A DNA stretch of 64,000 bases from Actinocorallia sp. API 0066 (GTDB lineage Bacteria > Actinomycetota > Actinomycetes > Streptosporangiales > Streptosporangiaceae), in the NCBI RefSeq assembly GCF_020991275.1, contig NZ_JAJLQY010000007.1, positions 1-64,000 of the forward strand. The letters are read 5' to 3'. Positions 1 through 64,000 of the stretch are shown piece after piece; position 1 is the stretch's first letter; every line of letters begins with the position of its first letter. The notes below the pieces were generated by a model. The model worked only from the letters and a program-made list of their open reading frames with translations. It was not told where the DNA came from and did not search any database. The translations under genes and the position numbers were made by a program.

Positions 1-17
1 GAGTAGGACACCGCCGC
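1..17 (+). rRNA. rrf: 3' end of a 5S rRNA gene (partial)
   Basis: The first bases, GAGTAGGACACCGCCG, match the conserved 3' end of actinobacterial 5S rRNA, where this segment closes helices IV/V and helix I. The rest of the gene lies outside the window. A strong terminator follows 18 bases later, as expected for the end of an rrn operon. Only about 17 bases are visible, so the call rests on this conserved tail and the terminator. Confidence 0.8.
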
Positions 18-34
18 AATACACTGTGAAAGAT

Positions 35-64
35 AGGGCCCCGGAGAGATCCGGGGCCCTTTCT
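35..64 (+). terminator. rrn operon intrinsic terminator
   Basis: AGGGCCCCGG (35-44) and CCGGGGCCCT (51-60) form a perfect 10-bp stem with a 6-base loop, followed by TTCT. It sits directly after the 5S rRNA tail and ends rRNA transcription. Confidence 0.85.
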
Positions 65-98
65 GCATTTCCGGGGAAAGCACGGCACGGGTCGTCAA

Positions 99-132
99 AA
101 AGCGCCCCCGGGTGGTGGGTCGGGGGCGCTTT
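99..132 (-). terminator. helD terminator
   Basis: AAAGCGCCCCCG (99-110) and CGGGGGCGCTTT (121-132) form a 12-bp perfect stem. Read on the minus strand it is followed by a T-run, 12 bases past the helD stop. The symmetric A/T ends could make it bidirectional, a second stop for the incoming rrn transcript. Confidence 0.85.
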
Positions 133-143
133 GGGGGTGGGGG

Positions 144-2510
144 TCAGTCGGTGGTGAGGGTTTTCTGCCAGGTGGGGTCGGTGGTGAGGACGGTGAGGCG
201 CTGGGTGGCGCGGGAGACGGCGACGTAGAGGGTGCGCAGGCCGGTCGGGGTCTGCGCGGCCACCTCCTCGGGGGAGACGAGCACGGCGGCGTCGAACTCC
301 AGGCCCTTGGCTTCGAGGACGTCGAGGGTCTGCACACGGTCGGGCACGTCCCAGGTCTCCTTCGGCCAGCCGAGCGGGAGGATGACGCCGATGGTGCCCT
401 CGACCTGGCCGAGCAGGTCCACCACGGCGTCGCGGGCGGCGTGCAGCAGGGCGGGACGGTCGGCGTCCTGGTGCAGCGCGACCATCGCCTCGTAGCCGGT
501 CCGCCGGACGGCGCGGGCCGGTGCCGCGTCGGGCACGGCACGGGCCAGCACCCGGGTGGCTACTGCGGCGATCTCGACCGAGTTGCGGTAGTTCGTCGTC
601 AGCTCGAACGCGTGGTGCGGTCGGCGCGGTGTCCGGGCCCCGCCGCCGCGCCGGTCGCGTCCGCCCCGGTTCCGTGACTGCCCGCGTGACGGCCTGCGTG
701 ACGGCCCGGCGCCACCGCCGTCTCCGCCGATGCCGAGCGCCGCGTTCATGGCCTGCCGTGACGCGTCGAGGTCCTCCCAGGCGGACTGGGCGGGGTCCTC
801 CACGACGGTCCAGGTGGCCTGGCGGCCGCGTCGGCCGAGCATCCGCCACTGCATGGGCGAGAGGTCCTGTGCCTCGTCCACGACGACGTGGCCGAAGTCG
901 GTGGCCTCCTCTGCCTCGTCGTCCACCCTACGGGCGCGCTCGGACCGTTCGATGGAGGTGCTCAGCTCCCGGTACTCGGGCTCCCAGTCGGCGACCTCCT
1001 CGCCGGTGAGGATGTTGACGCCGTCCACGACGTACGGGTCGTCCTCGCGGACCTTCCCGGCGGCGCGCGGCGGCCGGCCCAGCACCGCGTCGATCTCGTC
1101 GAGGAGGGCGACGTCCTGGTAGGACCAGTCGTCTTCGTGGGTGAAGGAGGCGGCGAGCCTGCCGACCTGGTCGGGGGTGAGCTCGCGGCCAGCGGCGGCG
1201 CGCAGCCGTTCCGGGTCGCCGAGGGTGCGCAGCACCTGGGCGGGCGTGCGGATCGGCCACCAGGTGGTGAGGAAGTCGCCGAGCTGGTCGCGCGCGTTGG
1301 CGATGAACTCGGAGCGTTTGATGCCGGGCGCGTCCACGAGGCCGCCGATCTCCACGAACCTGTCCCAGAGCGTGTCCAGGAGGGTCTCGGCGACCTTGCG
1401 GCGGGCGGTGTTGACGCTGCCGGAGACCCGCTGGTGGAGCTGGCGGCGCAGCTTGTCGAGCCGGACCCGGTCCAGCCTGACGACAACGCCCGCGTGCACG
1501 ACGGTCAGCAGCTCGGGGGCGCCCGGCGGGTGGTCGGCGACGGCCCTGCGCAGCACCGCCGCCATGGATCCGGCACCCTTGATCCGGCTGACCTCGGGGC
1601 TGTCGTGCCGGGTGGCGGTGACGCCGGGCACGAGGTCGCCGAGCGAGCGCAGCGCGGCCGAGCCCTCGCCGAGCGACGGCAGGACCCGTTCGATGTAGGC
1701 GGTGAACCGCTGGTTGGGCCCGACGATGAGGACACCACGGCCGCCGAAGCGGCGCCGGTGGTGGAAGAGCAGGTAGGCGACCCGGTGCAGGGCGACCGCC
1801 GTCTTGCCGGTGCCGGGGCCGCCGCGCACGATGACGGTGCCGTCGGCGGGCGCCCTGATGACGACGTCCTGTTCGCGCTGGATCGTCGCGACGATGTCCC
1901 GCATGGCGCCTTCGCGGGTGCGGGCGAGCGAGGCGAGGAACGCGCCGTCCCCGACGACGGTGAGGCCGTCGACGAGGGCGGGCTGGAGGAGGTCGTCCTC
2001 GATGTCGATGACGCGGTGGCCGCGCGAGTGCAGGACGCGGCGGCGGACGACGCCGCGCGGGTCCTCGGGCGTCGCCCGGTAGAACGCCTCGGCGGCGGGG
2101 GCGCGCCAGTCCACCACGAGGGACTCGTGGTCGCGGGTGCGGACGCCGATCCTGCCGACGTACAGGGGCCCCTTGCGCTCGGCGGCCGGGGCCTCGCCGT
2201 TCTGGGCGGCCTCGGTGACGGCCTGGCGGAGGTCGAGCCTGCCGAACACGAGGCCGTCGTCGGCGACGTTGAGCGCCTGGGTGCGCAGCGACGCCTGGTA
2301 GACCATGGCGTCGCGGTCGACGAGCGAGCTGCGGGTGCCGGCCTGGGACTGGCGGAAGCCCTCCCTGAGCAGGTGCTCGGCCTCGACCCGCATCTCGTCG
2401 AGACGGACGTACGCGGCGTCGACCGTCGTCTGTTCCGCGGCGATCTCCGCGTCCTTGACCTGCCCGGCGGCGGGTCCGGCGGCGGGGCGCCCCACGTTGG
2501 TCGGCGACAT
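144..2510 (-). CDS. helD: HelD/HelR-type RNA polymerase recycling ATPase
   Basis: A 788-residue UvrD/Rep-superfamily ATPase of the HelD type. HelD proteins are not classical helicases: they push arms into the RNA polymerase channels and strip stalled polymerase from nucleic acid, and HelR members contribute to rifamycin tolerance. Visible are an N-terminal helical arm region (residues about 15-60), Walker A GGPGTGKT at about 230-237, the DEAQD Walker B motif before residue 560, and the C-terminal helicase motifs GLEFD and YVAVSRA. Residues about 593-630 are an Arg/Gly-rich low-complexity insert absent from the usual fold. The ATG start is preceded by AGGGAGAGG. It lies 28 bases downstream of the SRPBCC gene and probably shares its transcript. 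I see no rifamycin-associated element in front. Confidence 0.88.
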   Translation of the reverse strand: MSPTNVGRPAAGPAAGQVKDAEIAAEQTTVDAAYVRLDEMRVEAEHLLREGFRQSQAGTRSSLVDRDAMVYQASLRTQALNVADDGLVFGRLDLRQAVTEAAQNGEAPAAERKGPLYVGRIGVRTRDHESLVVDWRAPAAEAFYRATPEDPRGVVRRRVLHSRGHRVIDIEDDLLQPALVDGLTVVGDGAFLASLARTREGAMRDIVATIQREQDVVIRAPADGTVIVRGGPGTGKTAVALHRVAYLLFHHRRRFGGRGVLIVGPNQRFTAYIERVLPSLGEGSAALRSLGDLVPGVTATRHDSPEVSRIKGAGSMAAVLRRAVADHPPGAPELLTVVHAGVVVRLDRVRLDKLRRQLHQRVSGSVNTARRKVAETLLDTLWDRFVEIGGLVDAPGIKRSEFIANARDQLGDFLTTWWPIRTPAQVLRTLGDPERLRAAAGRELTPDQVGRLAASFTHEDDWSYQDVALLDEIDAVLGRPPRAAGKVREDDPYVVDGVNILTGEEVADWEPEYRELSTSIERSERARRVDDEAEEATDFGHVVVDEAQDLSPMQWRMLGRRGRQATWTVVEDPAQSAWEDLDASRQAMNAALGIGGDGGGAGPSRRPSRGQSRNRGGRDRRGGGARTPRRPHHAFELTTNYRNSVEIAAVATRVLARAVPDAAPARAVRRTGYEAMVALHQDADRPALLHAARDAVVDLLGQVEGTIGVILPLGWPKETWDVPDRVQTLDVLEAKGLEFDAAVLVSPEEVAAQTPTGLRTLYVAVSRATQRLTVLTTDPTWQKTLTTD

Positions 2511-2538
2511 ACCTCTCCCTCTCGACAGAGGAAGAAGC

Positions 2539-3081
2539 TTATGCGCTCCCGGTGTCGCCGGTGGAGGCCCGTCCCGCGCGTTCGTCCCGTTCCAGGACCG
2601 CCTTGACGCCTTCGAGGGTGGCGCGCATGCCGTCCCTGTTGATCCCGGCCCTGCGGGCGGGCGGGGTGCCGGTGAAGATCCGGCCGAGCAGGGAGACGAC
2701 GCCGGCGGTGCGGTAGCCGCGGCGCAGGTCCTGCCAGTACTCGGTGAGGCGGGTGCCGCCGTCGACGGGTTCGATCCGGTAGCCCCACAGCGCGACCTCC
2801 ATCCCGAAGGAGGAGACGCGGAAGGCGAACACCTGTCCTGGCAGGTGGGCGGTGACCTCGCAGGTGGTGAACCACACGTAGGGGCCGCGCCGGTTGAACC
2901 CGACGAACCTGCTGCCCTCCTCGACGGGTTCGTCGCGGACCCAGACTTTGAAGACCTCGGGCGACCATTCGGTGACCCGGCGCGGGTCGGCCACGGCGGC
3001 GAACACCTGGTCCGGCGGCGCGGCGATCAGCACGCTCTCCTCGACGACCCATTCCCGCGGCTCGGCGGCTTCGGCTCCCAT
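2539..3081 (-). CDS. SRPBCC (polyketide cyclase/START-like) family protein
   Basis: A 180-residue protein with an SRPBCC-fold signature: VEESVLIAAPPDQVFAAVAD near the N terminus, then alternating beta strands (REVEEGSRFVGFNR, TRLTEYWQDLR) and a C-terminal helix. The family binds hydrophobic ligands in a helix-grip pocket; many members are cyclases or lipid binders, and no catalytic function can be assigned here. The ATG at 3081 has GGGAGG about 8 bases upstream. It is divergent from the HD protein, with only 30 bases between the two start codons, so the two promoters overlap. helD follows in the same direction. Confidence 0.72.
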   Translation of the reverse strand: MGAEAAEPREWVVEESVLIAAPPDQVFAAVADPRRVTEWSPEVFKVWVRDEPVEEGSRFVGFNRRGPYVWFTTCEVTAHLPGQVFAFRVSSFGMEVALWGYRIEPVDGGTRLTEYWQDLRRGYRTAGVVSLLGRIFTGTPPARRAGINRDGMRATLEGVKAVLERDERAGRASTGDTGSA

Positions 3082-3111
3082 GCGCCGATCCTCCCGCACT
3101 ACGGTGATTCC

Positions 3112-3807
3112 GTGAACACCGACCACCCGGGAAAAGCGTCGGACGGCGCGGCGGATCCGTGTACCGGGATTACTGACATGCCCTCTGACGGGCTGAAACG
3201 GCCGCAGCCGCCCTCGTTCGCCGTGCCGGGGTCCTGGACCTCCTGGACGGACGCGGAGCCGGAGCTGGCCGTCCTGCTGGACGCGGGGGGCCTGGCCACG
3301 GTGCGGCGGGCGGCGGAGGCGGCGGCCCGCTGGCACGGGGCGCAGCGCAGGCCGACCGGCGAGCCCTACACCGTGCACCTGTTCGAGGCGCTCGAAGTGA
3401 TCGTCAGGGGCGCGGGGGAGCGTGATCCGGAGGTGCTCGCCGCGACGCTGCTGCACGACGTCGCCGAGGACACCCCGACGACGGTCGCGGAGATCGAGGC
3501 GGAGTTCGGGCCCGTCGTCGCCGAGTACGTGGACTGGCTGACGAAGCCGCCGGTGGTGTCCAAGCGGGACAAGCGGGCGGCGAAGGTGGCTTACCTGCGG
3601 CGGCTGAGGGAGGCTCCGGCGCAGGTCGTCGCGGTGAAGCTGGCGGACCGGGCGAGCAACGTCTCGACGCTGGACCGGATGCCGCCCGACTTCCAGCGCC
3701 GGTACTACGCGGAGACCGTCACCTATGTGATGCCGCTCGCGGAGGGCGTGCCGTTCTTCGCCGGGTGGTTCGCCGACTGGGCGCGGCGGTTCGCGCATCT
3801 GCGGTGA
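3112..3807 (+). CDS. HD-domain protein, small-alarmone-hydrolase-like
   Basis: A 231-residue protein resembling the (p)ppGpp hydrolase domain of RelA/SpoT (Mesh1-like), which removes pyrophosphate from ppGpp in a Mn-dependent reaction. Candidate metal ligands in order are H89 (YTVHL), the H115-D116 pair (LLHDVAED) and D179 (KLADRASN). There is no synthetase or TGS domain. GTG at 3112 is preferred because a TANNNT -10 element (TACGGT, 3100-3105) lies 6 bases before it, a leaderless arrangement. An internal ATG at 3178 would remove a poorly conserved tail of 22 residues. Its 3' end overlaps the convergent glycosyltransferase by 89 bases. It could instead act on another nucleotide. Confidence 0.7.
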   Translation: MNTDHPGKASDGAADPCTGITDMPSDGLKRPQPPSFAVPGSWTSWTDAEPELAVLLDAGGLATVRRAAEAAARWHGAQRRPTGEPYTVHLFEALEVIVRGAGERDPEVLAATLLHDVAEDTPTTVAEIEAEFGPVVAEYVDWLTKPPVVSKRDKRAAKVAYLRRLREAPAQVVAVKLADRASNVSTLDRMPPDFQRRYYAETVTYVMPLAEGVPFFAGWFADWARRFAHLR

Positions 3808-4714
3808 CGTCGCCGTCCAGGCCCGCCGCGACCGCCTCGATCCTGGCGAGGAAGGCGGGGACGGCGTCGGCCCAGTCGTAGCGGGCGGCGACGGCGGCGT
3901 GCCCGCGCCGGGCCAGGTCGGCGCGGAGCGCGGGGTCGCGGCGCAGCCGCAGCACGGCCCGGACGGCGGCGGCCGCGTCGGGGACGATCAGGCCCGCGCC
4001 CGTCTCCTCCAGCAGGTAGCCGGTGGCGGGCTCCGGCCCGGCGACGACGGGCACCCCGTGCGCGAGGTACTCGAGGACGGGCGTGGGGACGGCGGGCAGC
4101 GGCCGGGCGGCGCGCAGCGGGCCGAGCGCGGCGGACGCGCCGGAGATGATCCGCAACGCCCTGTCGTTCGGCACGAACCCGTACCAGCGCAGCACGCCTT
4201 CGCGCTGGGCGGTCCGCAGCATCGGCCTGACGTCCTCGGCGGCGGCGCCGATCACCTCGGTGGCGATGCCGTGCTCGGCCAGGCCGCGCGCCACGGTGAT
4301 CAGTTCGGCGGCGCCGCCCGCCCTGGTCAGGTCGCCCAGGTGGACGACGCGGGGGTCGTCGGGCGGGCGCGGCGGGGCGGCCGGGACGGGCGTGAGGGTG
4401 GGGAAGGCGTCACCGAGGACCACGGGGACGCCGCGTGGGACGGCCCTGCGTAGGGCGGGGTCGTGCAGGAGGAAGAGGTCGGTGTGCGCCGCCCGTTCGG
4501 CCATGGCGCGGCGGGCGTGCCGGAGCGCGGCGAAGCGGTGGGCGCGGCGCGGGACGTCCACGGGGGTGATGCCGGGCCAGGGCGTGGCCCGGTACGCCCG
4601 GAACGGCGCGACGTAGGTGACGCGGTGGCCGCCGTCGAGGAGGGCGCGGATCTGCCGGTGCAGAATCCGGGCGTCCTCGGGGTGGTGGCCGACGGTGCAG
4701 ACGCAGACCCGCAT
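3719..4714 (-). CDS. GT4-type glycosyltransferase
   Basis: A 331-residue GT-B glycosyltransferase. The N-terminal Rossmann half begins MRVCVCTVGHHPEDARI, and the C-terminal half carries the family 1/4 donor-binding stretch PTPVLEYLAHGVPVVAG (about residues 215-232) and a final LARRGHAAVAARYDW helix. A cytoplasmic enzyme using a nucleotide sugar is expected; donor and acceptor are unknown. The start at 4714 has GGGAGG 9 bases upstream and is better than the upstream in-frame ATG at 4759. It is last in a minus-strand run after the sulfatase and sulfotransferase, so a role in the same envelope polymer is plausible. The last 89 bases are antisense to the HD gene, and the final 25 residues are Arg/Thr-rich and unlike the family. 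Confidence 0.72.
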   Translation of the reverse strand: MRVCVCTVGHHPEDARILHRQIRALLDGGHRVTYVAPFRAYRATPWPGITPVDVPRRAHRFAALRHARRAMAERAAHTDLFLLHDPALRRAVPRGVPVVLGDAFPTLTPVPAAPPRPPDDPRVVHLGDLTRAGGAAELITVARGLAEHGIATEVIGAAAEDVRPMLRTAQREGVLRWYGFVPNDRALRIISGASAALGPLRAARPLPAVPTPVLEYLAHGVPVVAGPEPATGYLLEETGAGLIVPDAAAAVRAVLRLRRDPALRADLARRGHAAVAARYDWADAVPAFLARIEAVAAGLDGDVTADARTAAPSRRTTRRRTARPPRAASHR

Positions 4715-4733
4715 GGGGCCGCCTCCCGAGTGC

Positions 4734-4801
4734 TCACGATGCCGGAAAGGATGCTTCACCGGGCATCGTGACCAGCGCCGATGTACGCTGCGTGAACGCA
4801 G
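4734..4801. promoter_or_regulatory. Two inverted repeats between sulfotransferase and glycosyltransferase
   Basis: TCACGATGCC (4734-4743) pairs perfectly with GGCATCGTGA (4762-4771), an 18-base spacer apart. A second palindrome, CTGCGT-GA-ACGCAG, lies at 4788-4801. Both are 20-90 bases upstream of the glycosyltransferase start and downstream of the sulfotransferase stop, so they may be a terminator plus an operator. Confidence 0.4.
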
Positions 4802-4851
4802 GGAGGCGGCTCGCCGTCGGATGCTCTAGTTTGTGCGGGTGCCGGGGCCCG

Positions 4852-5709
4852 TCAGTCCAGGTATCCCCAGGTCTTGACGGTGTCCAGGAGCCGGGGGTGG
4901 ATCTGTTCGGCGGTGGGCAGCGGGCGGGCCGCCTGGACCTTGCCGGACTTGATGTTGGCGCTCCAGTCGCCGAACACGGGCTTGATCGGGCCGTGGTCCT
5001 GCGCGCCGTAGTCGAGCATCCCGGACTCCCAGGGCAGGTCGAGGTACTCGCAGATGCGCCTGGTCTCGTGCTCGGGGTCGGCGGTGAGGTCCTCGTACCT
5101 GACGGTGACGCCGTCGAGGTGCTGCCTGGCCTCCTCGACGCCGGCGACGTAGTTGTACGTCTCGTCGACGACGTCCTCCACCAGGGCGCCCTTGCGCCGG
5201 TTCATGACGGACTCGACGACGGACTGGGGGTGGCGGAGCAGGAAGATGTACCGGGCCTTGGGCCACGCGCTGTTGATGCGGCGCCAGATCAGGGCGTTGG
5301 CCGGGGTCTTGTCCACGATGACCGCGGCTTTGCTGCGTTCCATCTCGTGGTGCAGGATCCGGTCCCAGAGCAGGTGTTCGAGCTCCTTGCGGGTGAGGCC
5401 GAGCGCCCCCATGACGTCGTCGGTGAACTCACGGCTGGGCTCCACCTTGATCGTGCGCAGGTGCAGCTCGTGCGGCGCGCGGATCTGGGTGTGGCTGTTG
5501 AGGATCACCCGCAGCAGCGTCGAGCCGGAGCGCTGGGAGGACATGACGAACACCGGCGAGGGCACGAGGCGCTTGGCGCCGTGCCGCCGCGTGGGGATCT
5601 CCACCCGGCGCTTGGGCTTGACGCCCGGTGGGCGCAGGGCCTCGGCGAGGTGTTCGGTACGGCGGCGGATGGCCCGCTTGACTGCGGTGCTGCGCTGTGC
5701 TTCCTGCAT
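4852..5709 (-). CDS. PAPS-dependent sulfotransferase family protein
   Basis: A 285-residue sulfotransferase-fold protein that would transfer sulfate from PAPS to a hydroxyl. The 5'-phosphosulfate loop SSQRSGSTLL is at residues 57-66, and the 3'-phosphate-binding segment LLRHPQSVVES has R159 and S163. YEDLTADPEHETRRICEYL later matches the family's C-terminal helix. There is no signal peptide, so it is cytoplasmic. It lies 110 bases downstream of a sulfatase gene on the same strand, so sulfate addition and removal genes are neighbours beside a wall-polymer cluster. The substrate is unknown; envelope glycan or a lipid head group are possibilities. The 5' region (about 5773-5797) is unusually AT-rich, a likely promoter. 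Confidence 0.85.
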   Translation of the reverse strand: MQEAQRSTAVKRAIRRRTEHLAEALRPPGVKPKRRVEIPTRRHGAKRLVPSPVFVMSSQRSGSTLLRVILNSHTQIRAPHELHLRTIKVEPSREFTDDVMGALGLTRKELEHLLWDRILHHEMERSKAAVIVDKTPANALIWRRINSAWPKARYIFLLRHPQSVVESVMNRRKGALVEDVVDETYNYVAGVEEARQHLDGVTVRYEDLTADPEHETRRICEYLDLPWESGMLDYGAQDHGPIKPVFGDWSANIKSGKVQAARPLPTAEQIHPRLLDTVKTWGYLD

Positions 5710-5813
5710 CCCTCATGTCCCGGGTCGTTGGTGGCTCGCAGGAGACGATAGCGACGAACCGTACCAATCTGGACTAATGTTGCTGAATATTAACTGAGAA
5801 ACAGGCAACCTCG

Positions 5814-5828
5814 GCACCATTATGGTGC
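5814..5828. promoter_or_regulatory. Palindrome at the sulfatase 3' end
   Basis: GCACCAT-T-ATGGTGC is a perfect 15-base palindrome spanning the sulfatase stop codon and lying just over 100 bases upstream of the sulfotransferase start. The one-base centre makes a protein-binding site more likely than a hairpin. Its function is unknown. Confidence 0.3.
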
Positions 5829-7343
5829 TCGCCACGCCTGCCTGATGTAGCGAACACCACGGTTGACGATCGCCGGGCGGCTCTTGGCGAGGTCTTTGCG
5901 CTCTCCCGGGTCCTTGCTGAGGTCGTACAGCTCGTACGTCCAGCGGCCGTTCGGCGCCGAGTACTCGTGGCCGGGGGCCCAGCCGATCAGCTTCCAGTTG
6001 CCGAACCGCACGGCGGCCGAGCACTGCCGGCCCCGCCCCTTCTCCAGCGAGCGGTGGGTCTTGGTGGACCCGGCGTGCAGCCGCAGCCAGTAGAGGTACT
6101 CGTGCTTGGGGGCGCCGCCCGTCCCGTTGAGGACCCGGCGCAGCGACAGGCCGTCGTTCTTGGGGGTGCGGGCACCGGCGTAGTCGGCCATCGTGGCCAT
6201 GAGGTCGTAGTGCGCCATCGGGTGTGTGGTGCGCTTGCGGACCGTCCGGCGCAGCAGCTTCGGCGACCAGACGATGAACGGGACACGGGTGCCGCCCTCG
6301 TACAGGTTCCGCTTGATCCCCTTGTAGGGGCCGCTCGCGTTGAAGAACGCGGGCTCCACGCCGTTCTCCTCGTGCGCGCCGTTGTCCCCGGTGAAGACCA
6401 CGATGGTGTTCTCGTCCAGGTCGTTGCGCTTGAGCGTGTCGATCAGCACGCCGACGTAGGCGTCCAGGCGGGTGATCTGGGAGGCGTGCGTCTTGTTGGC
6501 GGGGCTCCAGTCGCGGTTGCGGTACGGCCCGAGATCGCCGATCACCGACGGGGCGTGCGGGAGCGGCAGGGTGAGCATGAGCAGGAACGGGTCGTCCTTG
6601 TTCGCCTCGACGAACTCCAGCGCCCTGTCCATGATCAGGTCCGGGCCGTAGAGCGCGCCGTAGTCGTCGAAGTTGCCCGGCAGCGGCACCCGGTTGCGGT
6701 TGTTCCACAGGAAGCGCGGGTAGTAGCTCTTGGCCTGGTGGTGGGTCATGTAGCCGAAGAACTCGCCGAAGCCCCGCGCGTTGGGGTGGCTTCCCTCGTC
6801 GGCGGAGTTGCGGCCGAACCCCCACTTGCCGAACAGCCCCGTCTTGTACCCGACGGACTGGAGCACGTCGCCGATCGTCCGGGTCCCCGCCGGCAGCGGC
6901 AGCTCGCCCTCCTTCGGCGGGTTGCGCCGGACGGGGTTGTGGCCCGCGTGCAGGCCGGTGAGCAGCGACGCCCGGGACGGCGCGCACACGGGCGCCGAGG
7001 CGTAGGCGTCGGTGAACAGCAGCCCTTCCTTGGCGAGCTGGTCGATCCGCGGCGTCCTGATCTTCGACTGCCCGTACGCCCCGATCTGGCCCCAGCCCAG
7101 GTCGTCGGCGAGGATCACGATGAAGTTCGGCCTGCCCGTGGCGCCGGGGCCGCGCTGGGCGACGTCGTCGGCCCGGACGACCTCGCCGAGCTGGCCGTGC
7201 GGTGAGCTGGGCGGCTGGTCGCCCGCCGCGAGCTTCTCCTTGGGGGCCGGTGCGCCTTCGCGCTGGGACGGCCAGGCCGCGCAGGCGGCCGACCCGGCGG
7301 CCAGCACGCCCGCGCCGAACAGGAAGCGACGCCTGTTACTCAA
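5820..7343 (-). CDS. Exported arylsulfatase-type sulfatase (FGly enzyme)
   Basis: A 507-residue type I sulfatase. Metal ligands are in NFIVILADD (D80, D81), and the formylglycine motif C-A-P-S-R begins at C120 and is followed by ASLLTG, the exact signature for maturation by a formylglycine-generating enzyme (none in the window). KWGFGRNS and FTGDNGAHEENG match the family's later active-site segments. A TTG at 7343 is the likely start: GGAG lies about 7 bases upstream, and it places RRRFLFGAGVLAAGSAAC at the N terminus, a twin-arginine-type signal with a weak lipobox Cys (C21). It therefore probably acts outside the membrane on a sulfated glycan or sulfate ester. It is divergent from the nonulosonate cluster. 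Confidence 0.85.
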   Translation of the reverse strand: MSNRRRFLFGAGVLAAGSAACAAWPSQREGAPAPKEKLAAGDQPPSSPHGQLGEVVRADDVAQRGPGATGRPNFIVILADDLGWGQIGAYGQSKIRTPRIDQLAKEGLLFTDAYASAPVCAPSRASLLTGLHAGHNPVRRNPPKEGELPLPAGTRTIGDVLQSVGYKTGLFGKWGFGRNSADEGSHPNARGFGEFFGYMTHHQAKSYYPRFLWNNRNRVPLPGNFDDYGALYGPDLIMDRALEFVEANKDDPFLLMLTLPLPHAPSVIGDLGPYRNRDWSPANKTHASQITRLDAYVGVLIDTLKRNDLDENTIVVFTGDNGAHEENGVEPAFFNASGPYKGIKRNLYEGGTRVPFIVWSPKLLRRTVRKRTTHPMAHYDLMATMADYAGARTPKNDGLSLRRVLNGTGGAPKHEYLYWLRLHAGSTKTHRSLEKGRGRQCSAAVRFGNWKLIGWAPGHEYSAPNGRWTYELYDLSKDPGERKDLAKSRPAIVNRGVRYIRQAWRAP

Positions 7344-7459
7344 GAGATGGCTCCTGGGGAGTGAGGGGGACCGGAGCAGCTTAGCGAGATCAACGGACAG
7401 GCGAATTGTTAATCGGTTCCGACAGCTCAAGTTGGCCGCCCGTTCATGTGGTTATGCGA

Positions 7460-7497
7460 AGGTTCTGGTGACGGTCAGTCACATCGTGACGGAACCT
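7460..7497. promoter_or_regulatory. Nested inverted repeat in the sulfatase/sialyltransferase divergent region
   Basis: Outer arms AGGTTC (7460-7465) and GAACCT (7492-7497) enclose inner arms GTGAC (7468-7472) and GTCAC (7478-7482). It sits 20-58 bases upstream of the 7518 start in a 174-base divergent intergenic region that must hold promoters for both directions. It is a candidate operator. Confidence 0.4.
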
Positions 7498-7517
7498 ACC
7501 CCGGATTGATAGGTGCC

Positions 7518-8483
7518 ATGACGGAGCTAGCTTGGGTCGAGTCACCCCTGCAGTTGCTGTCTGTGCTGGAGGCGCGGTACGCCGGAGTGCTCGGTCCCGC
7601 GGCGGTCCGGGTGCGCGACGGCTCCGCGGCGCTCGCCGCGACGGCGGCCGAGGCGACGCGGCTGGGCCTCCCGCCTGGCGTGGAACTGGTCGCCGCCCGT
7701 CGCGCCGCGGTGGGCAGGACGGGCTGGGCGCTCGGCGACGCCTTCTCCGGGCAGGCGCAGACGGCGCTGCTCAGGTCGCCCGCACCGCGCAGACTCCTCC
7801 TGGTTGATGACGGTTTGGCCACACTGCACCTGCTCGGGCTGCTTTGCGGGCCGTGGCGGCAGCCGCTCGTCCGGGCGCGCGCCCAGGCGGGCCTTCCGCG
7901 CCGCGCGCTGGGCGCGGTCGCCGGAGCCCGGCTGCGCGCGCTGGCGGCCGACGGAAGGGTCACCGTGTTCACCGGGCTGCCGGTGCCGTCCGCCGTGATG
8001 GCGCGCGCGCACCGGGTGGGCATCAGTGTGGTGCGGCACGACTTCCCGTGGCTGCGCTCGCTGCCCGCCGACCCGCCGCCGGACGAGCGGCTCGTTGTGC
8101 TCGGCACCTCGCTCGTCGCGAACGGGCTCATCGACCGCGAGGCGTACGTGCGGTGGCTGCGGGCGCGGGCTTCGGAGGAGCCGTTCGTCTACCACCCGCA
8201 CCGCAGGGAGAGCGCCGACGTGCTCGACCTGCTGCGCGCCGACCCGCGCGTCAGGGTCCGGGAGTCCGGGCTGCCCGTCGAACTCAGCCTGCGCGGGCTG
8301 ACATCCTGGCACCGTGTGGTGTCACTGCCCTCGACGGCGCTGTCGTCGCTGCGCGTCCTGCTCGGCGGCGACGGGCCCGTGATCGAGGGCGTCACGGTGC
8401 CGTCCGGTTGGTGGACCGACCGTGCCGACGCCTCTCTCCGCACCCATCTCAGCCTTTTCACCGTAGGACCGGAGTTCGCTTGA
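7518..8483 (+). CDS. Sialyltransferase-superfamily enzyme (polysialyltransferase/GT52-like)
   Basis: A 321-residue protein beginning MTELAWVESPLQLLSVLEA, the N-terminal signature of bacterial LOS-sialyltransferase/polysialyltransferase relatives. All three family motifs are present: D/E-D/E-G as D97-D98-G99 (LLLVDDG), HP as H226-P227 (VYHPHRRE) and the S/T motif at S272-T273 (SLPSTALSSL). Known members transfer sialic acid from CMP-sialic acid at the cytoplasmic face of the membrane. With neuA and neuB in the same region, transfer of a CMP-nonulosonate (sialic acid or Kdn-like) to a wall polymer is likely. ATG 7518 follows AGG. It is translationally coupled to the next gene through a TTGA overlap. 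Confidence 0.75.
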   Translation: MTELAWVESPLQLLSVLEARYAGVLGPAAVRVRDGSAALAATAAEATRLGLPPGVELVAARRAAVGRTGWALGDAFSGQAQTALLRSPAPRRLLLVDDGLATLHLLGLLCGPWRQPLVRARAQAGLPRRALGAVAGARLRALAADGRVTVFTGLPVPSAVMARAHRVGISVVRHDFPWLRSLPADPPPDERLVVLGTSLVANGLIDREAYVRWLRARASEEPFVYHPHRRESADVLDLLRADPRVRVRESGLPVELSLRGLTSWHRVVSLPSTALSSLRVLLGGDGPVIEGVTVPSGWWTDRADASLRTHLSLFTVGPEFA

Positions 8484-9640
8484 GACTGCTCGCTGTCGCT
8501 GATTCCGACTCCTACCTGAAGTGGGCCGCCGCGCTGCTGCGCGGGCTGCCCGGCGAACACCGCCTCATCGTGGTGCGCACGCCCATCACGCCCTCGCCCG
8601 AGCAGCGGGCCGCCGCCGTCAGCGGGAGCGGCGAGGAGGTCCCGCCCGTCGTGTCGGCGCAGGCGTTCCGGACGCTGCTGCGCACGTTCGACCCGGACGC
8701 CGTGCTGCTGATGTGCACCGGTCCGGTGGTGCGGGCGCTCGCGCCGTGGGTGTCGCGGGGCCGCCGCCGCGTCCTGGTGTCGGGCCTGCCCGGCATCTCG
8801 GTCCCGGCGACGCGCCGGGCCTGGAAGTTCCGGGCCGCCGCCGACCTCTTCATCGTGCACAGCGCCCGCGAGGTCGCCGAGTTCACCGAGATCGGCGAGT
8901 CGCTCGGGATCCCCGGCCGGGTCGTGCGGACCACGCTGCCCTTCCTGGAGCCCGCGCGCACGCACCGGGCGGCGCAGGAGGACGTCCCGCGCGACCGTGT
9001 GGTGTTCGCGACCCAGGCGAAGGTGCCCGCAGGCAGGGAGCAGCGGGAAGAGGTGCTGCACGCGCTGGCCGCGCTCGCGCTCAGCCGGCCCGACCTGCGT
9101 GTTGTGGTGAAGCTGCGGGCGCGGCGCGGTGAGCAGCAGACGCACCGGGAGGCGCTGCACTACGAGGAGCTGTGGGAGGAGCTGCCCTACGACCGGGACC
9201 TCCTGGAGTTCGACGCGGGCCCGATGTACGTGCAACTGGCCAGGGCCGCCGGGTTCGTCACGGTCAGCTCGACGGCGGCGCTGGAGGCGATCGCCGCCGA
9301 CGCGCCGGTGCTCGTGCTCGGCGACTTCGGCGTGTCGGCCAAGATGATCAACCTGGTGTTCGAGGACAGCGGGCTCATCGGGACGCTCGACGAGCTGGCG
9401 CGCGGCACGTTCCGGCGGCCGTCCGAGCGGTGGTGCGCGGAGAACTACTTCCACCCCGCCGAACAGAACGACTGGACCTCGGCGCTGGAGGAGCTCGTCG
9501 CCAAGGCCGAGACGCTGCCCGCGCCGTACCAGCCGACGCAGAGCAGGTGGGCGCGGACGCGCGGCAGGGCGAGGGTGGAGCTGCCGCCGCCCGCCTACCG
9601 GGCGCTGTTGCGCGCGCGGCGCGCGCTGCGCGGCGTCTGA
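8480..9640 (+). CDS. Putative glycosyltransferase, DUF6716-like
   Basis: A 386-residue protein with GT-B character: MRLLAVADSDSYLKWAAALL at the N terminus, VVFATQAKVP opening the C-terminal half, VVVKLRARRGEQQTHRE where relatives have an HP motif, and VSSTAALEAIAADAPVLVLGD resembling the S/T motif region. It resembles the actinobacterial DUF6716 putative glycosyltransferases, recalled as neighbours of neuA/neuB. Its TTG start overlaps the preceding stop (TTGA), with GGAG just upstream, so the two are made together. The 3' end overlaps the convergent GT2 gene by 46 bases. Activity is unproven. Confidence 0.62.
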   Translation: MRLLAVADSDSYLKWAAALLRGLPGEHRLIVVRTPITPSPEQRAAAVSGSGEEVPPVVSAQAFRTLLRTFDPDAVLLMCTGPVVRALAPWVSRGRRRVLVSGLPGISVPATRRAWKFRAAADLFIVHSAREVAEFTEIGESLGIPGRVVRTTLPFLEPARTHRAAQEDVPRDRVVFATQAKVPAGREQREEVLHALAALALSRPDLRVVVKLRARRGEQQTHREALHYEELWEELPYDRDLLEFDAGPMYVQLARAAGFVTVSSTAALEAIAADAPVLVLGDFGVSAKMINLVFEDSGLIGTLDELARGTFRRPSERWCAENYFHPAEQNDWTSALEELVAKAETLPAPYQPTQSRWARTRGRARVELPPPAYRALLRARRALRGV

Positions 9641-10590
9641 GCGGGGTCGGGCGGCGCGAGGAGTTCGGCGAACAGCTCGCGCCGCTCGGTTGAGGCGCCG
9701 TACAGCACCGACGCGAGCAGCTCGGGAGGGAAGCCGCGCAGGGTGGCGGCGGCACGGGCGCGCTGCGCCTCGCGCAGGGCGGGCGTCAGCCTTGACTCGA
9801 TCTTGATCTGGTTCGCCATGATCGCGCAGTAGTTGCGGATCGCCTTGTAGCGCAGCACGTCGGGTTCGCCGTCGGCGGCGAGGTCGGCGAGCACGGTGTC
9901 GAAGGCGTCGAAGTAGTGCAGTTGGCGGGCGTCGCCGATGCGGGTGAGCGCGGTGGGCGCGTCCCGCCGGTAGAAGACGCCGCCCAGCGGGACGACGGCG
10001 AACGACGCCGCGCGCCGGTACAGCCGCCAGAACCAGGGCCGGTCCTCGGCGGTGTGCAGCCGGGGGTCGAACTCCAGCAGCGGGCCCAGCGACCTGCGGT
10101 AGATCCCGGCCCAGGTGAAGGGGTAGTCCACCATCGACTTGTCGTGCTGCGGCAGGATCGCGGCGCGCGCCGGAAGCCGTTCGCGGGCGCGCGCCTCGGG
10201 CGTCGTGCGCAGCAGCCGTTCCGTGCCGCGCGCCTCGACGTGGTCGGTCATGACGAAGTCGCAGTCCAGCGTCTCGATCGCGGCGACGAGGTCGGCGAGG
10301 TGGCCGGGCCGGATCCAGTCGTCGCCGTCGAGGAAGGTCACGTAGCGGCCCGCCGCCTCGGCGAGGCCGGTGTTGCGCGCGGTGGACGGGCCGCCGGGCT
10401 CCGGCCGGGTGATGACGCGCAGGCCGGGCACGCGGGCACGGCGCAGCAGGTCGCCGGTCGCGTCGGTGGAGCCGTCGTCGACGACGAGGAACTCGTGGCC
10501 GGGCCGCGCGTTCGCGGTCAGGGAGGCGAGCAGGTCCGGGACGTAGGGTGCGACATCACGGACCGGGCTGATCAGCGACAGGACGACCAT
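9595..10590 (-). CDS. GT2 glycosyltransferase, paralogue of the 13213-14172 gene
   Basis: A 331-residue inverting GT-A enzyme. LVVDDGSTD (nucleotide binding), PSTARNTGLAEA and the metal-binding TFLDGDDW are all intact. Its whole length parallels the 13213-14172 product, including SMVDYPFTWAGIYRRSLG and HTAEDRPWFWRLYRR, so one arose from the other by duplication. ATG 10590 has GGAGG about 11 bases upstream and overlaps the end of the preceding gene by 35 bases, so it is the last gene of the neuA-neuB operon. The C terminus is a basic tail (residues about 318-331) antisense to the 8480 gene. The sugar donor is unknown. Confidence 0.78.
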   Translation of the reverse strand: MVVLSLISPVRDVAPYVPDLLASLTANARPGHEFLVVDDGSTDATGDLLRRARVPGLRVITRPEPGGPSTARNTGLAEAAGRYVTFLDGDDWIRPGHLADLVAAIETLDCDFVMTDHVEARGTERLLRTTPEARARERLPARAAILPQHDKSMVDYPFTWAGIYRRSLGPLLEFDPRLHTAEDRPWFWRLYRRAASFAVVPLGGVFYRRDAPTALTRIGDARQLHYFDAFDTVLADLAADGEPDVLRYKAIRNYCAIMANQIKIESRLTPALREAQRARAAATLRGFPPELLASVLYGASTERRELFAELLAPPDPAQTPRSARRARNSAR

Positions 10591-11845
10591 GGCGGGGGCG
10601 GCCTCCGGGAGACAGGACCCGGCGCAGGCGCGTACCCGCCGAGGGGACGGGCAGGTCGAGCGCGGCCAGGCCGGCGGCGGGGAAACGGGAGCGCGGGGCG
10701 GACGGTCCGGCGAGGTGGCGTAGCGCGTCCTCGCGCAGTTCGGGCAGGTGGCCGGGCCGCAGCGTGTAGGCGAGGGCGCGAAGGGACTCCTGGAGGTCGG
10801 CGGCGGGCGGCGGCGCGACGATCCGGCCGCCGCCGGTGAGCCGGGGCACGGTCCGGTCCACGAGCACCGCGGCGACCCGTTCGGCGCCCCCGGCCAGCGC
10901 GCCCGCCCCGAGCGCGGCGACGGCGGTGCCGGGGAGCGCGCCGGCGCGGGCGAGCGCGGCGTACGCGGCGAGTTCCGGCCCGGCGTGCCCGACGACGAGC
11001 GCGGGCCGCACCGACCACGGGTCGGCCACCACGTGCACGGGCACGCCGAGCCGGCGCGCCTCCCGGACCAGGCCGCGCGGCACCGTCTCGCCCGCGAACC
11101 ACACACGCGGGCCGTGCCCGCGCCGGCGCGGGCCCCGGACGAGATCGCCGTCGCCGGGCGGCGGGTCGGGGTCCGGTGTGGCGGGGCGGGCGCGGAGCGC
11201 GGCGCGCAGCGCGGTGGCGGTGAGCCTGTCCTCGACGGCCTGGGGGAGCGCGGCGCGCCGGGTGAGGGACTCGCCCAGCAGGAGGACGCCGTGGGGCGGG
11301 TCTGCCGGAACCCCGAGGAGGGCGGGCAGGGCGGCGAGGGGGATCGGCACGGGCTGTCGGTCGTACTCGTGGAGGAGGACGGGCGAGGCGCCGGGCAGAA
11401 GGTCCAGGTGGAGGAGGGAGGTGATCCGGGAGCCGACGCCCACAGGGAGACGGACGGGGGTGGGGCCGTAGGAGGCGAGGTCGGAGACGCAGACGGTGAT
11501 GCGCGCGCGCGACAGGATCGGGGCGAGCGACCGCAGCCCCGCGATGCCGTCCACGACCAGGTGGAGCGGGCCGGTCAGGGACCAGCGGTCGGTCAGCAGC
11601 CGTTCCAGCACGGGCAGGTCGCCGACGCGCGGGGTCCAGCCGTCCGGGCGCAGCGGCCCGAACTCGTCGTCCCAGCGCAGCACCGTGCCGAACCGGGCGG
11701 CGATCCCGGGGCCCGGCTCCTCCGCCGCGAGCAGCACCGTCCGCCAGCTCGGCCCGGCCGGGAGGAGGCCGGCGGTCAGGGCGGCGGTGTGCGCGGCGAC
11801 GGCCAGCCGGGTCGTCGCCGCGCACACCAGGACGGGGCCGGGCAC
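10556..11845 (-). CDS. Degenerate polysialyltransferase-like protein
   Basis: A 429-residue paralogue of the protein encoded at 11852-13216. The N-terminal halves align well: RWDDEFGPLRPDGWTPRVGDLP versus the paralogue's NAEIAPLHPSGWTPREDELP, and both have SYGPT followed by LPxGVGSRI. The motif that is S-D-G in the paralogue is S-D-L here, and no Lys-Pro-His-Pro stretch exists. Both signature elements of the bacterial sialyltransferases are therefore missing. The C-terminal half is Ala/Pro/Arg-rich. It may be a non-catalytic partner or a decaying duplicate. It lies 6 bases downstream of its paralogue and overlaps the next GT2 start. Confidence 0.62.
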   Translation of the reverse strand: MPGPVLVCAATTRLAVAAHTAALTAGLLPAGPSWRTVLLAAEEPGPGIAARFGTVLRWDDEFGPLRPDGWTPRVGDLPVLERLLTDRWSLTGPLHLVVDGIAGLRSLAPILSRARITVCVSDLASYGPTPVRLPVGVGSRITSLLHLDLLPGASPVLLHEYDRQPVPIPLAALPALLGVPADPPHGVLLLGESLTRRAALPQAVEDRLTATALRAALRARPATPDPDPPPGDGDLVRGPRRRGHGPRVWFAGETVPRGLVREARRLGVPVHVVADPWSVRPALVVGHAGPELAAYAALARAGALPGTAVAALGAGALAGGAERVAAVLVDRTVPRLTGGGRIVAPPPAADLQESLRALAYTLRPGHLPELREDALRHLAGPSAPRSRFPAAGLAALDLPVPSAGTRLRRVLSPGGRPRHGRPVADQPGP

Positions 11846-11851
11846 GGGCCG

Positions 11852-13216
11852 TCAGTCCCGGAACCGGTCGACCTGGCGGAAGGCGCGCAGCGCCATCCTG
11901 CGGCGGCGGCTCGCCCTCGGCACCGCGACCTCGACCGCGCGGTTCGGCGGCAGCCCGCCCGGCAGCCCCAGCGACGTCAGCCTGCGCCGTTTGAAGAACC
12001 GCTGGACCTCGGGCCAGTGCTCCTTCAGATAGGCGGCGGCCTCCGCGCGCAGTTCAGGCCGGGTGCCCGCCTGCATCGCGTAGGTGACCGCCGCGACGAG
12101 CGGCGCGAGCAGCGGCCCGTAGTTCGCGGGCTCGGTGAGGGAGCCGTCCTCGCCGAGCGCGGGCACGGTCGCCTCGACGATCGTCACCGGTATCCGGTTG
12201 CTGTTCTCGTAGGGAGCGAGCCTGTCGAGCAGCATCTCGGCCCCGACGGCGGCGGCCGGGACGCCGTAGTAGCGGGTCGCGGTGACGAGCGCCGTCGAGA
12301 AGCAGCCGACGATCAGTGCGGGCCGAACCGCCGCGCACCACGCCTCGGCCGGTACGGGTTGGTCGACGACCAGGAGCCGAACGCCGAGCCGCCGCGCCTC
12401 GGCCGCCAGGTGTTCGGTCGCCCTGACCGGGCTCGCCGGATGGGGCTTGAAGAGCACGGTCGTGAACCCACGGGCCACGACTCCACGCAGCATCGCCACA
12501 TGAAGGTCATCTTCCTCCTGCGCGCTGAGGATTTCCAGAGCGGCCAGGTACTGACCGACCATCAAAGGGGTGCCTTCGGGCACTTCGGTACCGTCCGGGG
12601 CGGTCAGCGCCCCCCGGACGGCCCCCGTCACCTCGTCCAGGACCTTCCGGAAGGCCGCGTCGGGGATCGTCCGGGACGGCACCCCGTACTCGGCGAGGAG
12701 GTGCGGGACGAGTCCCGGCACCAGGTCGAGGTGAAGGAAGGCGTCGATCCGGCTTCCGACGCCGAGAGGCAGGGTGCTCCGGGTGGGGCCGTAGGACATG
12801 AGCCCGTCGGAGTAGACGGTGATGGGCGCGCCGAAGAACAGGGCGCACAGGGTGCGGGCGGGGGCGACGGCGATGGACTCGACGACGAGCTCGATGTCGT
12901 GTCCGGTCAGCCCCCACCTGTCCCTGAGCCACCGCTCGTACAGCGGCAGCTCGTCCTCGCGCGGCGTCCACCCGGACGGGTGCAGCGGCGCGATCTCCGC
13001 GTTCCAGTCGACGAGCGTGTGGAACCGGTGCGCGAGGGTCTCCCAGCCGGGTTGCGCGGTGAGGCCGGGGGTGAGTTCGGGAATCGCCGCGTTGTTGCTG
13101 ACGACGAGGACGCGGCGGCGGCTCCCGTCGTCGCCCAGGAGACCGGCGTCCAGGGCGGCGGCGAGGGTGAGCGCGCCGAAGGGCGTGGAGGCGAGGAGGA
13201 TCTGCGTGGTGGTCAA
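11852..13216 (-). CDS. Polysialyltransferase-family glycosyltransferase
   Basis: A 454-residue protein starting at a TTG that overlaps the upstream GT2 stop (TTGA), which sets TTTQILLASTPFGALTLAAAL as the N terminus. It carries S136-D137-G138 (VYSDGLMSYGPTRS), an HP motif at H259-P260 (LFKPHPASP) and CFSTALVTATRYYGVPAAA as the S/T region, the order seen in alpha-2,8-polysialyltransferase relatives. Expected role: transfer of CMP-activated nonulosonic acid to a growing wall polymer at the cytoplasmic membrane. It sits in the neuA-neuB-GT2 operon. The linkage and acceptor cannot be read from the sequence. Confidence 0.72.
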   Translation of the reverse strand: MTTTQILLASTPFGALTLAAALDAGLLGDDGSRRRVLVVSNNAAIPELTPGLTAQPGWETLAHRFHTLVDWNAEIAPLHPSGWTPREDELPLYERWLRDRWGLTGHDIELVVESIAVAPARTLCALFFGAPITVYSDGLMSYGPTRSTLPLGVGSRIDAFLHLDLVPGLVPHLLAEYGVPSRTIPDAAFRKVLDEVTGAVRGALTAPDGTEVPEGTPLMVGQYLAALEILSAQEEDDLHVAMLRGVVARGFTTVLFKPHPASPVRATEHLAAEARRLGVRLLVVDQPVPAEAWCAAVRPALIVGCFSTALVTATRYYGVPAAAVGAEMLLDRLAPYENSNRIPVTIVEATVPALGEDGSLTEPANYGPLLAPLVAAVTYAMQAGTRPELRAEAAAYLKEHWPEVQRFFKRRRLTSLGLPGGLPPNRAVEVAVPRASRRRRMALRAFRQVDRFRD

Positions 13217-14172
13217 GCGTCGATGCCCAACAGGTCGGCGAACAGGTCGCGGCGGTCGGTACCGAGGCCGGGCAGGACCTCGGCGAGCGTGTCCGGGGGG
13301 AAACCCTGGACGGTGCGTCGGGCACGGCGGCGCAGTTCCCTGCGCAGCGCGGGGGTGAGCCGGTGACGTTCGTTCAGATGGTGGGCGATCATGGCGCAGT
13401 ACGTGCGGACGGCCTTGCGGCGCAGCCGTACGGCGTCCGGGTCGGCGTCCAGCTCGGCGAGCACGAGGTCGAACGCGTCGAAGAAGTGCAGTTGCCGGGC
13501 GTCCCCGATCCTGGTGAGCGAGCCGGAGACGGAGCGCCGGTAGAACACCCCGGCCAGGGACACGACGGCGTAGCCGGGCACCTCGCGGTGCAGCCGCCAG
13601 ATCCACGGCCGGTCCTCGGCGGTGTGCAGGTGCGGGTGGAAGTGGAGCAGGTCGCCGAGCGAGCGCCGGTAGACGCCCGCCCAGGCGTACGGGTAGTCGA
13701 CCATCGACCTGTCGTGGACGGGCAGGATCGCGTCCCTCGGGTCGAGGACCTCGTCGCGCCTGCCCATCGGGGCCCGGTGCAGGCTGTGCTTGCGCCCGCT
13801 GACCTGGACGTGGTCGACCCTGACGAAGTCGCAGCCGAGCCCCTCGACGGCGTCGGCGAGGGCGGTGAAGTAGCCGGGCGCGACCCAGTCGTCGCCGTCC
13901 AGGAAGGTGACGTACTTTCCCCGGGCGGCGGCCAGGCCGGTGTTGCGGGCACCGGACAGGCCGAGCGCCTCCGGGTTGGTGAGGACCGTCAGGCCGGCGA
14001 CCCCGGACTTGGCGAGCAGCCGCGGGGTGTCGTCCCGCGAGCCGTCGTCCACCGCGAGGAACTCGATGTCCGGGGCCGTGTTCCTCCTGAGGGTGAGCAG
14101 CATGTCGCCGACGTACGCCTGGACGTCGCGCATCGGGATGACGACCGACAGCCGCGGGGCGGGTGTGCCCAT
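13213..14172 (-). CDS. GT2 glycosyltransferase of the nonulosonate operon
   Basis: A 319-residue GT-A fold enzyme: SVVIPMRDVQAYV, FLAVDDGSRDDT, LSGARNTGLAAARGKYVTFLDGDDW (DxD-type metal site), then a conserved SMVDYPYAWAGVYRRSLG block shared only with the 9595-10590 paralogue. The start at 14172 forms an ATGA overlap with the neuB stop, and its own stop overlaps the next TTG start, so neuB, GT2 and the polysialyltransferase-like gene are tightly coupled. It probably adds the non-acidic sugar of the repeat unit, by inference from context. Confidence 0.8.
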   Translation of the reverse strand: MGTPAPRLSVVIPMRDVQAYVGDMLLTLRRNTAPDIEFLAVDDGSRDDTPRLLAKSGVAGLTVLTNPEALGLSGARNTGLAAARGKYVTFLDGDDWVAPGYFTALADAVEGLGCDFVRVDHVQVSGRKHSLHRAPMGRRDEVLDPRDAILPVHDRSMVDYPYAWAGVYRRSLGDLLHFHPHLHTAEDRPWIWRLHREVPGYAVVSLAGVFYRRSVSGSLTRIGDARQLHFFDAFDLVLAELDADPDAVRLRRKAVRTYCAMIAHHLNERHRLTPALRRELRRRARRTVQGFPPDTLAEVLPGLGTDRRDLFADLLGIDA

Positions 14173-15047
14173 CAGGCGGTGGTCCTCCGCAGGCGTTCGC
14201 GCGGCTCGGCCTCGCCCGGGAAGACGCGCTTGACGCCGTCGCCGAGGGCCTGCTCGATCACCCGGATGTCCCGGACGAGGTGCTGGAGGCCGGTCGGCTC
14301 CAGCGACGCGGCGTGGTCGGAGCCCCACATCGTCCGGTCGAGGGTGATGTGCCGCTCGACGGCGCACGCGCCGAGCGTGACGGCGGCGAGGCTGATCTGG
14401 AGGCCGCGCTCGTGCCCTGAGTAGCCCACCGGCACACCGTAGCGCTCACGGAGCGTGGTGATCGTGCGGAGGTTGGCCTCTTCGGCGGGCAGCGGGTAGG
14501 TGGACGTGGCGTGCAGGATGACCAGGTTGTTGGTGCCGAGGATCTCGACGGCCTCGTCGATCTCGGCGATTTCCGACATACCGGTTGAGAGGATCACCGG
14601 CTTGCCCGTCGCGGCGAGCGCCCGCAGGAGTTCACGGTCCGTGATGGACGCGGAGGCGACCTTGTGCGTCACCACGTTGTACTCCTCAAGGAACTCCAGC
14701 GACGGCACGTCCCAGGGGGACGCGAACCACTGGAGGCCGCGCTTGGCGCAGTACTCGTCGATCTCGGCGTACTCCTCCTTGCCGAACTCGACGCGGTGCT
14801 TGTACTCCAGGTACGTCATCTCGCCCCAGGGAGTCGAACGTAGTTTCGACTGCTGGTCGACGGGTACACAGATCTCGGGGGTGCGCTTCTGGAACTTCAC
14901 CGCGTCACAGCCGGCGTTGGCCGCGACGTCGATGAGCTGGCGGCAGATCTTCATGTCGCCGTTGTGGTTGATGCCGATCTCGCCGATCACGTAGACCGGG
15001 TTCCCGTGGCCGACCCGCAGGTCGCCGATGGTGACGGAAGCTGCCAT
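14172..15047 (-). CDS. neuB: NeuB-type nonulosonate (sialic acid/Kdn) synthase, short form
   Basis: A 291-residue TIM-barrel aldolase of the NeuB family, which condenses PEP with a six-carbon sugar (ManNAc, or a 6-phosphate such as mannose-6-P) to give a nine-carbon acid. Visible are VIGEIGINHNGDM (substrate-binding Glu), CDAVKFQKRTPE, FASPWDVPSLEFL, KPVILSTGMS, YSGHERG and CAVERHITLDRTMWGSDH with the two metal-binding His. The usual C-terminal SAF (antifreeze-like) domain of about 60 residues is absent; the protein stops after the barrel. GAGGAA precedes ATG 15047, which lies 2 bases after the neuA stop. The product may be Kdn-type rather than Neu5Ac, given the fused phosphatase upstream. 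Confidence 0.88.
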   Translation of the reverse strand: MAASVTIGDLRVGHGNPVYVIGEIGINHNGDMKICRQLIDVAANAGCDAVKFQKRTPEICVPVDQQSKLRSTPWGEMTYLEYKHRVEFGKEEYAEIDEYCAKRGLQWFASPWDVPSLEFLEEYNVVTHKVASASITDRELLRALAATGKPVILSTGMSEIAEIDEAVEILGTNNLVILHATSTYPLPAEEANLRTITTLRERYGVPVGYSGHERGLQISLAAVTLGACAVERHITLDRTMWGSDHAASLEPTGLQHLVRDIRVIEQALGDGVKRVFPGEAEPRERLRRTTA

Positions 15048-15049
15048 GG

Positions 15050-16216
15050 CTATTCCTCGCTCTTGTTCTTGTGCCTGAGGACCAGGTCGCAGATCTCGCG
15101 GACCGCGCCCCCTCCGCCGGGGCGGGTGAGCACGAGCCTGGCCGCCGCGCGGACGTCCGGATGCGCGGCGGGCACCGCGACCGGCCAGCCCACGAGGGCC
15201 AGACAGCCGAGGTCGTTGACGTCGTTGCCCACGTAGGCGACGCGCGCGGGGTCCCATCCGGCGTCGCGCAGCCACTTGTCCAGCACGGCCGCCTTGTCGG
15301 CGATGCCGTGCAGGACGGGCACCCCGAGCTTGGCGGCGCGCGCCTTCACCACGGGGTTGGTCTCGGTGGAGAGGATGAGGAACGGCACGCCCGCCTTCTT
15401 CAGCAGGGCGACCCCCATCCCGTCCTCGCGGGAGACGGTGACGGTCTCGTGCCCGTCCTGGCCGACTCCGGCCGTGTCGTTGGTGTGCACCCCGTCGAAG
15501 TCGGTGACGACGGCGTCCACGTCGAGCGCCTCGGGCCGGTCGGCCAGCGGGGCCAGGGCCCGCGCCACGGCCAGGTCCTCGGGGGTGTCGATCTCCAGCG
15601 CGTGGGCGCGCGGCACCGGCTGTGCCGCGATCCTGCCGAAGAACCGGTGCCCGTGCCCGAGGAGCCCGCTCGTCCGCATGACGTAGAAGGCGCCCGTCTC
15701 CCGGTAGTGCGGGGCGCGGTCCTGGCGGCGCGGCCGGTAGGCGGCGTCGTGGCCGACCCCGGCCAGCCCGTCCGCGCCTTCGACCCACTGGAACTCGTGC
15801 GTCTCCAGCGCGGCGAAGACGGAGTCGGCGGCGCCGTCCAGGACGCGGGAGACGGCCGCGTCGAGGTCGGCGGGGTCGAGGAACGGCGAGGTGCACTGGA
15901 CGAGCACCGTGATCTCGGGCGGCGCGGGCAGCGCGGCCAGCGCGTGGATCAGCGCGGACTCCGAGGTCGCGCCGTCGCTGGAGAGGTCGTCGGGCCGCTC
16001 GATGATCGCGGCGCCCGCCGCGCGGGCGGCCTCGGCGATCTCCCTGTCGTCGGTGGAGACCAGCACGGTGTCCACCGTCCGGGCCGCGCGGGCGGCACGC
16101 ACCGCCCTGGCGACCAGGGGGACGCCCCCGACCTTTGCCAAGTTCTTACCCGGGACGCCCTTGGAGCCGCCCCGGGCCGGGATCACGCAGACGACCCGTT
16201 CGCTGTGGACTCGCAC
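15050..16216 (-). CDS. neuA: CMP-nonulosonate synthetase fused to a KdsC-like HAD phosphatase
   Basis: A 388-residue two-domain protein. Residues 1 to about 225 are a CMP-N-acylneuraminate cytidylyltransferase: IPARGGSKGVPGKN binds CTP, with VLVQCTSPFLDPADLD and HALEIDTPEDLAVA further on. Residues about 230-388 are a HAD phosphatase of the KdsC type with an intact catalytic pair D239/D241 (TDFDGVHTND), LSTETN as motif II and GNDVNDLGCL as motif IV. It would therefore both dephosphorylate a nonulosonate-9-phosphate and activate the product with CTP. GTG 16216 has GAGGAAA 5 bases upstream. It is first gene of the minus-strand operon. The phosphatase fusion fits a pathway using a 6-phosphorylated hexose. 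Confidence 0.88.
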   Translation of the reverse strand: MRVHSERVVCVIPARGGSKGVPGKNLAKVGGVPLVARAVRAARAARTVDTVLVSTDDREIAEAARAAGAAIIERPDDLSSDGATSESALIHALAALPAPPEITVLVQCTSPFLDPADLDAAVSRVLDGAADSVFAALETHEFQWVEGADGLAGVGHDAAYRPRRQDRAPHYRETGAFYVMRTSGLLGHGHRFFGRIAAQPVPRAHALEIDTPEDLAVARALAPLADRPEALDVDAVVTDFDGVHTNDTAGVGQDGHETVTVSREDGMGVALLKKAGVPFLILSTETNPVVKARAAKLGVPVLHGIADKAAVLDKWLRDAGWDPARVAYVGNDVNDLGCLALVGWPVAVPAAHPDVRAAARLVLTRPGGGGAVREICDLVLRHKNKSEE

Positions 16217-16387
16217 ACACTTTCCTCGTCGTTCGCCGCCCGGTGGTCGGGCAGAGGAGTCCGACGTTAGGAGCCGCGTGTGACGGCCCGTGAGAGGCGA
16301 GGTGAACGAGGCGAGGACGAGGTGTGGACACTGTGCCGTCGGATGCGTACTTTATGTTCCCTTAACGCGTTGCATGATCGTTCGTTC

Positions 16388-16425
16388 GGGCTTCTCTCGC
16401 CTTAGGTCGAGAGCCCGGCTAATGT
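16388..16425 (+). promoter_or_regulatory. Putative promoter and inverted repeat before the 16457 gene
   Basis: CTCTCG (16394-16399) pairs with CGAGAG (16408-16413), flanked by GGGC/CCC, and overlaps the position of a -35 region. TAATGT (16420-16425) is a good -10 hexamer, leaving a leader of about 25 bases. The 240-base divergent region around it (16217-16456) also holds the neuA promoter; nothing else is visible there. Confidence 0.4.
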
Positions 16426-16456
16426 GCTTGTGCTCCCTTGTGACAGGAATTCTCGC

Positions 16457-18298
16457 GTGCCCCACCCCACAGTCAGCGTCATCGTCCCGGTCTACAACTG
16501 CCGGGCGAGCCTGGAGCGCTGTGTCGGTTCGGTGCTCGGCCAGACCCTGGGCGACCTCGAACTGATCTGCGTCGACGACGGCTCGACCGACGACAGCCTC
16601 GACGTGCTGCGACGCTTCACCGACAGCCGCATGATCGTGCTCACCCAGCCGAACTCCGGCGGCCCCGGCGCCCCGCGCAACGCGGGCCTCGACCGCGCGA
16701 CCGGCGAGTTTGTGCTCTTCCTCGACGCCGACGACTGGCTCGGGCCCCGCGCCCTTGAGCTCATGGTCGAGATGGCCGAGGAGAACGCCACCGACATCGT
16801 CATAGGCAAGTACGTCGGAGTGGGCCGCAAGGTGCCCGTCCGGCTGTTCCGCCAGACGGTCGGCAGCACCACGATCCACGACGACAAGCCCGACCTGTAC
16901 GCGACACTCGCGCCGCTCAAGCTGTTCCGCCGCTCCCTGATCGGCGACACCCGGTTCCCCGAGGGGCTGCTCTCGCACGAGGACCAGGAGTTCACCGCCC
17001 TCGCCTACTTCCGGGCCAAGGGCGTGAGCGTGCTCGCCGACTACGACGCCTACTACTGGGTGGAGCGCGAGGACGGCAGCAGCATCATGCAGCAGGGCGG
17101 CGCGCCCGACACCGAGTTCTTCCCGGTGATCGGCAGGGTGATGCGGCTCGTCGAGGAGCACACCGAGCCCGGCCCGGCCCGGGACCGGATGCTGCGGCGG
17201 CACTTCCGCGAGGAGGTCTCGGCCCGGTTCGGCGCCGCCTACCTGGCGGCGTCGCCGGAGCGGCGCGCGATCACCGAGGCCGGTGCCCGTGTGCTCGTCG
17301 AACGGCACCTCACCCCGGCGATCAGCGCGGCCAGCGCCCCGTTCTTCCGTCAGCTCGCGCACTGCCTCACGGACGGCCGCGAGGACCTGATCCCTGAGAT
17401 CGTCGCCTTCGGGACGGCCGAGAAGGTGCCGCCATTGAAGGTCGTGGACGGCAGGGTCTACCAGGACACGCCAGGGTTCGGGGAACTCCCGGACGCCTGC
17501 TTCGACGTCACCGACCGGCTCCCGTTCCACGCCCAGCTCACCGCCGCCCGCTGGGACGGGCCCCGGCTCGTGCTGGAGGGCGACGTCGAGCTGGCGGGCG
17601 GGCGGGCCTCGGACCTCTCGGTGCTGCTGCGGCTGCGCGGCGACGAGCCCGCCGAGCTGGCGTTCCCGGTGGCGTCGGCCGAGCCGTTCCGCGCGGTGCT
17701 GGACTTCGCCGGGACGCCCCTGTCGAAGGGCCGCTGGGACATCGTCGTGCGCGCCGCCCTGGACGGGGTGCCGCTGGCGGCCAGGCCCGCGCTGGGCGAC
17801 CTGGAGACGCCCGACACCCGGTTCGTCCTTGTTGATGACGGCAAGCCCGTCTTGCGCGGCCACCGCACCGACTACGGCAACCTCAGCGTCGACGCCGGAT
17901 GGCAGTCCAGGACGCCGGAGATCGTCGCGTCCGCGCGGGTCGGCCGGGGCGTTGTGCGGGTCACGGGCACGATGCCCGCCAGCGTCCCGGTGACGGTCAA
18001 GGCGAAGCTGCGCGGCTCCGAGGAGGTCGTGGACGCGCCCGCCCGGTTCGACGGCGACGCGTTCACCGCCGACCTGCCGCTCCGGCTCCTGCGCGACGGC
18101 ACCTGGCAGATCGAGTTCGACGTCGCGGGACTGCGCGGCGCGTTCCTGCCGGACGCGCTGGCCGCCGCCCGGGTCGGGCTGCGCCGCTCCGCCCGGCCCT
18201 ACCGCACCACGGGCGGCCGCCTCGCCGTCGCCCTCTCGTCCGCGCCGGTGCTCCCCAGGATCCTCGCCAAACTCGGCCTACGCCGCGGCTGGCCCTGA
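16457..18298 (+). CDS. GT2 glycosyltransferase with C-terminal beta-sandwich modules
   Basis: A 613-residue protein. Residues 1 to about 300 are a GT-A family 2 domain: TVSVIVPVYNCRASLERC, LICVDDGSTDDS, GGPGAPRNAGLDRATGEFVLFLDADDW, and the catalytic-base region LLSHEDQEFTA. The rest is beta-rich, with repeated modules of the kind seen in teichoic-acid glycosyltransferases such as TarS/TarP (LTAARWDGPRLVLEGD, GRWDIVVRAALDG). The same modules occur in the 19945 protein. GTG 16457 is preferred over the upstream ATG at 16424: AGGA is about 10 bases before it and it removes a non-family tail. It heads a plus-strand set with the next two genes; a wall-polymer glycosyltransferase is likely. Confidence 0.8.
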   Translation: MPHPTVSVIVPVYNCRASLERCVGSVLGQTLGDLELICVDDGSTDDSLDVLRRFTDSRMIVLTQPNSGGPGAPRNAGLDRATGEFVLFLDADDWLGPRALELMVEMAEENATDIVIGKYVGVGRKVPVRLFRQTVGSTTIHDDKPDLYATLAPLKLFRRSLIGDTRFPEGLLSHEDQEFTALAYFRAKGVSVLADYDAYYWVEREDGSSIMQQGGAPDTEFFPVIGRVMRLVEEHTEPGPARDRMLRRHFREEVSARFGAAYLAASPERRAITEAGARVLVERHLTPAISAASAPFFRQLAHCLTDGREDLIPEIVAFGTAEKVPPLKVVDGRVYQDTPGFGELPDACFDVTDRLPFHAQLTAARWDGPRLVLEGDVELAGGRASDLSVLLRLRGDEPAELAFPVASAEPFRAVLDFAGTPLSKGRWDIVVRAALDGVPLAARPALGDLETPDTRFVLVDDGKPVLRGHRTDYGNLSVDAGWQSRTPEIVASARVGRGVVRVTGTMPASVPVTVKAKLRGSEEVVDAPARFDGDAFTADLPLRLLRDGTWQIEFDVAGLRGAFLPDALAAARVGLRRSARPYRTTGGRLAVALSSAPVLPRILAKLGLRRGWP

Positions 18299-18333
18299 GC
18301 GTCCACCAAACACACATATCCTCTGCTGTTGAG

Positions 18334-19818
18334 ATGTCTGCCAGATCCCGGTGGGTCGGGACGGCGGGGCTCGCCGCTGTCCTGCTCTCCGTGGGTCTCG
18401 GCGTGTTCGCCTGCCTCCTCGGACCCTCCAACACGGTGCCCCAGAGCGGCGGCGGATGGTCCCTCAAGGCCGATCCGAGCGCGCTGCTCGTTGTTGTGCT
18501 CACCTTCGCCATGGTCGGGTTCGGCGCGCTCGGCGTCTGCCTGTGCCTGCTGGCGCTGCGGTGGGGCTGGCGGCCGTCGCTCCGGCTGCTGCTGGCCGGG
18601 GGGCTGGGCGCGGCCCTCGTGTACGCGCTGGTGCCGGTGGGGGGCTCCACCGACGTCCAGAGCTACGCCCTCTACGGGCGGATGCTCCTGCTCGGGCATG
18701 ATCCGTACCAGACCGTCCCGCAACTGCTGATCGACCTGCGCGACCCCGTCGCCAAGTACGCGCCGCAGGCGTGGCGGCGGACGCCCTCGGTCTACGGGCC
18801 CGTCTCGAACTGGATCTTCGCGGCGGCGGCCTGGGCGGGCGGCGCGTCGATGTACGCGATCGTCTCGCTGCTCAAGGTCGCCGCGTTCGGCGCGTTCGCC
18901 GTGGTGGCGCTCGTGCTGGACCGCATCGCCGGTGACACCACGGCCAGGATCCGCGCGCACCTGCTGTGGACCTGCAACCCGCTCATGCTGTGGGCCTGTG
19001 TGGCGGGCGCGCACAACGACGTGTACGGCGCGGCGTTCATGGCGCTGGCCTTCGCCGTCTTCTTCCGGGCGGGCGCGCGCACCCCGGTCTGGGCCGCCGG
19101 CATGTACGCGGGCGCGCTGATCGGGCTGGCCGGGGGCGTCAAGGCGCCGTTCTTCGTCGCCGGGCTGGGGCTGGCGTGGGTGGCGCGGCGCTCGTGGCCG
19201 ACGCTGGCCGGGCTGCTCGGCGGCGTCGTCGCCACCGGGCTCGGCGGCTACCTGCTGGCCGGGCCGCGCGCCTTCGAGATCCTGGCGGACAAGGCGCAGG
19301 ACGTCTCACCGACCAACCCGTGGCGTTTCCTCCCGCGCTGGGGCGTTGAGCTGACCTACGGGCAGATGAACCAGCTCGGCTATCTCGCGGGCGCGGTGAT
19401 CCTCGGCGCGCTGCTGTGGAAACTGACGCCCGCGACGACCCGGCAGGGGCAGGCGGCCCGCGTGTCGTTCGCGGTCGGCGCGGCGCTGCTGTTCGTCTCG
19501 CCGGTGCAGCACCCCTGGTACGACCCGCTGATCTTTCCGCTGCTCGCGCTCGCCCCGGCCACCCGGATCGACGGCCTGACGCAGCTCCGGCTGGCCGTCG
19601 GATCGCTCGGTTTCCTGCCCGGCGTCCCGCAGTTCCGGGGCGACCCGTGGCCGGACCCGATGCCGTTCGTGCGGGACCCGGTGAACAACTGGTGGACGTC
19701 GGCGGGGCTCGGGATCCTCGCGGTGGCCGCCGTGATCGTCGTACTCCTCCCGGAACGCCGGGCCACGGAAACGGACTCCCCAGCGGAAACGGGAGTTCCG
19801 GCGCTCGCCGGAAAGTGA
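18334..19818 (+). CDS. GT-C polyprenyl-phosphate mannosyltransferase (MptA/MptB-like)
   Basis: A 494-residue integral membrane protein with about 12 hydrophobic segments. The first external loop carries STDVQSYALYGRMLLLGHDPY, closely matching the D..SY..YG......DPY signature of MptA/MptB alpha-1,6-mannosyltransferases (GT87-type), which take mannose from polyprenyl-phosphate-mannose outside the membrane. Other conserved pieces are WTCNPLMLWACVAGAHNDVYG and SPVQHPWYDPLIFPLLAL. The ATG at 18334 has no good Shine-Dalgarno site; TATCCT lies 11 bases upstream, suggesting a very short leader. Neighbouring manB/manC-type genes could supply the donor. The acceptor is not identifiable. Confidence 0.72.
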   Translation: MSARSRWVGTAGLAAVLLSVGLGVFACLLGPSNTVPQSGGGWSLKADPSALLVVVLTFAMVGFGALGVCLCLLALRWGWRPSLRLLLAGGLGAALVYALVPVGGSTDVQSYALYGRMLLLGHDPYQTVPQLLIDLRDPVAKYAPQAWRRTPSVYGPVSNWIFAAAAWAGGASMYAIVSLLKVAAFGAFAVVALVLDRIAGDTTARIRAHLLWTCNPLMLWACVAGAHNDVYGAAFMALAFAVFFRAGARTPVWAAGMYAGALIGLAGGVKAPFFVAGLGLAWVARRSWPTLAGLLGGVVATGLGGYLLAGPRAFEILADKAQDVSPTNPWRFLPRWGVELTYGQMNQLGYLAGAVILGALLWKLTPATTRQGQAARVSFAVGAALLFVSPVQHPWYDPLIFPLLALAPATRIDGLTQLRLAVGSLGFLPGVPQFRGDPWPDPMPFVRDPVNNWWTSAGLGILAVAAVIVVLLPERRATETDSPAETGVPALAGK

Positions 19819-19852
19819 TACTTGTTCCACACGGTGGGATGAGGCGGCGTGG

Positions 19853-19879
19853 GGAATGGGTCACGGCGTACACTCCGTT
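19853..19879 (+). promoter_or_regulatory. ECF sigma-R/sigma-H-like promoter before the 19945 gene
   Basis: GGAAT (19853-19857), 19 bases, then GTT (19877-19879) resembles the oxidative/thiol-stress ECF promoter GGAAT-N18/19-GTT known from streptomycetes and mycobacteria. It is 65 bases upstream of the start codon of the GT2-TagF fusion. A chance match is possible at this GC content. Confidence 0.35.
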
Positions 19880-19944
19880 GGCTACGAAAGTTACAGCAAT
19901 TCCCCTGATTCATGAACTGTCACCCAATACTGTGAGAACTCCTG

Positions 19945-22900
19945 ATGATCAGTGTCATCGTGCTCGCCTCGGGCGGCGAGCCGGACCCGGCGGAGACCCT
20001 GGCGTCGCTGGCCGGGCAGACCTTCCGTGACTTCGAGGCGCTCGTCGTCGCCGACGGCGCGCCCGCGGCCGGGGATCTGCCCGACGAGCGGTTCCGGCTC
20101 CTGGCCGGGCGGGGCCTGAGCCGGGGGGCGGCACGCGACCTGGGGGTGCGCGAGGCCCGGGGGGACTTCCTGTTCTTCGTCGACGAGGGAGACCGGATCC
20201 CCGCCGACGCGCTCGACCTGCTGCACACCGCGCTCACCGGATCACGCGCGGACTTCGCCGCCGGCAACATCGGCACGCTCACCGAGAACGGCGGCATCTG
20301 GCGGTCCTGGCTGCACCGTGAGGCGTTCGCGGCCCGGCGCCGCGCGACGTCCGTGCGGGCCCTCCCCGCGCTCGTCAACGACAGGATCGTCGGCGGGAAA
20401 CTGTTCCGCCGCGCCTTCTGGGACGCGCACGGGCTGCGCTTCCCCGAGACCGACCGGCTACCGGACCTCGCCGTCACGGTCAGCGCCTACCAGTTGGCTG
20501 ATTCCGTCGAGGTGCTGCCGGAGATCGTCGTCGGCCGGAACGCGCCCGTGCAGGCGGGGCCGAGCACCAGCCCGGCCGAGGCCGCCGAGGCGTTCGCCGC
20601 CGTCGCCGCCGTGCGCGGCAGGCTCGACGGGCACTGGCGGGCCCGAGAGCGGCGGCTCGTCGAAGGGGCGCTGCTCGACCGCGAACTCAAGGTCTTCCTC
20701 GACGCGCTCCCCGACGCCGAACCGCGCGACCGGGCCGCGATCATCGACCTCGCCGCGCAGTTCGCCGAAACCGTCGAACCCCGGATCCTCGACGACCTGG
20801 GCGCGCTCACCCGGCTCAAGTGGCACCTGGCGTCCCGGCGGCTGATCACCGAGCTGGTGAAGGTCGTCCGGTACGAGCGGGGCGGCACCAGCCCGTCGAT
20901 AGTGCGCGACCCGATCCGCCGCTACGTCGTCTACCCGTACTGGAAGGACGACAAGCTCGCCATCCCCGCCAGGATCTACCGGGCGGGGCGTGAGGTGCGG
21001 ATGCGCAGCCGGATCGAGGACATCTCCTGGACGGACGGCAAGCTCGCCGTCTCCGGGCAGGCGTTCATCACCTCGGTCGGCATGCGGCGGCGCTGGACGT
21101 CGGTGAAGGGCGTCACGCTCAAGCAGGGGCGTAGGCGGGTCCGGCTGAAGGCGCGGCAGTCACTGCGCCGTAAGGCGTGGCGCGGCCTTGAGTTCACCCT
21201 GGACCCGGCCCGCCTACGGCGTCGCGGCGGCTGGCGCGACGGGGTGTGGGAGGTCCACGCCTGGGTCTTCGCCGACGGGCTGCTTCGCTCGGGCGCGCTC
21301 AAGCCGGGATCCGCCGGATCCGGGCTCTTCCCGCCTTACGGGTACGTGGCGGACGACGTCCGGATCGTCCCGGAGATGGTGGAACGGCAGTTGCGGCTGC
21401 GCGTCGAGACCGTCCGGGTCAAGATCACCGGGCTGCGCTGGGACGGCGACGTCCTACACGTCGAGGGCAGGGCACCCGAGGCCGGGGAACTGACGCTGGT
21501 GCGGGCCGACAAGAAGGTACCGTTCGCCGTCACCGCGTCCGGCGGGGCGTTCACCGCCGCGATCGCGCTCGCCGACCTGCCCGAGATCCGGCAGGACGAG
21601 ACACGGCTCGACGACACCGTCGCCTGGCAGTTCCACGTGGACGGCGTCCAGGCCGTGCTGGCCGAGGAGACCCAGCAGGAACGGATCCTCTCCGGCACCC
21701 GCGAGGCCGTCGCCGGACGCAACCCCTCCGGGTACGCCCAGCTCAGCCTCCGGACCGCCCGGTACCTCGTGGAGGCCGCCGAACTCGCGTCCGACGGCAC
21801 CCTCACGCTGCGCGGCAGCCACCCCGTGCACGCCGAGGGCACTGTGGTGCTGCGCTCGCGCGGCCGCAAACTGGACATCCCGTTCCCGATGGCCGACGGC
21901 CAGACCGTCCTCCCGCTCACCCGGATCACCACGCTCGCCGGGACGCTCCCGCTGCGGGCCGGCAAATGGGACATCCTGTTCCGCGCCGAGGGGGCCCGGC
22001 CGCTGGCCGTCCGGCTCGCCGAGGACGCCGTGCTGCCCCCCGCCGTCGAGGTGGCGCTCCGGTCCTACGGGGTGGAGAACCAGGGCGGCAGGCTCGTCCT
22101 GGAGGTCGGCAACGACCTGAAACCGGGCGAACAGGGCGCCGCCACCAAGATGCGGCAGGAGGCCCGGCTCAAGGTCAAGGAACAGGGCCTGCGCGACGCC
22201 GTCCTGTTCACCTGCTTCAGCGGCCGCCAGTACTCCGACAGCACCCGCGCCATCCACGAGGAACTCGTGCGCCGTGGCAGCACCCTGGAACAGCTCTGGG
22301 TCGTCGGCGACGCCCAGGTGGAGCTGCCGCCGACGGCCAAGGCGGTCCGGCTGAACGGCCGCGACTGGCACGAGGCGATCGCGTCGTCGAAGTACATCGT
22401 GGCCAACCACCGGATAGGCGACTGGTTCCGGCGGCACCCTGAGCAGACTGTCCTGCAGACGTGGCACGGCACCCCGCTGAAGAAGATCGGGCGGGACGTC
22501 AAGGAGGTCCACTTCGCCTACGCGCCCGGCATGCAGAAGGCGCACGCCGCGACCGTCGGCGAGGTCAAGCTGCCCGAGTGGACGCACCTCGTGTCGCCCA
22601 ACCCGTTCAGCACCAAGATCCTCCAACGCGCTTTCAAGTACGAGGGCGAGATCATCGAGGCGGGCTACCCCCGCAACGACGTCCTGTACTCGCCCGACGC
22701 GGCCGCCATCGCGGCGTCCGTCCGGGAGCGGCTGGAGATCCCCGAAGGCAAGAAGGTCGTCCTGTACGCGCCCACCTGGCGCGACGACCAGTTCTACGGG
22801 CAGGGCCGCTACAAGGCCGACTGGCAGATCGACCTCGACGTCTTCGGCCGCGAACTCGGCGACGACCACGTGCTCGTCGCGCGGCTCCACCCGAACGTCG

Positions 22901-23286
22901 TGGACGGCGCGCCGGAGGCCCCCTTCGTCAGGGACGCCTCCCTCTACCCGGACATCGCCGAGCTGTACCTGGCCGCCGACGTCATGGTGAGCGACTACAG
23001 CTCGGTGATGTTCGACTTCGCCAACCTGCGCCGCCCGATGCTCTTCTACACCTACGACCTCGCCCACTACCGGGACAAGCTCCGCGGCTTCTACTTCGAC
23101 TTCGAGTCCGAGGCCCCCGGCCCGCTCCTGGAGACGACCGAGGCGCTCGTCGCCGCGCTCCGCGACATCAACGAGGTCAAGGAGAAGTACCGGGACCCCT
23201 ACCGGTCCTTCCACGAGCGCTTCTGCGCCCTGGAGGACGGCCACGCCGCCAGCCGCGTGGTGGACGCGGTCTTCGGCCCCGCCTGA
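19945..23286 (+). CDS. GT2-TagF fusion: wall teichoic-acid-type polymerase
   Basis: A 1,113-residue protein in three parts. Residues 1 to about 215 are a divergent GT2 domain (MISVIVLASGGEPDPAETL, FLFFVDEGDRIPADAL). The middle (about 330-700) holds beta-sandwich modules with RWDGDVLHVEG- and GKWDILFRAEG-type repeats. Residues about 730-1113 are a CDP-glycerol glycerophosphotransferase (TagF) domain with H841 in LQTWHGTPLKK and D1017 in VSDYSSVMFDF, the conserved catalytic region. TagF enzymes polymerise glycerol or ribitol phosphate from CDP-polyols at the cytoplasmic membrane face. One chain could therefore add both a sugar and polyol phosphates. The ATG has no strong ribosome site. A perfect terminator follows the stop. 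Confidence 0.85.
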   Translation: MISVIVLASGGEPDPAETLASLAGQTFRDFEALVVADGAPAAGDLPDERFRLLAGRGLSRGAARDLGVREARGDFLFFVDEGDRIPADALDLLHTALTGSRADFAAGNIGTLTENGGIWRSWLHREAFAARRRATSVRALPALVNDRIVGGKLFRRAFWDAHGLRFPETDRLPDLAVTVSAYQLADSVEVLPEIVVGRNAPVQAGPSTSPAEAAEAFAAVAAVRGRLDGHWRARERRLVEGALLDRELKVFLDALPDAEPRDRAAIIDLAAQFAETVEPRILDDLGALTRLKWHLASRRLITELVKVVRYERGGTSPSIVRDPIRRYVVYPYWKDDKLAIPARIYRAGREVRMRSRIEDISWTDGKLAVSGQAFITSVGMRRRWTSVKGVTLKQGRRRVRLKARQSLRRKAWRGLEFTLDPARLRRRGGWRDGVWEVHAWVFADGLLRSGALKPGSAGSGLFPPYGYVADDVRIVPEMVERQLRLRVETVRVKITGLRWDGDVLHVEGRAPEAGELTLVRADKKVPFAVTASGGAFTAAIALADLPEIRQDETRLDDTVAWQFHVDGVQAVLAEETQQERILSGTREAVAGRNPSGYAQLSLRTARYLVEAAELASDGTLTLRGSHPVHAEGTVVLRSRGRKLDIPFPMADGQTVLPLTRITTLAGTLPLRAGKWDILFRAEGARPLAVRLAEDAVLPPAVEVALRSYGVENQGGRLVLEVGNDLKPGEQGAATKMRQEARLKVKEQGLRDAVLFTCFSGRQYSDSTRAIHEELVRRGSTLEQLWVVGDAQVELPPTAKAVRLNGRDWHEAIASSKYIVANHRIGDWFRRHPEQTVLQTWHGTPLKKIGRDVKEVHFAYAPGMQKAHAATVGEVKLPEWTHLVSPNPFSTKILQRAFKYEGEIIEAGYPRNDVLYSPDAAAIAASVRERLEIPEGKKVVLYAPTWRDDQFYGQGRYKADWQIDLDVFGRELGDDHVLVARLHPNVVDGAPEAPFVRDASLYPDIAELYLAADVMVSDYSSVMFDFANLRRPMLFYTYDLAHYRDKLRGFYFDFESEAPGPLLETTEALVAALRDINEVKEKYRDPYRSFHERFCALEDGHAASRVVDAVFGPA

Positions 23287-23292
23287 CGCCCA

Positions 23293-23320
23293 GCGGGGCC
23301 CGGCACGCGCCGGGCCCCGC
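23293..23320. terminator. Bidirectional terminator between the TagF fusion and the phospholipase D-like gene
   Basis: GCGGGGCCCGGC (23293-23304) and GCCGGGCCCCGC (23309-23320) form a perfect 12-bp stem with a 4-base loop, midway between two convergent stop codons. There is no long U-run, as is common in actinomycetes. Confidence 0.8.
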
Positions 23321-23330
23321 GATCAGACGG

Positions 23331-24548
23331 CTACTTGCAGTTCGGGCGGGGGACGGGGCGGCCGAGGAACTGGGCGCGGGCCCGCACGAAGTTGCAGCGG
23401 TAGGTGTCGTGGATCTTCTTCGGGCCCAGCTTGCCGACCTTGCGGAGCTGGAGGACGGCCTCGTCGTCCTGGTAGAGCGAGCCGTAGGTGAAGTTCGCGC
23501 TACCCGTCCACGTCCACTTGCCGACCTTCTGGCCCAGCTTCCCGGACACCAGGATGTACTTGGAGTGCATCGGGTTCGGGCTGGTGTACTCGCCGAAGTC
23601 GTAGACCTTCACGCCCGCGTCGCGCAGCACCGGGATGACCGCGGTGCGGGAGCCGTCGGCCGGGTCGACCGTCAGCATGACCTCGACGGTGCAGCCCTTG
23701 CGGGCCAGGCCCGTCAGCGCCGTCAGGACCTCGGCCCGCTTGTTGTTGAAGTTGCCGGTGGTGATCCGGACGTGGCTCTTCCGCGCCTTGCCGTTGTTGG
23801 TGTAGAGGCACTTGACCTGGCGCAGCGTCTTGGCGATCGGGTCCGCCGTCCGGCGGGCCTTGGGGAAGAACTGGACGACGGCCTCGGGGCTGGACACCTC
23901 GCCGCCGCGCTTGCGCCAGTAGTTCGGCACGGGCTTGCGCGTCCACAGGTCGCCGAAGTACCGGTAGTAGGCGTTGTACGTGCCTGTGGCGTTCGCCAGC
24001 ACGACGGCGTCGTTCCAGTCGGTGGTGGTGCCGCCGGTCGCGTTGAGGTTCTGTGACGTCTGCACGACGATGTTCCGGGTGCCGCGGACGTTGCTGAACA
24101 GCAGGAACTTCGTGTGGTTCAGCTTCTCGCCGATGCACGCCCTGGTCTCCGGGCAGGTGACGACCTTGTCGCCGCCGATCGCGTCCCTGACCCGCTCGAA
24201 GCCGGTCGGCGCGTAGTTCGGCGCGTGCCTGCGGGTGGCGCCCTTGTCGGCGATGATCCGGACGTCGACGCCGCGCCGGTCGGCGGCGATGAGCGCGTCC
24301 GCGATGCCGTGCGCGTTGCTGAACCGGTAGACGCTGATCCGGATCCTGCTCCCCGGCCGCGCCCCCTGCACGAGCTTCTGGATCCGGTTCTCGATGTTCT
24401 TGGCGCCCTTGGGCGTCAACGGGTTGTTGAACACGATGTGCGACTTCACCCCCGCCGCGGACGCCGCCGTCGGCACCCCCGCGACCAGCCCCCCAGCCGC
24501 GACAACCGCCACAACCCCAGCCAAAACCCGTCTATGACCCTTGGTCAC
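23331..24548 (-). CDS. Secreted phospholipase D-like protein
   Basis: A 405-residue exported PLD-superfamily protein. The signal peptide (residues 1 to about 31) is GHRRVLAGVVAVVAAGG then VPTAASAAG, an AxA signal peptidase site. Two HKD-type half sites are visible: NHTKFLLFSN with QTSQNLNATGG, and MHSKYILVSG with WTGSANFTYGS, in each case H-x-K then a downstream Asn/Ser segment. PLD enzymes cleave or transfer phosphodiesters through a phosphohistidine. Facing the TagF fusions, it could act on a phosphodiester wall polymer as well as on phospholipid; that is inference. GTG 24548 has GGGGAGG 6 bases upstream and places the basic end correctly. Confidence 0.82.
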   Translation of the reverse strand: MTKGHRRVLAGVVAVVAAGGLVAGVPTAASAAGVKSHIVFNNPLTPKGAKNIENRIQKLVQGARPGSRIRISVYRFSNAHGIADALIAADRRGVDVRIIADKGATRRHAPNYAPTGFERVRDAIGGDKVVTCPETRACIGEKLNHTKFLLFSNVRGTRNIVVQTSQNLNATGGTTTDWNDAVVLANATGTYNAYYRYFGDLWTRKPVPNYWRKRGGEVSSPEAVVQFFPKARRTADPIAKTLRQVKCLYTNNGKARKSHVRITTGNFNNKRAEVLTALTGLARKGCTVEVMLTVDPADGSRTAVIPVLRDAGVKVYDFGEYTSPNPMHSKYILVSGKLGQKVGKWTWTGSANFTYGSLYQDDEAVLQLRKVGKLGPKKIHDTYRCNFVRARAQFLGRPVPRPNCK

Positions 24549-24587
24549 TCCGAACCTCCCCAGCCCCGTACAGAACACCGCCAAGGG

Positions 24588-24618
24588 ACATTACCGGATC
24601 TTCACCCCCCCTTAAGGG
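24588..24618 (-). promoter_or_regulatory. Putative promoter of the phospholipase D-like gene
   Basis: TAATGT on the minus strand (24593-24588) is a good -10 element about 40 bases before the GTG. The 10-base palindrome CCCTTAAGGG (24609-24618) lies where the -35 would be and may be an operator. Confidence 0.4.
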
Positions 24619-24631
24619 AAATCCAGGACGT

Positions 24632-24720
24632 TAGTCCCATCACCCCCACGCCCCCCAAGATCACCTCCCCACCCACCCCCCAAACCCACCCCGACAACCC
24701 CCAATCCCACCCCCCCAAAC
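24632..24720 (-). other. Strongly strand-biased G-run tract (G-quadruplex candidate)
   Basis: The plus strand is nearly pure C with A spacers. The minus strand, which is the sense strand for the phospholipase D-like gene, has about ten runs of three to seven G within 90 bases, separated by one to six bases. It lies upstream of that gene's promoter and just past the terminator of the 24784 gene. There is no coding potential. Confidence 0.6.
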
Positions 24721-24729
24721 AAACCAAAA

Positions 24730-24758
24730 CAGGCCCTTCCCCAAGCGGGAAGGGCCTG
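24730..24758 (-). terminator. Intrinsic terminator of the 24784-26964 gene
   Basis: CAGGCCCTTCCC (24730-24741) and GGGAAGGGCCTG (24747-24758) form a 12-bp stem with a 5-base loop. On the minus strand the stem is followed by GTTTTGGTTTG, a good U-tract, 25 bases past the stop codon. Confidence 0.9.
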
Positions 24759-24783
24759 TGCGGGCTGGCGTTAGTGGTGCGGG

Positions 24784-26964
24784 CTAGGGGAGGGGTTGGT
24801 TGAGGTAGACGCGGCGGACTACGCGTTCGGCGGCGTGGCCGTTGTCCCAGGGGCAGAAGCGGGCGCGGAACTCTACGCGGGACTTGGCGGCGGTGGAGGA
24901 CCAGGCGGCGTTGGTCAGGAAGGCGTCGGAGAGTTCGTCTTCGGTCTGGGTGAAGAGGCCGGGGGGGTGGTCGGAGAGGTCGAAGTTGACGCCTCGGGTG
25001 CGCTTGTAGGTGTCCCAGTCGTTCGCGTAGATGACGATGGGACGGTCCTCCAGGACCGCGTAGTCGAACATGATCGACGAGTAGTCCGTGATGAGCGCGT
25101 CCGAGGCGATCATGAGGTCCTCGACGGTCGGGTAGCCCGAGACGTCGATGATCCGGTCCTCGGGCAGGCCGCGCTTCTTCGGCTTGTAGAAGTAGTGCGC
25201 GCGCAGCAGCAGGACGTAATCGGGGCCGAGGCGCTTCATGAACTCGACGAGATCGAACTGGGGCACAAAACGCTTCATGTAGTCGCGGTGCGTCGGCGTG
25301 TACAGGATCGCCTTGACGCCCGGCTTGATCCCGAGCTCCGCGCGCAGCTTGGCCTTCTCGGCCTCCGTCGCCCGGACGAGCCTGTCGTTGCGCGGGTAGC
25401 CGACCTCCAGCATCTCGTAGGAGCAGGGGAAGCCCCTGTCCCACGCCTCACTGGACAGCGGGTTCGACGACACCAGGAAGTCCCAGCGGTCGGCCCGCAT
25501 GATGAGTTCCTTGAAGTCCATGTCCCCGGCGCTCACCGGGTAGTCCATCTGGTCCAGGCCCATCTTCTTCAGCGGGGTGCCGTGCTGGGTCTGGACGTGG
25601 ATCTGGCCCCTGCGCTTGACCGGGTCGTCCACAAAGTTCACGTTGTTGACGAAGTACTTGGCGCGGGCCATCAGCCGCGCGTGCGCGCGCGTCCCCGCGA
25701 CGACGTGGGGGACACCCTCGGGCATGTCCTTGTGCGCGCCGCGCCGGACCACCCACACGCCCTTGACGTGCGGGGCGAGCTCACGCTGCGTCTCGTAGAT
25801 CGCGGCCGGGTTGCAGGCGTAGCCCCGGTACCAGTAGGCCGCGTAGACGGCGAGGTTCGGGTCGATCGGAAGCCGCAACTGGACCCGGTAGTACAGCCCG
25901 TTGGCCTTGCCCTTGGCGAAGGACAGCGCGCGCCGCACCTGCTTGCGGCCCTTGCGGAGCTGCTGCCTTGCCGACAGCCGCCGCTCGTTGACCTGCTTGG
26001 ACAGCGCGAACGCCCGGTAGTTGTTCTTCTCGATCAGCTTGTACTTGGCCGCGAGCGGGGCGTCCTCGGGCAGCGCGTGGCCGCGCGGCCGGAACTTCGT
26101 GTAGATCCGCGACATCTCGCTGAAGAACCGGGCGCGGTCCTCGGGCAGGACGCGGTCGCCGCGGCCGAGGATGATCAGCAGGTGCCACATGGTCCGGTCG
26201 AACATGAGCGGCCGGTACTGATCGGTCTCGGGGTGCTTGTCCATGAACGCGAAGATGCGCTCGTACTGCTTGAAGGCGTCGAAGTGCTTCTTGCCGCCGG
26301 TCCTGGTGATCGCGCCGCGCCGCCGCTGCCGGTAGATGTAGACGACGTCGTCGAGCAGGCTCAGCTTGTCGGCGGCCATGAGGATCGGGTACGTGACGTT
26401 GATGTCCTCGTAGTACCCGCCGCTGAACTTGAGGCCGAGGTCGAGCAGGAACTCGCGCCGGATCGCCTTGTTCCAGGCCGTCATCATGAGCTGCAGGACG
26501 CTGGGGCGGTCCTTGAGCGCGAAGACGTCGGGGGCCGGGGGCTCGCGGAACAGCTTGTTGATGACGCTGCGCTGGACCTTGCCGTGCCAGTAGGCGCGCG
26601 CGTAGTCGAAGATCAGGACGTCCGGCTTCGTCTCGTGCAGCCTGTCGTAGACGGAGGCCATGGCGCCGTCGGCCGCGTAGTCGTCGCTGTCGAAGAACCA
26701 GACGTACTCGCCGGTGGCCAGGGACAGGCCGACGTTGCGGGCCTCGCCGAGGCCGACGTTCTCCTCCAGGTGGACGACCCGGACCCGCGGATCGCGCAGG
26801 GCGTACTCGTCGAGGATGGCGCCGCAGCCGTCCGGGGACTTGTCATCGATGGCGATCACTTCGAGCCCGGGGCAGCCCGGGGAGAGGATCGAGTCGAGGC
26901 ACTGGCGGAGGTAACCCTGGACCCCGTGCACGGGCACGATGACGCTCAGGAACACGCTGCTCAT
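24784..26964 (-). CDS. GT2-TagF fusion protein (second copy)
   Basis: A 726-residue fusion. Residues 1 to about 300 are a GT2 domain with FLSVIVPVHGVQGYLRQCL, VIAIDDKSPDG, GEARNVGLSLATGEYVWFFDSDDY and GGYYEDINVTYP. Residues about 390-726 are a TagF-like glycerophosphotransferase with H461 in VQTQHGTPLKKMG, YTPTHRDYMKRF and ITDYSSIMFDYAVL. It is shorter than the 19945 protein because the central beta-sandwich modules are missing. ATG 26964 is chosen; the frame extends to a TTG at 26988 without a ribosome site. TAGACT (27027-27022, minus) and a GCGGCAG-GGC-CTGCCGC hairpin (27020-27004) suggest a short structured leader. It probably builds a polyol-phosphate wall polymer. Confidence 0.83.
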   Translation of the reverse strand: MSSVFLSVIVPVHGVQGYLRQCLDSILSPGCPGLEVIAIDDKSPDGCGAILDEYALRDPRVRVVHLEENVGLGEARNVGLSLATGEYVWFFDSDDYAADGAMASVYDRLHETKPDVLIFDYARAYWHGKVQRSVINKLFREPPAPDVFALKDRPSVLQLMMTAWNKAIRREFLLDLGLKFSGGYYEDINVTYPILMAADKLSLLDDVVYIYRQRRRGAITRTGGKKHFDAFKQYERIFAFMDKHPETDQYRPLMFDRTMWHLLIILGRGDRVLPEDRARFFSEMSRIYTKFRPRGHALPEDAPLAAKYKLIEKNNYRAFALSKQVNERRLSARQQLRKGRKQVRRALSFAKGKANGLYYRVQLRLPIDPNLAVYAAYWYRGYACNPAAIYETQRELAPHVKGVWVVRRGAHKDMPEGVPHVVAGTRAHARLMARAKYFVNNVNFVDDPVKRRGQIHVQTQHGTPLKKMGLDQMDYPVSAGDMDFKELIMRADRWDFLVSSNPLSSEAWDRGFPCSYEMLEVGYPRNDRLVRATEAEKAKLRAELGIKPGVKAILYTPTHRDYMKRFVPQFDLVEFMKRLGPDYVLLLRAHYFYKPKKRGLPEDRIIDVSGYPTVEDLMIASDALITDYSSIMFDYAVLEDRPIVIYANDWDTYKRTRGVNFDLSDHPPGLFTQTEDELSDAFLTNAAWSSTAAKSRVEFRARFCPWDNGHAAERVVRRVYLNQPLP

Positions 26965-27154
26965 TCCAGATGAATCCGTTTCCAGCAATGGAGGCTTGGC
27001 CGGGCGGCAGGGCCTGCCGCGAGTCTACCGAGGCGCCGACCGTGCCCCGGGGACCACGATCACGCGTGCGGCATCCGATGACTCTACAGACTTCCGGTGC
27101 CCGTCAAGTGCCGTTCATGCCGCAGATGGTCACCTGTGATACGCGTGGTGTGGA

Positions 27155-28201
27155 TCACTTTCGGCTGAATGCCCAGCTTGCCCTGGGTTCTAGGGCCCAG
27201 CGAAACATGTTCCGCACCGGCGAAGTGCACAGTGCCGTCCCCAGGACGACCGCAAAAACGACGGTTCCGGCCAGGCCCCAGCCGTTCCGCAGCCACGGCA
27301 GGTGGTCCCACCCCTGGAACTGCGCGTACTTGATCACAAAACCGTGCAGGAGGTAGGCGGAGACCGTCGCCGCGCCGAACCCGGTGAACCAGTGGCGGCC
27401 GCGCGGGACGACGGCCAGGAACGCCGCCACCAGGACGAGCGCCGTGACCATCATGGCGAGCCGCATCGCCGTCCCACCGAGGTTGCCGACGCCCAGCTCG
27501 TGGTGCGAGTCGCGCCAGTAGAACCAGCGGTAGTCGACCCTGTCCCTGACCCAGAAGGCGCCCGCGAGCCCCGCGGCCAGCACCACCGCGCCGACCGGAC
27601 GCGCCCGGCGCGCGCGCAGCACGGCGAAGTGCGCGGGCCGCAGGCTGAGCCCCAGGACGTAGAAGGGGGCGAGGCCGAAGACGCGGTGCATCTCCAGGTC
27701 GTCGGGGAGCGGCGCGGTGTAGGCGAGCAGCGAGAGCGCCACCGCGACGGCCAGCGGCCAGCGGATCTGCCGCCACACCGGCGTCGAGAGGCGCCACAGG
27801 AACAGGGCGAGCAGGAACCACGTCAGGTAGATCGGGTCGAGAAGGCTGATTTCCAGGTGCGGCTTGTGGTTGAAGTGCCACTCCCACAGCGAATAGGCGA
27901 CCTCAAAGAGCACGTAGGGGATACCGACGTTCGTGAGCAGCCGCCGCGCCTTGTGACCGTTGAGGGAGAACGTCCGCGAGAAGTAGCCGGTGACCAGGAT
28001 GAACAGCGGCATGTGGAACATGTGCAGGAACGTGTACAGACCCTCAGCGGCGGGCACCTTCGCGCGCAGCCCCACGATCGTGTGCCCGATGACGACGAGC
28101 AGGATCGCGAGGTACTTGGCGTTGTCGAAGAAGGCGTCGCGCGCCCTGGCCGGGGCGGCGGTCGACGCCGGGGCCGGTGCCGGAACGGTGATCTGGGACA
28201 A
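27155..28201 (-). CDS. Acyltransferase family 3 membrane protein
   Basis: A 348-residue integral membrane protein with about ten hydrophobic segments. It has FFDNAKYLAILLVVIGHTIVGL near the N terminus (the family's catalytic His in VIGHT), then FLHMFHMPLFILVTGYF, typical of OafA/WecH-like and fucose-4-O-acetylase-like acyltransferases that move acetyl or other acyl groups onto surface sugars. A TTG at 28201 is the likely start, with GAGGAT about 9 bases upstream. It follows the LCP gene on the same strand with a 90-base gap and precedes a TagF fusion. O-acylation of a wall polymer is the natural guess. Confidence 0.82.
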   Translation of the reverse strand: MSQITVPAPAPASTAAPARARDAFFDNAKYLAILLVVIGHTIVGLRAKVPAAEGLYTFLHMFHMPLFILVTGYFSRTFSLNGHKARRLLTNVGIPYVLFEVAYSLWEWHFNHKPHLEISLLDPIYLTWFLLALFLWRLSTPVWRQIRWPLAVAVALSLLAYTAPLPDDLEMHRVFGLAPFYVLGLSLRPAHFAVLRARRARPVGAVVLAAGLAGAFWVRDRVDYRWFYWRDSHHELGVGNLGGTAMRLAMMVTALVLVAAFLAVVPRGRHWFTGFGAATVSAYLLHGFVIKYAQFQGWDHLPWLRNGWGLAGTVVFAVVLGTALCTSPVRNMFRWALEPRASWAFSRK

Positions 28202-28291
28202 CGTGGACGATCCTCAGTAGAGCCCGCCGAGAAGCCGGATCAGCAACGTAGCAGGCCCCGGTGACGGAGTGTGTGAGGATCGTCACCCGGT

Positions 28292-29719
28292 TCAGGTCTT
28301 GGCGCAGATGTTGTCGTTGGCCTTGATCTCGCCGTCGAGCTTCTTCGGCAGCTTCGCCTTGGGCGTGAGGCCCGTCCAGCCGGGGCCCAGCACGAGGTGG
28401 ACGGTGCCGGGCGCGACCTTCGGCGACGGCACCGGCTTGGCGCCCGACACCTGCTTGGCGAGCGTGTTGGCGGCCGCCTCGGCGCCCTCGCCGTACAGGA
28501 TCTGGGTCTCGGTCGGCATGTTCTTGGGATTGCCGACCGACAGGACCTGGAACTCCTTGGCCGTCAGCGCCTCGCCGGTGCGGGCCGCCGCGCCCTCGAT
28601 GCCGCTGCCGTTGAGGACCTTGACCTGAACCTGGGAGGCCGGGACGGTCTCCTTCTTGTTCATGTCCTCGATCTCGTTGTCGTTGGCGATCTGCGAGAAG
28701 AAGGTGTTCGCGTCGGGCTGGGCCAGCGCGACCCGGTTCGGGTCGGGCGCGTACGCGGCGTACGGGACGGTGACGAACCGGATCTTGTTGACCTTGACGT
28801 CCTTCAGCTTGGTGCCGAGGTCCATCATCGCGTCGAGCGTGAACCCCTCGTCCACCTCGACGGTCTTGGTGGCCGAGCGCAGCAGCGCGTTCAGCTTCAC
28901 CGGGTTGGCCAGCACGCCCTGGCTGAGCGCCTTCTTGGCGACGGACCCCAGGAACTGCTGCTGGCGCTTGACGCGGCTCAGGTCGGATCCGTCTCCGAGG
29001 CCGTGCCGCGCGCGCACGTACGCCAGCGCCGTCTCGCCCTTGACGAGGTGCTTGCCCTTCGTCAGCTTGAGCTTGCTGGCCCTGTCGTTGACGTCGTTCG
29101 GCAGGCAGATCTCGACGCCGCCGATCGCGTTGACGACGCCCTTGAAGCCCGCGAAGTCCACCACGGCCACGTGGTCGATGTGGATGTTGGTGATCGACTG
29201 GATCGTCTTCCAGGTGCACGGCGCGCCGCCGATGCTGAACGCGGAGTTGATCATGCCGGTCTGCGGCGCGGACGTGCCGCCGTCCAGCGTGGTGCAGCTG
29301 GGGATCTCGACCATGAGGTCGCGCGGGAAGCTGATGCCGGTGACGGCGCCGCCGCCCGGCGAGAAGTGCATGAGGATCGTGACGTCGGCGCGCGGCACCT
29401 CGTTGACGAGGCTCTTGCCGTACTTCTCGTTGTCCTTGCCCTGCCGGGAGTCCGAGCCCAGCAGCAGGATGTTGACCGCCTCGTTGAGCTTCGGCACCTG
29501 GTTGGCGACGTCGTCGGGGATCGCGACGCGGTCGATGCGGCCGTCCAGGTAGCGGACGTAGCCGTAGGCCGAGATGCTGCCGAGGACGAGCGCGCCCGAC
29601 AGCGCCACCGACGCCCAGCCCAGCGCCTTCCATCCCTTGGAGACGCCCTTGCTCTCAAGGGTCTCGGGCTCCGGCGCCTGCGTGTCGTCGGCGTAGTCGA
29701 GATAGAGGGGGCTGTTCAT
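28292..29719 (-). CDS. LCP (LytR-CpsA-Psr) wall-polymer ligase with LytR_C domain
   Basis: A 475-residue membrane-anchored protein. A short cytoplasmic tail is followed by one TM segment (about residues 35-55, LGWASVALSGALVLGSISAYG). Next comes the LCP domain with NILLLGSDSRQG, RADVTILMHF, GISFPRDLMVEIP, MINSAFSIGG and YVRARHGLGDGSDLSRVKRQQQFL, which holds the pyrophosphate-binding Arg/Asp residues. The C terminus carries a LytR_C domain (VQVKVLNGSGIEGAAART...LVLGPGW). LCP enzymes transfer lipid-linked polymers to peptidoglycan outside the membrane. ATG 29719 has GGAG 6 bases upstream. The TIGR03089 gene precedes it by 17 bases, so they are co-transcribed. A second LCP is encoded at 34452-35993. 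Confidence 0.92.
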   Translation of the reverse strand: MNSPLYLDYADDTQAPEPETLESKGVSKGWKALGWASVALSGALVLGSISAYGYVRYLDGRIDRVAIPDDVANQVPKLNEAVNILLLGSDSRQGKDNEKYGKSLVNEVPRADVTILMHFSPGGGAVTGISFPRDLMVEIPSCTTLDGGTSAPQTGMINSAFSIGGAPCTWKTIQSITNIHIDHVAVVDFAGFKGVVNAIGGVEICLPNDVNDRASKLKLTKGKHLVKGETALAYVRARHGLGDGSDLSRVKRQQQFLGSVAKKALSQGVLANPVKLNALLRSATKTVEVDEGFTLDAMMDLGTKLKDVKVNKIRFVTVPYAAYAPDPNRVALAQPDANTFFSQIANDNEIEDMNKKETVPASQVQVKVLNGSGIEGAAARTGEALTAKEFQVLSVGNPKNMPTETQILYGEGAEAAANTLAKQVSGAKPVPSPKVAPGTVHLVLGPGWTGLTPKAKLPKKLDGEIKANDNICAKT

Positions 29720-29736
29720 GGCTCCACGAGAGTAGG

Positions 29737-30471
29737 TCACGGGAGGCGGCGTACGTTGGCGTACGGCGTCTCCGGTCCGGCTACTGCGGTCACGTGCTCC
29801 GTTTTGATCCGGCGCGGCAAGAGATCATCGTCGAGGTCGCGACAAAGTATGACCGATGCGCCGGCACGGAGGGGGGCGAGCAGTCCCGAAACGAGACTTC
29901 CGGCGTCCGTGAACGGGGTCGTCACCAGAACCCGATCATCGGTGTGAAGCGGGTGTTCATTGAGGAATGTGACGATTTCGGTATCTAGCTGTGATGCGGT
30001 GAATGTGGTGTTCGTCACAGTGAGCCGGGGGCCCTCGGACGCGTACGGAGCGAAACGGTCTCCGTACGCTCTGACCTCCACGGCATAATCCGTCACCCAC
30101 GCGGGCGCGTCCTTCAGCGGGGCGCCCAGCGCGTCCAGGGAGAGGCCCACGACCTCGTCGGGCCACTCCGGGGCGCCGCGCGGATCGTCCGTCACCCAGA
30201 GGCCCTCCTCCGCCCGGACGGCGGCACGGCCGAGGACGACCTCCTGGCCCGCCCACCAGGCCGCGAAGATCCACACCGCGGTCTGCCAGTGCAGCGGAAG
30301 GTCGATGACGACCTTGCCTCCAGGCTGCGCGTCGAGCCCGGCCACCAGGAGGTTCGCCGTCTTGGCCGTCCAGTTGTCGAACGTCCTGCGGGAGAACTCC
30401 ACGCGTTCGCCCCTGGCGTCGTCATAGAACGTCACCAGAGGGCGCTGGGCCGAGCCGCGCATGAGATCCAT
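29737..30471 (-). CDS. TIGR03089 family protein (AMP-ligase-like N-terminal fragment fold)
   Basis: A 244-residue protein of an actinobacterial family that resembles the first part of adenylate-forming enzymes: LVTFYDDARGERVEFSRRTFDNWTAKTANLL at the N terminus and TTPFTDAGSLVSGLLAPLRAGASVILCRDLDDD near the end. It lacks the complete AMP-binding core and the C-terminal lid, so ligase activity is unlikely. I recall Rv3268 of M. tuberculosis, next to an LCP gene, as a homologue. ATG 30471 is supported by TACCCT exactly 6 bases upstream (30483-30478), a leaderless promoter. Its function is unknown; its coupling to LCP suggests envelope work. Confidence 0.75.
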   Translation of the reverse strand: MDLMRGSAQRPLVTFYDDARGERVEFSRRTFDNWTAKTANLLVAGLDAQPGGKVVIDLPLHWQTAVWIFAAWWAGQEVVLGRAAVRAEEGLWVTDDPRGAPEWPDEVVGLSLDALGAPLKDAPAWVTDYAVEVRAYGDRFAPYASEGPRLTVTNTTFTASQLDTEIVTFLNEHPLHTDDRVLVTTPFTDAGSLVSGLLAPLRAGASVILCRDLDDDLLPRRIKTEHVTAVAGPETPYANVRRLP

Positions 30472-30549
30472 GGCGGAAGGGTACCGGCGGAGGCCCACGT
30501 GCCACGGCCTCACGGCGCGCACACGGGGCAGGCGTTAGCCTGCTGCACC

Positions 30550-32583
30550 GTGACACCACCAGCGGCACCGCCGACTCTGCTGGCGCGGCTGACGGTCGCC
30601 CCCGCCCTGCTCGCCGTCGCCTGGCTCGTCGTCGGACTCCCCCTGCTGCTCGCGGGCTCCTTCACCATCGGGCCCGCGCTCCTGCTGTTCCCGCCCGTCG
30701 CGGCGCTGCTCCTGGCCGTCTGCTGGCGCGGCAGCGTGCGCGTCCCGGCCTCGCCGGTCGTGTCACGGTTCGCGTGGTGGCCGCTCACCGGGGTGCTGCT
30801 GGTGACGGCGGTCTTCCTGGCCGTCCAGTGGGAGTTCGCCTCCGAGCAGATCATCGTGCGGCGCGACCCGGCCACCTACGCCCAGTTCACCGCGTGGCTG
30901 AACACCCACGGCAGCCTGCCGATCTCGCCGTCCCTGTGGGCGTTCGGCGGGCCCGACCCCGCGCTGCGCTTCGACAGCCCCGGCTTCTACGCCGACGCCG
31001 ACGGCACGATCGTGCCGCAGTTCATGGCAGGGCTGCCGCTGCTGCTCGCGTTCGGCGGCTGGATCGGCGGCCTGCCCGCGCTGCTGGCGATGCCGCCGCT
31101 GCTCGGCGCGGGCGCGGTGCTCACCTTCGGCGGGCTCACCGCGCGGCTCGTCGGGCCGCTGTGGGCGCCGGTCGGCGCGGCGGCGTTCGCGCTGTGCTGG
31201 CCCGTCATGTTCGTCTCCCGCTCGACCTACAGCGAGGCGGCGGCGCTCGTGCTGCTGCTCGGCGGGCTGTGCCTGCTGCACGACGTGCGCGACGTCCCCG
31301 ACGGACGGGGCCGCGCGTTCCTGGGCGGGCTCGCCCTCGGGCTTGTGGTGCTGGTGCGGATCGACGGGCTCCGCGACATCCTGCCCGTCGTCGTCTTCGC
31401 CGGTGTGCTCTTCGCGCGGAGGCGGGACGCGGGGGTGCCGCTCGCGGCGGGACTCCTGCTCGGGGCCGGGGGCGGGCTCCTTGAGGGGTACCTGTTGTCG
31501 GGGCCCTATCTGTCGTACCTGCGCGGGTCGTTGGTGCCGCTGCTGGCCGTCACCGGGGCGACGGTGCTGGGCACGGTGCTGATGGCGGTGCTGTGGCGGT
31601 GGAAGCCGGAGTCGTTCCGGCGCGGCGGGGACTGGATGGCGCGGGGGCGGCTGCCGGACGTCGCGGCGGTGCTGACCGTGCTGCTGATGGTGGCGTTCGC
31701 GGTGCGGCCTTACGTGCAGACGGTGCGGCGGGTTCCGGCGAACGCCGAGGATCGGTTCAATTCGGACTACATCGCTTTTCTTCAGAAATCGGTGGGTCTG
31801 CCGGTTGATGGGACGCGGCAGTACACCGAACTGTCCCTGCACTGGGTGTCGTGGTACGTCGGGGTGCCTGCGCTGATCCTCGCGACGTTCGGGGCTGCGT
31901 TGCTGCTACGGCGGATCCTGCGGCGGGAGTCGCCGGAGTGGGTGCTGCCCTACGCCGTCATCGCGTTGACGACGGTGGCGACGCTGCTGCGTCCGGGGAT
32001 CACGCCGGACCATCCGTGGGCGTCGCGGCGGCTCGTCTCGATCGTCATCCCGGGCGTCATCCTGTTCGCCGTCTGGCTGCTGGCGTGGGCGACGCGGCGG
32101 GTCCGGCGGACGGGCTACGGCAGGGCCGTCACGTTCCTGTTCGCGCTGACGGGCTCGGTGGCGCTCGCCGTGCCGGTCGCGCTGTCGTCGGCGGGTCTGG
32201 TGTTCAAGCCGGTGGACCAGGGCGAGGCGGCGGCCGTCCGGGCGCTGTGCCGCCAGTTCGGCGAGGGCGCCACCGTGCTCATCGTGGAACGCGTCACGGC
32301 CGACCGGTTCTCGCCGGTCATCCGCAACACCTGCAACATCCCGACCGCCCGTGTCGACGGCGCCACCCCGACCGACGTCCAGCGCGTCGCCGACCGCATC
32401 CTGTCCATCGGCCGCCGCCCCGTCGTCCTGGGCGCCGCCGCCTCCGACGTCGCCCCCTACGGCACCCCCATCCAGGTCGTCGACCTCCACACCCGCCAGG
32501 ACGGCCACGCCCTACAATCCCGCCCCCGCTCCACCTGGTCCCTCACCATCCCCGCCTGGATGTCCCAGATCCCCCCGAAGTAA
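30550..32583 (+). CDS. Polytopic GT-C-like membrane protein
   Basis: A 677-residue protein with about 12-13 hydrophobic segments and a C-terminal soluble part (about 560-677). After the second or third TM a loop has IIVRRDPATYAQFTAWLNTHG, with an Asp and Tyr placed like the catalytic acidic loop of GT-C glycosyltransferases. The later loop RVPANAEDRFNSDYIAFLQ and the C-terminal NTCNIPTARVDG segment have no clear family. Lipid-linked sugar transfer outside the membrane is likely but unproven. The GTG at 30550 is preceded by TAGCCT (30536-30541) with 8 bases between, a leaderless start. It is divergent from TIGR03089, with 78 bases between start codons. Confidence 0.65.
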   Translation: MTPPAAPPTLLARLTVAPALLAVAWLVVGLPLLLAGSFTIGPALLLFPPVAALLLAVCWRGSVRVPASPVVSRFAWWPLTGVLLVTAVFLAVQWEFASEQIIVRRDPATYAQFTAWLNTHGSLPISPSLWAFGGPDPALRFDSPGFYADADGTIVPQFMAGLPLLLAFGGWIGGLPALLAMPPLLGAGAVLTFGGLTARLVGPLWAPVGAAAFALCWPVMFVSRSTYSEAAALVLLLGGLCLLHDVRDVPDGRGRAFLGGLALGLVVLVRIDGLRDILPVVVFAGVLFARRRDAGVPLAAGLLLGAGGGLLEGYLLSGPYLSYLRGSLVPLLAVTGATVLGTVLMAVLWRWKPESFRRGGDWMARGRLPDVAAVLTVLLMVAFAVRPYVQTVRRVPANAEDRFNSDYIAFLQKSVGLPVDGTRQYTELSLHWVSWYVGVPALILATFGAALLLRRILRRESPEWVLPYAVIALTTVATLLRPGITPDHPWASRRLVSIVIPGVILFAVWLLAWATRRVRRTGYGRAVTFLFALTGSVALAVPVALSSAGLVFKPVDQGEAAAVRALCRQFGEGATVLIVERVTADRFSPVIRNTCNIPTARVDGATPTDVQRVADRILSIGRRPVVLGAAASDVAPYGTPIQVVDLHTRQDGHALQSRPRSTWSLTIPAWMSQIPPK

Positions 32584-32637
32584 CCGCCCGCCCTCGGCGC
32601 CCTCACAGCCGCACCCTCGGCCTAGGATGAACAAGCC

Positions 32638-33312
32638 ATGACCTCGCCGAAGCCGGATCGTGACGATCCGTGGGTTCTGCACTTCACACCGCTGGAGAAC
32701 CTCGCCGGAATCGTGGCGTCGGGACTCCTCGCCGACAATTTCCGTCCGCCCGGCGTCCAGGAGTGCGGCATGCCGAGCATCAAGGGCAACCGCCGCCGTC
32801 GCGCGGTCCCCCTGGCTCCACACGGCGTCGTCGCGGACTACGTGCCGTTCTACTTCGCTGAAAAGTCACCGATGCTCAACAGCATCGTGAAGGGCGGAGT
32901 CCCGACCTATCAGGGGACCGAGTCCGAGTTGATCTATCTCGTCAGCCGCGTGTCGAAGATCGAGGAGCACGGTCGCCGGTGGCTGGCGACCGATCGGAAC
33001 GCCGTCCTCCGCACCGCCAGATTCGTAGACGACCGGTCACGGCTGCCCCACCACATCGACTGGGACGTGATGGAGGCCCGCTACTGGTACAACACGGCGG
33101 ACGATGGTTCCCGTAAGGAGCGCCGTATGGCCGAACTCCTGGTGCATGAGCACGTCCCGTGGGAGGCGTTCGTCTGCCTTGCCGCCTGCTGCGGACGCCG
33201 GGCGGATGAAGTCGAGCGGATCGCGGCGGCGTCGGGGCACCGGCCTAGCGTCTATGTCAGAACCCATTGGTACTTTGGGGTTCCACGCGACTGTGAGTGC
33301 GGCGGCGGATAG
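32638..33312 (+). CDS. darT: DarT-type DNA ADP-ribosyltransferase toxin
   Basis: A 224-residue DUF4433/DarT family protein. DarT uses NAD to ADP-ribosylate thymidine in single-stranded DNA, blocking replication, and DarTG systems defend against phage. Matching pieces are WVLHFTPLENLAGIVASGLL (NAD-binding His15), the Arg-rich loop near residues 51-55, DYVPFYFAEKSPML (the ARTT-side signature) and E166 in ERRMAELLVHE, which corresponds to the catalytic Glu. ATG 32638 lies 9 bases after TAGGAT (32623-32628). darG follows after 24 bases. Codon third positions are visibly less G/C-biased than in flanking genes, consistent with acquisition. No frameshift or missing key residue is seen, so it should be active. 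Confidence 0.88.
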   Translation: MTSPKPDRDDPWVLHFTPLENLAGIVASGLLADNFRPPGVQECGMPSIKGNRRRRAVPLAPHGVVADYVPFYFAEKSPMLNSIVKGGVPTYQGTESELIYLVSRVSKIEEHGRRWLATDRNAVLRTARFVDDRSRLPHHIDWDVMEARYWYNTADDGSRKERRMAELLVHEHVPWEAFVCLAACCGRRADEVERIAAASGHRPSVYVRTHWYFGVPRDCECGGG

Positions 33313-33336
33313 AGATGCGAGGGGAAGGGGGTCCTG

Positions 33337-34374
33337 ATGATCACGGAGAAGTCGGGGAACCTCCTTCTGGACGACGCGGACGCGCTGGTCAACACCGTCA
33401 ACACCGTTGGGGTGATGGGCAAGGGCCTGGCGCTCCAGTTCAAGCGGGCCTACCCGGACAACTTCGAGGCGTACCGCGCAGCCTGCGCCCGTGGCTCAGT
33501 CGTACCCGGAAAGATCTTCAGCACCCGTCTCGTCGATGGTCGCTGGATTCTCAACTTCCCGACCAAGCGTCACTGGCGGGAGCGGTCAAGACTCGCGGAC
33601 ATCGAGTCGGGGCTTGTGGCGCTCGCGAAGGTGATTGACGAACTGGGCTTGCGTAGCGTCGCGATACCGCCGCTCGGGTGCGGTAACGGCGGCCTCGAAT
33701 GGTCGGTGGTGCGGGCTCTGATCATGGATCGGTTGGGCGGAACGGACTGCGAGATCAGGCTGTACGGCCTGGGCACCCCTGATCCACGGGACATGCCGGT
33801 CGATCCGAGGCCGCCCCGCATGAACCTTCGGCGGAGTCGGCTTCTGCACGCTGTGCGCGCCTATGCGACGGCGTCGCTGTTCGCGGGGGTCGCGATCGAC
33901 ACCGCGACGTCGCTTGTCGAGGTGCACAAGACGGTCTACCTGCTTCAAGCAGCCGGGCTGGATCTGGGTTACCGGTTCGAGCGCGGCAAGTACGGTCCCG
34001 TCTCGTTTGACCTCAATCGTGAGCTCGCCGGACTCGAAGGCCATTATCTTGTCGGCTACGGCGATGGAACGGGCGGCGCGCGGGCCGACCTTGAGCTGCT
34101 GCCTGCGGGGTTGGAGGCGTGCGCGTCTGGCGACCCCGAGTTCGACCGGGCCTGGGGGGCGGTCGCTGAGGCGATCTCCGGATATGAGTACCCCGATGGG
34201 ATGGAGCTACTCGGCACCGTCCACTTCGTGGCCGCCGAGGCCGCGACGTTCGACGTGGACGAGGTCGCTCGCCTCGTCGCCTCCTGGAATCAGCGCAAAC
34301 GTGCCCTGTTCTCCCGGGCCGACATCGGCCAGGCGCTCGCCCACCTTCGGACGACTGCGGTGCTGACCGGCTGA
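33337..34374 (+). CDS. darG: DarG antitoxin: macrodomain glycohydrolase plus toxin-binding domain
   Basis: A 345-residue two-domain antitoxin. Residues 1 to about 155 are a macrodomain (LLLDDADALVNTVNTVGVMGKGLALQFK, then IPPLGCGNGGLEW), which removes ADP-ribose from thymidine in DNA. Residues about 165-345 are the DarG C-terminal domain (SLVEVHKTVYLLQAAGLDL, RFERGKYGPVSFDLNRELAGLEGHYLVGYGDG) that binds and blocks DarT. A strong GGGGAAGGGGG ribosome site precedes the ATG by about 6 bases. It lies downstream of the toxin in one transcript, the usual DarTG order. It ends convergent with an LCP gene, 77 bases away. Confidence 0.9.
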   Translation: MITEKSGNLLLDDADALVNTVNTVGVMGKGLALQFKRAYPDNFEAYRAACARGSVVPGKIFSTRLVDGRWILNFPTKRHWRERSRLADIESGLVALAKVIDELGLRSVAIPPLGCGNGGLEWSVVRALIMDRLGGTDCEIRLYGLGTPDPRDMPVDPRPPRMNLRRSRLLHAVRAYATASLFAGVAIDTATSLVEVHKTVYLLQAAGLDLGYRFERGKYGPVSFDLNRELAGLEGHYLVGYGDGTGGARADLELLPAGLEACASGDPEFDRAWGAVAEAISGYEYPDGMELLGTVHFVAAEAATFDVDEVARLVASWNQRKRALFSRADIGQALAHLRTTAVLTG

Positions 34375-34451
34375 CGGCACGTCACGCCTCGCGGGCGCGC
34401 GCCAGGCCATCGGGACGCGGAGTCCGGCGGGTCGGGTTTTGGTCGGTGGGG

Positions 34452-35993
34452 TCAGGCGGTGTTGCCCTTGCAGATGTTGTCGCTGGCCTTGACTTCGTCG
34501 TCGACCTTGGGGATGGAGGCGGGGGCGGAGCCCAGGCCCGTGTAGTCGGCGCCCAGGTAGAGGTGGACTTCGCCTGCGGGGAGGGTCGCGTCCAGTTGGG
34601 GGGTGGTGTCGGGGAGGAGTTTGGCGAGTTGGGCGGCGGCGGCCTCGCCGCCGGTGCCGTAGGCGATGACGGTCTGGGCCAGGGTGCCGTTCTTGTAGGT
34701 GCCGGTGGCGCCCAGTGACGCCTGGTACTTCTTCGCGCCGAGGTCGGTGACGGCGCGGCCCGCGAGTCCCTGGCGGTTCGTGCCGTTGTAGACCTTCACC
34801 GTGATGTCGGCGGGCTTGACCGGCTTGGCGGCCGCGACGGGCTCGGTGGTGACGCCGTCGTCCTCCTGGTCGGCGGGCTGCGTCTTCGGCTTGCCCGACT
34901 TCGGCTGCTTGGCGATGTGGTTGTCCCGGCGGATCGCGTCGAACAGCTCCTGCGCCTTGGCGTCCTGCCAGAAGACGACGCCCGCCAGCGCCGGGTTCGA
35001 CGCGCGCTCGGCCTCGGTCGCGTACCGCCACGGCACCGTGACAAAACGGATGCTCTTGGGGTTGATGCCCTTGACCTTGTTGGCCAGATCCAGGATCTCG
35101 GTGGAGTTGAAGCCCTCGTCGGTCTTCAACGACTTGGTCGCCGCGTTGATGAACTTCGGCAGCTTGATCGGGTCGGTGAGGATGCCGCCCTTGGTGACCT
35201 TCTGCACGATCGAGCTCATGAACTGCTGCTGCCGCTTGATCCGGCCGAGGTCGGTGCCGTCGCCGAGCTGGTAGCGAGTGCGGACCCAGCCGAGCGCCTG
35301 CTTGCCGTTGATGACCTGGCGGCCCGCCTTGGGGATGACGAGCTGCGCTTTCGGGTCGGTGAACGCCTTCGGCGAGCAGATCTCCACGCCGCCGATCGCG
35401 TTGACGATGTCGCGGAAGCCGGTGAAGTCCACCTTGACGAAGTGGTCGACGCGGATCTGGGTGAGGCTCTCGATCGTCGCCCAGGTGCAGTACGGGCCCG
35501 CGTAGGCGAACGCCGAGTTGATCTTGTCGGTGCGGGCGCCGACCGTCCCGCCGTCCTTGTCCTTGCACTCGGGGATCGGCACCCAGGAGTCACGCGGGAA
35601 GCTGACGGCGACGGCCTTCTCCCCGCCCGCCGACAGGTGCAGCAGGATCGCGGTGTCGGACCGTTCCCCTTCGACGCTGCTCCCGTACTTGCCGTTCTTG
35701 CCGCCGCGCGTGTCGGAGCCGAGGACGAGGATGTTCACCGAGCTGTTCAGCTTCTCCGGCCGCTTCTCGTCCTTGAGGTTGCCGGTGTCCTTGAGCTGCT
35801 CGATGTTGCCCGCGAGGAACTTGTAGTAGAAGCCGTACGCCGTCAGGCTCGTGAGCACGACGCACGCGGCGAGGCCGATGGAGACCCACTGGGCGATCTT
35901 CCAGCCCTTGCCCTGCTTCCCGGCAGCCTGGTACTCCCCGCTGATCTCCGGTGTCTCCAGGAAGTCGAGGTCGTAGTCGATTCCGCCGCGCAT
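34452..35993 (-). CDS. LCP wall-polymer ligase with LytR_C domain (second copy)
   Basis: A 513-residue protein. One TM segment lies at about residues 33-55 (IAQWVSIGLAACVVLTSLTAYGF). The LCP domain has NILVLGSDTRGGK, RSDTAILLHL, AVSFPRDSWVPIP, KINSAFAYAGPYCTW and GWVRTRYQLGDGTDLGRIKRQQQF. Then come a Pro/Lys/Asp linker (about 375-400) and a LytR_C domain ending GEVHLYLGADYTGLG. Both this protein and the 28292 copy end in a DNIC-containing tail, which looks like a shared feature of these actinobacterial LCPs. It attaches undecaprenyl-linked glycopolymer to peptidoglycan. It lies between darG and the GT2/GT4 pair; having two LCPs suggests two polymer substrates or redundancy. Confidence 0.92.
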   Translation of the reverse strand: MRGGIDYDLDFLETPEISGEYQAAGKQGKGWKIAQWVSIGLAACVVLTSLTAYGFYYKFLAGNIEQLKDTGNLKDEKRPEKLNSSVNILVLGSDTRGGKNGKYGSSVEGERSDTAILLHLSAGGEKAVAVSFPRDSWVPIPECKDKDGGTVGARTDKINSAFAYAGPYCTWATIESLTQIRVDHFVKVDFTGFRDIVNAIGGVEICSPKAFTDPKAQLVIPKAGRQVINGKQALGWVRTRYQLGDGTDLGRIKRQQQFMSSIVQKVTKGGILTDPIKLPKFINAATKSLKTDEGFNSTEILDLANKVKGINPKSIRFVTVPWRYATEAERASNPALAGVVFWQDAKAQELFDAIRRDNHIAKQPKSGKPKTQPADQEDDGVTTEPVAAAKPVKPADITVKVYNGTNRQGLAGRAVTDLGAKKYQASLGATGTYKNGTLAQTVIAYGTGGEAAAAQLAKLLPDTTPQLDATLPAGEVHLYLGADYTGLGSAPASIPKVDDEVKASDNICKGNTA

Positions 35994-36136
35994 GGCCCCT
36001 GCTCGTGATCCTGAAATTTCGCCAAGGTTGTCAGCAGTATGGCGGATCTGTCGCTTCTTGTTTGAATCGTTGTCGATCGTTCACCGGTGTCCCGGTCCGC
36101 CGCCGTGGTCTGCGGCTTCTCGGTAGGGTGGGCGCC

Positions 36137-37045
36137 GTGAGTCCCGAGCAGCCGCCCGTCCAGGTCACCGTCGTCCTGCCCTGCTACAACGAGCAGGACC
36201 ACGTCGCGGACGAGGTGGAACGCATCGCCAAGAGCCTCGACGCGAGCGGCTACACCTACGAGCTGCTCGCCTTCGACGACTGCTCGACCGACGAGACGCT
36301 GGCCCGGCTCCGCGAGGTCGAGCCGCGGTTCCCGCACCTGCGCGTCATCCCGTTCCACCACAACAGCGGGTCCGGCACGATCCGCCGGATCGGCAGCCAG
36401 CAGGCCCGCGGCGACGTCGTGGTGTGGACCGACGCCGACATGACCTACCCCAACGAGCGGATCCCCGAGCTCGTGCAGATCCTCGACGAGGATCGCACGG
36501 TGGACCAGGTCGTCGGCGCGCGGCGCACCGAGGAGGGCTCGCACAAGCTGCTGCGCGTCCCCGCCAAGTGGGCGATCCGCAAGATCGCCGAGCGGCTGTC
36601 GGGGTCGAAGATCCCGGACCTGAACTCCGGGCTGCGCGCGTTCCGCCGCGACGTCGCCAGGCCCTACCTGCGGCTGCTGCCGCCCGGCTTCTCCTGTGTC
36701 ACCACGATCACACTGGCGTTCCTGTGTAACCAGCACGGGGTGCGGTACCTGCCCATCGACTACTACAAGCGCGCGGGCAAGTCGAAGTTCCACTTCACCA
36801 AGGACGCCTACCGGTACATCCTCCAGGTGCTCCGGATGATCATGTACTTCAACCCGCTCAAGGTGCTCATGCCGCTGGCGCTGTGGCTGCTCGGCCTGGC
36901 GGTGGTGAAGGCCGTGGTGGACCAGTTCACGCACAACCTGCTGTACCTGTCGAACAACACGATGCTGATGTTCATGAGCGGGCTGCTGACGGCGTCGCTG
37001 GCGCTGCTCGCCGATCTGATCGTGCGGTCCCGGGGCGACGTGTGA
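36137..37045 (+). CDS. DPM1-like GT2 glycosyltransferase with C-terminal membrane segments
   Basis: A 302-residue GT2 enzyme of the polyprenyl-phosphate hexose synthase type: VTVVLPCYNEQDHVADEVE, AFDDCSTDET, WTDADMTYPNE (DxD motif) and IPDLNSGLRAFRRD, followed by two hydrophobic segments (about 240-260 and 272-292). Such enzymes make undecaprenyl-phosphate-linked sugars for GT-C transferases, several of which are encoded nearby. GTG 36137 follows TAGGGT (36124-36129) with 7 bases between, a leaderless start. The stop overlaps the next GTG (GTGA), so the GT4 gene is translationally coupled. Confidence 0.85.
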   Translation: MSPEQPPVQVTVVLPCYNEQDHVADEVERIAKSLDASGYTYELLAFDDCSTDETLARLREVEPRFPHLRVIPFHHNSGSGTIRRIGSQQARGDVVVWTDADMTYPNERIPELVQILDEDRTVDQVVGARRTEEGSHKLLRVPAKWAIRKIAERLSGSKIPDLNSGLRAFRRDVARPYLRLLPPGFSCVTTITLAFLCNQHGVRYLPIDYYKRAGKSKFHFTKDAYRYILQVLRMIMYFNPLKVLMPLALWLLGLAVVKAVVDQFTHNLLYLSNNTMLMFMSGLLTASLALLADLIVRSRGDV

Positions 37046-38094
37046 GGATCGCCCTCGTCGGGCCCGCGTTCCCCTACAAGGGCGGCGGGGCACGGCACAC
37101 CACCGAGCTGGCGCACCGGCTCGCGGCGGCGGGGCACGAGGTCGTCCTCGAATCGTGGAAGGCGCAGTATCCGGGGTTCCTGTATCCGGGGCGGCAGACG
37201 ATCGACGTCCCCGAGGGTGAGCTCTTTCCTTCGACGTCCCGGAGGCTGTCGTGGCGGCGTCCGGACGGGTGGTACGCGGCCGGTAGGAGGCTGCGTTCCT
37301 ACGATCTTGTCGTGTTGGCCGTGCTTTCGTCCGTGCAGGTACCCGCGTACCTGGGGATCCTGCGGGGGCTCGGGGACAAGGGGAAGGCCGTGGCGCTCTG
37401 CCACAACGTGCTTCCCCATGAGCCGAAGCCTTACGACCGGCCGTTGATGCGGGCCCTGCTGCGCCGGGTCGGGAGGGTGCTCACGCACACGTCCGAGCAG
37501 GCCGTTCTCGCCGAGGCGCTGACGGACGCGCCCGTGCGCGTCGCGGAGCTGCCGATGCACCTGCCCGCCGGGCGCCCCGAGGGCGGGGCCGGGGGAGCGG
37601 GGCTGCTGTTCTTCGGGATCGTGCGGCCCTACAAGGGGCTCGACGTGCTCCTGCGCGCGCTTCCCGAGGGGGTGCGGCTGACCGTGGCGGGGGAGTTCTG
37701 GTCCGGGCTCGAAGAAGCGGGCGCGCTCATCGCCGAACGCGGCATCACCGACCAGGTGGATCTGCGGCCCGGCTACCTCGCCGCCGAGGAGATCCCCGGC
37801 CTGTTCGCCCGCGCCGACGCCCTCGTGCTGCCCTACCGTTCGGCGACGGCCTCACAGAACGTCCTCATGGCCTTCGAACACGGGCTGCCGGTGATCGCGA
37901 CCCGCGTCGGCGGGTTCCCGGCGCAGATCCGCGACGGCGTGGACGGCGTCCTGGCCGAGCCGGACGACCCCGACTCGCTGCGCGCGGCCGTCACGAGGCT
38001 CCAGGCCGACCGTGCCGGGTTCCGGGCCAGGGTCGAGCGTCCGGACCCCGAACCCGTCTGGCGCGGCTACCTGGACGCGCTGACGGCGCCGTAG
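37042..38094 (+). CDS. GT4 glycosyltransferase
   Basis: A 350-residue GT-B enzyme: MRIALVGPAFPYKGGGARHTTELAHRLAAAGHEV as the acceptor-side Rossmann start, LFFGIVRPYKGLDVLLRAL opening the donor domain, and the E-x7-E-type segment LMAFEHGLPVIATRVGGFPAQI. It is cytoplasmic, and donor and acceptor are unknown. The GTG start overlaps the previous stop by 4 bases. The partner GT2 looks like a polyprenyl-phosphate sugar synthase, so this enzyme may extend a lipid-linked glycan. The stop is 10 bases from that of the convergent membrane gene. Confidence 0.85.
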   Translation: MRIALVGPAFPYKGGGARHTTELAHRLAAAGHEVVLESWKAQYPGFLYPGRQTIDVPEGELFPSTSRRLSWRRPDGWYAAGRRLRSYDLVVLAVLSSVQVPAYLGILRGLGDKGKAVALCHNVLPHEPKPYDRPLMRALLRRVGRVLTHTSEQAVLAEALTDAPVRVAELPMHLPAGRPEGGAGGAGLLFFGIVRPYKGLDVLLRALPEGVRLTVAGEFWSGLEEAGALIAERGITDQVDLRPGYLAAEEIPGLFARADALVLPYRSATASQNVLMAFEHGLPVIATRVGGFPAQIRDGVDGVLAEPDDPDSLRAAVTRLQADRAGFRARVERPDPEPVWRGYLDALTAP

Positions 38095-38104
38095 CCGCCT
38101 GCCG

Positions 38105-39034
38105 TCACGGGGACCCCTCCAGGGGGCGGTGATCGTCGCCGGGGACGAGGCCGCGCGTTTCGTTCGCGGGCGCGGGCTGGAGGCGTCCGACGCCCGCCCA
38201 CAGGAGGTCGGCGGCGGTCAGGACGGCGCGGGAGGCGAGCGCCACGACGAGGGACTCGGCCTGGCCCGTCACCGGGGCGAGCGCGAGCACGAGCGCGGCC
38301 TCCCGGGCGCCCAGGCCGCCCGGAGCGAAGATCACGAGGAAGCCGATGACGTACGCGAGCGCGTAGGCGCCGCCCGCGAGCGCCGGGGATCCGGACGGAA
38401 GCAGCAGCCACAGGTGGACGGAGAAGCAGGCCCACCCCAGGAGCGTCCAGGAGACGGCGGCGCCCATCGTCCGGGTGGGCACCGGCTTGTCCAGCAGTGG
38501 CCTGCGCGCGGCCCGGAGCACGAGGTTCAGGGCCCACGTGACGATCCGGGGGTGCAGGCAGCCCAGCAGGACGGGAGTCAGGGTGAGCGCCCACCAGTAC
38601 GTCCTTACCGCGTCAGCCGAGGTGAGCGGGAGGAGGGCGGCGGCCGTGAGGCACCCGGTGGCGACGGTCGTGGCCATCGCCAGCAGCGTCGCCGCCCCCG
38701 ACGCCGTCCGGGCGACCCCGTACCCACGGGCCAGCTCCACCTGCCCGACCAGGGCCCAGACGGAGCCGGGCACGTACTTGCCGAGTTGGCCGAGGAACAT
38801 GATTCTGGTGGTGGCGCGCACGGGGAGGGGGGCGCCGCATCCGGTGAGCAGGGCGCGCCAGCCGAGCATCCAGCATCCGAGGCCGGCCAGGCCCGCGATG
38901 AGGGAGCCGGCCAGGCCGGGGGGCGACATCCGGGACAAGGCATCGGTGATCGCCGCCCACTGGGACACGACGCCGTAAAGGCAGCAGCCCAGTGCGGTGA
39001 GCACGAAGATCGACTTGAGCCGGCGGGAGTTCAC
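38105..39034 (-). CDS. Lysylphosphatidylglycerol-synthase TM-region family membrane protein (flippase-like)
   Basis: A 309-residue protein with about eight TM segments, of the PF03706 type (membrane part of MprF, AglD2 and related). LGQLGKYVPGSVWALVGQVELARGYGV and FLVIFAPGGLGAREAALVLALAP are the family's two conserved blocks. There is no synthetase domain. In MprF the equivalent part flips the lipid; stand-alone members beside glycosyltransferases may flip or bind lipid-linked sugars, which is inference. GTG 39034 has TAGGGT 6 bases upstream on its strand (39046-39041), another leaderless start. The C-terminal 20 residues are soluble and charged. Confidence 0.82.
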   Translation of the reverse strand: MNSRRLKSIFVLTALGCCLYGVVSQWAAITDALSRMSPPGLAGSLIAGLAGLGCWMLGWRALLTGCGAPLPVRATTRIMFLGQLGKYVPGSVWALVGQVELARGYGVARTASGAATLLAMATTVATGCLTAAALLPLTSADAVRTYWWALTLTPVLLGCLHPRIVTWALNLVLRAARRPLLDKPVPTRTMGAAVSWTLLGWACFSVHLWLLLPSGSPALAGGAYALAYVIGFLVIFAPGGLGAREAALVLALAPVTGQAESLVVALASRAVLTAADLLWAGVGRLQPAPANETRGLVPGDDHRPLEGSP

Positions 39035-39121
39035 TCGGCCACCCTATGGGGGAGAAAGTTGCCAGTAGGCTCTGTGATCTGCTCCGGACGGCCGGGTCAG
39101 ATGGTGTCAGAAAGGTGTGGC

Positions 39122-40189
39122 GTGGAAGCGATACTCCTGGTCGGGGGCAAGGGAACGAGGCTGCGGCCGTTGACGATCTCCACCCCGAAGCCACTGCTGC
39201 CGACCGCGGGCGTGCCCTTCCTGGCGCACCAGTTGGCCAGGGCGAGCGCGGCGGGCATCACCCGCATCGTCTTCGCCACCTCCTACCGGTCGGAGATGTT
39301 CGAGGCGGCTTTTGGGAACGAGGCTTACGGGCTGGAACTCGTCTATGTGGACGAGGCGCGTCCGTTGGGCACGGGCGGCGCGATCCGGAACGCGGGCCAG
39401 GCGCTGGTGAGCAAGCCGGACGATCCGGTCCTCGTGCTCAACGGCGACATCCTGTCCGGCCACTCCATCCCCGACCAGGTGCAGACCCACCTGGACTCCG
39501 AGGCGGCCGTCACCCTTCACCTCACCGAGGTGGACGACCCTTCGCGGTTCGGGTGTGTGCCGACGTCGCCCGACGGCAGGGTCACCGCCTTCCTGGAGAA
39601 GACGAACAACCCCGTCACCAACCGGATCAACGCGGGCTCCTACGTGTTCCGCCGCGAGGTGATCGACACGATCCCCTTCAACGAGGTCGTCTCGGTGGAG
39701 CGGGAGACGTTCCCCGGCCTGATCGCGGCGGGCGAGACGGTCATGGGCTTTGTGGACGCGCACTACTGGCTCGACGTCGGCACGCCCTCGGCGTTCGTGC
39801 GCGGCTCCTGCGACCTCGTCACGGGCCTGCTGGAGTCGCCGGCGCTGCCGGGCAAGCCGGGCCCCATGCTGGCCCTGGAGGGCGCGAACGTGTCGCCGCG
39901 GGCCGTCGTCACGGCGGGCACCGTGGTCGGCTGCGACGCGACGATCGAGGCGGGTTCGACGGTCAGCGGGAGCGTCCTGTTCGACGAGGCGGTCGTGGCC
40001 AAGGGCGCGTGGGTGCGCAACTCGGTGCTGGGCCGGGGCGCACGGGTGGCGTCCGGCGCGATGCTGGACGGCGCGATCCTCGGTGACGGCGCCGTCGTCG
40101 GCCCCGGCAACGAGCTCGGCGACGGGCTGCGGCTGTGGCCGGGCATCGAGCTGCCGCCGACGGCCGTCCGGTTCTCCAGCGACGTGTAG
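39122..40189 (+). CDS. manC: Mannose-1-phosphate guanylyltransferase-like NDP-sugar pyrophosphorylase
   Basis: A 355-residue sugar-nucleotide pyrophosphorylase. The nucleotide-binding LVGGKGTRLRPLT and TPKPLLPTAG lie at the N terminus, with VLNGDIL, NAGSYVFRREV and VDAHYWLDVGTPSAF further in. A left-handed beta-helix of hexapeptide repeats occupies about residues 255-345 (VSPRAVVTAGTVVGCDATIEAGSTV). This architecture is the actinobacterial GDP-mannose enzyme (Rv3264c type): GTP plus mannose-1-P gives GDP-mannose. It follows AGGTG before the GTG, with TAGGCT (39066-39071) as a likely -10. The next gene starts inside its stop codon. manB at 55367 would supply mannose-1-P. Glucose or another base is possible from sequence alone. 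Confidence 0.8.
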   Translation: MEAILLVGGKGTRLRPLTISTPKPLLPTAGVPFLAHQLARASAAGITRIVFATSYRSEMFEAAFGNEAYGLELVYVDEARPLGTGGAIRNAGQALVSKPDDPVLVLNGDILSGHSIPDQVQTHLDSEAAVTLHLTEVDDPSRFGCVPTSPDGRVTAFLEKTNNPVTNRINAGSYVFRREVIDTIPFNEVVSVERETFPGLIAAGETVMGFVDAHYWLDVGTPSAFVRGSCDLVTGLLESPALPGKPGPMLALEGANVSPRAVVTAGTVVGCDATIEAGSTVSGSVLFDEAVVAKGAWVRNSVLGRGARVASGAMLDGAILGDGAVVGPGNELGDGLRLWPGIELPPTAVRFSSDV

Positions 40190-41088
40190 TGCCGACCCGC
40201 GTCTGGGAGGCGCCGTGGCCGGTGCGGCCGCGGCGCACCCTCGCGGTGTACCGGCGGGGTCCGCACGACCCCGCCTATCGGGTGACCCCTGACGGCACCG
40301 TCTGGCGCGCCTCCCGCACGCCGGAAGGGCCGGGCGCGTTGGCGGTGTCCGCGTCGGGCGGGCGGGTGGAGGCGGAGGCGTGGGGTCCGGGCGCGGAGTG
40401 GCTGTTGGAGTCGCTGCCCGCGCTGCTGGGCGCGGAGGACGAGCCGGAGAGGCTCGTTCCGGTGGACGACGTGGTGAAGGACGCGGCCCGTAGGTTCCCG
40501 TTCCGGATAGCGCGGTCGGGCCTGGTGTTCGAGGCGCTCGTCCCGGCCGTCCTGGAGCAGAAGGTGCCGGGCGCCGAGGCGTGGCGGGCCTGGGGGTACC
40601 TGCTGCGGCGGTTCGGCGAGCCCGCGCCGGGCGTGCCGGAGCTGCGGGTGCCGCCGCCGCCGGAGGTGTGGGCGCGGATCCCGTCGTGGGAGTGGCACAG
40701 GGCGGGCGCGGAGGCCGTCCGTGGGCGGACCATCATCGGTGCCGCGCGGGCCCGGCTGGAACGCGAGCCGGGAGAGGGGCCCGTGGGGCGCGCTGAGGGC
40801 GCCGCGGCGCGGTTGGGGGCGCTGCCGGGGGTCGGGCCCTGGACGGTCGCGGAGGTCCGCCAGCGGGCGCTGGGCGACCCGGACGCGGTGTCGGTGGGCG
40901 ACTACAACCTTCCGGGGATCGTCGGCTGGGCGTTCCTGGGCCGCAAGGTGGACGACGCGACGATGTTGGAGCTGCTGGAGCCGTACCGGGGGCAGCGCTA
41001 CCGCGTCACGACGTTGCTGCAGCTCGCGGGGCATACGCCGCCGAAGCGCGGACCCCGCCTGAGCGTTCGGGATTACCGGGGCTTTTAG
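40189..41088 (+). CDS. AlkA-type DNA-3-methyladenine glycosylase (HhH-GPD)
   Basis: A 299-residue base-excision glycosylase. The helix-hairpin-helix LGALPGVGPWTVAEVRQRALG is followed by the catalytic Asp in AVSVGDYNLPGIVGWAF. KFPFR- and VLEQKVPGAEAWRAW-type segments match the AlkA core. It excises alkylated bases such as 3-methyladenine, leaving abasic sites. GTG 40189 shares its first base with the TAG stop of the pyrophosphorylase gene, so the two are coupled although functionally unrelated. The N-terminal 100 residues are divergent. An 85-base gap follows, containing the fbiC promoter. Confidence 0.82.
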   Translation: MPTRVWEAPWPVRPRRTLAVYRRGPHDPAYRVTPDGTVWRASRTPEGPGALAVSASGGRVEAEAWGPGAEWLLESLPALLGAEDEPERLVPVDDVVKDAARRFPFRIARSGLVFEALVPAVLEQKVPGAEAWRAWGYLLRRFGEPAPGVPELRVPPPPEVWARIPSWEWHRAGAEAVRGRTIIGAARARLEREPGEGPVGRAEGAAARLGALPGVGPWTVAEVRQRALGDPDAVSVGDYNLPGIVGWAFLGRKVDDATMLELLEPYRGQRYRVTTLLQLAGHTPPKRGPRLSVRDYRGF

Positions 41089-41173
41089 CGGGGTTCTTTA
41101 CGTTCATATGACTTTCGTCTGTTGTGGGGGGTCTGCCCTGTTCCCACTATGACGCTTGGCATAGAGTGCGCTC

Positions 41174-43720
41174 ATGGAGAGCGCAGTGAGTGAATCCGGG
41201 CTGCGCCGCGCCCTGGCGCGCGCCCGCGACGGCAAGACCCTCGACCGGGCCGAGGCCGCGGTCCTGCTCCACGCGCGAGGAGAGCACCTCGACCAACTGC
41301 TCGCCCACGCCGCCCGCACCCGCGACGCCGGTCTGCGCGACGCCGGACGCCCCGGCGTCATCACCTACAGCCGCAAGGTGTTCATCCCGCTGACGCGGCT
41401 CTGCCGCGACCGCTGTGGCTACTGTACGTTCGCCACCGCCCCGCACAAGCTCCCGGCGCCGTTCCTCAGCCCCGACGAGGTGCTCGACATCGCCCGTCAG
41501 GGCGCGGCGCTCGGCTGCAAGGAGGCACTCTTCACGCTCGGCGACCGGCCCGAGGACCGCTGGCACCAGGCCCGCGAATGGCTGGACGAGCAAGGCTACG
41601 ACGACACCCTCTCCTACGTGCGCGCGATGGCCATCCGCGTGCTTGAGGAGACGGGCCTGCTACCGCACCTCAACCCCGGTGTCCTGTCCTGGCGCGACTT
41701 CCAGCGGCTCAAGCCCGTCGCGCCGTCCATGGGGATGATGCTGGAGACCACCGCGACCCGCCTGTTCACCGAGAAGGGCGGGCCGCACTACGGCTCGCCC
41801 GACAAGGACCCGGCCGTCCGGCTGCGGGTGCTGGAAGACGCGGGGCGCTGCAACGTCCCCTTCACCACCGGCATCCTCATCGGCATCGGCGAGACCATCG
41901 AGGAACGCGCCGACGCGCTGTTCGCGATCCGCAGGACCATGCGCGAGTACGGCGCGATCCAGGAGGTCATCGTCCAGAACTTCCGCGCCAAGCCGGACAC
42001 CGCCATGCGCGGCACGCCGGACGCGGAACTCGCCGAACTCGCCGCGACGATCGCCGTCGCCCGGCTCGTCCTCGGGCCCAAGGCGCGCATCCAGGCCCCG
42101 CCCAACCTCGTGGACGACGAGTACGCGCTGATGCTGCGGGCCGGGATCGACGACTGGGGCGGGGTGTCCCCGCTGACGCCCGACCACGTCAACCCCGAGC
42201 GTCCGTGGCCGCAGATAGACGAACTCGCTTCCCGGACGGCCTCGGCGGGGTTCACCCTGCGGGAGCGGCTCACGATCTATCCGGAGTACGTGAAGAAGGG
42301 AGAGCCGTGGCTGGACCCGCGCCTCGTGGAGCACGTCCGGGCGCTCTCCACACCTGACGGGCTCGCCGCGGAGGACGCGGTGGTGGAAGGCCGTCCCTGG
42401 CAGGAGCCGGACGGAGGGTTCGCCTCCCCGCTCGGGCGGACGGACCTGCACGTCGCCATCGACAGCGAAGGGCGCACGTCCGACAGGCGCGACGACTTCG
42501 ACGAGGTGTACGGCGACTGGGACGCGCTGCGCGACAGGGTGCGCGCCCCCGAGCGGTTCGACGCCGACGTCAAGGCAGCGCTGGCGGCGGCCGAACGGGA
42601 CCCGGCGGGGCTGTCGGACGAGCACGCGCTCGCCCTGCTGCACGCCGACGGGCCCGAACTCACCGCGCTCGCCCGGATCGCCGACGACCTGCGGCGCGAG
42701 GTGAACGGCGACGACGTCACCTACGTGGTGACCCGGAACATCAACTTCACCAACGTCTGCTACACGGGATGCCGCTTCTGCGCGTTCGCTCAGCGGCGCA
42801 CCGACGCGGACGCCTACAGCCTCTCCCTGTCGCAGGTCGGCGACCGCGTCGACCAGGCGTGGGAGGCGGGGGCCACAGAGATCTGCATGCAGGGCGGCAT
42901 CCACCCCGACCTTCCGGGAACCGCGTACTTCGACCTCGCCCGTGAGGTGAAGAAGCGGCAGCCCGACATCCACCTGCACTCCTACAGCCCGATGGAGGTC
43001 GTCAACGGCGTCGCCCGCACCGGGCTGTCCCTGCGCGAGTGGCTCATCGCCGCCAAGGAGGCGGGGGTGGACTCGCTGCCCGGCACCGCCGCCGAGATCC
43101 TCGACGACGACGTCCGCTGGGTGCTGACCAAGGGCAAGCTCCCGACGTCGGCGTGGGTCGACGTGGTGAGGACCGCCCACTCGGTGGGGCTGCCCACCAC
43201 GTCCACGATGATGTACGGGCATGTGGACACGCCCGCGCACTGGGTCGGGCACCTGAGGCTGCTCCGCTCCCTCCAGGAGGAGACGGGCGGATTCACCGAG
43301 TTCGTGCTGCTGCCCTTCGTGCACCACAACGCGCCGATCTACCTGGCGGGCATCGCGCGGCCGGGGCCGACGGTGCGGGAGAACCGCGCCGTCCACGCGC
43401 TGGCCCGGATCCTCCTGCACGGCGCCATCGACAACATCCAGACGAGCTGGGTGAAGCTTTCGGACGACCTGTGCACCGAGGTCCTCCAGGGCGGCGTGAA
43501 CGACCTGGGCGGCACCCTCATGGAGGAGACGATCTCCCGTATGGCGGGCTCCGGGAACGGGTCGTTCAAGACGATCTCGTCCCTGGAGTCCATCGCCGCG
43601 CGCGCGGGCCGTCCCGCCGTCCAGCGCACCACGACCTACGGACGTCCCACCTCCGAACGTCTGGCGGCCGCTCGCAAGACCGACGGCGTAGGCCACTTCT
43701 TGCCCCTCGCCACGGCCTGA
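41174..43720 (+). CDS. fbiC: FO synthase, CofG-CofH fusion
   Basis: An 848-residue bifunctional radical-SAM enzyme that makes 7,8-didemethyl-8-hydroxy-5-deazariboflavin (FO) from tyrosine and a ribityl-uracil intermediate, the chromophore of coenzyme F420. The CofG half has the 4Fe-4S cluster motif C77-x3-C81-x2-C84 ([12 protein letters not shown]). The CofH half has C529-x3-C533-x2-C536 ([11 protein letters not shown]). Each half shows the usual GIHPDLP- or GDRPEDRW-type second motif. Length matches known FbiC (about 850). ATG 41174 is preceded by TAGAGT (41162-41167) with exactly 6 bases between, so the mRNA is probably leaderless. A GC-rich hairpin follows. Confidence 0.96.
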
Positions 43721-43739
43721 CCCGTCCCGTCCGTCCCGT

Positions 43740-43770
43740 CCGCCCCGAGTGCCGCGCGCGCTCGGGGCGG
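43740..43770 (+). terminator. fbiC terminator hairpin
   Basis: CCGCCCCGAG (43740-43749) and CTCGGGGCGG (43761-43770) form a 10-bp stem with an 11-base loop, 20 bases after the fbiC stop. There is no U-run. Short CCGTC-type direct repeats precede it. Confidence 0.6.
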
Positions 43771-43840
43771 CTCGGTGGGTCGTTCGTGGCGGAGTGGGGG
43801 GATGTGCGACGGTTGGGGCTGGTGGGGGAAGATCATAGGC

Positions 43841-45232
43841 ATGGGTGGAAAACGGGGGGTGCGGCGGGGGAGTGTGCTCGTCGCGTATCTGTTCACTGTG
43901 GTGATGGCGGGGACGACGCTGCCGACGCCGCTGTACGCGATCTACGCGGGGCGGCTGGACCTGTCGCCGTTGATGGTGACGGTGATCTACGCGGTTTACG
44001 CGGTGGGGGTGCTGGGAACGCTCCAGGTGTTCGGGCGGGTGTCCGACCATGTGGGGCGGCGGGCGGTGTTGGTGGGGGCCGTGGGGTTCTCGGCGGTGTC
44101 GGCGCTGGTGTTCATGGAGTTCTCGGGGCTTGCGGGACTGTTCGTGGGACGGGTGGTGTCAGGGGTGTCAGCGGGGTTGATGACGGGTGCGGCCACGGCC
44201 TATCTGGCTGAGCTGGAAGCGCCGTTGGGGGATCGGGGCAAGGCCGGTTTGATGGCCACGCTCGCGAACATGGGCGGGCTCGGGCTCGGGCCGCTGATCG
44301 CGGGGGTTCTCGCCGACCATGTGGCACGGCCGCTCTTCACGCCGTTCCTGGTGGGGATGCTGCTGCTCGCCCCGGTCGGGCTGGTCTTCGCGTGGCGGCT
44401 ACCGGAGACGGTGGCACGGCGCGACGGTCTCCGCGCGGGGGTGAGCTTCCAGCGGGCGTCGGTGCCCGCCGCGATCCGGGCGCCCTTCCTCGCCGCCTCG
44501 ATAGCGGCGCTGGCGTCGTTCTCGCTGCTCGGCTTCGTCACCGCGCTGGCCGGGCAGGTGCTCGCCGAGGGGCTGGGCAACCACAGCCATCAGACGGCGG
44601 GCCTGCTGGCCGCGCTGATGTTCGGCGCGGCGGCCGTCGCGCAGGTCGCGGCGGGGAGGTTCCCGCCGAAGACCGCGATCCTGGCGGGCCTGGCGGTGTT
44701 CCCCGTGGGGGCCGCGGTGATGGTCGCGGCGGTGGCGGCGGCGTCGCTGCCGCTGCTGGTGGTCGGCGCGCTCGTCGGCGGGCTCGGCGTGGGCCTGGCG
44801 TTCCGCGCGGGGCTGACGCTCATGACGCTGGTCGCGCCGGAGGACCGCAGGGGCGAGGTGATCTCGGCGTTCTTCCTCGTGGCCTACGTGGGGCTGACGA
44901 TCCCCGTGGTGGCCTCCGGCGTCCTGGTGACCCTCACGTCGCTGCTGGACACCACGATCGTCCTCGCGGTCTTCCTGACGGTGCTGGCCGCCGTCTCCGC
45001 CGCCGTCATCACCCGCATCCCGGGCCCGCGCCCCTTACCGGCGGCGGCTAGCGGATCTCGACGAACGCGTCGGGCAGGCGCGGGGGGCGGTCTCTGGGCT
45101 CGGCGGCGGCGTGGCCGACGGCGATGGCGCCCATCGGGTCCCACGCGTCGGGCAGACCGAGGGTCGCGCGGACCACCGGACGGCAGAACATCGTGCTGGA
45201 GACCCAGCAGGAGGCCAGGTTCTCGGCTGTGA
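43841..45232 (+). CDS. MFS transporter with an antisense-encoded C-terminal tail
   Basis: A 463-residue major facilitator. About 12 hydrophobic segments occupy residues 10-400, with [14 protein letters not shown] (the MFS loop 2-3 motif) and an acidic/basic loop [16 protein letters not shown]. The membrane domain ends near 45050, where a TAG occurs in another frame. The reading frame instead runs on for about 60 Arg/Gly-rich residues fully antisense to the fbiB 3' end. That tail is probably non-functional and may reflect a small frameshift near 45,045. ATG 43841 was chosen from the family N terminus; the ribosome site is weak. The substrate is unknown. It lies between fbiC and fbiB. Confidence 0.75.
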
Positions 45233-46319
45233 GGCCCACGAGGAGGTTCTGCACGGCCGCGCCCGTCGAGACGAGGAACATCTCCCGCTCGGCGGCGTTG
45301 CGGCGCGCGTCGGGGTAGTCGTGCAGGCCCGCCGACGTGTCCAGGCACGGGACGATCAGGTAGGGCGCGCGGCGCAGGACGTCGCCACGGCGCAGGCGCC
45401 TGGTGACGGACTCCTCGGTGAAGCCGTCCGCCTCCAGGTCGGCCCGCCAGGCGTCGCGCATGGCGTCGAGCAGGCCCAGCCGTGACTCGGGCGACTCCAG
45501 CAGCACGAACCGCCACGGCGTCGTGTGGTGCGGGGCGGGAGCCGTCAGGGCTGCCGAGAGCGCGCGGCGGACCGCCTCGCCGTCCACCGGCCGCGCGGTG
45601 AACTCGCGGATGGTGCGGCGGGCGTGCAGGAGTTCGGCGCCGCCCCAGCGGAAGAGGTCCTCGGCCGGGTCGCGCACGAGGGCGCGGGCGCCGGGGCCGT
45701 CCGCTTCCGTCACCAGATGGGCCAGGCCCCGGATGACGGCCACCGGGACGCCGTCGAGCTTGCCCTTGGCCAGCTCCGCGGCGGCCGCCAGCTCGTCGGC
45801 GACGGCGGTGACGGTCGCCTCCAGGAGGTTGCCGTGGGTGTCGGTGCGGCCCCTGAAGTCGTCCAGCGGGTCCAGGCCCGCCGCGCCGATCGCGACGTCC
45901 GTCTGACCGGCCCGCCACGGCCGTCCGAACGTGTCGGAGACGAGCACCGCCACGCGGGCCGGGAGCGCGGCCCGCAGCGCGCGCGCTGACGCGTCGGGAT
46001 CCTCCGGCAGGAGCAGGACGGTGCCGGGCGCCGTGTTGGAGGCGTCCACCCCGGCGGCGGCCATGACGAGCCCCTGCCTTGTCTCCACGATGCGGGTGCG
46101 GCCCTTGCGGGCCACCACGCGCACCGTCTCGGAGTCGATGGCCTTCTCCCTGTCGTCGGCCTGGAGCACGCGCCCCTCGGCCTTGCTGACGACCTTGGAG
46201 GTGACGACGAGGATGTCGCCGTCCCGCAGGTCGGGCGCCGCGGCGGTGATGAGCGCCGCGAGGTCGTCGCCCGGCCTGATCTCGGGCAGGCCCGCGATCC
46301 CGCTTATCTCGATGCTCAC
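45048..46319 (-). CDS. fbiB: Bifunctional F420-0 gamma-glutamyl ligase / dehydro-F420-0 reductase
   Basis: A 423-residue two-domain protein. Residues 1 to about 245 are the CofE ligase ([53 protein letters not shown]), which adds the poly-gamma-glutamate tail of F420 using GTP. Residues about 250-423 are an FMN nitroreductase-fold domain ([45 protein letters not shown]), which reduces dehydro-F420-0 in actinobacteria. The GTG start overlaps the fbiA stop by 4 bases. Its 3' end is antisense to the extended MFS tail over 185 bases. Confidence 0.95.
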
Positions 46320-47287
46320 GCCGTCTCCTTACCCGGGTCCGCCGTGAGCTCTAGGGCGAGGTCCACAGCCGCCTGGGCGAGTGCGCGCGTCGCCTCCGGG
46401 TCGGACATGAGGAGCGGTCGCGCGCGCACGGCGATGTCCTCAAGGCCGGGGGAGGCGAAGTGCGGGCCGTCCTCGGTGGCCACGAGCCAGCCGTTCAGCA
46501 GGGCCGGGCCGTAGAAGCCCGCGACGGCCGCCGCCGACGTCTCGACGCCGATCGCGGTCAGGCAGGCGTCGGCCATGCCGCGCACGGGTAGGCCGCCGAT
46601 GATGGGCGACACGCCCACGACGGTCTTGGCCTTGAGCGCGTCCCTGATGCCGGGGACGGCGAGGATGGTTCCGATGCTCACCACGGGGTTGGAAGGCGGG
46701 AACAGCACGAAGTCCGCCTCGGCGATCGCCGCGAGGACGCCGGGCGCGGGCTTCGCCTCGTCCGCGCCCACCGGCGTGATGGCCAGCGCGGGCACCGACG
46801 CCCGCAGCCGCACCCACCACTCCTGGAAGTGCACGGCGCGGCGGCCCCGCTCGTCCTCGACGACGACGTGGGTCTCGACGCGGTCGTCCGTCATCGGCAG
46901 GAGGCGGACGCCGGGCTTCCACCGGTCGCACAGCGCCTCGGTGACCTGGGAGAGCGGGTACCCGGCGTCGATCATCTGGGTGCGCACGATGTGCGTGGCG
47001 AAGTCGCGGTCGCCCAGGCCGAACCACTGGGGTTCGACGCCGTACGCGGCGAGCTCCTCCTTGACCTTGAAGGACTCGTCGGCGCGGCCCCAGCCCTGCT
47101 CCTCGTTGATGCCACCGCCCAGCGTGTACATCACGGTGTCCAGATCGGGACAGACCTTGAGCCCGAACAGATGGATATCGTCACCGGTGTTGCCGATGAC
47201 CGTCACCTCGGCGTCCGGAACCGCCGCCTTGAGCCCGCGCAGGAAGCGCGCGCCGCCTATCCCCCCGGCCAGAACCACGATTTTCAC
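46316..47287 (-). CDS. fbiA: LPPG/EPPG:FO phospho-transferase (CofD/FbiA)
   Basis: A 323-residue enzyme that transfers the phospholactate/phosphoenolpyruvate moiety from the guanylylated precursor to FO. The N terminus [19 protein letters not shown] is the CofD signature. [46 protein letters not shown] and [17 protein letters not shown] are all typical, and length is normal. The GTG start has GGAAG about 11 bases upstream. It forms a two-gene operon with fbiB and is divergent from the 47366 membrane gene, with 78 bases between starts. The guanylyltransferase fbiD is not in the window. Confidence 0.95.
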
Positions 47288-47365
47288 GGTTCAAGTCTTC
47301 CATCCCTGCGATACGCTACGCGCCCTGGGATGAGCCGCCCAAATACCCCATTATGGAGTGATCCA

Positions 47366-48199
47366 GTGAACACCGAAGCCTTGCAGCGGCTGCGCGAACC
47401 CGCCGCCTTTGTGCTGCTGGGAGCCGCCGCCCTCCAGCTTCTGGCCGGGCTGATCTCGCTGTTCTCGGGGAGTTTCACCGCGAACGCCTATTACGAGACC
47501 GGAAGCTTCGGCCTGTTCGCCGGGATTGGACTCTCCGCGCTCGGCGTCCTCACGGTGATCTTCGCCACGTACGGGACCCCGTCGCCGCAGGCCAAGAACA
47601 TCGTCACGGGCGCCCTCGCCGTCCTCGCCCTGGGCGCCGCGCTCGGCCTGCTGTGCCTGTTCGCCGGGCTGCTCGCCGACTCCCGCTTCATCAGCGGGGG
47701 CTCCAAGGCCGCCGCGTTCTTCTGGGGCCTGAGCAAGCTCGCCGTGACGGGCGCCGCCGCCTACTACGCCTTCCTGAACTTCAGGACCTTCCAGCCGGCC
47801 CGTCCGGCGCCCGTCCCGGGGCAGGTCTACGGGCAGCAGCCTTACGGCGAACCGTACGGTCAGCAGGCGCAGTACGGCCAGCAGCCGCAGCAGTACGGCC
47901 AGCCCCAGTACGGCGTGCAGGACCCGTACGCGCAGCAGCCCACGGCGCAGCCCGCGCAGGACCCCTACGGCCAGCAGCCGCAGCAGTACGGGCAGCCCGC
48001 CGCGCCGCAGTACGGCCAGCCGCAGGACCCGTACGGGCAGCAGCAGTACGGCCAGCCCGCGCAGCCGGGCCAGCCCGCGCCGGGCCAGCAGCCGCAGCCC
48101 GACCAGGGCCAGTGGACCCGGCAGTTCGGCGAGGATCCGTCCGCGCAGCCCCAGCAGAATGACCAGAACTGGTATCGCGGGGATCAAGGTCCGCAATAA
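47366..48199 (+). CDS. Four-TM protein with a Gln/Tyr/Pro/Gly-rich low-complexity tail
   Basis: A 277-residue protein of unknown function. Four hydrophobic segments cover residues about 15-150 (AAFVLLGAAALQLLAGLISLF, FGLFAGIGLSALGVLTVIFATYG and two more). Residues about 155-270 are low complexity, made of irregular YGQQPQQYGQP-like repeats, ending in DQNWYRGDQG. Membrane topology puts both ends in the cytoplasm if four TMs are right, so the tail would be cytoplasmic. Tails of this composition often mediate self-association. GTG 47366 has GGAG 7 bases upstream. It lies directly upstream of whiB but is separated from it by a distinct promoter. Confidence 0.7.
   Translation: MNTEALQRLREPAAFVLLGAAALQLLAGLISLFSGSFTANAYYETGSFGLFAGIGLSALGVLTVIFATYGTPSPQAKNIVTGALAVLALGAALGLLCLFAGLLADSRFISGGSKAAAFFWGLSKLAVTGAAAYYAFLNFRTFQPARPAPVPGQVYGQQPYGEPYGQQAQYGQQPQQYGQPQYGVQDPYAQQPTAQPAQDPYGQQPQQYGQPAAPQYGQPQDPYGQQQYGQPAQPGQPAPGQQPQPDQGQWTRQFGEDPSAQPQQNDQNWYRGDQGPQ
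47820..48105 (+). repeat. Degenerate in-frame repeats encoding Tyr-Gly-Gln-Gln/Pro units
   Basis: CAGTACGGCCAGC-like units recur irregularly about ten times, encoding YGQQP/YGQP/DPYGQQ blocks in the tail of the 47366 protein. Spacing is codon-phased and irregular, so this is coding low-complexity, not CRISPR. Confidence 0.75.
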
Positions 48200-48266
48200 T
48201 CGGCCCCAGGAGCGCGGAGCTTCGCCCGGATAACCCATAGTTCACCCCACCTGTGGCCCCTGCCGC

Positions 48267-48310
48267 TTGACGCACGAGGGACTACACACGTGTAATTTCG
48301 AGTGTGTAGT
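48267..48310 (+). promoter_or_regulatory. whiB promoter with nested inverted repeats
   Basis: TTGACG (48267-48272), 18 bases, TGTAAT (48291-48296) is a near-consensus vegetative promoter, rare in this GC-rich window. A perfect 9-bp inverted repeat, ACTACACAC (48281-48289) and GTGTGTAGT (48302-48310), brackets the -10. An 8-base palindrome ACACGTGT (48286-48293) overlaps it. A regulator bound here would control polymerase access directly. Confidence 0.65.
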
Positions 48311-48351
48311 TCTGACCGGGGGGCTCTACGGGGGCGGCTAGGAGGGTGCGC

Positions 48352-48618
48352 ATGGGCGAGATCGTGATCCCGCTTGCGCACGGCGCAGACGAAGGTGAGG
48401 AGTCGGGCTGGCAGGAGCGCGCCCTGTGCGCTCAGACCGATCCGGAAGCGTTCTTTCCGGAGAAGGGCGGCTCGACCCGCGAGGCCAAGAAGGTGTGCCG
48501 GGCTTGCGAGGTCCGCGCGGAGTGTCTGGAGTACGCGCTCCAGCACGACGAGCGGTTCGGGATCTGGGGCGGCCTGTCGGAACGGGAGCGGCGCAAGCTC
48601 AAGCGCGCCGCCGTCTGA
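48352..48618 (+). CDS. whiB: WhiB-type 4Fe-4S transcription regulator
   Basis: An 88-residue Wbl protein closest by eye to Streptomyces WhiB / mycobacterial WhiB2 (WhmD). The segment WQERALCAQTDPEAFFPEKGGSTREAKKVC matches WhiB itself almost residue for residue. The four cluster Cys are in ALCAQ, KKVCRACEVRAEC, and GIWGGLSERERRKLKRAA provides the G-V/I-W-G-G turn and basic tail. Such proteins bind the housekeeping sigma factor and, with WhiA in streptomycetes, drive septation in sporulation. ATG 48352 has AGGAGG 6 bases upstream; the in-frame GTG at 48346 lies too close to that site. It is followed by a strong hairpin. Confidence 0.93.
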   Translation: MGEIVIPLAHGADEGEESGWQERALCAQTDPEAFFPEKGGSTREAKKVCRACEVRAECLEYALQHDERFGIWGGLSERERRKLKRAAV

Positions 48619-48690
48619 GACCGGCGCCGGACGGGGCGGCGACGACACGTCCCGGCGCTGACCGAGACCGGGCGGTCACAGTAGAGTGGG

Positions 48691-48724
48691 CAGCCGCGTG
48701 GACCACGGGTCCGCGCGGCTGTTC
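48691..48724 (+). terminator. Hairpin between whiB and the large GT2 gene (terminator or leader attenuator)
   Basis: CAGCCGCG (48691-48698) pairs with CGCGGCTG (48714-48721), and inside it GGACC (48700-48704) pairs with GGTCC (48708-48712), followed by TTCTCATTTCTT. It can end the whiB transcript. A possible promoter, CTGACC-N18-TAGAGT (48658-48687), starts just before it, which would make it the leader of the next gene. Confidence 0.7.
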
Positions 48725-48761
48725 TCATTTCTTCCCCGCCTCCTCCCTTTTGTGAGCATTC

Positions 48762-51700
48762 GTGGCGTCTGGACTCGACAGGCACGTGGTCACCGCCGTG
48801 CTGGTCTCGCACGACGGCGCCCGCTGGCTGCCGGAGACGTTGAAGGCGCTGCTGGCCCAGACGCGCCGCATCCAGCGCCTCGTCATCGCCGACACCGGGA
48901 GCACCGACACCGGGCCCGCGATCGTCGCCGGGGTCGTCGGGCCGGGGAACCTGCTGACGCTCGATCGTGATGTGCCGTTCGCCACTGCCGTCGCGCGCGC
49001 GCTGGAGACGCCCGCCGCCAACATGCAGGTGGCCGTTGAGGAACCCGTCGAGTGGGTGTGGATCCTGCACGACGACTCCGCCCCCGCGCCCGACGCGCTG
49101 GAGAACCTCCTCCTGCACGCCGACCGCGACCCCAACGTCGGGCTCGCCGGACCGAAGCTGCGCGACTGGGACGACCGCCGCCTCCTCCTGGAGCTCGGTG
49201 TGGCCCTCGACGGGCAGGGCCGCCGCTACACCGGGGTGGACCGCGGCGAGTTCGACCAGGGCCAGCACGACGGCGTCCACGACGTGCTCGGCGTCAGCAC
49301 CGCGGGCCTGCTCATCCGGCGCGACGTGTGGCGCCAGACCGGCGGGCTCGAACCCCGCTTCGGGCTGTTCCGCGACGACGTCGACCTCGGCTGGCGCGTC
49401 CACGCCGCCGGGCACCGGGTCATCGCGGTCAGCGACGCCATCGTCTACCACGCCGAGGCCGCCGCGCGCGGGGTGCGGGACACGCCCGTCGCGGCGCGGC
49501 GGCTGGACCGGCGGAACGCGCTGTGGGTGCTGCTGGCCAACCTTCCGACGCGCGCGGCCCTCGTCTCCTTCGGACGGCTTCTGTTCGGGTCCCTCCTGAG
49601 GGTGTTCCTCCTGCTGCTGGCCAAGAAGCCGATGGCGCTGCGGGACGAACTCGACGCCCTGCGGGACGTGCTTGCCGCGCCCGGTACGTTGCGGCGTCTC
49701 CGGGCGGGCCGGGCGAATGGAAGAGCGCGCGTCTACCGGTCGGTGCGGAGGTTCCAGCCGCACTGGGTGACGGTGCGCAGGCTCGGGGAGCGCCTCGGGG
49801 CCGTCATCGCGCCCACCGAGTACGGGCTGGACGAGCTGGAAGCCGAAGAGGAGAAGATTCCGCTTGCGGAGCGGGGCTTCGGGATCGTGCGCAGGGTGCT
49901 GGCGCATCCCAGCGCGATCGTCCTTCTGGTGCTGACCAGCGTGGCGTTCCTGGCCGAGCGGTCCTTCCTGGCGCACGGGCGGCTGGGAGGCGGGGCGCTC
50001 GTACCGGTGTGGGAGAGCACCGCCCAGATGTGGTCGGCTTACGCGTCCGGGTGGCACCAGGTCGGCCTTGGGTCGGCTGACGCTTCACCGCCTTACCTGG
50101 CCGTGCTGGCCGGGCTGTCCGTGCTGACGCTGGGGAAGCCGTGGCTGGCGGTGACGGCGATCCTCGTCGGGTGTGTGCCGTTGGCCGGGCTGACGGCTTA
50201 TCTGGCGGCCAAGCGGCTCATCCCCACGAGCCTGCCCGCGGGGCCCCGGACGGCCCGGCTCATCCGGCGGAGCAGGGTTCCGGCGAGCGCCATCCGGGTG
50301 TGGGCGGCCGTCGCCTACGCGCTGCTGCCCGTGGCGAGCGGTGCCGTGTCGTCCGGGCGGTTCGGGACGTGCGTCGTGTACGTGCTGCTGCCTTTGATCG
50401 GACTGCTCGCCGCGCGGGTGCTGCGGGAGCCGCGCGGGAAGGTGGACGCGCGCCAGGCCCGGCGTGCCGCGTGGGGGCTCGCGCTGCTGCTTACGGTAGC
50501 GATGGCTTTTGTGCCCTTGACGTGGCTGCTTCTGCTCGTGTTGGGCGGGCTCTCCTACCTGGGGTCGAAGGCCGCGAGCGGAATCGACCTCGTCATCGGG
50601 CTGGCGGTGCCGCCGCTGCTCCTGCTGCCGACGACGCTGCAACTGCTGCGGCACCCGTCGCGGTTCCTGCTCGAAGCGGGGCTGCACCGGCCCGAACTCG
50701 TGGACACGAGCCTTTCCGTGCGGTCGATCCTGACGCTCGACCCTGGCGGGCCCGGCACGGATCTCGGGTGGGCGGCGGCCGGGCTTCTGACGCTCGCGGT
50801 GGCGGCGCTGCCTTTGCGGAGTCGGCGGACCGCCGTGATGGGCGGCTGGATGCTCATCCTGTTCGGGTTCCTCGCCGCGATCGCCGTGTCGGCCGTCATC
50901 GTCACCGAGACGCCGGGACAGGGCGCGCCCGGATGGCCCGGCGTGCCGCTGGCGTTCGCCGCCGGAGGGCTCATCCTGGCCGCCTGCGCGGGGCTCCAGC
51001 GGTCGGTGGAGCTGGTGTCCACCGGGACGTGGAAGTACCGGTTCGGGGCGGCCGGGGCGGTGCTCATCGCCGTCTCGACGCCCGCGCTGGCCGGGATCGC
51101 CTGGATCGGGACCGGCGTGAAGGGGCCCGTCAAGGCGGCGTCGGACGAGGCGCTGCCGCCGTTCGTCACCGCCGTCAACGCCGAGACCCGGGCGCGGACC
51201 CTCGCGCTCGCGCCCGACGGGAAGGGCGGGGTCTCCTACGCGCTGCTCCGGGGCGCGTCACCCGCGCTCGGAGACGAGGAGTTCCGGCCAGGCGACAAGG
51301 CACGGCGCCACCTAGACCGGGTGGTGGCCGACCTCGCCTCCGGCCGGGACGCCTCGGCCGTCAACCGGCTCGGCGTCCAGTTCCTCTACCTGAACCGGGA
51401 CCCTCGGACGTCCCGCGACGAGGTGCTCCTGCAACGGCTGGACGGGGTGCCGGGGCTCGTCCGGCTGAGCCGCAGCGGCGACTTCGCCGTGTGGCGGCTC
51501 GCCGACCCCGGGGCCCGGCTCATGCTGCTGGAGGCCGACGGGGTGACCCCGCTGCCGTCGCACGAGGTGACCGCGCGGGTGGAGTTGCCCGCCGGAGAAC
51601 CCGGACGCAGGGTGCTGCTCGCCGAGCCCGCCGGAGGCTGGACCGCCACCCTCGCCGGTGCCCCGGCGAAGGAGCTGACGGTGGACGGCTGGGCCGCCGC

Positions 51701-51956
51701 CTGGGAGGTGCCCGCCACGGGTGGAACCTTCACCCTCACCCGAGGCGACCGGCTCTGGACCACCTGGACCGCCGTCCAGGCCCTCGCCCTGATCATCGTC
51801 ATCGTCCTGGCCCTGCCCGGCGGCGAGACCCCCGTCCGCCGCGACCGCCCGCGCCGCCTGGGCCGCCGCCGCGCCACCCGCCCCACCCCGGCTCCCACCA
51901 CCCCCGAGCCCACCCCCGTTCCCGAACCCGCCACCGCCAGGGGAGCCACCCCGTGA
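48762..51956 (+). CDS. Large GT2 glycosyltransferase with polytopic membrane domain
   Basis: A 1,064-residue protein. Residues 1 to about 240 are a GT2 domain (VTAVLVSHDGARWLPETLKALLAQT, IADTGSTDTG, VWILHDDSAPAPDALENLL with the DxD-like site, FRDDVDLGWRVHAAGHRV). Residues about 385-770 have roughly 12 hydrophobic segments, and residues about 780-990 are a soluble, probably external part. A last TM lies near 1005-1025, followed by a basic Pro/Thr-rich tail. This architecture is recurrent beside whiB and DUF5719 genes in actinomycetes (from memory). It probably polymerises or exports an envelope glycan; the substrate is unknown. GTG 48762 has only a weak ribosome site. The stop overlaps the next start (GTGA). 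Confidence 0.8.
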   Translation: MASGLDRHVVTAVLVSHDGARWLPETLKALLAQTRRIQRLVIADTGSTDTGPAIVAGVVGPGNLLTLDRDVPFATAVARALETPAANMQVAVEEPVEWVWILHDDSAPAPDALENLLLHADRDPNVGLAGPKLRDWDDRRLLLELGVALDGQGRRYTGVDRGEFDQGQHDGVHDVLGVSTAGLLIRRDVWRQTGGLEPRFGLFRDDVDLGWRVHAAGHRVIAVSDAIVYHAEAAARGVRDTPVAARRLDRRNALWVLLANLPTRAALVSFGRLLFGSLLRVFLLLLAKKPMALRDELDALRDVLAAPGTLRRLRAGRANGRARVYRSVRRFQPHWVTVRRLGERLGAVIAPTEYGLDELEAEEEKIPLAERGFGIVRRVLAHPSAIVLLVLTSVAFLAERSFLAHGRLGGGALVPVWESTAQMWSAYASGWHQVGLGSADASPPYLAVLAGLSVLTLGKPWLAVTAILVGCVPLAGLTAYLAAKRLIPTSLPAGPRTARLIRRSRVPASAIRVWAAVAYALLPVASGAVSSGRFGTCVVYVLLPLIGLLAARVLREPRGKVDARQARRAAWGLALLLTVAMAFVPLTWLLLLVLGGLSYLGSKAASGIDLVIGLAVPPLLLLPTTLQLLRHPSRFLLEAGLHRPELVDTSLSVRSILTLDPGGPGTDLGWAAAGLLTLAVAALPLRSRRTAVMGGWMLILFGFLAAIAVSAVIVTETPGQGAPGWPGVPLAFAAGGLILAACAGLQRSVELVSTGTWKYRFGAAGAVLIAVSTPALAGIAWIGTGVKGPVKAASDEALPPFVTAVNAETRARTLALAPDGKGGVSYALLRGASPALGDEEFRPGDKARRHLDRVVADLASGRDASAVNRLGVQFLYLNRDPRTSRDEVLLQRLDGVPGLVRLSRSGDFAVWRLADPGARLMLLEADGVTPLPSHEVTARVELPAGEPGRRVLLAEPAGGWTATLAGAPAKELTVDGWAAAWEVPATGGTFTLTRGDRLWTTWTAVQALALIIVIVLALPGGETPVRRDRPRRLGRRRATRPTPAPTTPEPTPVPEPATARGATP

Positions 51957-54349
51957 CCGACGACGACCTCTCCAATCCCTGGTGGGAACAGCCCCGAACC
52001 CCAACGGCCCCGCCACCCGCGAGCGCCGCCGACGACGCCCCACAGCACGCCGACGAGTGGCCGACCGACGACCGTCCCGCAGCCGACTCGGGCACGGACG
52101 ACGACCCGCTGGACACGCGCGCCCAGAACCACGGCACCACGTCGGGCGACTGGTCGAAGGACAGCGGCCAGCCGGGCATCACGTTGGACGACCGGACGGG
52201 CACCACATCGGACGACCGGCCGACAAGCGGCCGCCCCGCAGCCGATTCGGGCACGGCCGACGACCCGCTGAGCGCGGGCACACGGGGCTACGGCCTGCCC
52301 GGCTCCGCCGCGTCGGAGAGCGGTGCGTGGGGCGAGGGCCCACTGGGCTCGGGGGCGCGGAGGTCTCGTGCGGGCGGTTCGTCGCTTGACGACGGCGCGC
52401 TGGGTGGCGGTGCGCGGAGGTACGGGGCGGAGTCGTCGGGGGCGGTGGACGATGACGGGTCGGGCTTGGACGCGCGGGGCTCGGGTGCCGTGAGCGCGGG
52501 CGGGCTGGGCGGCTGGTCGGGGGACGACCGTCGGACGGGTGGCGCGTCGGACGCGTGGGGCGCGGGGTGGCTTGAAGGAGGGGGTGAGGAGGGCCTTGGG
52601 CGGAGTGGGCGGTTCGCGGGTGGGGTTTGGGCTGGGTCGGTGCTGGACGCGGGTGGGGACGAGGAGAGTGAGGCTTCGAAGGCCGGGCGTGACGCTGTGG
52701 GGCGGGCTGATGACGTGGAGGGGGCTGCTGGGGCGGGCGTGGCTGCTGGGGTTGGGGTTGGGGCGGAGGGTGAGGTGGCTCGGGTCGGGGTGGGGCCTTG
52801 GCGGCGGGGTGGGGGCGACGGAGACGGGGCGGGGGTGCCTCGGGCTCGGCGGAGGGAGGGGCGCGCGGTCGGGGGGGACTCGTGGGGGAAGCGGGTGGAC
52901 CGGGTGGTGGGGGTTGTGCTTGAGGTGGCTACGGCTGTCGCCGGGAACCGGTACGGGGTGGCGGCGTTGATCCTGGTCGGGGTGGCGGCGTTGGCGGGGG
53001 CGGCGGCTCTGTCGCGGCCCGGCGCGGTGGCGGGGCATCAGGGGGAGGCCGTGGTCGTGGAGGCGGCGTTGCTGGCGTGTCCGGCGGCGGAGCAGGGGGC
53101 GAGGTTCGGGGCGGCCTCGGCCGGCAAGGGCGAGGGCGGGGCCAGCGTCAGCGCGCTGGACGGCAAGGCGGACGGCAAGCCCCTCGCCGCGTTCGAGCAG
53201 ACCGGGGTCTGGACGGGGACCCTGAAGAAGGGCACCGCGGTCGCCGTCAGGGCACAGGGCGGGGCGGCGGCCGGGCTGGAGGCGGCGCACACCGTCGTCG
53301 GCAAGCGCGGCGTCGAGTCGGCGCCCTGCACCGCGCCGGGCACCGAGCACTGGTTCGTGACGCCCGGCCCCGGTGACGGCCCCCTGGACCTGCACGTGAC
53401 GAACGTCGACGACGCCCCCGCCTCGGTCGACCTTGAGGCGATCTCCGACGACGGCTCACTCGACACGACCGACGGCAAGGCGCTGGAGATCCCGCCGCGC
53501 TCGACCCGGGTGATCGGGATCGGCGAGACGCTCGACGGGCTCGGCCCGATCGCGTCCGACGCGCGGGTGATGGCGCTGCGCGTCACCGCGACGAGCGGGC
53601 GCGTCGCCGCCGCCGTCCACGCCGACGCGGGCCGCCGCGGCCTCGACTGGGCGACGGCCGCCGCGCCCCCCGCCCGCCACGTGATCGTGCCGGGCGTGCC
53701 CGGCGGCAGCGGCACCCGGACGCTCTTCGTCGGCACGCCCTCGCGCGACGACGCCAGGGTGGAGATCCGGGTGATCACCGCCGACGGCGTGTTCGCCCCC
53801 GAGGGCCAGGGCCTGCTCGACGTGCCCGCCGGAACCGTGATCCCCGTCGATCTTGAGGCGGCGCTCGGCGGCAAGCCCGCCGCCGTCGAGTTGCGCTCGA
53901 CCAAGCCGCTCGTCGCCGGGCTCGCCGCGGGCGGCTACGACCTGGGCCTCGGCGCGTCGGCGGTGCCCCTGGACGGCGGCACGACGGCCGTGGGGGCGCT
54001 CCCGGCCGCCGGGGCCACCCGGGTCAAGGCGGCGGCCCGCGAGACGGCCTCGGTCGTCCTCACGGCCCCGGAGCGGGACGCGGTCGTCGAGATCACCCCG
54101 CTGGTGCCGGGCCAGGGCGCCCCGGCGGAGGTCAGGATCCCGGCGGGTCGCACGGTCGAGGTCCCGTTCACCGCGACGGCGGTCCGGATCGTCCCGAAGG
54201 CGGGTTCCGGTCCGGTCTATGGGGCCCGCGTCCTCACCGTGAAGGCGGGCCAGCGCCGCGACCACCGCACCGTCCGCACGCTCGTCCCGGCCCCGCTGGA
54301 GATCCGTCTCCCGCCGGTCTCCGACAGCCTCACCTCAGTGATCCCGTAG
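51953..54349 (+). CDS. DUF5719-like membrane-anchored protein with long disordered N terminus
   Basis: A 798-residue protein. Residues 1 to about 310 are disordered, first Asp/Thr/Pro-rich and then Gly/Ser/Ala/Asp-rich with no fold signature. One TM lies at about residues 338-356 (YGVAALILVGVAALAGAAAL). The external part (about 365-798) is beta-rich, with an early Cys pair (LLACPAAEQ, SAPCTAPG), ATSGRVAAAVHADAGRRGLDW and a final RTLVPAPLEIRLPP, matching DUF5719 proteins. Its function is unknown. GTG overlaps the preceding GT2 stop by 4 bases with AGGGGAG upstream, so the pair is made together and may work as a complex. Nucleotides 52,370-53,100 are unusually G-rich on the coding strand. Confidence 0.72.
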   Translation: MTDDDLSNPWWEQPRTPTAPPPASAADDAPQHADEWPTDDRPAADSGTDDDPLDTRAQNHGTTSGDWSKDSGQPGITLDDRTGTTSDDRPTSGRPAADSGTADDPLSAGTRGYGLPGSAASESGAWGEGPLGSGARRSRAGGSSLDDGALGGGARRYGAESSGAVDDDGSGLDARGSGAVSAGGLGGWSGDDRRTGGASDAWGAGWLEGGGEEGLGRSGRFAGGVWAGSVLDAGGDEESEASKAGRDAVGRADDVEGAAGAGVAAGVGVGAEGEVARVGVGPWRRGGGDGDGAGVPRARRREGRAVGGDSWGKRVDRVVGVVLEVATAVAGNRYGVAALILVGVAALAGAAALSRPGAVAGHQGEAVVVEAALLACPAAEQGARFGAASAGKGEGGASVSALDGKADGKPLAAFEQTGVWTGTLKKGTAVAVRAQGGAAAGLEAAHTVVGKRGVESAPCTAPGTEHWFVTPGPGDGPLDLHVTNVDDAPASVDLEAISDDGSLDTTDGKALEIPPRSTRVIGIGETLDGLGPIASDARVMALRVTATSGRVAAAVHADAGRRGLDWATAAAPPARHVIVPGVPGGSGTRTLFVGTPSRDDARVEIRVITADGVFAPEGQGLLDVPAGTVIPVDLEAALGGKPAAVELRSTKPLVAGLAAGGYDLGLGASAVPLDGGTTAVGALPAAGATRVKAAARETASVVLTAPERDAVVEITPLVPGQGAPAEVRIPAGRTVEVPFTATAVRIVPKAGSGPVYGARVLTVKAGQRRDHRTVRTLVPAPLEIRLPPVSDSLTSVIP

Positions 54350-54356
54350 GCGGCTG

Positions 54357-54767
54357 TCAGCCCTCTTCGGGGTCCTCGACGTCCTCGGGATCGAGGCCGA
54401 GCAGGATCGCGACCTCGTCGACGACGACCTCGTGGATGAGCCGCACCAGCTCGCGCTCGCCCTTGCCGTCCTTGCCCGCGCGGGCCTCCAGCGGGCGGCG
54501 GAACACCACGACGCGCGGCACCCCCGCGACGGTCCTGGTGACGGCGAGGGGCACCCGGGCCGCGCCGGGCACCGCCTCGGGGATGTCCTCGACGGCGAAC
54601 TCGACGCCGGACAGCTCGGACCGCCAGGGCGCCACGATCCGCTGGACCTCCTCGCGGACGAGGTCGTCGAACTTCTCGGCGCGGGTGAGGGAGATCGGCA
54701 CCTCGGGCGGGGCCAGCGGGCCGCGCAGCCCTCGGCCGTGGCGGTCACGGCGCCTGACTCTCCTCAC
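54357..54767 (-). CDS. Zincin-like (metallopeptidase-family) protein lacking HExxH
   Basis: A 136-residue protein matching the small actinobacterial metallopeptidase family (Rv3259 type). ISLTRAEKFDDLVREEVQRI, VEFAVEDIPEA and VVVFRRPLEARA match the family, but where active members have a His-Glu-x-x-His helix ahead of G-[LI]-D this protein reads VVVDEVAILLGLDPEDV. Both zinc-binding His are replaced (D and I), so peptidase activity is unlikely. GTG 54767 has TAGACT exactly 6 bases upstream (54779-54774), a leaderless start. It is convergent with DUF5719, 7 bases between stops, and divergent from DUF3499. Confidence 0.75.
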   Translation of the reverse strand: MRRVRRRDRHGRGLRGPLAPPEVPISLTRAEKFDDLVREEVQRIVAPWRSELSGVEFAVEDIPEAVPGAARVPLAVTRTVAGVPRVVVFRRPLEARAGKDGKGERELVRLIHEVVVDEVAILLGLDPEDVEDPEEG

Positions 54768-54920
54768 GCGGGCAGTCTACGCGTGGAGCGGGAGGGCCCC
54801 GGAGGGAACGGGGGCAACGGGGGTAACGGCCAACCGATTTGTTGCTGTATTAGATGAAACGCGAGACACGATCACGCGGATACTGGCGATGCGGGCCGGA
54901 AAGGCGTACGTTCAGCCAAC

Positions 54921-55286
54921 GTGAGCCCTGTCCGCATCTGCTCCCGCACCGCGTGCAAAGCGTCTGCAGTCTTCACGCTCACGTACGTCTACCGCGACTC
55001 CACCGCGGTCCTGGGTCCGCTTGCCGCGTACGTCGAGCCGCACTGCTACGACCTGTGCGCCGAACACGCCGACCGGCTGACCGCGCCCATGGGCTGGGAG
55101 CTGCTGCGGCTGCCCGCCGAAGAGGCGTCCGACCAGCCCACCAGCGACGACCTTGAGGCCCTCGCCGACGCCGTCCGTGAGGCGGCCCGGCCGACGGGTC
55201 CGGGAGCCGAGCCGGTGGGGCAGGGCACCGAGGTGGGCCGCAGGGGCCATCTCCGGGTCCTGCGCTCCGACCAGCCGCGACCGTAA
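54921..55286 (+). CDS. DUF3499 family protein
   Basis: A 121-residue protein of an actinobacteria-specific family (Rv3258c type) that sits next to the zincin-like gene and manB in many genomes. RICSRTACKASAVFTLTYVYRDSTAVLGPLA and EPHCYDLCAEHADRLTAP carry two Cys pairs (CSRTAC and CYDLC) plus a His, which could hold a metal. The C-terminal 50 residues are variable. Its function is unknown. GTG 54921 is preceded by TACGTT (54907-54912) with 8 bases between, leaderless. manB follows after 80 bases with its own likely promoter. Confidence 0.8.
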   Translation: MSPVRICSRTACKASAVFTLTYVYRDSTAVLGPLAAYVEPHCYDLCAEHADRLTAPMGWELLRLPAEEASDQPTSDDLEALADAVREAARPTGPGAEPVGQGTEVGRRGHLRVLRSDQPRP

Positions 55287-55366
55287 GAAACGACCGCGTA
55301 ACAGCGTCCCCCCTTCACCCCGGTAGGCTCGAAGTCCAAGACCGACGAGCCGGAGGGACACCCGAC

Positions 55367-56725
55367 GTGGGCGATCTCGCCAAGATCTTCAAGGCCTACG
55401 ACGTGCGCGGCGTCGTACCCGATGACTTCGACGAGGAGATCGCCGAAGCCACCGGGGCGGCCTTCATACGGGTCACCGGCGCCACCCGGATCGTCACCGC
55501 CCACGACATGCGCGCCTCCTCCGTCCCCCTGGCCGCCGCCTTCGCGCGCGGCGCGACGTCCCAGGGCGCGGACGTGGTCGAGGCGGGCCTCGGCTCGACG
55601 GACCTCCTGTACTACGCGAGCGGCAGCCTGGACCTGCCCGGCGTCATGTTCACCGCCAGCCACAACCCGGCCCGGTACAACGGCATGAAGATGTGCCTTG
55701 CCGGAGCCCGTCCGGTAGGCCAGGACACCGGCCTGCGCGACATCCGTGATCTCGTCGCGGCGGGTGTCCCGCCCTACGACGGCCCCGTCGGCAAGGTGGA
55801 GCGGCGCGACCTGCTCGCCGGGTACGCCGCGCACCTGAAGACCCTGGTGAAGCTGGACGGCATCCGTCCGCTCAAGGTCGTCGTGGACGCCGGGAACGGC
55901 ATGGGCGGGCACACCGTCCCCGCCGTGTTCGAGGGGTTGCCCCTGGACGTCGTCCCGCTGTACTTCGAGCTCGACGGCACGTTCCCCAACCACGAGGCGA
56001 ACCCGATCGAGCCGGAGAACCTGCGTGACCTCCAGGCCGCCGTGGTGGCGCACAAGGCAGATCTCGGCCTTGCCTTCGACGGCGACGCCGACCGCTGCTT
56101 CGCCGTGGACGAGCGCGGCGAGATCGTCTCGCCGTCCGCGATCACCGCGCTGGTGGCCGAGCGGGAGCTGGCCAAGTATCCGGGCGCGCGCGTCGTGCAC
56201 AACCTGATCTGTTCGGCGGCCGTGCCGGAGATCATCGCCGAGAACGGCGGGGTGCCGGTGCGCACCCGCGTCGGGCACTCGTTCATCAAGAAGACCATGG
56301 CCGACGTCGGCGCGGTCTTCGGCGGCGAGCACTCGGCCCACTTCTACTTCCGCGACTTCTGGTTCGCCGACTCAGGGATGCTCGCCGCCCTGCACGTGCT
56401 GGCGGCGTTGGGCGAGCAGGACGGCGCGCTGTCGTCGCTGCTGGCGTCCTACGACCGGTATGTCGCCTCGGGGGAGATCAACAGCGAGGTCGCCGACCAG
56501 GCGGCCGCCGTGGCGCGGGTCGGGGCCGTCTTCGCCGGACGCGCGGGCGTCACCGTGGACGAGCTGGACGGGACGACGTTCACGGGCGACGGCTGGTGGT
56601 TCAACCTGCGCGCGTCCAACACAGAACCGCTGCTTCGACTCAACGCCGAGGCGGGAGACGAGCGGACCATGGCGGCGATCCGGGACGAAGTCCTCGCGAT
56701 CGTCCGCACCGAGGAGGCGAAGTGA
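55367..56725 (+). CDS. manB: Phosphomannomutase/phosphoglucomutase
   Basis: A 452-residue alpha-D-phosphohexomutase interconverting mannose-6-P and mannose-1-P. All four active-site loops are present: phospho-Ser S98 in TASHNPARYNGMK, the Mg site LAFDGDADRCF, the sugar-recognition loop GGEHSAHFYFRD and the phosphate-binding RASNTEPLLRLNAE. Its length is normal. GTG start with GGAGGG about 11 bases upstream; TAGGCT (55324-55329) is a probable -10. It leads a tightly coupled set: the Trm112-like gene overlaps its stop (GTGA) and the SIS gene overlaps that (ATGA). It feeds GDP-mannose synthesis and could link to Kdn precursors. Confidence 0.95.
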   Translation: MGDLAKIFKAYDVRGVVPDDFDEEIAEATGAAFIRVTGATRIVTAHDMRASSVPLAAAFARGATSQGADVVEAGLGSTDLLYYASGSLDLPGVMFTASHNPARYNGMKMCLAGARPVGQDTGLRDIRDLVAAGVPPYDGPVGKVERRDLLAGYAAHLKTLVKLDGIRPLKVVVDAGNGMGGHTVPAVFEGLPLDVVPLYFELDGTFPNHEANPIEPENLRDLQAAVVAHKADLGLAFDGDADRCFAVDERGEIVSPSAITALVAERELAKYPGARVVHNLICSAAVPEIIAENGGVPVRTRVGHSFIKKTMADVGAVFGGEHSAHFYFRDFWFADSGMLAALHVLAALGEQDGALSSLLASYDRYVASGEINSEVADQAAAVARVGAVFAGRAGVTVDELDGTTFTGDGWWFNLRASNTEPLLRLNAEAGDERTMAAIRDEVLAIVRTEEAK

Positions 56726-56895
56726 AGATCGACGCGTGGCTCCTGGAGATCCTCGCCTGCCCGAACTGCAGGGGCGCGCTGCGCGCCGAGGACGGAGAGC
56801 TCGTCTGTGAGGGCGAGTGCGGCAACGTCTACCCGGTGACCGCCGAGGGCGTGCCGGTCCTGCTCGTCGACGAGGCGAGGGCCCCCCGGGCATGA
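56722..56895 (+). CDS. Trm112-like zinc-ribbon small protein
   Basis: A 57-residue protein of the Trm112/YcaR type: WLLEILACPNCRGAL then LVCEGECGNVYPVTAEGVPVLL, four Cys placed for one zinc. Eukaryotic Trm112 activates methyltransferases; bacterial versions are mostly uncharacterised. It overlaps manB upstream and the SIS isomerase downstream by 4 bases each. That layout is conserved in actinomycetes and suggests a role with the mannose enzymes or a methyltransferase elsewhere. Confidence 0.85.
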   Translation: MKIDAWLLEILACPNCRGALRAEDGELVCEGECGNVYPVTAEGVPVLLVDEARAPRA

Positions 56896-57941
56896 CCCAC
56901 GCGGCGGGCGCGCTCGACGACCCGGACGCGCTGGAGGCGGGCGACCGGAGCGGCATGCTCCGTCTCGTCGCCTCCGGCGCCGCCCACCTGCGCCAGGCGG
57001 CCGGGCTCACCGCGGAGGCGGGCCTGGCCGAGGCGCTGCACGGCGCGGGACGGCCCAGGTCCGTCGTGGTCGCGGGTCCGGGCGCGGCGGGGCAGGTCGT
57101 CGCGGCGGTGTGCGGGACGGGCTGTCCGGTGCCGGTGCTCGCGGTGGACGGCAAGGCGCTGCCCGGTTGGATCGGCGCGACCGACCTGCTCTTCGCGCTC
57201 GGTGACGAGTCCTTCGACCTCGCGGCGCAGGCGGTGCGGCGCGGCACGGCCGTCGTCGGGATCGGCCACGCGGACGCCCGGCTGCGCTCCCTCGCGGTGC
57301 AGAACCGGCTGCTGTACGTGCCGCTGCCACCCCCGGCCGGGCCCGTGCGCGCGCTTCTGTGGGCGCAGGTGGTGCCCATCCTGCTCGTCCTACGCGGCCT
57401 CAATATCGTCGCGCTGCCAGACGACGCGCTGGAGGCCGCCGCCGTACGGCTGGAAGAGGTGGCGCACAGGTGCCGTCCGTCGGGTGAACCTTTTGTGAAC
57501 CCGGCCAAGCAGCTCGCCCTGGACCTCGCGGGCGCGCTGCCGATGCCGTGGGGCGGCACGCCGCTGGAGCGGGCGGCGGCCGAGCGGCTCGCGGCGCAGC
57601 TCGGCGACAACGCGAAGGTGCCGGTCGCGAGGCCGCTGCCCGGCTCCCTGGACGCCGCCCCGCCCGACGCCGACGACTTCTTCCGGGACCGGACCGACGA
57701 CCCCGAGTCCGCGCTCCATCTCGTCGTGCTGAACGAGGGAGGGCGCGTCGCGGTGGCGGACGCGGCCCGCGCCCGGGGGATCCCGGTCACGGAGATCACC
57801 GCCGAAGGCGCGCACTCGTTGGAGCGCGCCGCCTCGCTGATCGGCTTGTGCGACTATGTGTCCGTTTACCTGGCCTTGGCGCTGGGAGTGGACCCGAGCC
57901 CCGTCCCCGCGCGCACCGAAATCGAAGCGAGGATCTACTAG
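56892..57941 (+). CDS. SIS-domain phosphomannose/phosphoglucose isomerase-like protein
   Basis: A 349-residue protein of the bifunctional phosphoglucose/phosphomannose isomerase (PGI/PMI, SIS) family: PRSVVVAGPGAAGQVVAAVCG in the first SIS half, and a C-terminal HxxE-like EITAEGAHSLERAASLIGLCDYVSVYLALALGVDPSPV, which matches the catalytic end of archaeal PGI/PMI. It would convert fructose-6-P to mannose-6-P. The N-terminal SIS region is divergent (TDLLFALGDESFDLA where family members have the Ser-rich sugar-phosphate loop), so activity is uncertain. ATGA overlap with the Trm112-like gene. No classical type I manA is seen in the window. Confidence 0.78.
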   Translation: MTHAAGALDDPDALEAGDRSGMLRLVASGAAHLRQAAGLTAEAGLAEALHGAGRPRSVVVAGPGAAGQVVAAVCGTGCPVPVLAVDGKALPGWIGATDLLFALGDESFDLAAQAVRRGTAVVGIGHADARLRSLAVQNRLLYVPLPPPAGPVRALLWAQVVPILLVLRGLNIVALPDDALEAAAVRLEEVAHRCRPSGEPFVNPAKQLALDLAGALPMPWGGTPLERAAAERLAAQLGDNAKVPVARPLPGSLDAAPPDADDFFRDRTDDPESALHLVVLNEGGRVAVADAARARGIPVTEITAEGAHSLERAASLIGLCDYVSVYLALALGVDPSPVPARTEIEARIY

Positions 57942-58895
57942 ATGTCAGCAGAAGGCGGAACCAAGGCGATCGTCGCGGCACTCGTGGCGAACCTGGGGAT
58001 CGCGGCGGCCAAGTTCGTGGCCTACGTCTTCACGAGTTCCTCGTCGATGCTCGCCGAGTCCATCCACTCCGTCGCGGACTCCGGCAACCAGGCGCTGCTG
58101 CTGGTGGGCAAGAAGCGGGCGACCCGTGCCAGCACGCCCGACCACCCGTTCGGCTACGGCCGCGAGCGGTACTTCTACGCCTTCATCGTCGCGCTCGTCC
58201 TGTTCACCGTAGGCGCGGTGTTCTCCATCTACGAGGGCGTGCACAAGCTCCAGGATCCGCATCCGGTCCAGTCGCCGCAGTGGGCGTTCGGCGTGCTCAT
58301 CGCGGCGATCGTCATGGAGACGTTCTCGTTCCGGACGGCGATCGTCGAGTCCAACGCGGTGCGCGGCGACCGGTCGTGGTGGGAGTTCATCCGCCGCTCC
58401 AAGGCGCCCGAGCTGCCCGTGGTGCTCCTGGAGGACCTGGGTGCTCTCGTCGGCCTGGTCCTGGCGCTGCTGGGCGTCGGCCTGGCCGTCATCACCGGCG
58501 ACGGGATCTGGGACGCGTTCGGCACCATCGCGATCGGCGTGCTGCTCGCGGTCATCGCGGTGATCCTCGCGTTCGAGACCAAGAGCCTCCTGCTCGGCGA
58601 GGGCGCGGGCGAGGCCGCCGACAAGGAGATCATCGCGGCGCTGGAGTCGGTGCCCGAGGTCGACCGGGTGATCCACCTGCGCACCCAGTACCTGGGGCCC
58701 GAGGAGCTGCTGGTCGCGGCGAAGATCGCGGTCGGCGACGACGACACCGCGGTCGAGATCGCCAAGGCCATCGACGCGGCCGAGAGCAAGGTCAGGGAGC
58801 TGATGCCGGTCGCGCGGCTCATCTACCTGGAGCCCGACCTGGACAAGCACAGGCCGGAGAAGTCCGCGCAGAACGGCGCGGCGCCGGTCGCCTAG
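57942..58895 (+). CDS. Cation diffusion facilitator (CDF) metal transporter
   Basis: A 317-residue CDF antiporter with six TM segments (residues about 8-215) and a C-terminal cytoplasmic metal-binding-like domain (about 225-305). SMLAESIHSVADSGNQALLL carries the H-x3-D site of TM2, and VLLEDLGALVGLVLALLG the Glu-Asp of TM5. It exports Zn, Mn, Fe or Co in exchange for protons; specificity cannot be read. ATG 57942 begins right after the SIS stop with GAGG upstream, so it is co-transcribed with the mannose genes. Two hairpins follow. Confidence 0.88.
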   Translation: MSAEGGTKAIVAALVANLGIAAAKFVAYVFTSSSSMLAESIHSVADSGNQALLLVGKKRATRASTPDHPFGYGRERYFYAFIVALVLFTVGAVFSIYEGVHKLQDPHPVQSPQWAFGVLIAAIVMETFSFRTAIVESNAVRGDRSWWEFIRRSKAPELPVVLLEDLGALVGLVLALLGVGLAVITGDGIWDAFGTIAIGVLLAVIAVILAFETKSLLLGEGAGEAADKEIIAALESVPEVDRVIHLRTQYLGPEELLVAAKIAVGDDDTAVEIAKAIDAAESKVRELMPVARLIYLEPDLDKHRPEKSAQNGAAPVA

Positions 58896-58918
58896 GCGAA
58901 CCGGACGAGAAAGACAAA

Positions 58919-58947
58919 GGCGTCGGCGGCCTGAGCCGTCCGACGCC
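58919..58947 (+). terminator. First hairpin after the CDF gene
   Basis: GGCGTCGG (58919-58926) and CCGACGCC (58940-58947) form an 8-bp stem with a 13-base loop, 24 bases after the stop. No U-run; it is probably part of a tandem termination region. Confidence 0.5.
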
Positions 58948-58958
58948 CTGATGAGCGG

Positions 58959-59007
58959 AGCCCCCGCCCGCCGGTTCCCCCGAATCCGGCGCGCGGGGGC
59001 TTCCTCT
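58959..59007 (+). terminator. Main terminator of the manB-CDF operon
   Basis: AGCCCCCGC (58959-58967) pairs with GCGGGGGCT (58993-59001), and inside it GCCGG (58970-58974) pairs with CCGGC (58986-58990), with TCCTCT after. The 276-base gap 58896-59171 otherwise holds only the kinase promoter region (TAAGGT near 59131). Confidence 0.75.
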
Positions 59008-59171
59008 GGAGACCCCCATCTCCTGCTCTCTGGCTTCAACCGTAGAAGGCGCGGAATCATTCCGCCTCCCCCGTCGGGTGCGTCACAGGGTCATCCTTCA
59101 GACGGAGCGGGCCACCGGGTATCGCACCCTAAGGTGAGGCGATCCGACGTAAACCCGGCGAGGATGAATCC

Positions 59172-60608
59172 GTGAGCAGCGAGAAGACACTCGGGACCGG
59201 CGCGGCCGAACACCTGTGGCGGCTGTCCGGCCGGGGCGTGGCCGCGGTCGGCCAGCTCCTGCTGTGGGCGCTGGAGGGGCTCGGCAGGCTGTTGCGGCCC
59301 CTCCGGGACAGGATCATGGCCCGCCTCTACGGACAGCAGCAGGGTGCGCCCCAGGGCCCGGTCTACGGGCCGTACGGGACCGTACTGGTGCCCCAGGCGG
59401 TGGTCCCGCAGGGGGCCCCAGAGGCGCCCGCGCCGCGTTGGATCGCCGCCTGGCAGCGGTTCTCCTCCTCGTGGGTGTACGCGCCCGTCACGGGCCTCCT
59501 GCTGACGCTGGCGGCCATCTACGAGGTCGGCACCAACACGTCCGACCTCTTCAGCGTCCAGGGCGGGTTCGCCGTCGCCGCGACGCTGCCGCTGGTGTGG
59601 CGGCGCGAGGTGCTGCGGCCCGCCGCCGCGATCACGCTGGGCGCCACCGCCGCCTCGCTGCTGTCGGGCCAGGAGTTCCTCGTCACCACCATGGCGGCGG
59701 CCCTGTGCATGCTGTATCTGCTCGCGCAGGCGCTGCCCCGGGCTTCGACGGGGGTGCTCGCCGTGACGTCGCTCATGGCCGTCGGCGTCGTCTACGTCGC
59801 CGGCACGGGGCTCGACTCGATCCCGTGGCCCGCCGCCGTCGCCGCGGTGATCGGCGCGATCGGGCTCGGCGACGCGCGGCGCACCGTCGAGGCGACCGCC
59901 GCCGAGGCGCGCGAGCAGCGGACCGAGACGCTCCAGGCGCTCGGCGACGCCCAGCGCGACCAGGCGGTGATGCGGGAGCGCGCGCGGATCGCCAGGGAGC
60001 TGCACGACGTCGTCGCGCACTCGGTCTCGATGATCGCGGTGCAGGCCGAGACGGCGCCCTACACGATGCCGTCGCTCTCGGAGGAGGCCAGGCAGGGGTA
60101 CGCGGAGATCGCCCACACCGCGCGCGAGGCGCTGGTGGAGATGCGCCGTCTCCTGGGCGTCCTGCGGTCGGACGCGCCCGCCGCGGACGGCGAGGTCACC
60201 CCGCAGCCACGGCTGGACAGGCTTGGCGATCTCCTGGAACAGCACAGGGGCGCGGGCGGATCGGCCTCCCTCGCGGTGCGCGGGGCGGAGCAGCCCTTGT
60301 CGGCGACCCTTGAGCTGTCGGCCTACCGGATCGTCCAGGAGGCCCTGACGAACGTGCGCAGGCACGCGCCGGGAGCACCCGTCCAGATCGACCTCACCTA
60401 CCACCCGGACAGGCTGGCGGTGCGCGTCCACAACGCGTCGGCCGGGCCCGCGCAGACCAGGGTGGACGGCTTCCCGCTGCCGACCAGCGGCGGGCACGGC
60501 CTCATCGGCATGCGCGAGCGCGCGACGATGCTGGGCGGCGACTTCCACGCGGGCCCGAGCCCCGACGGCGGCTTCGACGTCGCCGCCGACCTGCCCCTGC
60601 GCCCCTGA
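59172..60608 (+). CDS. NarL/DesK-type sensor histidine kinase
   Basis: A 478-residue membrane kinase. A cytoplasmic N-terminal region of about 95 residues has a Gln/Gly/Pro-rich stretch (RLYGQQQGAPQGPVYGPYG). About five hydrophobic segments follow at 100-235. The HisKA_3 dimerisation helix has phospho-acceptor H278 in RARIARELHDVVAHSVS. The ATPase domain has the N-box in IVQEALTNVRRHAPG and the G-box in GHGLIGMRERATMLGG. There is no large external sensor loop, so the signal is probably sensed in the membrane. GTG start after GAGGA. The response regulator follows 78 bases later. Confidence 0.9.
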   Translation: MSSEKTLGTGAAEHLWRLSGRGVAAVGQLLLWALEGLGRLLRPLRDRIMARLYGQQQGAPQGPVYGPYGTVLVPQAVVPQGAPEAPAPRWIAAWQRFSSSWVYAPVTGLLLTLAAIYEVGTNTSDLFSVQGGFAVAATLPLVWRREVLRPAAAITLGATAASLLSGQEFLVTTMAAALCMLYLLAQALPRASTGVLAVTSLMAVGVVYVAGTGLDSIPWPAAVAAVIGAIGLGDARRTVEATAAEAREQRTETLQALGDAQRDQAVMRERARIARELHDVVAHSVSMIAVQAETAPYTMPSLSEEARQGYAEIAHTAREALVEMRRLLGVLRSDAPAADGEVTPQPRLDRLGDLLEQHRGAGGSASLAVRGAEQPLSATLELSAYRIVQEALTNVRRHAPGAPVQIDLTYHPDRLAVRVHNASAGPAQTRVDGFPLPTSGGHGLIGMRERATMLGGDFHAGPSPDGGFDVAADLPLRP

Positions 60609-60686
60609 GGCCGGGCGGCCGCCCGGTTGAGACTGGCGCAACGCGCGGGGACTGGGACAATCGGGGGAACGGCGAGGGGAAGACGC

Positions 60687-61355
60687 ATGATCCGGGTGGT
60701 CATCGCGGACGATCAGACGATCGTCCGGGCTGGGTTCGCCGCGCTGCTCGGCGCGCAGGAGGACATCACCGTCGTCGGCGAGGCGGGCGACGGCGCGGAG
60801 GCGGTCGAGCTGGCCCGGCGGCACCGGCCGGACGTGATGGTCATGGACGTGCGGATGCCGCGCATGGACGGCATCGAGGCGACCCGGCGGGTGCTCGCCG
60901 ATCCGGCGGCGGAGGGCCTGCGCGTCCTCATCCTCACCACCTTCGACATCGACGAGCACGTGTACGACGCGCTCGCCGCGGGCGCCTCGGGGTTCCTGCT
61001 GAAGGACGCGACGGCCGCCGACCTCGTCTCGGCGGTGCGGATCGTGGCGCGGGGGGACGCGCTGCTCGCCCCTCAGGTGACCGGACGGCTCGTGCGGGAG
61101 TTCGCCCGGCAGCGGAGGTCCCGGATCACCCCTCCGGCCGCGCTGGCCACGCTGACGGCCCGGGAGAACGAGGTGCTCGTGCTCATGGCGGGCGGCCTGT
61201 CGAACGCGGAGATCGCGCGGCGGCTCGTGGTGAGCGAGCACACGGTGAAGACCCACGTGGCGCGGGTGTTCACGAAGCTGGGCCTGCGGGACCGCGCCCA
61301 GGCGGTGATGCTGGCCTACGAAAGCGGGCTTGTGGTGCCCGGTTCGTCGGGCTGA
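60687..61355 (+). CDS. NarL/LuxR-type response regulator
   Basis: A 222-residue partner of the kinase. The receiver domain has VVIADDQ, phospho-acceptor D54 (VMVMDVRMP), T in LILTTFD and K in FLLKDAT. The LuxR helix-turn-helix is LTARENEVLVLMAGGLSNAEIARRLVVSEHTVKTHVARVFTKLGLRDRAQAVMLA near the C terminus. ATG with GAGGGGAAG upstream. Its last 86 bases are antisense to the MerR gene 3' end. The target genes are unknown; the adjacent manB-CDF set and ahcY are candidates. Confidence 0.92.
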   Translation: MIRVVIADDQTIVRAGFAALLGAQEDITVVGEAGDGAEAVELARRHRPDVMVMDVRMPRMDGIEATRRVLADPAAEGLRVLILTTFDIDEHVYDALAAGASGFLLKDATAADLVSAVRIVARGDALLAPQVTGRLVREFARQRRSRITPPAALATLTARENEVLVLMAGGLSNAEIARRLVVSEHTVKTHVARVFTKLGLRDRAQAVMLAYESGLVVPGSSG

Positions 61356-61674
61356 GCAGGCGTTGCGCCTTGGCCTGGTCGAAGTCCAGGGCGCGGACGG
61401 GCTGCGGCGTCAGGCGGCCGAGGCGTTCGCCCAGCTCCTGGACGCGGGCGCGCGCCTCGGGGTCGGCCAGGACGCGCAGCGCGAAGGCGAGTTCGGAGGG
61501 GCCGACGTCGTAGCGCTGCTCGACGGCGAGGCCGAGGCCGACGGCGCGGAGGTCGAGTTCGGTGTACTGCCGGTGCACCCTGCCCGCACGCGGCGGAAGA
61601 AGTCCTAGTTTCTCCCGGTATCGCAGCATTCTCGGGGAGGTGCCGAGCCGCTGCGCCGCCTCCGTGATCCTCAT
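61270..61674 (-). CDS. MerR-family transcription regulator
   Basis: A 134-residue MerR-type protein: RITEAAQRLGTSPRMLRYREKLGLLPPRAGRVHRQYTELDLRAV is the winged helix and RxY-type wing, followed by a short dimerisation helix (about 75-110) and a Pro/Arg-rich tail. No effector-binding Cys cluster or GyrI-like domain is present, so it is a minimal MerR. ATG 61674 has no ribosome site: TAAGAT lies 7 bases upstream on its strand and sits at the exact centre of a 20-base palindrome, so leaderless expression and autoregulation are likely. It is divergent from ahcY, with 98 bases between starts, and its 3' end is antisense to the response regulator. Confidence 0.8.
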   Translation of the reverse strand: MRITEAAQRLGTSPRMLRYREKLGLLPPRAGRVHRQYTELDLRAVGLGLAVEQRYDVGPSELAFALRVLADPEARARVQELGERLGRLTPQPVRALDFDQAKAQRLLSPTNRAPQARFRRPASPPGRGPAGPAS

Positions 61675-61694
61675 TCTGACAATCTTATGTCAGA
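61675..61694. promoter_or_regulatory. Palindromic operator over the merR -10 element
   Basis: TCTGACA-N6-TGTCAGA, perfect 7-base arms, abuts the merR start codon. The six central bases read TAAGAT on the minus strand, the -10 of that gene. A bound repressor would block transcription, and bending could also affect ahcY. Confidence 0.65.
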
Positions 61695-61733
61695 TTCAGC
61701 CCCTCAGGCGTGCCCTCAGGGCGGAAGCGGGCC

Positions 61734-61763
61734 TAGACTTCCCGGCGGAGCCAACCAGAGGAG
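61734..61763 (+). promoter_or_regulatory. ahcY -10 element and ribosome-binding site
   Basis: TAGACT (61734-61739) is a plausible -10, giving a leader of about 25-30 bases, with AGAGGAG (61757-61763) 9 bases before the ATG. The short leader has no room for a SAH riboswitch. Confidence 0.5.
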
Positions 61764-61772
61764 TCGTAGAAG

Positions 61773-63203
<1,431 letters not shown>

Positions 63204-63209
63204 GCGGCC

Positions 63210-64000
63210 TTGACCTACCCCGACCCCACGGGCTCTGACATCGCGGACCCCGGCCTCGCGCAGGCCGGGGTCCGGCGCATCGACTGGGCGGACCGCGCCA
63301 TGCCCGTCCTCGCCGCGATCCGCGCCCGCTTCGCGGAGGAACGGCCCCTGGAGGGGCTGCGCGTGGCTGCCTGCATGCACGTCACCACTGAGACGGCCAA
63401 CCTGCTGCGCACGCTGCAAGCGGGCGGCGCGACAGTCGCCGTCGCGGCCTCCAACCCGCTGTCAACGCAGGACGACACGGCGGCGGCCCTCGCCGTCTCC
63501 TACGGGGTGTCCGTCCACGCGCGCGCGGGTGTGGACATGGACACGTACTACAGGCACATCCACGCGGCGCTCGACATAGCCCCGCACCTCGTCATCGACG
63601 ACGGATGCGACCTGGTGAACATCCTGCACACCGAACGCCTCGACCTCCTCGACGGCGTCCTGGCGGGCTGCGAGGAGACCACGACGGGCGTGCTCCGCCT
63701 GCACCAGATGGCACGCGAGGACGCCCTGCGCTTCCCCGTCGTGGCCGTCAACGACACCGCCACCAAACGGCTCTTCGACAACCGGTACGGGACGGGACAG
63801 TCCACCCTCGACGGCATCGTCAGGGCCACCAACACGCTGCTCGCGGGCAAGACCATCGTGGTCGCCGGATTCGGGTACTGCGGAAGGGGCCTCGCCGAGC
63901 GCGCGCGCGGACTGGGCGCACGGGTCGTCGTCACCGAGATCGACCCGGTGAAGGCGCTGGACGCGCTCCTCCAGGGCTTCCTGGTCGAGCCGATGGAACG
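63210..64000 (+). CDS. Second SAH-hydrolase homologue, archaeal/Thermotoga-type (cut by window end)
   Basis: An open frame from TTG 63210 runs off the window after 263 codons. [87 protein letters not shown] and [35 protein letters not shown] match the short SAH hydrolases of Thermotoga and archaea much better than the adjacent ahcY product. The Methanocaldococcus relative is reported to act on S-inosylhomocysteine, so a different nucleoside is possible. No ribosome site is visible; tight spacing to ahcY suggests coupling. An ATG at 63300 is in frame but would cut conserved residues. Confidence 0.88.

Follow-up and report, generated by a model that had tools for sequence, protein, structure and literature searches.

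The window, a stretch of 64,000 nucleotides from Actinocorallia sp. API 0066, carries eight closely spaced genes (A to H) and three further genes that are relevant to their interpretation:

4852..5709, minus strand: sulfotransferase (PF13469, 1.4e-30), associated gene
5820..7430, minus strand: sulfatase (PF00884, 5.7e-58), associated gene, divergent from A
7518..8483, plus strand: gene A, unclassified; possibly a GT52-like Kdn transferase (capping or branching)
8480..9640, plus strand: gene B, DUF6716 protein, NeuE homologue; proposed Kdn-priming transferase
9595..10590, minus strand: gene C, second GT2 glycosyltransferase
10556..11845, minus strand: gene D, polysialyltransferase paralogue without catalytic motifs
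11852..13216, minus strand: gene E, member of the PF07388 polysialyltransferase family; candidate Kdn polymerase
13213..14172, minus strand: gene F, GT2 enzyme; putative hexosyltransferase acting together with E
14172..15047, minus strand: gene G, SAF-less nonulosonate synthase of the NeuB type
15050..16216, minus strand: gene H, fusion of a CMP-nonulosonate synthetase and a KdsC-type HAD phosphatase
55367-56725: phosphomannomutase, match over the cut-off

Genes A and B on the plus strand and C to H on the minus strand form two operons that converge tail to tail, with B and C overlapping by 46 bases, and are not arranged back to back as the initial annotation had described. The overlaps of 2–4 bases that it also reported occur at two of the seven junctions (A/B and E/F, 4 bases each); the other five comprise the B/C overlap, overlaps of 35 bases (C/D) and 1 base (F/G), and gaps of 6 bases (D/E) and 2 bases (G/H). 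Its basic gene content of neuA-HAD, neuB, two GT2 genes, and a DUF6716-like gene agrees with the Pfam assignments of H, G, C, F, and B. The codon bias of A to H is that of the surrounding genes in the window, and two TagF-like genes lie downstream. Searches returned no Rfam match in positions 4000-20000 and no PHROGs match for A, B, D, and E. The sulfatase, which has a possible TAT leader (TAT_signal only 0.32), adjoins A also in both other Actinocorallia genomes and in genome G068, and the sulfotransferase shares this neighbourhood in all three.

Much of this arrangement recurs in other genomes. Genes A, B, E, F, G, and H are all present in 104 of 152 loci examined (80 and 72 from two sets, with some species counted twice), and six more loci are complete except for a Streptomyces-type B below the score threshold used. 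The NeuA-phosphatase and NeuB lie in one reading frame in 69 of the 76 named loci that have both in view. A GT2 gene ends at most 300 bases upstream of the E-family reading frame in 139 of 149 cases, and the 4-base overlap of E and F has its equivalent in 83 of these 139 pairs. Genome G068 has counterparts of A, B, and E, yet matches NeuB only in part, and its two contigs end inside F. Sites resembling the PHO box of PhoP and scoring at least 18 of 22 precede A in 25 of 107 loci, against 3.9 percent of shuffles, and H in 11 of 139, against 3.4 percent, with no excess upstream of F (4/140) or B (3/115); the corresponding scores in the window are 15 for A and 18 for H.

The best-defined transferase is E, which matches PF07388 (4.2e-32; 112.4 bits against a cut-off of 23.3) and retains the D/E-G, HP, and S-T motifs intact in the form of SDG, PHP, and FST, in agreement with its earlier designation as polysialyltransferase-like. 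A pairwise comparison with NeuS of Escherichia coli UTI89 gives a weak match (0.010; 62 positions surrounding HP and S-S), and E has no sequence match among the solved polysialyltransferases. The adjacent F is a GT2 glycosyltransferase (PF00535, 1.1e-25) with a DGDDW motif.

Genes D and E are paralogues (39 percent identity, 5.0e-33; 100 percent in a profile comparison), but D of the window has no Pfam match at E≤1, PF07388 included, whereas two of five D-type proteins do match PF07388 (best 8.4e-18). It has S-D in place of the D-G of E, with an aspartate still present one column later, and lacks both HP and S-T. Because the D subfamily is devoid of the acidic residue and the HP motif of E, and because one genome (G139) has a D-type gene but no full NeuB, the initial proposal of two polysialyltransferase-like polymerases is half right: it stands for E but not for D as a second polymerase. 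Recent decay of D from E was considered and judged unlikely, since D groups with members in other genera (with the caution of long-branch attraction). Gene C is a further GT2 protein (PF00535, 3.9e-27; motifs VDDGSTD, DGDDW, and EDRPWFWRL) that groups with a copy from A. populi (0.981). This copy is not accompanied by a D gene but lies directly against E, leaving no room for a D remnant.

These observations leave two readings of the D–C pair. D may be related to E but non-catalytic, with C as a supplementary GT2. Alternatively, and with a substantial but lesser than even chance of being correct, D and C form an assembly unit for another wall polymer (e.g., the adjacent teichoic acid) outside Kdn transfer, in which D may work as a still functional pseudo-enzyme alongside a GT2. 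In G139, a single contig places a GT2 and a D-type gene beside one TagF-like gene and genes that by eye resemble ABC transporters, DUF6716 is absent, and NeuB is represented only by a partial match of 22.7-29 bits that is common to all ten genomes compared; in the window, the two TagF-like genes follow. The D-types form one clade (support 0.979, which long branches may inflate), and D has no internal stop and a dN/dS of 0.58 against its G001 orthologue, which indicates some constraint. However, this dN/dS is the highest of the eight genes and, together with 78 gapped columns between the orthologues, also fits slow decay, D is dispensable in A. populi, and both genes of the window reside within the neu operon.

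Gene A has no Pfam match at E≤1, and only one of 21 members matches a family at all, an unrelated one at 0.017. The GT52 family PF07922 matched neither window A nor any of the 21 members; it matched one of 13 relatives at E=0.19. Of the DDG, HP, and S/T motifs previously ascribed to A, DDG and the P-S-T form of the last are conserved, but HP is not, the conserved motif there being H-R-R: D97-D98-G99, H228-R229-R230, and P271-S272-T273 are invariant across the 13 proteins of the broadest alignment, Streptomyces-type ones included. A profile comparison with E is colinear through the motifs (E 0.028 for that one comparison), but its probability is 1.8 percent, and near-zero values were obtained for all three pairs among A, B, and E (1.2, 1.8, and 0.9 percent). 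In a second run with 100 column-shuffled controls each, A-E scored 2.2 (shuffled mean 3.1, maximum 8.6), B-E 3.1 (mean 3.3, maximum 9.4), and A-B 8.4 (95th percentile 7.7, maximum 10.5). The order DDG, H-R, P-S-T in A is therefore only a lead and not a homology result. Comparison of A, B, and E with solved structures yielded nothing convincing (best E 0.19), and A is possibly a GT52-like Kdn transferase.

The assignment of B is much clearer at the family level. It matches PF20471 (DUF6716) with E=1.9e-128 and 428.7 bits, and NeuE of UTI89 also exceeds the cut-off of 27 (56.6 bits); BLASTP aligns the two proteins over 233 positions at 17 percent identity (3e-10). Judged by these matches, NeuE of E. 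coli K1 belongs to DUF6716. The link had gone unnoted in the initial annotation, the literature searched contained no mention of the term DUF6716, and RefSeq already names NeuE of E. coli as DUF6716.

Across the phylum, DUF6716 exceeds its cut-off in exactly the 12 of 296 genomes whose NeuB is at least 64 percent identical, a line that was set post hoc with the results already in view. Any NeuB match is found in 43 of the 296 genomes, the nearest one under the line (60 percent, G354) having no DUF6716 match, and four of the 296 have DUF6716 matches below the cut-off. Four of the 12 genomes lack PF07388, the family of E; they represent four of the five that lie outside the present genome and the Streptomyces-like genus. 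Since DUF6716 tracks NeuB in all 12, including the four without the E family, B is the best candidate for Kdn priming. By extension, the NeuE family may be a general priming transferase for nonulosonic-acid polymers, in Gram-positive walls, the E. coli K1 capsule, and rhizobial loci alike, with the actinobacterial forms keeping residues that a partly degenerate E. coli NeuE has lost; this generalization has slightly less than an even chance of being right. If it is true, the actinobacterial DUF6716 proteins would reveal the function of NeuE.

According to a 2017 paper, what exactly NeuE does in the synthesis of polysialic acid had yet to be determined, and another paper reports that NeuS overproduction in E. 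coli K1 makes NeuE dispensable and suggests that NeuE acts structurally. B might accordingly serve in assembly, stabilising or anchoring the polymerase E, rather than as a transferase, and the fact that H222, present in all 13 actinobacterial members of the alignment (A5), is missing in E. coli NeuE would fit such a role. It is nevertheless an unlikely one for B, which occurs with NeuB in four genomes without any PF07388 match. Moreover, 11 of 28 B members weakly match PF05159, the family of the Kdo transferases KpsC/KpsS (best 0.0047; window B, with 13.8 bits, is below the cut-off of 20), and in UTI89 the gene at the place of kpsS has a weak DUF6716 match (0.0038).

The sugar precursor would be provided by G and H. 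G, the sole full-length NeuB match in the genome (PF03102, 1.3e-85; 287.2 bits against a cut-off of 22.1), has no SAF match, unlike NeuB of E. coli. H combines a cytidylyltransferase (PF02348, 1.8e-26) with a HAD domain, both supported by Pfam, and shows the motifs PARGGS, DFDG, and GNDVND; the KDN-9-P phosphatase model NF058599 (82.4 bits against 180) and KdsC-type models match below their cut-offs. The domains and the analogy to S. coelicolor make Kdn the most likely nonulosonic acid. Another one (Neu5Ac, legionaminic or pseudaminic type) is improbable. In its favour, NeuB and NeuA models for such sugars match as well, all below cut-off, and a DUF6716 gene of Tritonibacter is flanked by a NeuA-type gene and pseF. 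Against it, the 28 window proteins scanned include no NeuC-type epimerase, the HAD phosphatase fits a phosphorylated precursor, and the Streptomyces polymer from this type of locus is reported as Kdn.

Taken together, the cluster probably makes a nonulosonic acid, most likely Kdn, and polymerises it into a wall glycopolymer of the teichulosonic-acid type. Judging from the domains, G would join phosphoenolpyruvate and mannose-6-phosphate, the HAD domain of H would remove the 9-phosphate, and its NeuA domain would yield CMP-Kdn. B would then place the first Kdn on a lipid-linked linkage unit, and the overlapping pair E and F, given their families, the way they are paired, and the published Gal-Kdn repeat of S. 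coelicolor, would add Kdn and hexose in alternation. A may add a terminal or branching Kdn, which is the weakest step. This reading draws on the domains and their order, the conserved module with its shared NeuA-phosphatase/NeuB frame, the fit to the S. coelicolor genes SCO4877-SCO4882, the co-occurrence of DUF6716 and NeuB, the trio of genes in Sinorhizobium meliloti, and the phosphomannomutase. Counted against it are the under-cut-off KDN-9-phosphatase and KdsC matches, the post hoc identity line, the missing H222 and reported dispensability of NeuE, the weak match of E to NeuS, and the partial NeuB of G068.

What is new is the link between DUF6716 and NeuE with its co-occurrence with NeuB, the placement of D in a motif-less subfamily, and the shared frame of NeuA-phosphatase and NeuB. 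The NeuE family emerges as the constant partner of Kdn-type NeuB in the sample, even in the four genomes without a polysialyltransferase match, which makes the NeuE question testable with enzymes of soil bacteria. Roles can now be proposed for unannotated genes of a main wall polymer of streptomycetes and their relatives, and an inactive-looking subfamily of sialyltransferases is pointed out in several genera.

This type of locus is already known from Streptomyces. In the literature on which the analysis as a whole drew (PMC11481543, PMC13011467, PMC13274773, PMC8269224, PMC2267785, PMC6200933, PMC7831098, PMC8003754, PMC6113628, PMC5517516, PMC2408645, PMC5654933), SCO4873-SCO4882 of S. coelicolor is described as a teichulosonic-acid locus related to phosphate starvation, and a phosphate-free Gal-Kdn wall polymer is reported for this species. 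The clustered set of NeuA, NeuB, GT2, PF07388, DUF6716, and A is present here and, going by gene order and published names, there too, which bears out the initial view of a nonulosonic-acid glycopolymer cluster with a gene set like that locus. On the same footing, six core genes are shared, and the order E F / B H G A seen in six of seven loci from the Streptomyces-like genus agrees with that of SCO4877-SCO4882. However, the operons converge in the window but diverge in S. coelicolor, and the window adds the second GT2, the motif-less D, the sulfotransferase, and the sulfatase.

The neuDBACES cluster of E. coli K1 shares NeuB, NeuA, NeuE (DUF6716), and NeuS (PF07388), all of which have counterparts here. 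By contrast, the eight genes include neither NeuC nor NeuD, the extra domain of NeuA is a phosphatase where E. coli has one of GDSL-esterase type, and SAF is missing from NeuB. The polymerase also has a GT2 as its partner, which points to a chain of alternating sugars. On pSymB of S. meliloti (CP140934), a NeuB without SAF, a NeuA-HAD (47 percent identical to H), and a DUF6716 gene stand side by side, but a CST-I / GT8-type sialyltransferase gene adjoins them, and a gene of the "polysialyltransferase family" is located about 11 kb away.

The eight genes that fill 7518-16216 (A to H, lettered along the plus strand) are a genuine and conserved locus for a nonulosonic-acid polymer; the kind is known, and some of the detail is new. 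They lie in two operons that converge tail to tail, with a B/C overlap of 46 bases, in a 7.0-Mb genome whose genus is small (three genomes compared). Domain assignments of A to H are those of Pfam.

7518-8483, plus strand: A, no match at E up to 1
8480-9640, plus strand: B, DUF6716 (PF20471)
9595-10590, minus strand: C, GT2
10556-11845, minus strand: D, no match at E up to 1
11852-13216, minus strand: E, polysialyltransferase family (PF07388)
13213-14172, minus strand: F, GT2
14172-15047, minus strand: G, NeuB
15050-16216, minus strand: H, CMP-nonulosonate synthetase with a C-terminal KdsC-type HAD phosphatase
16424-26955: teichoic-acid type locus (a GT2 with TarS linker domain plus two large TagF-like genes), immediately next to the putative Kdn locus
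28292-29719 and 34452-35993: two genes for glycopolymer ligases of the LCP family
55367-57941: phosphomannomutase (over cut-off) and phosphomannose-isomerase-like gene (under cut-off)

The last pair may possibly supply Man-6-P. A sulfotransferase and a sulfatase (4852-7430) adjoin gene A, as they do in both other Actinocorallia genomes and in the compared genome G068, and the Streptomyces-like locus L158 has a nearby sulfotransferase that is 51 percent identical to that of the window; it is conceivable that the polymer is sulfated. The window also carries cofD- and fbiB-type genes of F420 biosynthesis (45048-47287).

Conservation of the locus is borne out by 152 loci, which comprise the best 80 from a scan of named genomes with G (more exist beyond these) and 72 added regions, partly of the same species as one another or as the first set. 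In 104 of these loci, A, B, E, F, G, and H are all over their score thresholds; in six Streptomyces-like loci, B is present under its threshold and the other five genes are over theirs. The remaining 42 hold fewer genes (among them 14 with EFGH, 8 with BEFGH, 5 with EF, 4 with BGH, and 2 with ABGH). Some reduced loci are cut by contig ends or have A and B located farther off, and a genome-wide check of seven genomes whose second-set loci contain only EFG or EFGH found DUF6716 in all seven. Other reduced loci, the BGH and EF ones among them, are genuinely different.

The genes for the CMP-sugar, G and H, are separate in the window. In relatives, they share a single open frame in 69 of the 76 loci with both genes in view within the best 80, and in 110 of 139 over all loci (some species repeated). 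A single chain of about 680 residues that combines synthase, phosphatase, and cytidylyltransferase (e.g., loci L018, L035, L076, and L078, among L015-L094) provides good support for the three acting in sequence, and this fusion of the predicted CMP-sugar steps is new detail. G, whose best match among those listed is from Actinocorallia populi, is the only full-length NeuB match of the genome (a second, partial match reaches 27.3 bits). It terminates where a SAF domain would start, leaving NeuB as its sole Pfam domain, whereas NeuB of E. coli comprises both; the 30 most frequent lengths among 144 NeuB ORFs are 287 to 333 residues. Against the NCBIfam model for Kdn-9-phosphate phosphatase (NF058599), H scores 82.4 bits, below the cut-off of 180, so that Kdn is only the sugar we infer.

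In the genomes sampled, the constant partner of NeuB is gene B. Among 296 genomes spread evenly over the phylum, DUF6716 matched in 16 and was over cut-off in 12; in an equally large sample with the same genome handles, NeuB matched in 43, with at least 64 percent identity in exactly the same 12. The 64 percent line was chosen after the results were known; DUF6716 matches none of the four next-ranked NeuB genomes, whose identity is 50 to 60 percent. Chance agreement is about 10^-21 for independent genomes and about 10^-11 by genus, both values being too strong because of relatedness and the post-hoc line. In the sampled genus g70, six genomes possess both genes and two possess neither. Of 25 further genomes, which were chosen and not random, 12 have DUF6716 over cut-off and 11 of these also NeuB, the exception being G068 (no full NeuB), whose contigs end inside F; full-length NeuB was found in none of the 13 others. 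Since PF07388 is missing from four of five distant genomes with both NeuB and DUF6716, the constant partner is B and not E.

At the position that neuE takes in the order neuDBACES, between neuC and the polysialyltransferase gene, RefSeq gives E. coli UTI89 a product named "DUF6716 putative glycosyltransferase", so the link between DUF6716 and NeuE is already implicit in the naming. UTI89 NeuE matches PF20471 with 56.6 bits and shares 17 percent identity with B over 233 aligned positions (3e-10); DUF6716 also adjoins NeuA-HAD genes in S. meliloti pSymB and a Tritonibacter plasmid. The NeuE identity of DUF6716 and its partnership with NeuB are new detail. According to one account, de novo synthesis requires at least NeuE, NeuS, and KpsC, and the exact role of NeuE is undetermined. 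Another proposes a structural role, since overproduced NeuS substitutes for NeuE; the absence from NeuE of a histidine conserved in all 13 actinobacterial proteins (alignment A5) also counts against a transferase. Because B persists in genomes where no PF07388 protein was found, we favour the reading of B as a transferase.

For chain growth, the initial annotation had named two polysialyltransferase-like genes, D and E, of which E keeps its place, with PF07388 and intact motifs. These motifs matter in a polysialyltransferase of solved structure: its catalytic base is the Glu of the D/E-D/E-G motif, and the His of HP is important for donor use. A GT2 gene ends within 300 bases upstream of the E-family ORF in 139 of 149 cases, with a 4-base overlap in 83. 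Together with the Gal-Kdn repeats described for the teichulosonic acid, this pairing and the motifs suggest that E and F may extend the chain alternately. Direct comparison of E with NeuS gave a weak match (0.010 over 62 positions). At loci L139, L153, and L154, a GT2 gene and a motif-intact E-type gene (EG, HP, ST) adjoin a TagF-like gene, on contigs separate from the ones that carry the full NeuB in these genomes.

Of the E-family sequences, 147 exceed 300 residues; DG, HP, and ST are all present in 135 of them, four have EG, HP, and ST, and three keep HP and ST with an altered DG pair. The remaining five, D, its orthologue in G001, and one copy each in Actinomadura rudentiformis (L053), G119, and G139, lack both the acidic residue at the DG column and HP, and four of them also ST; in D itself, an Asp is present one column later. 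By sequence, D is not a second polymerase. The five cluster with a support of 0.979 (39-sequence tree, midpoint-rooted, with long branches), and a profile comparison shows clear homology to E. Between D and its G001 orthologue, dN/dS is 0.58, the highest of the eight genes (others 0.12 to 0.44), with 78 gapped columns and no internal stops. In G139 (a single contig), the GT2 and D-type genes adjoin a TagF-like gene and, judged by eye, ABC-transporter-like genes; DUF6716 is absent genome-wide, and the NeuB match is weak and partial, as in all ten genomes of that search. A. populi has a C-type GT2 and no D. From motif loss, clade, homology, dN/dS, and these two genomes, the D-types look like an old, tolerated, and probably non-catalytic subfamily independent of CMP-Kdn, whose members might act as partners of a GT2. 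Such a motif-less polysialyltransferase subfamily is new detail.

Gene A had been described as GT52-like with DDG, HP, and S/T motifs. Its DDG and PST triplets are unchanged in 13 diverse members, as is an HRR triplet in place of HP, and their spacing is close to that of DG, HP, and ST in E. Profile comparison of A with E is colinear through the motifs at a probability of 1.8 percent, our comparison with a shuffled control gave no support for homology, and GT52 (PF07922) is touched by one of the 13 members, at 0.19; the GT52 likeness is kept as a lead. Ranked from firmest to most tentative, the polymer would contain Kdn, be primed by B, grow by units added in turn by E and F, and be capped by A.

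The commonest gene order is H G F E, with B and A next, encoded on the other strand. Six of the seven loci fetched from g70, which we infer to be Streptomyces-like from gene order among other traits, place E F to one side and B H G A to the other; the seventh locus (L159) contains a second DUF6716 copy. The g70 order agrees, by order and names, with the published SCO4877-SCO4881 of S. coelicolor, part of the teichulosonic-acid cluster SCO4873-SCO4882, which is described as controlled by PhoP. Proteins of this cluster are reported to increase in a phosphate-stressed mutant of S. lividans, and the corresponding genes of Planobispora rosea, labelled teichuronic acid there, reportedly act like phosphate-starvation genes. 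Gene order and the published teichulosonic-acid locus thus identify a kind of locus that is already known.
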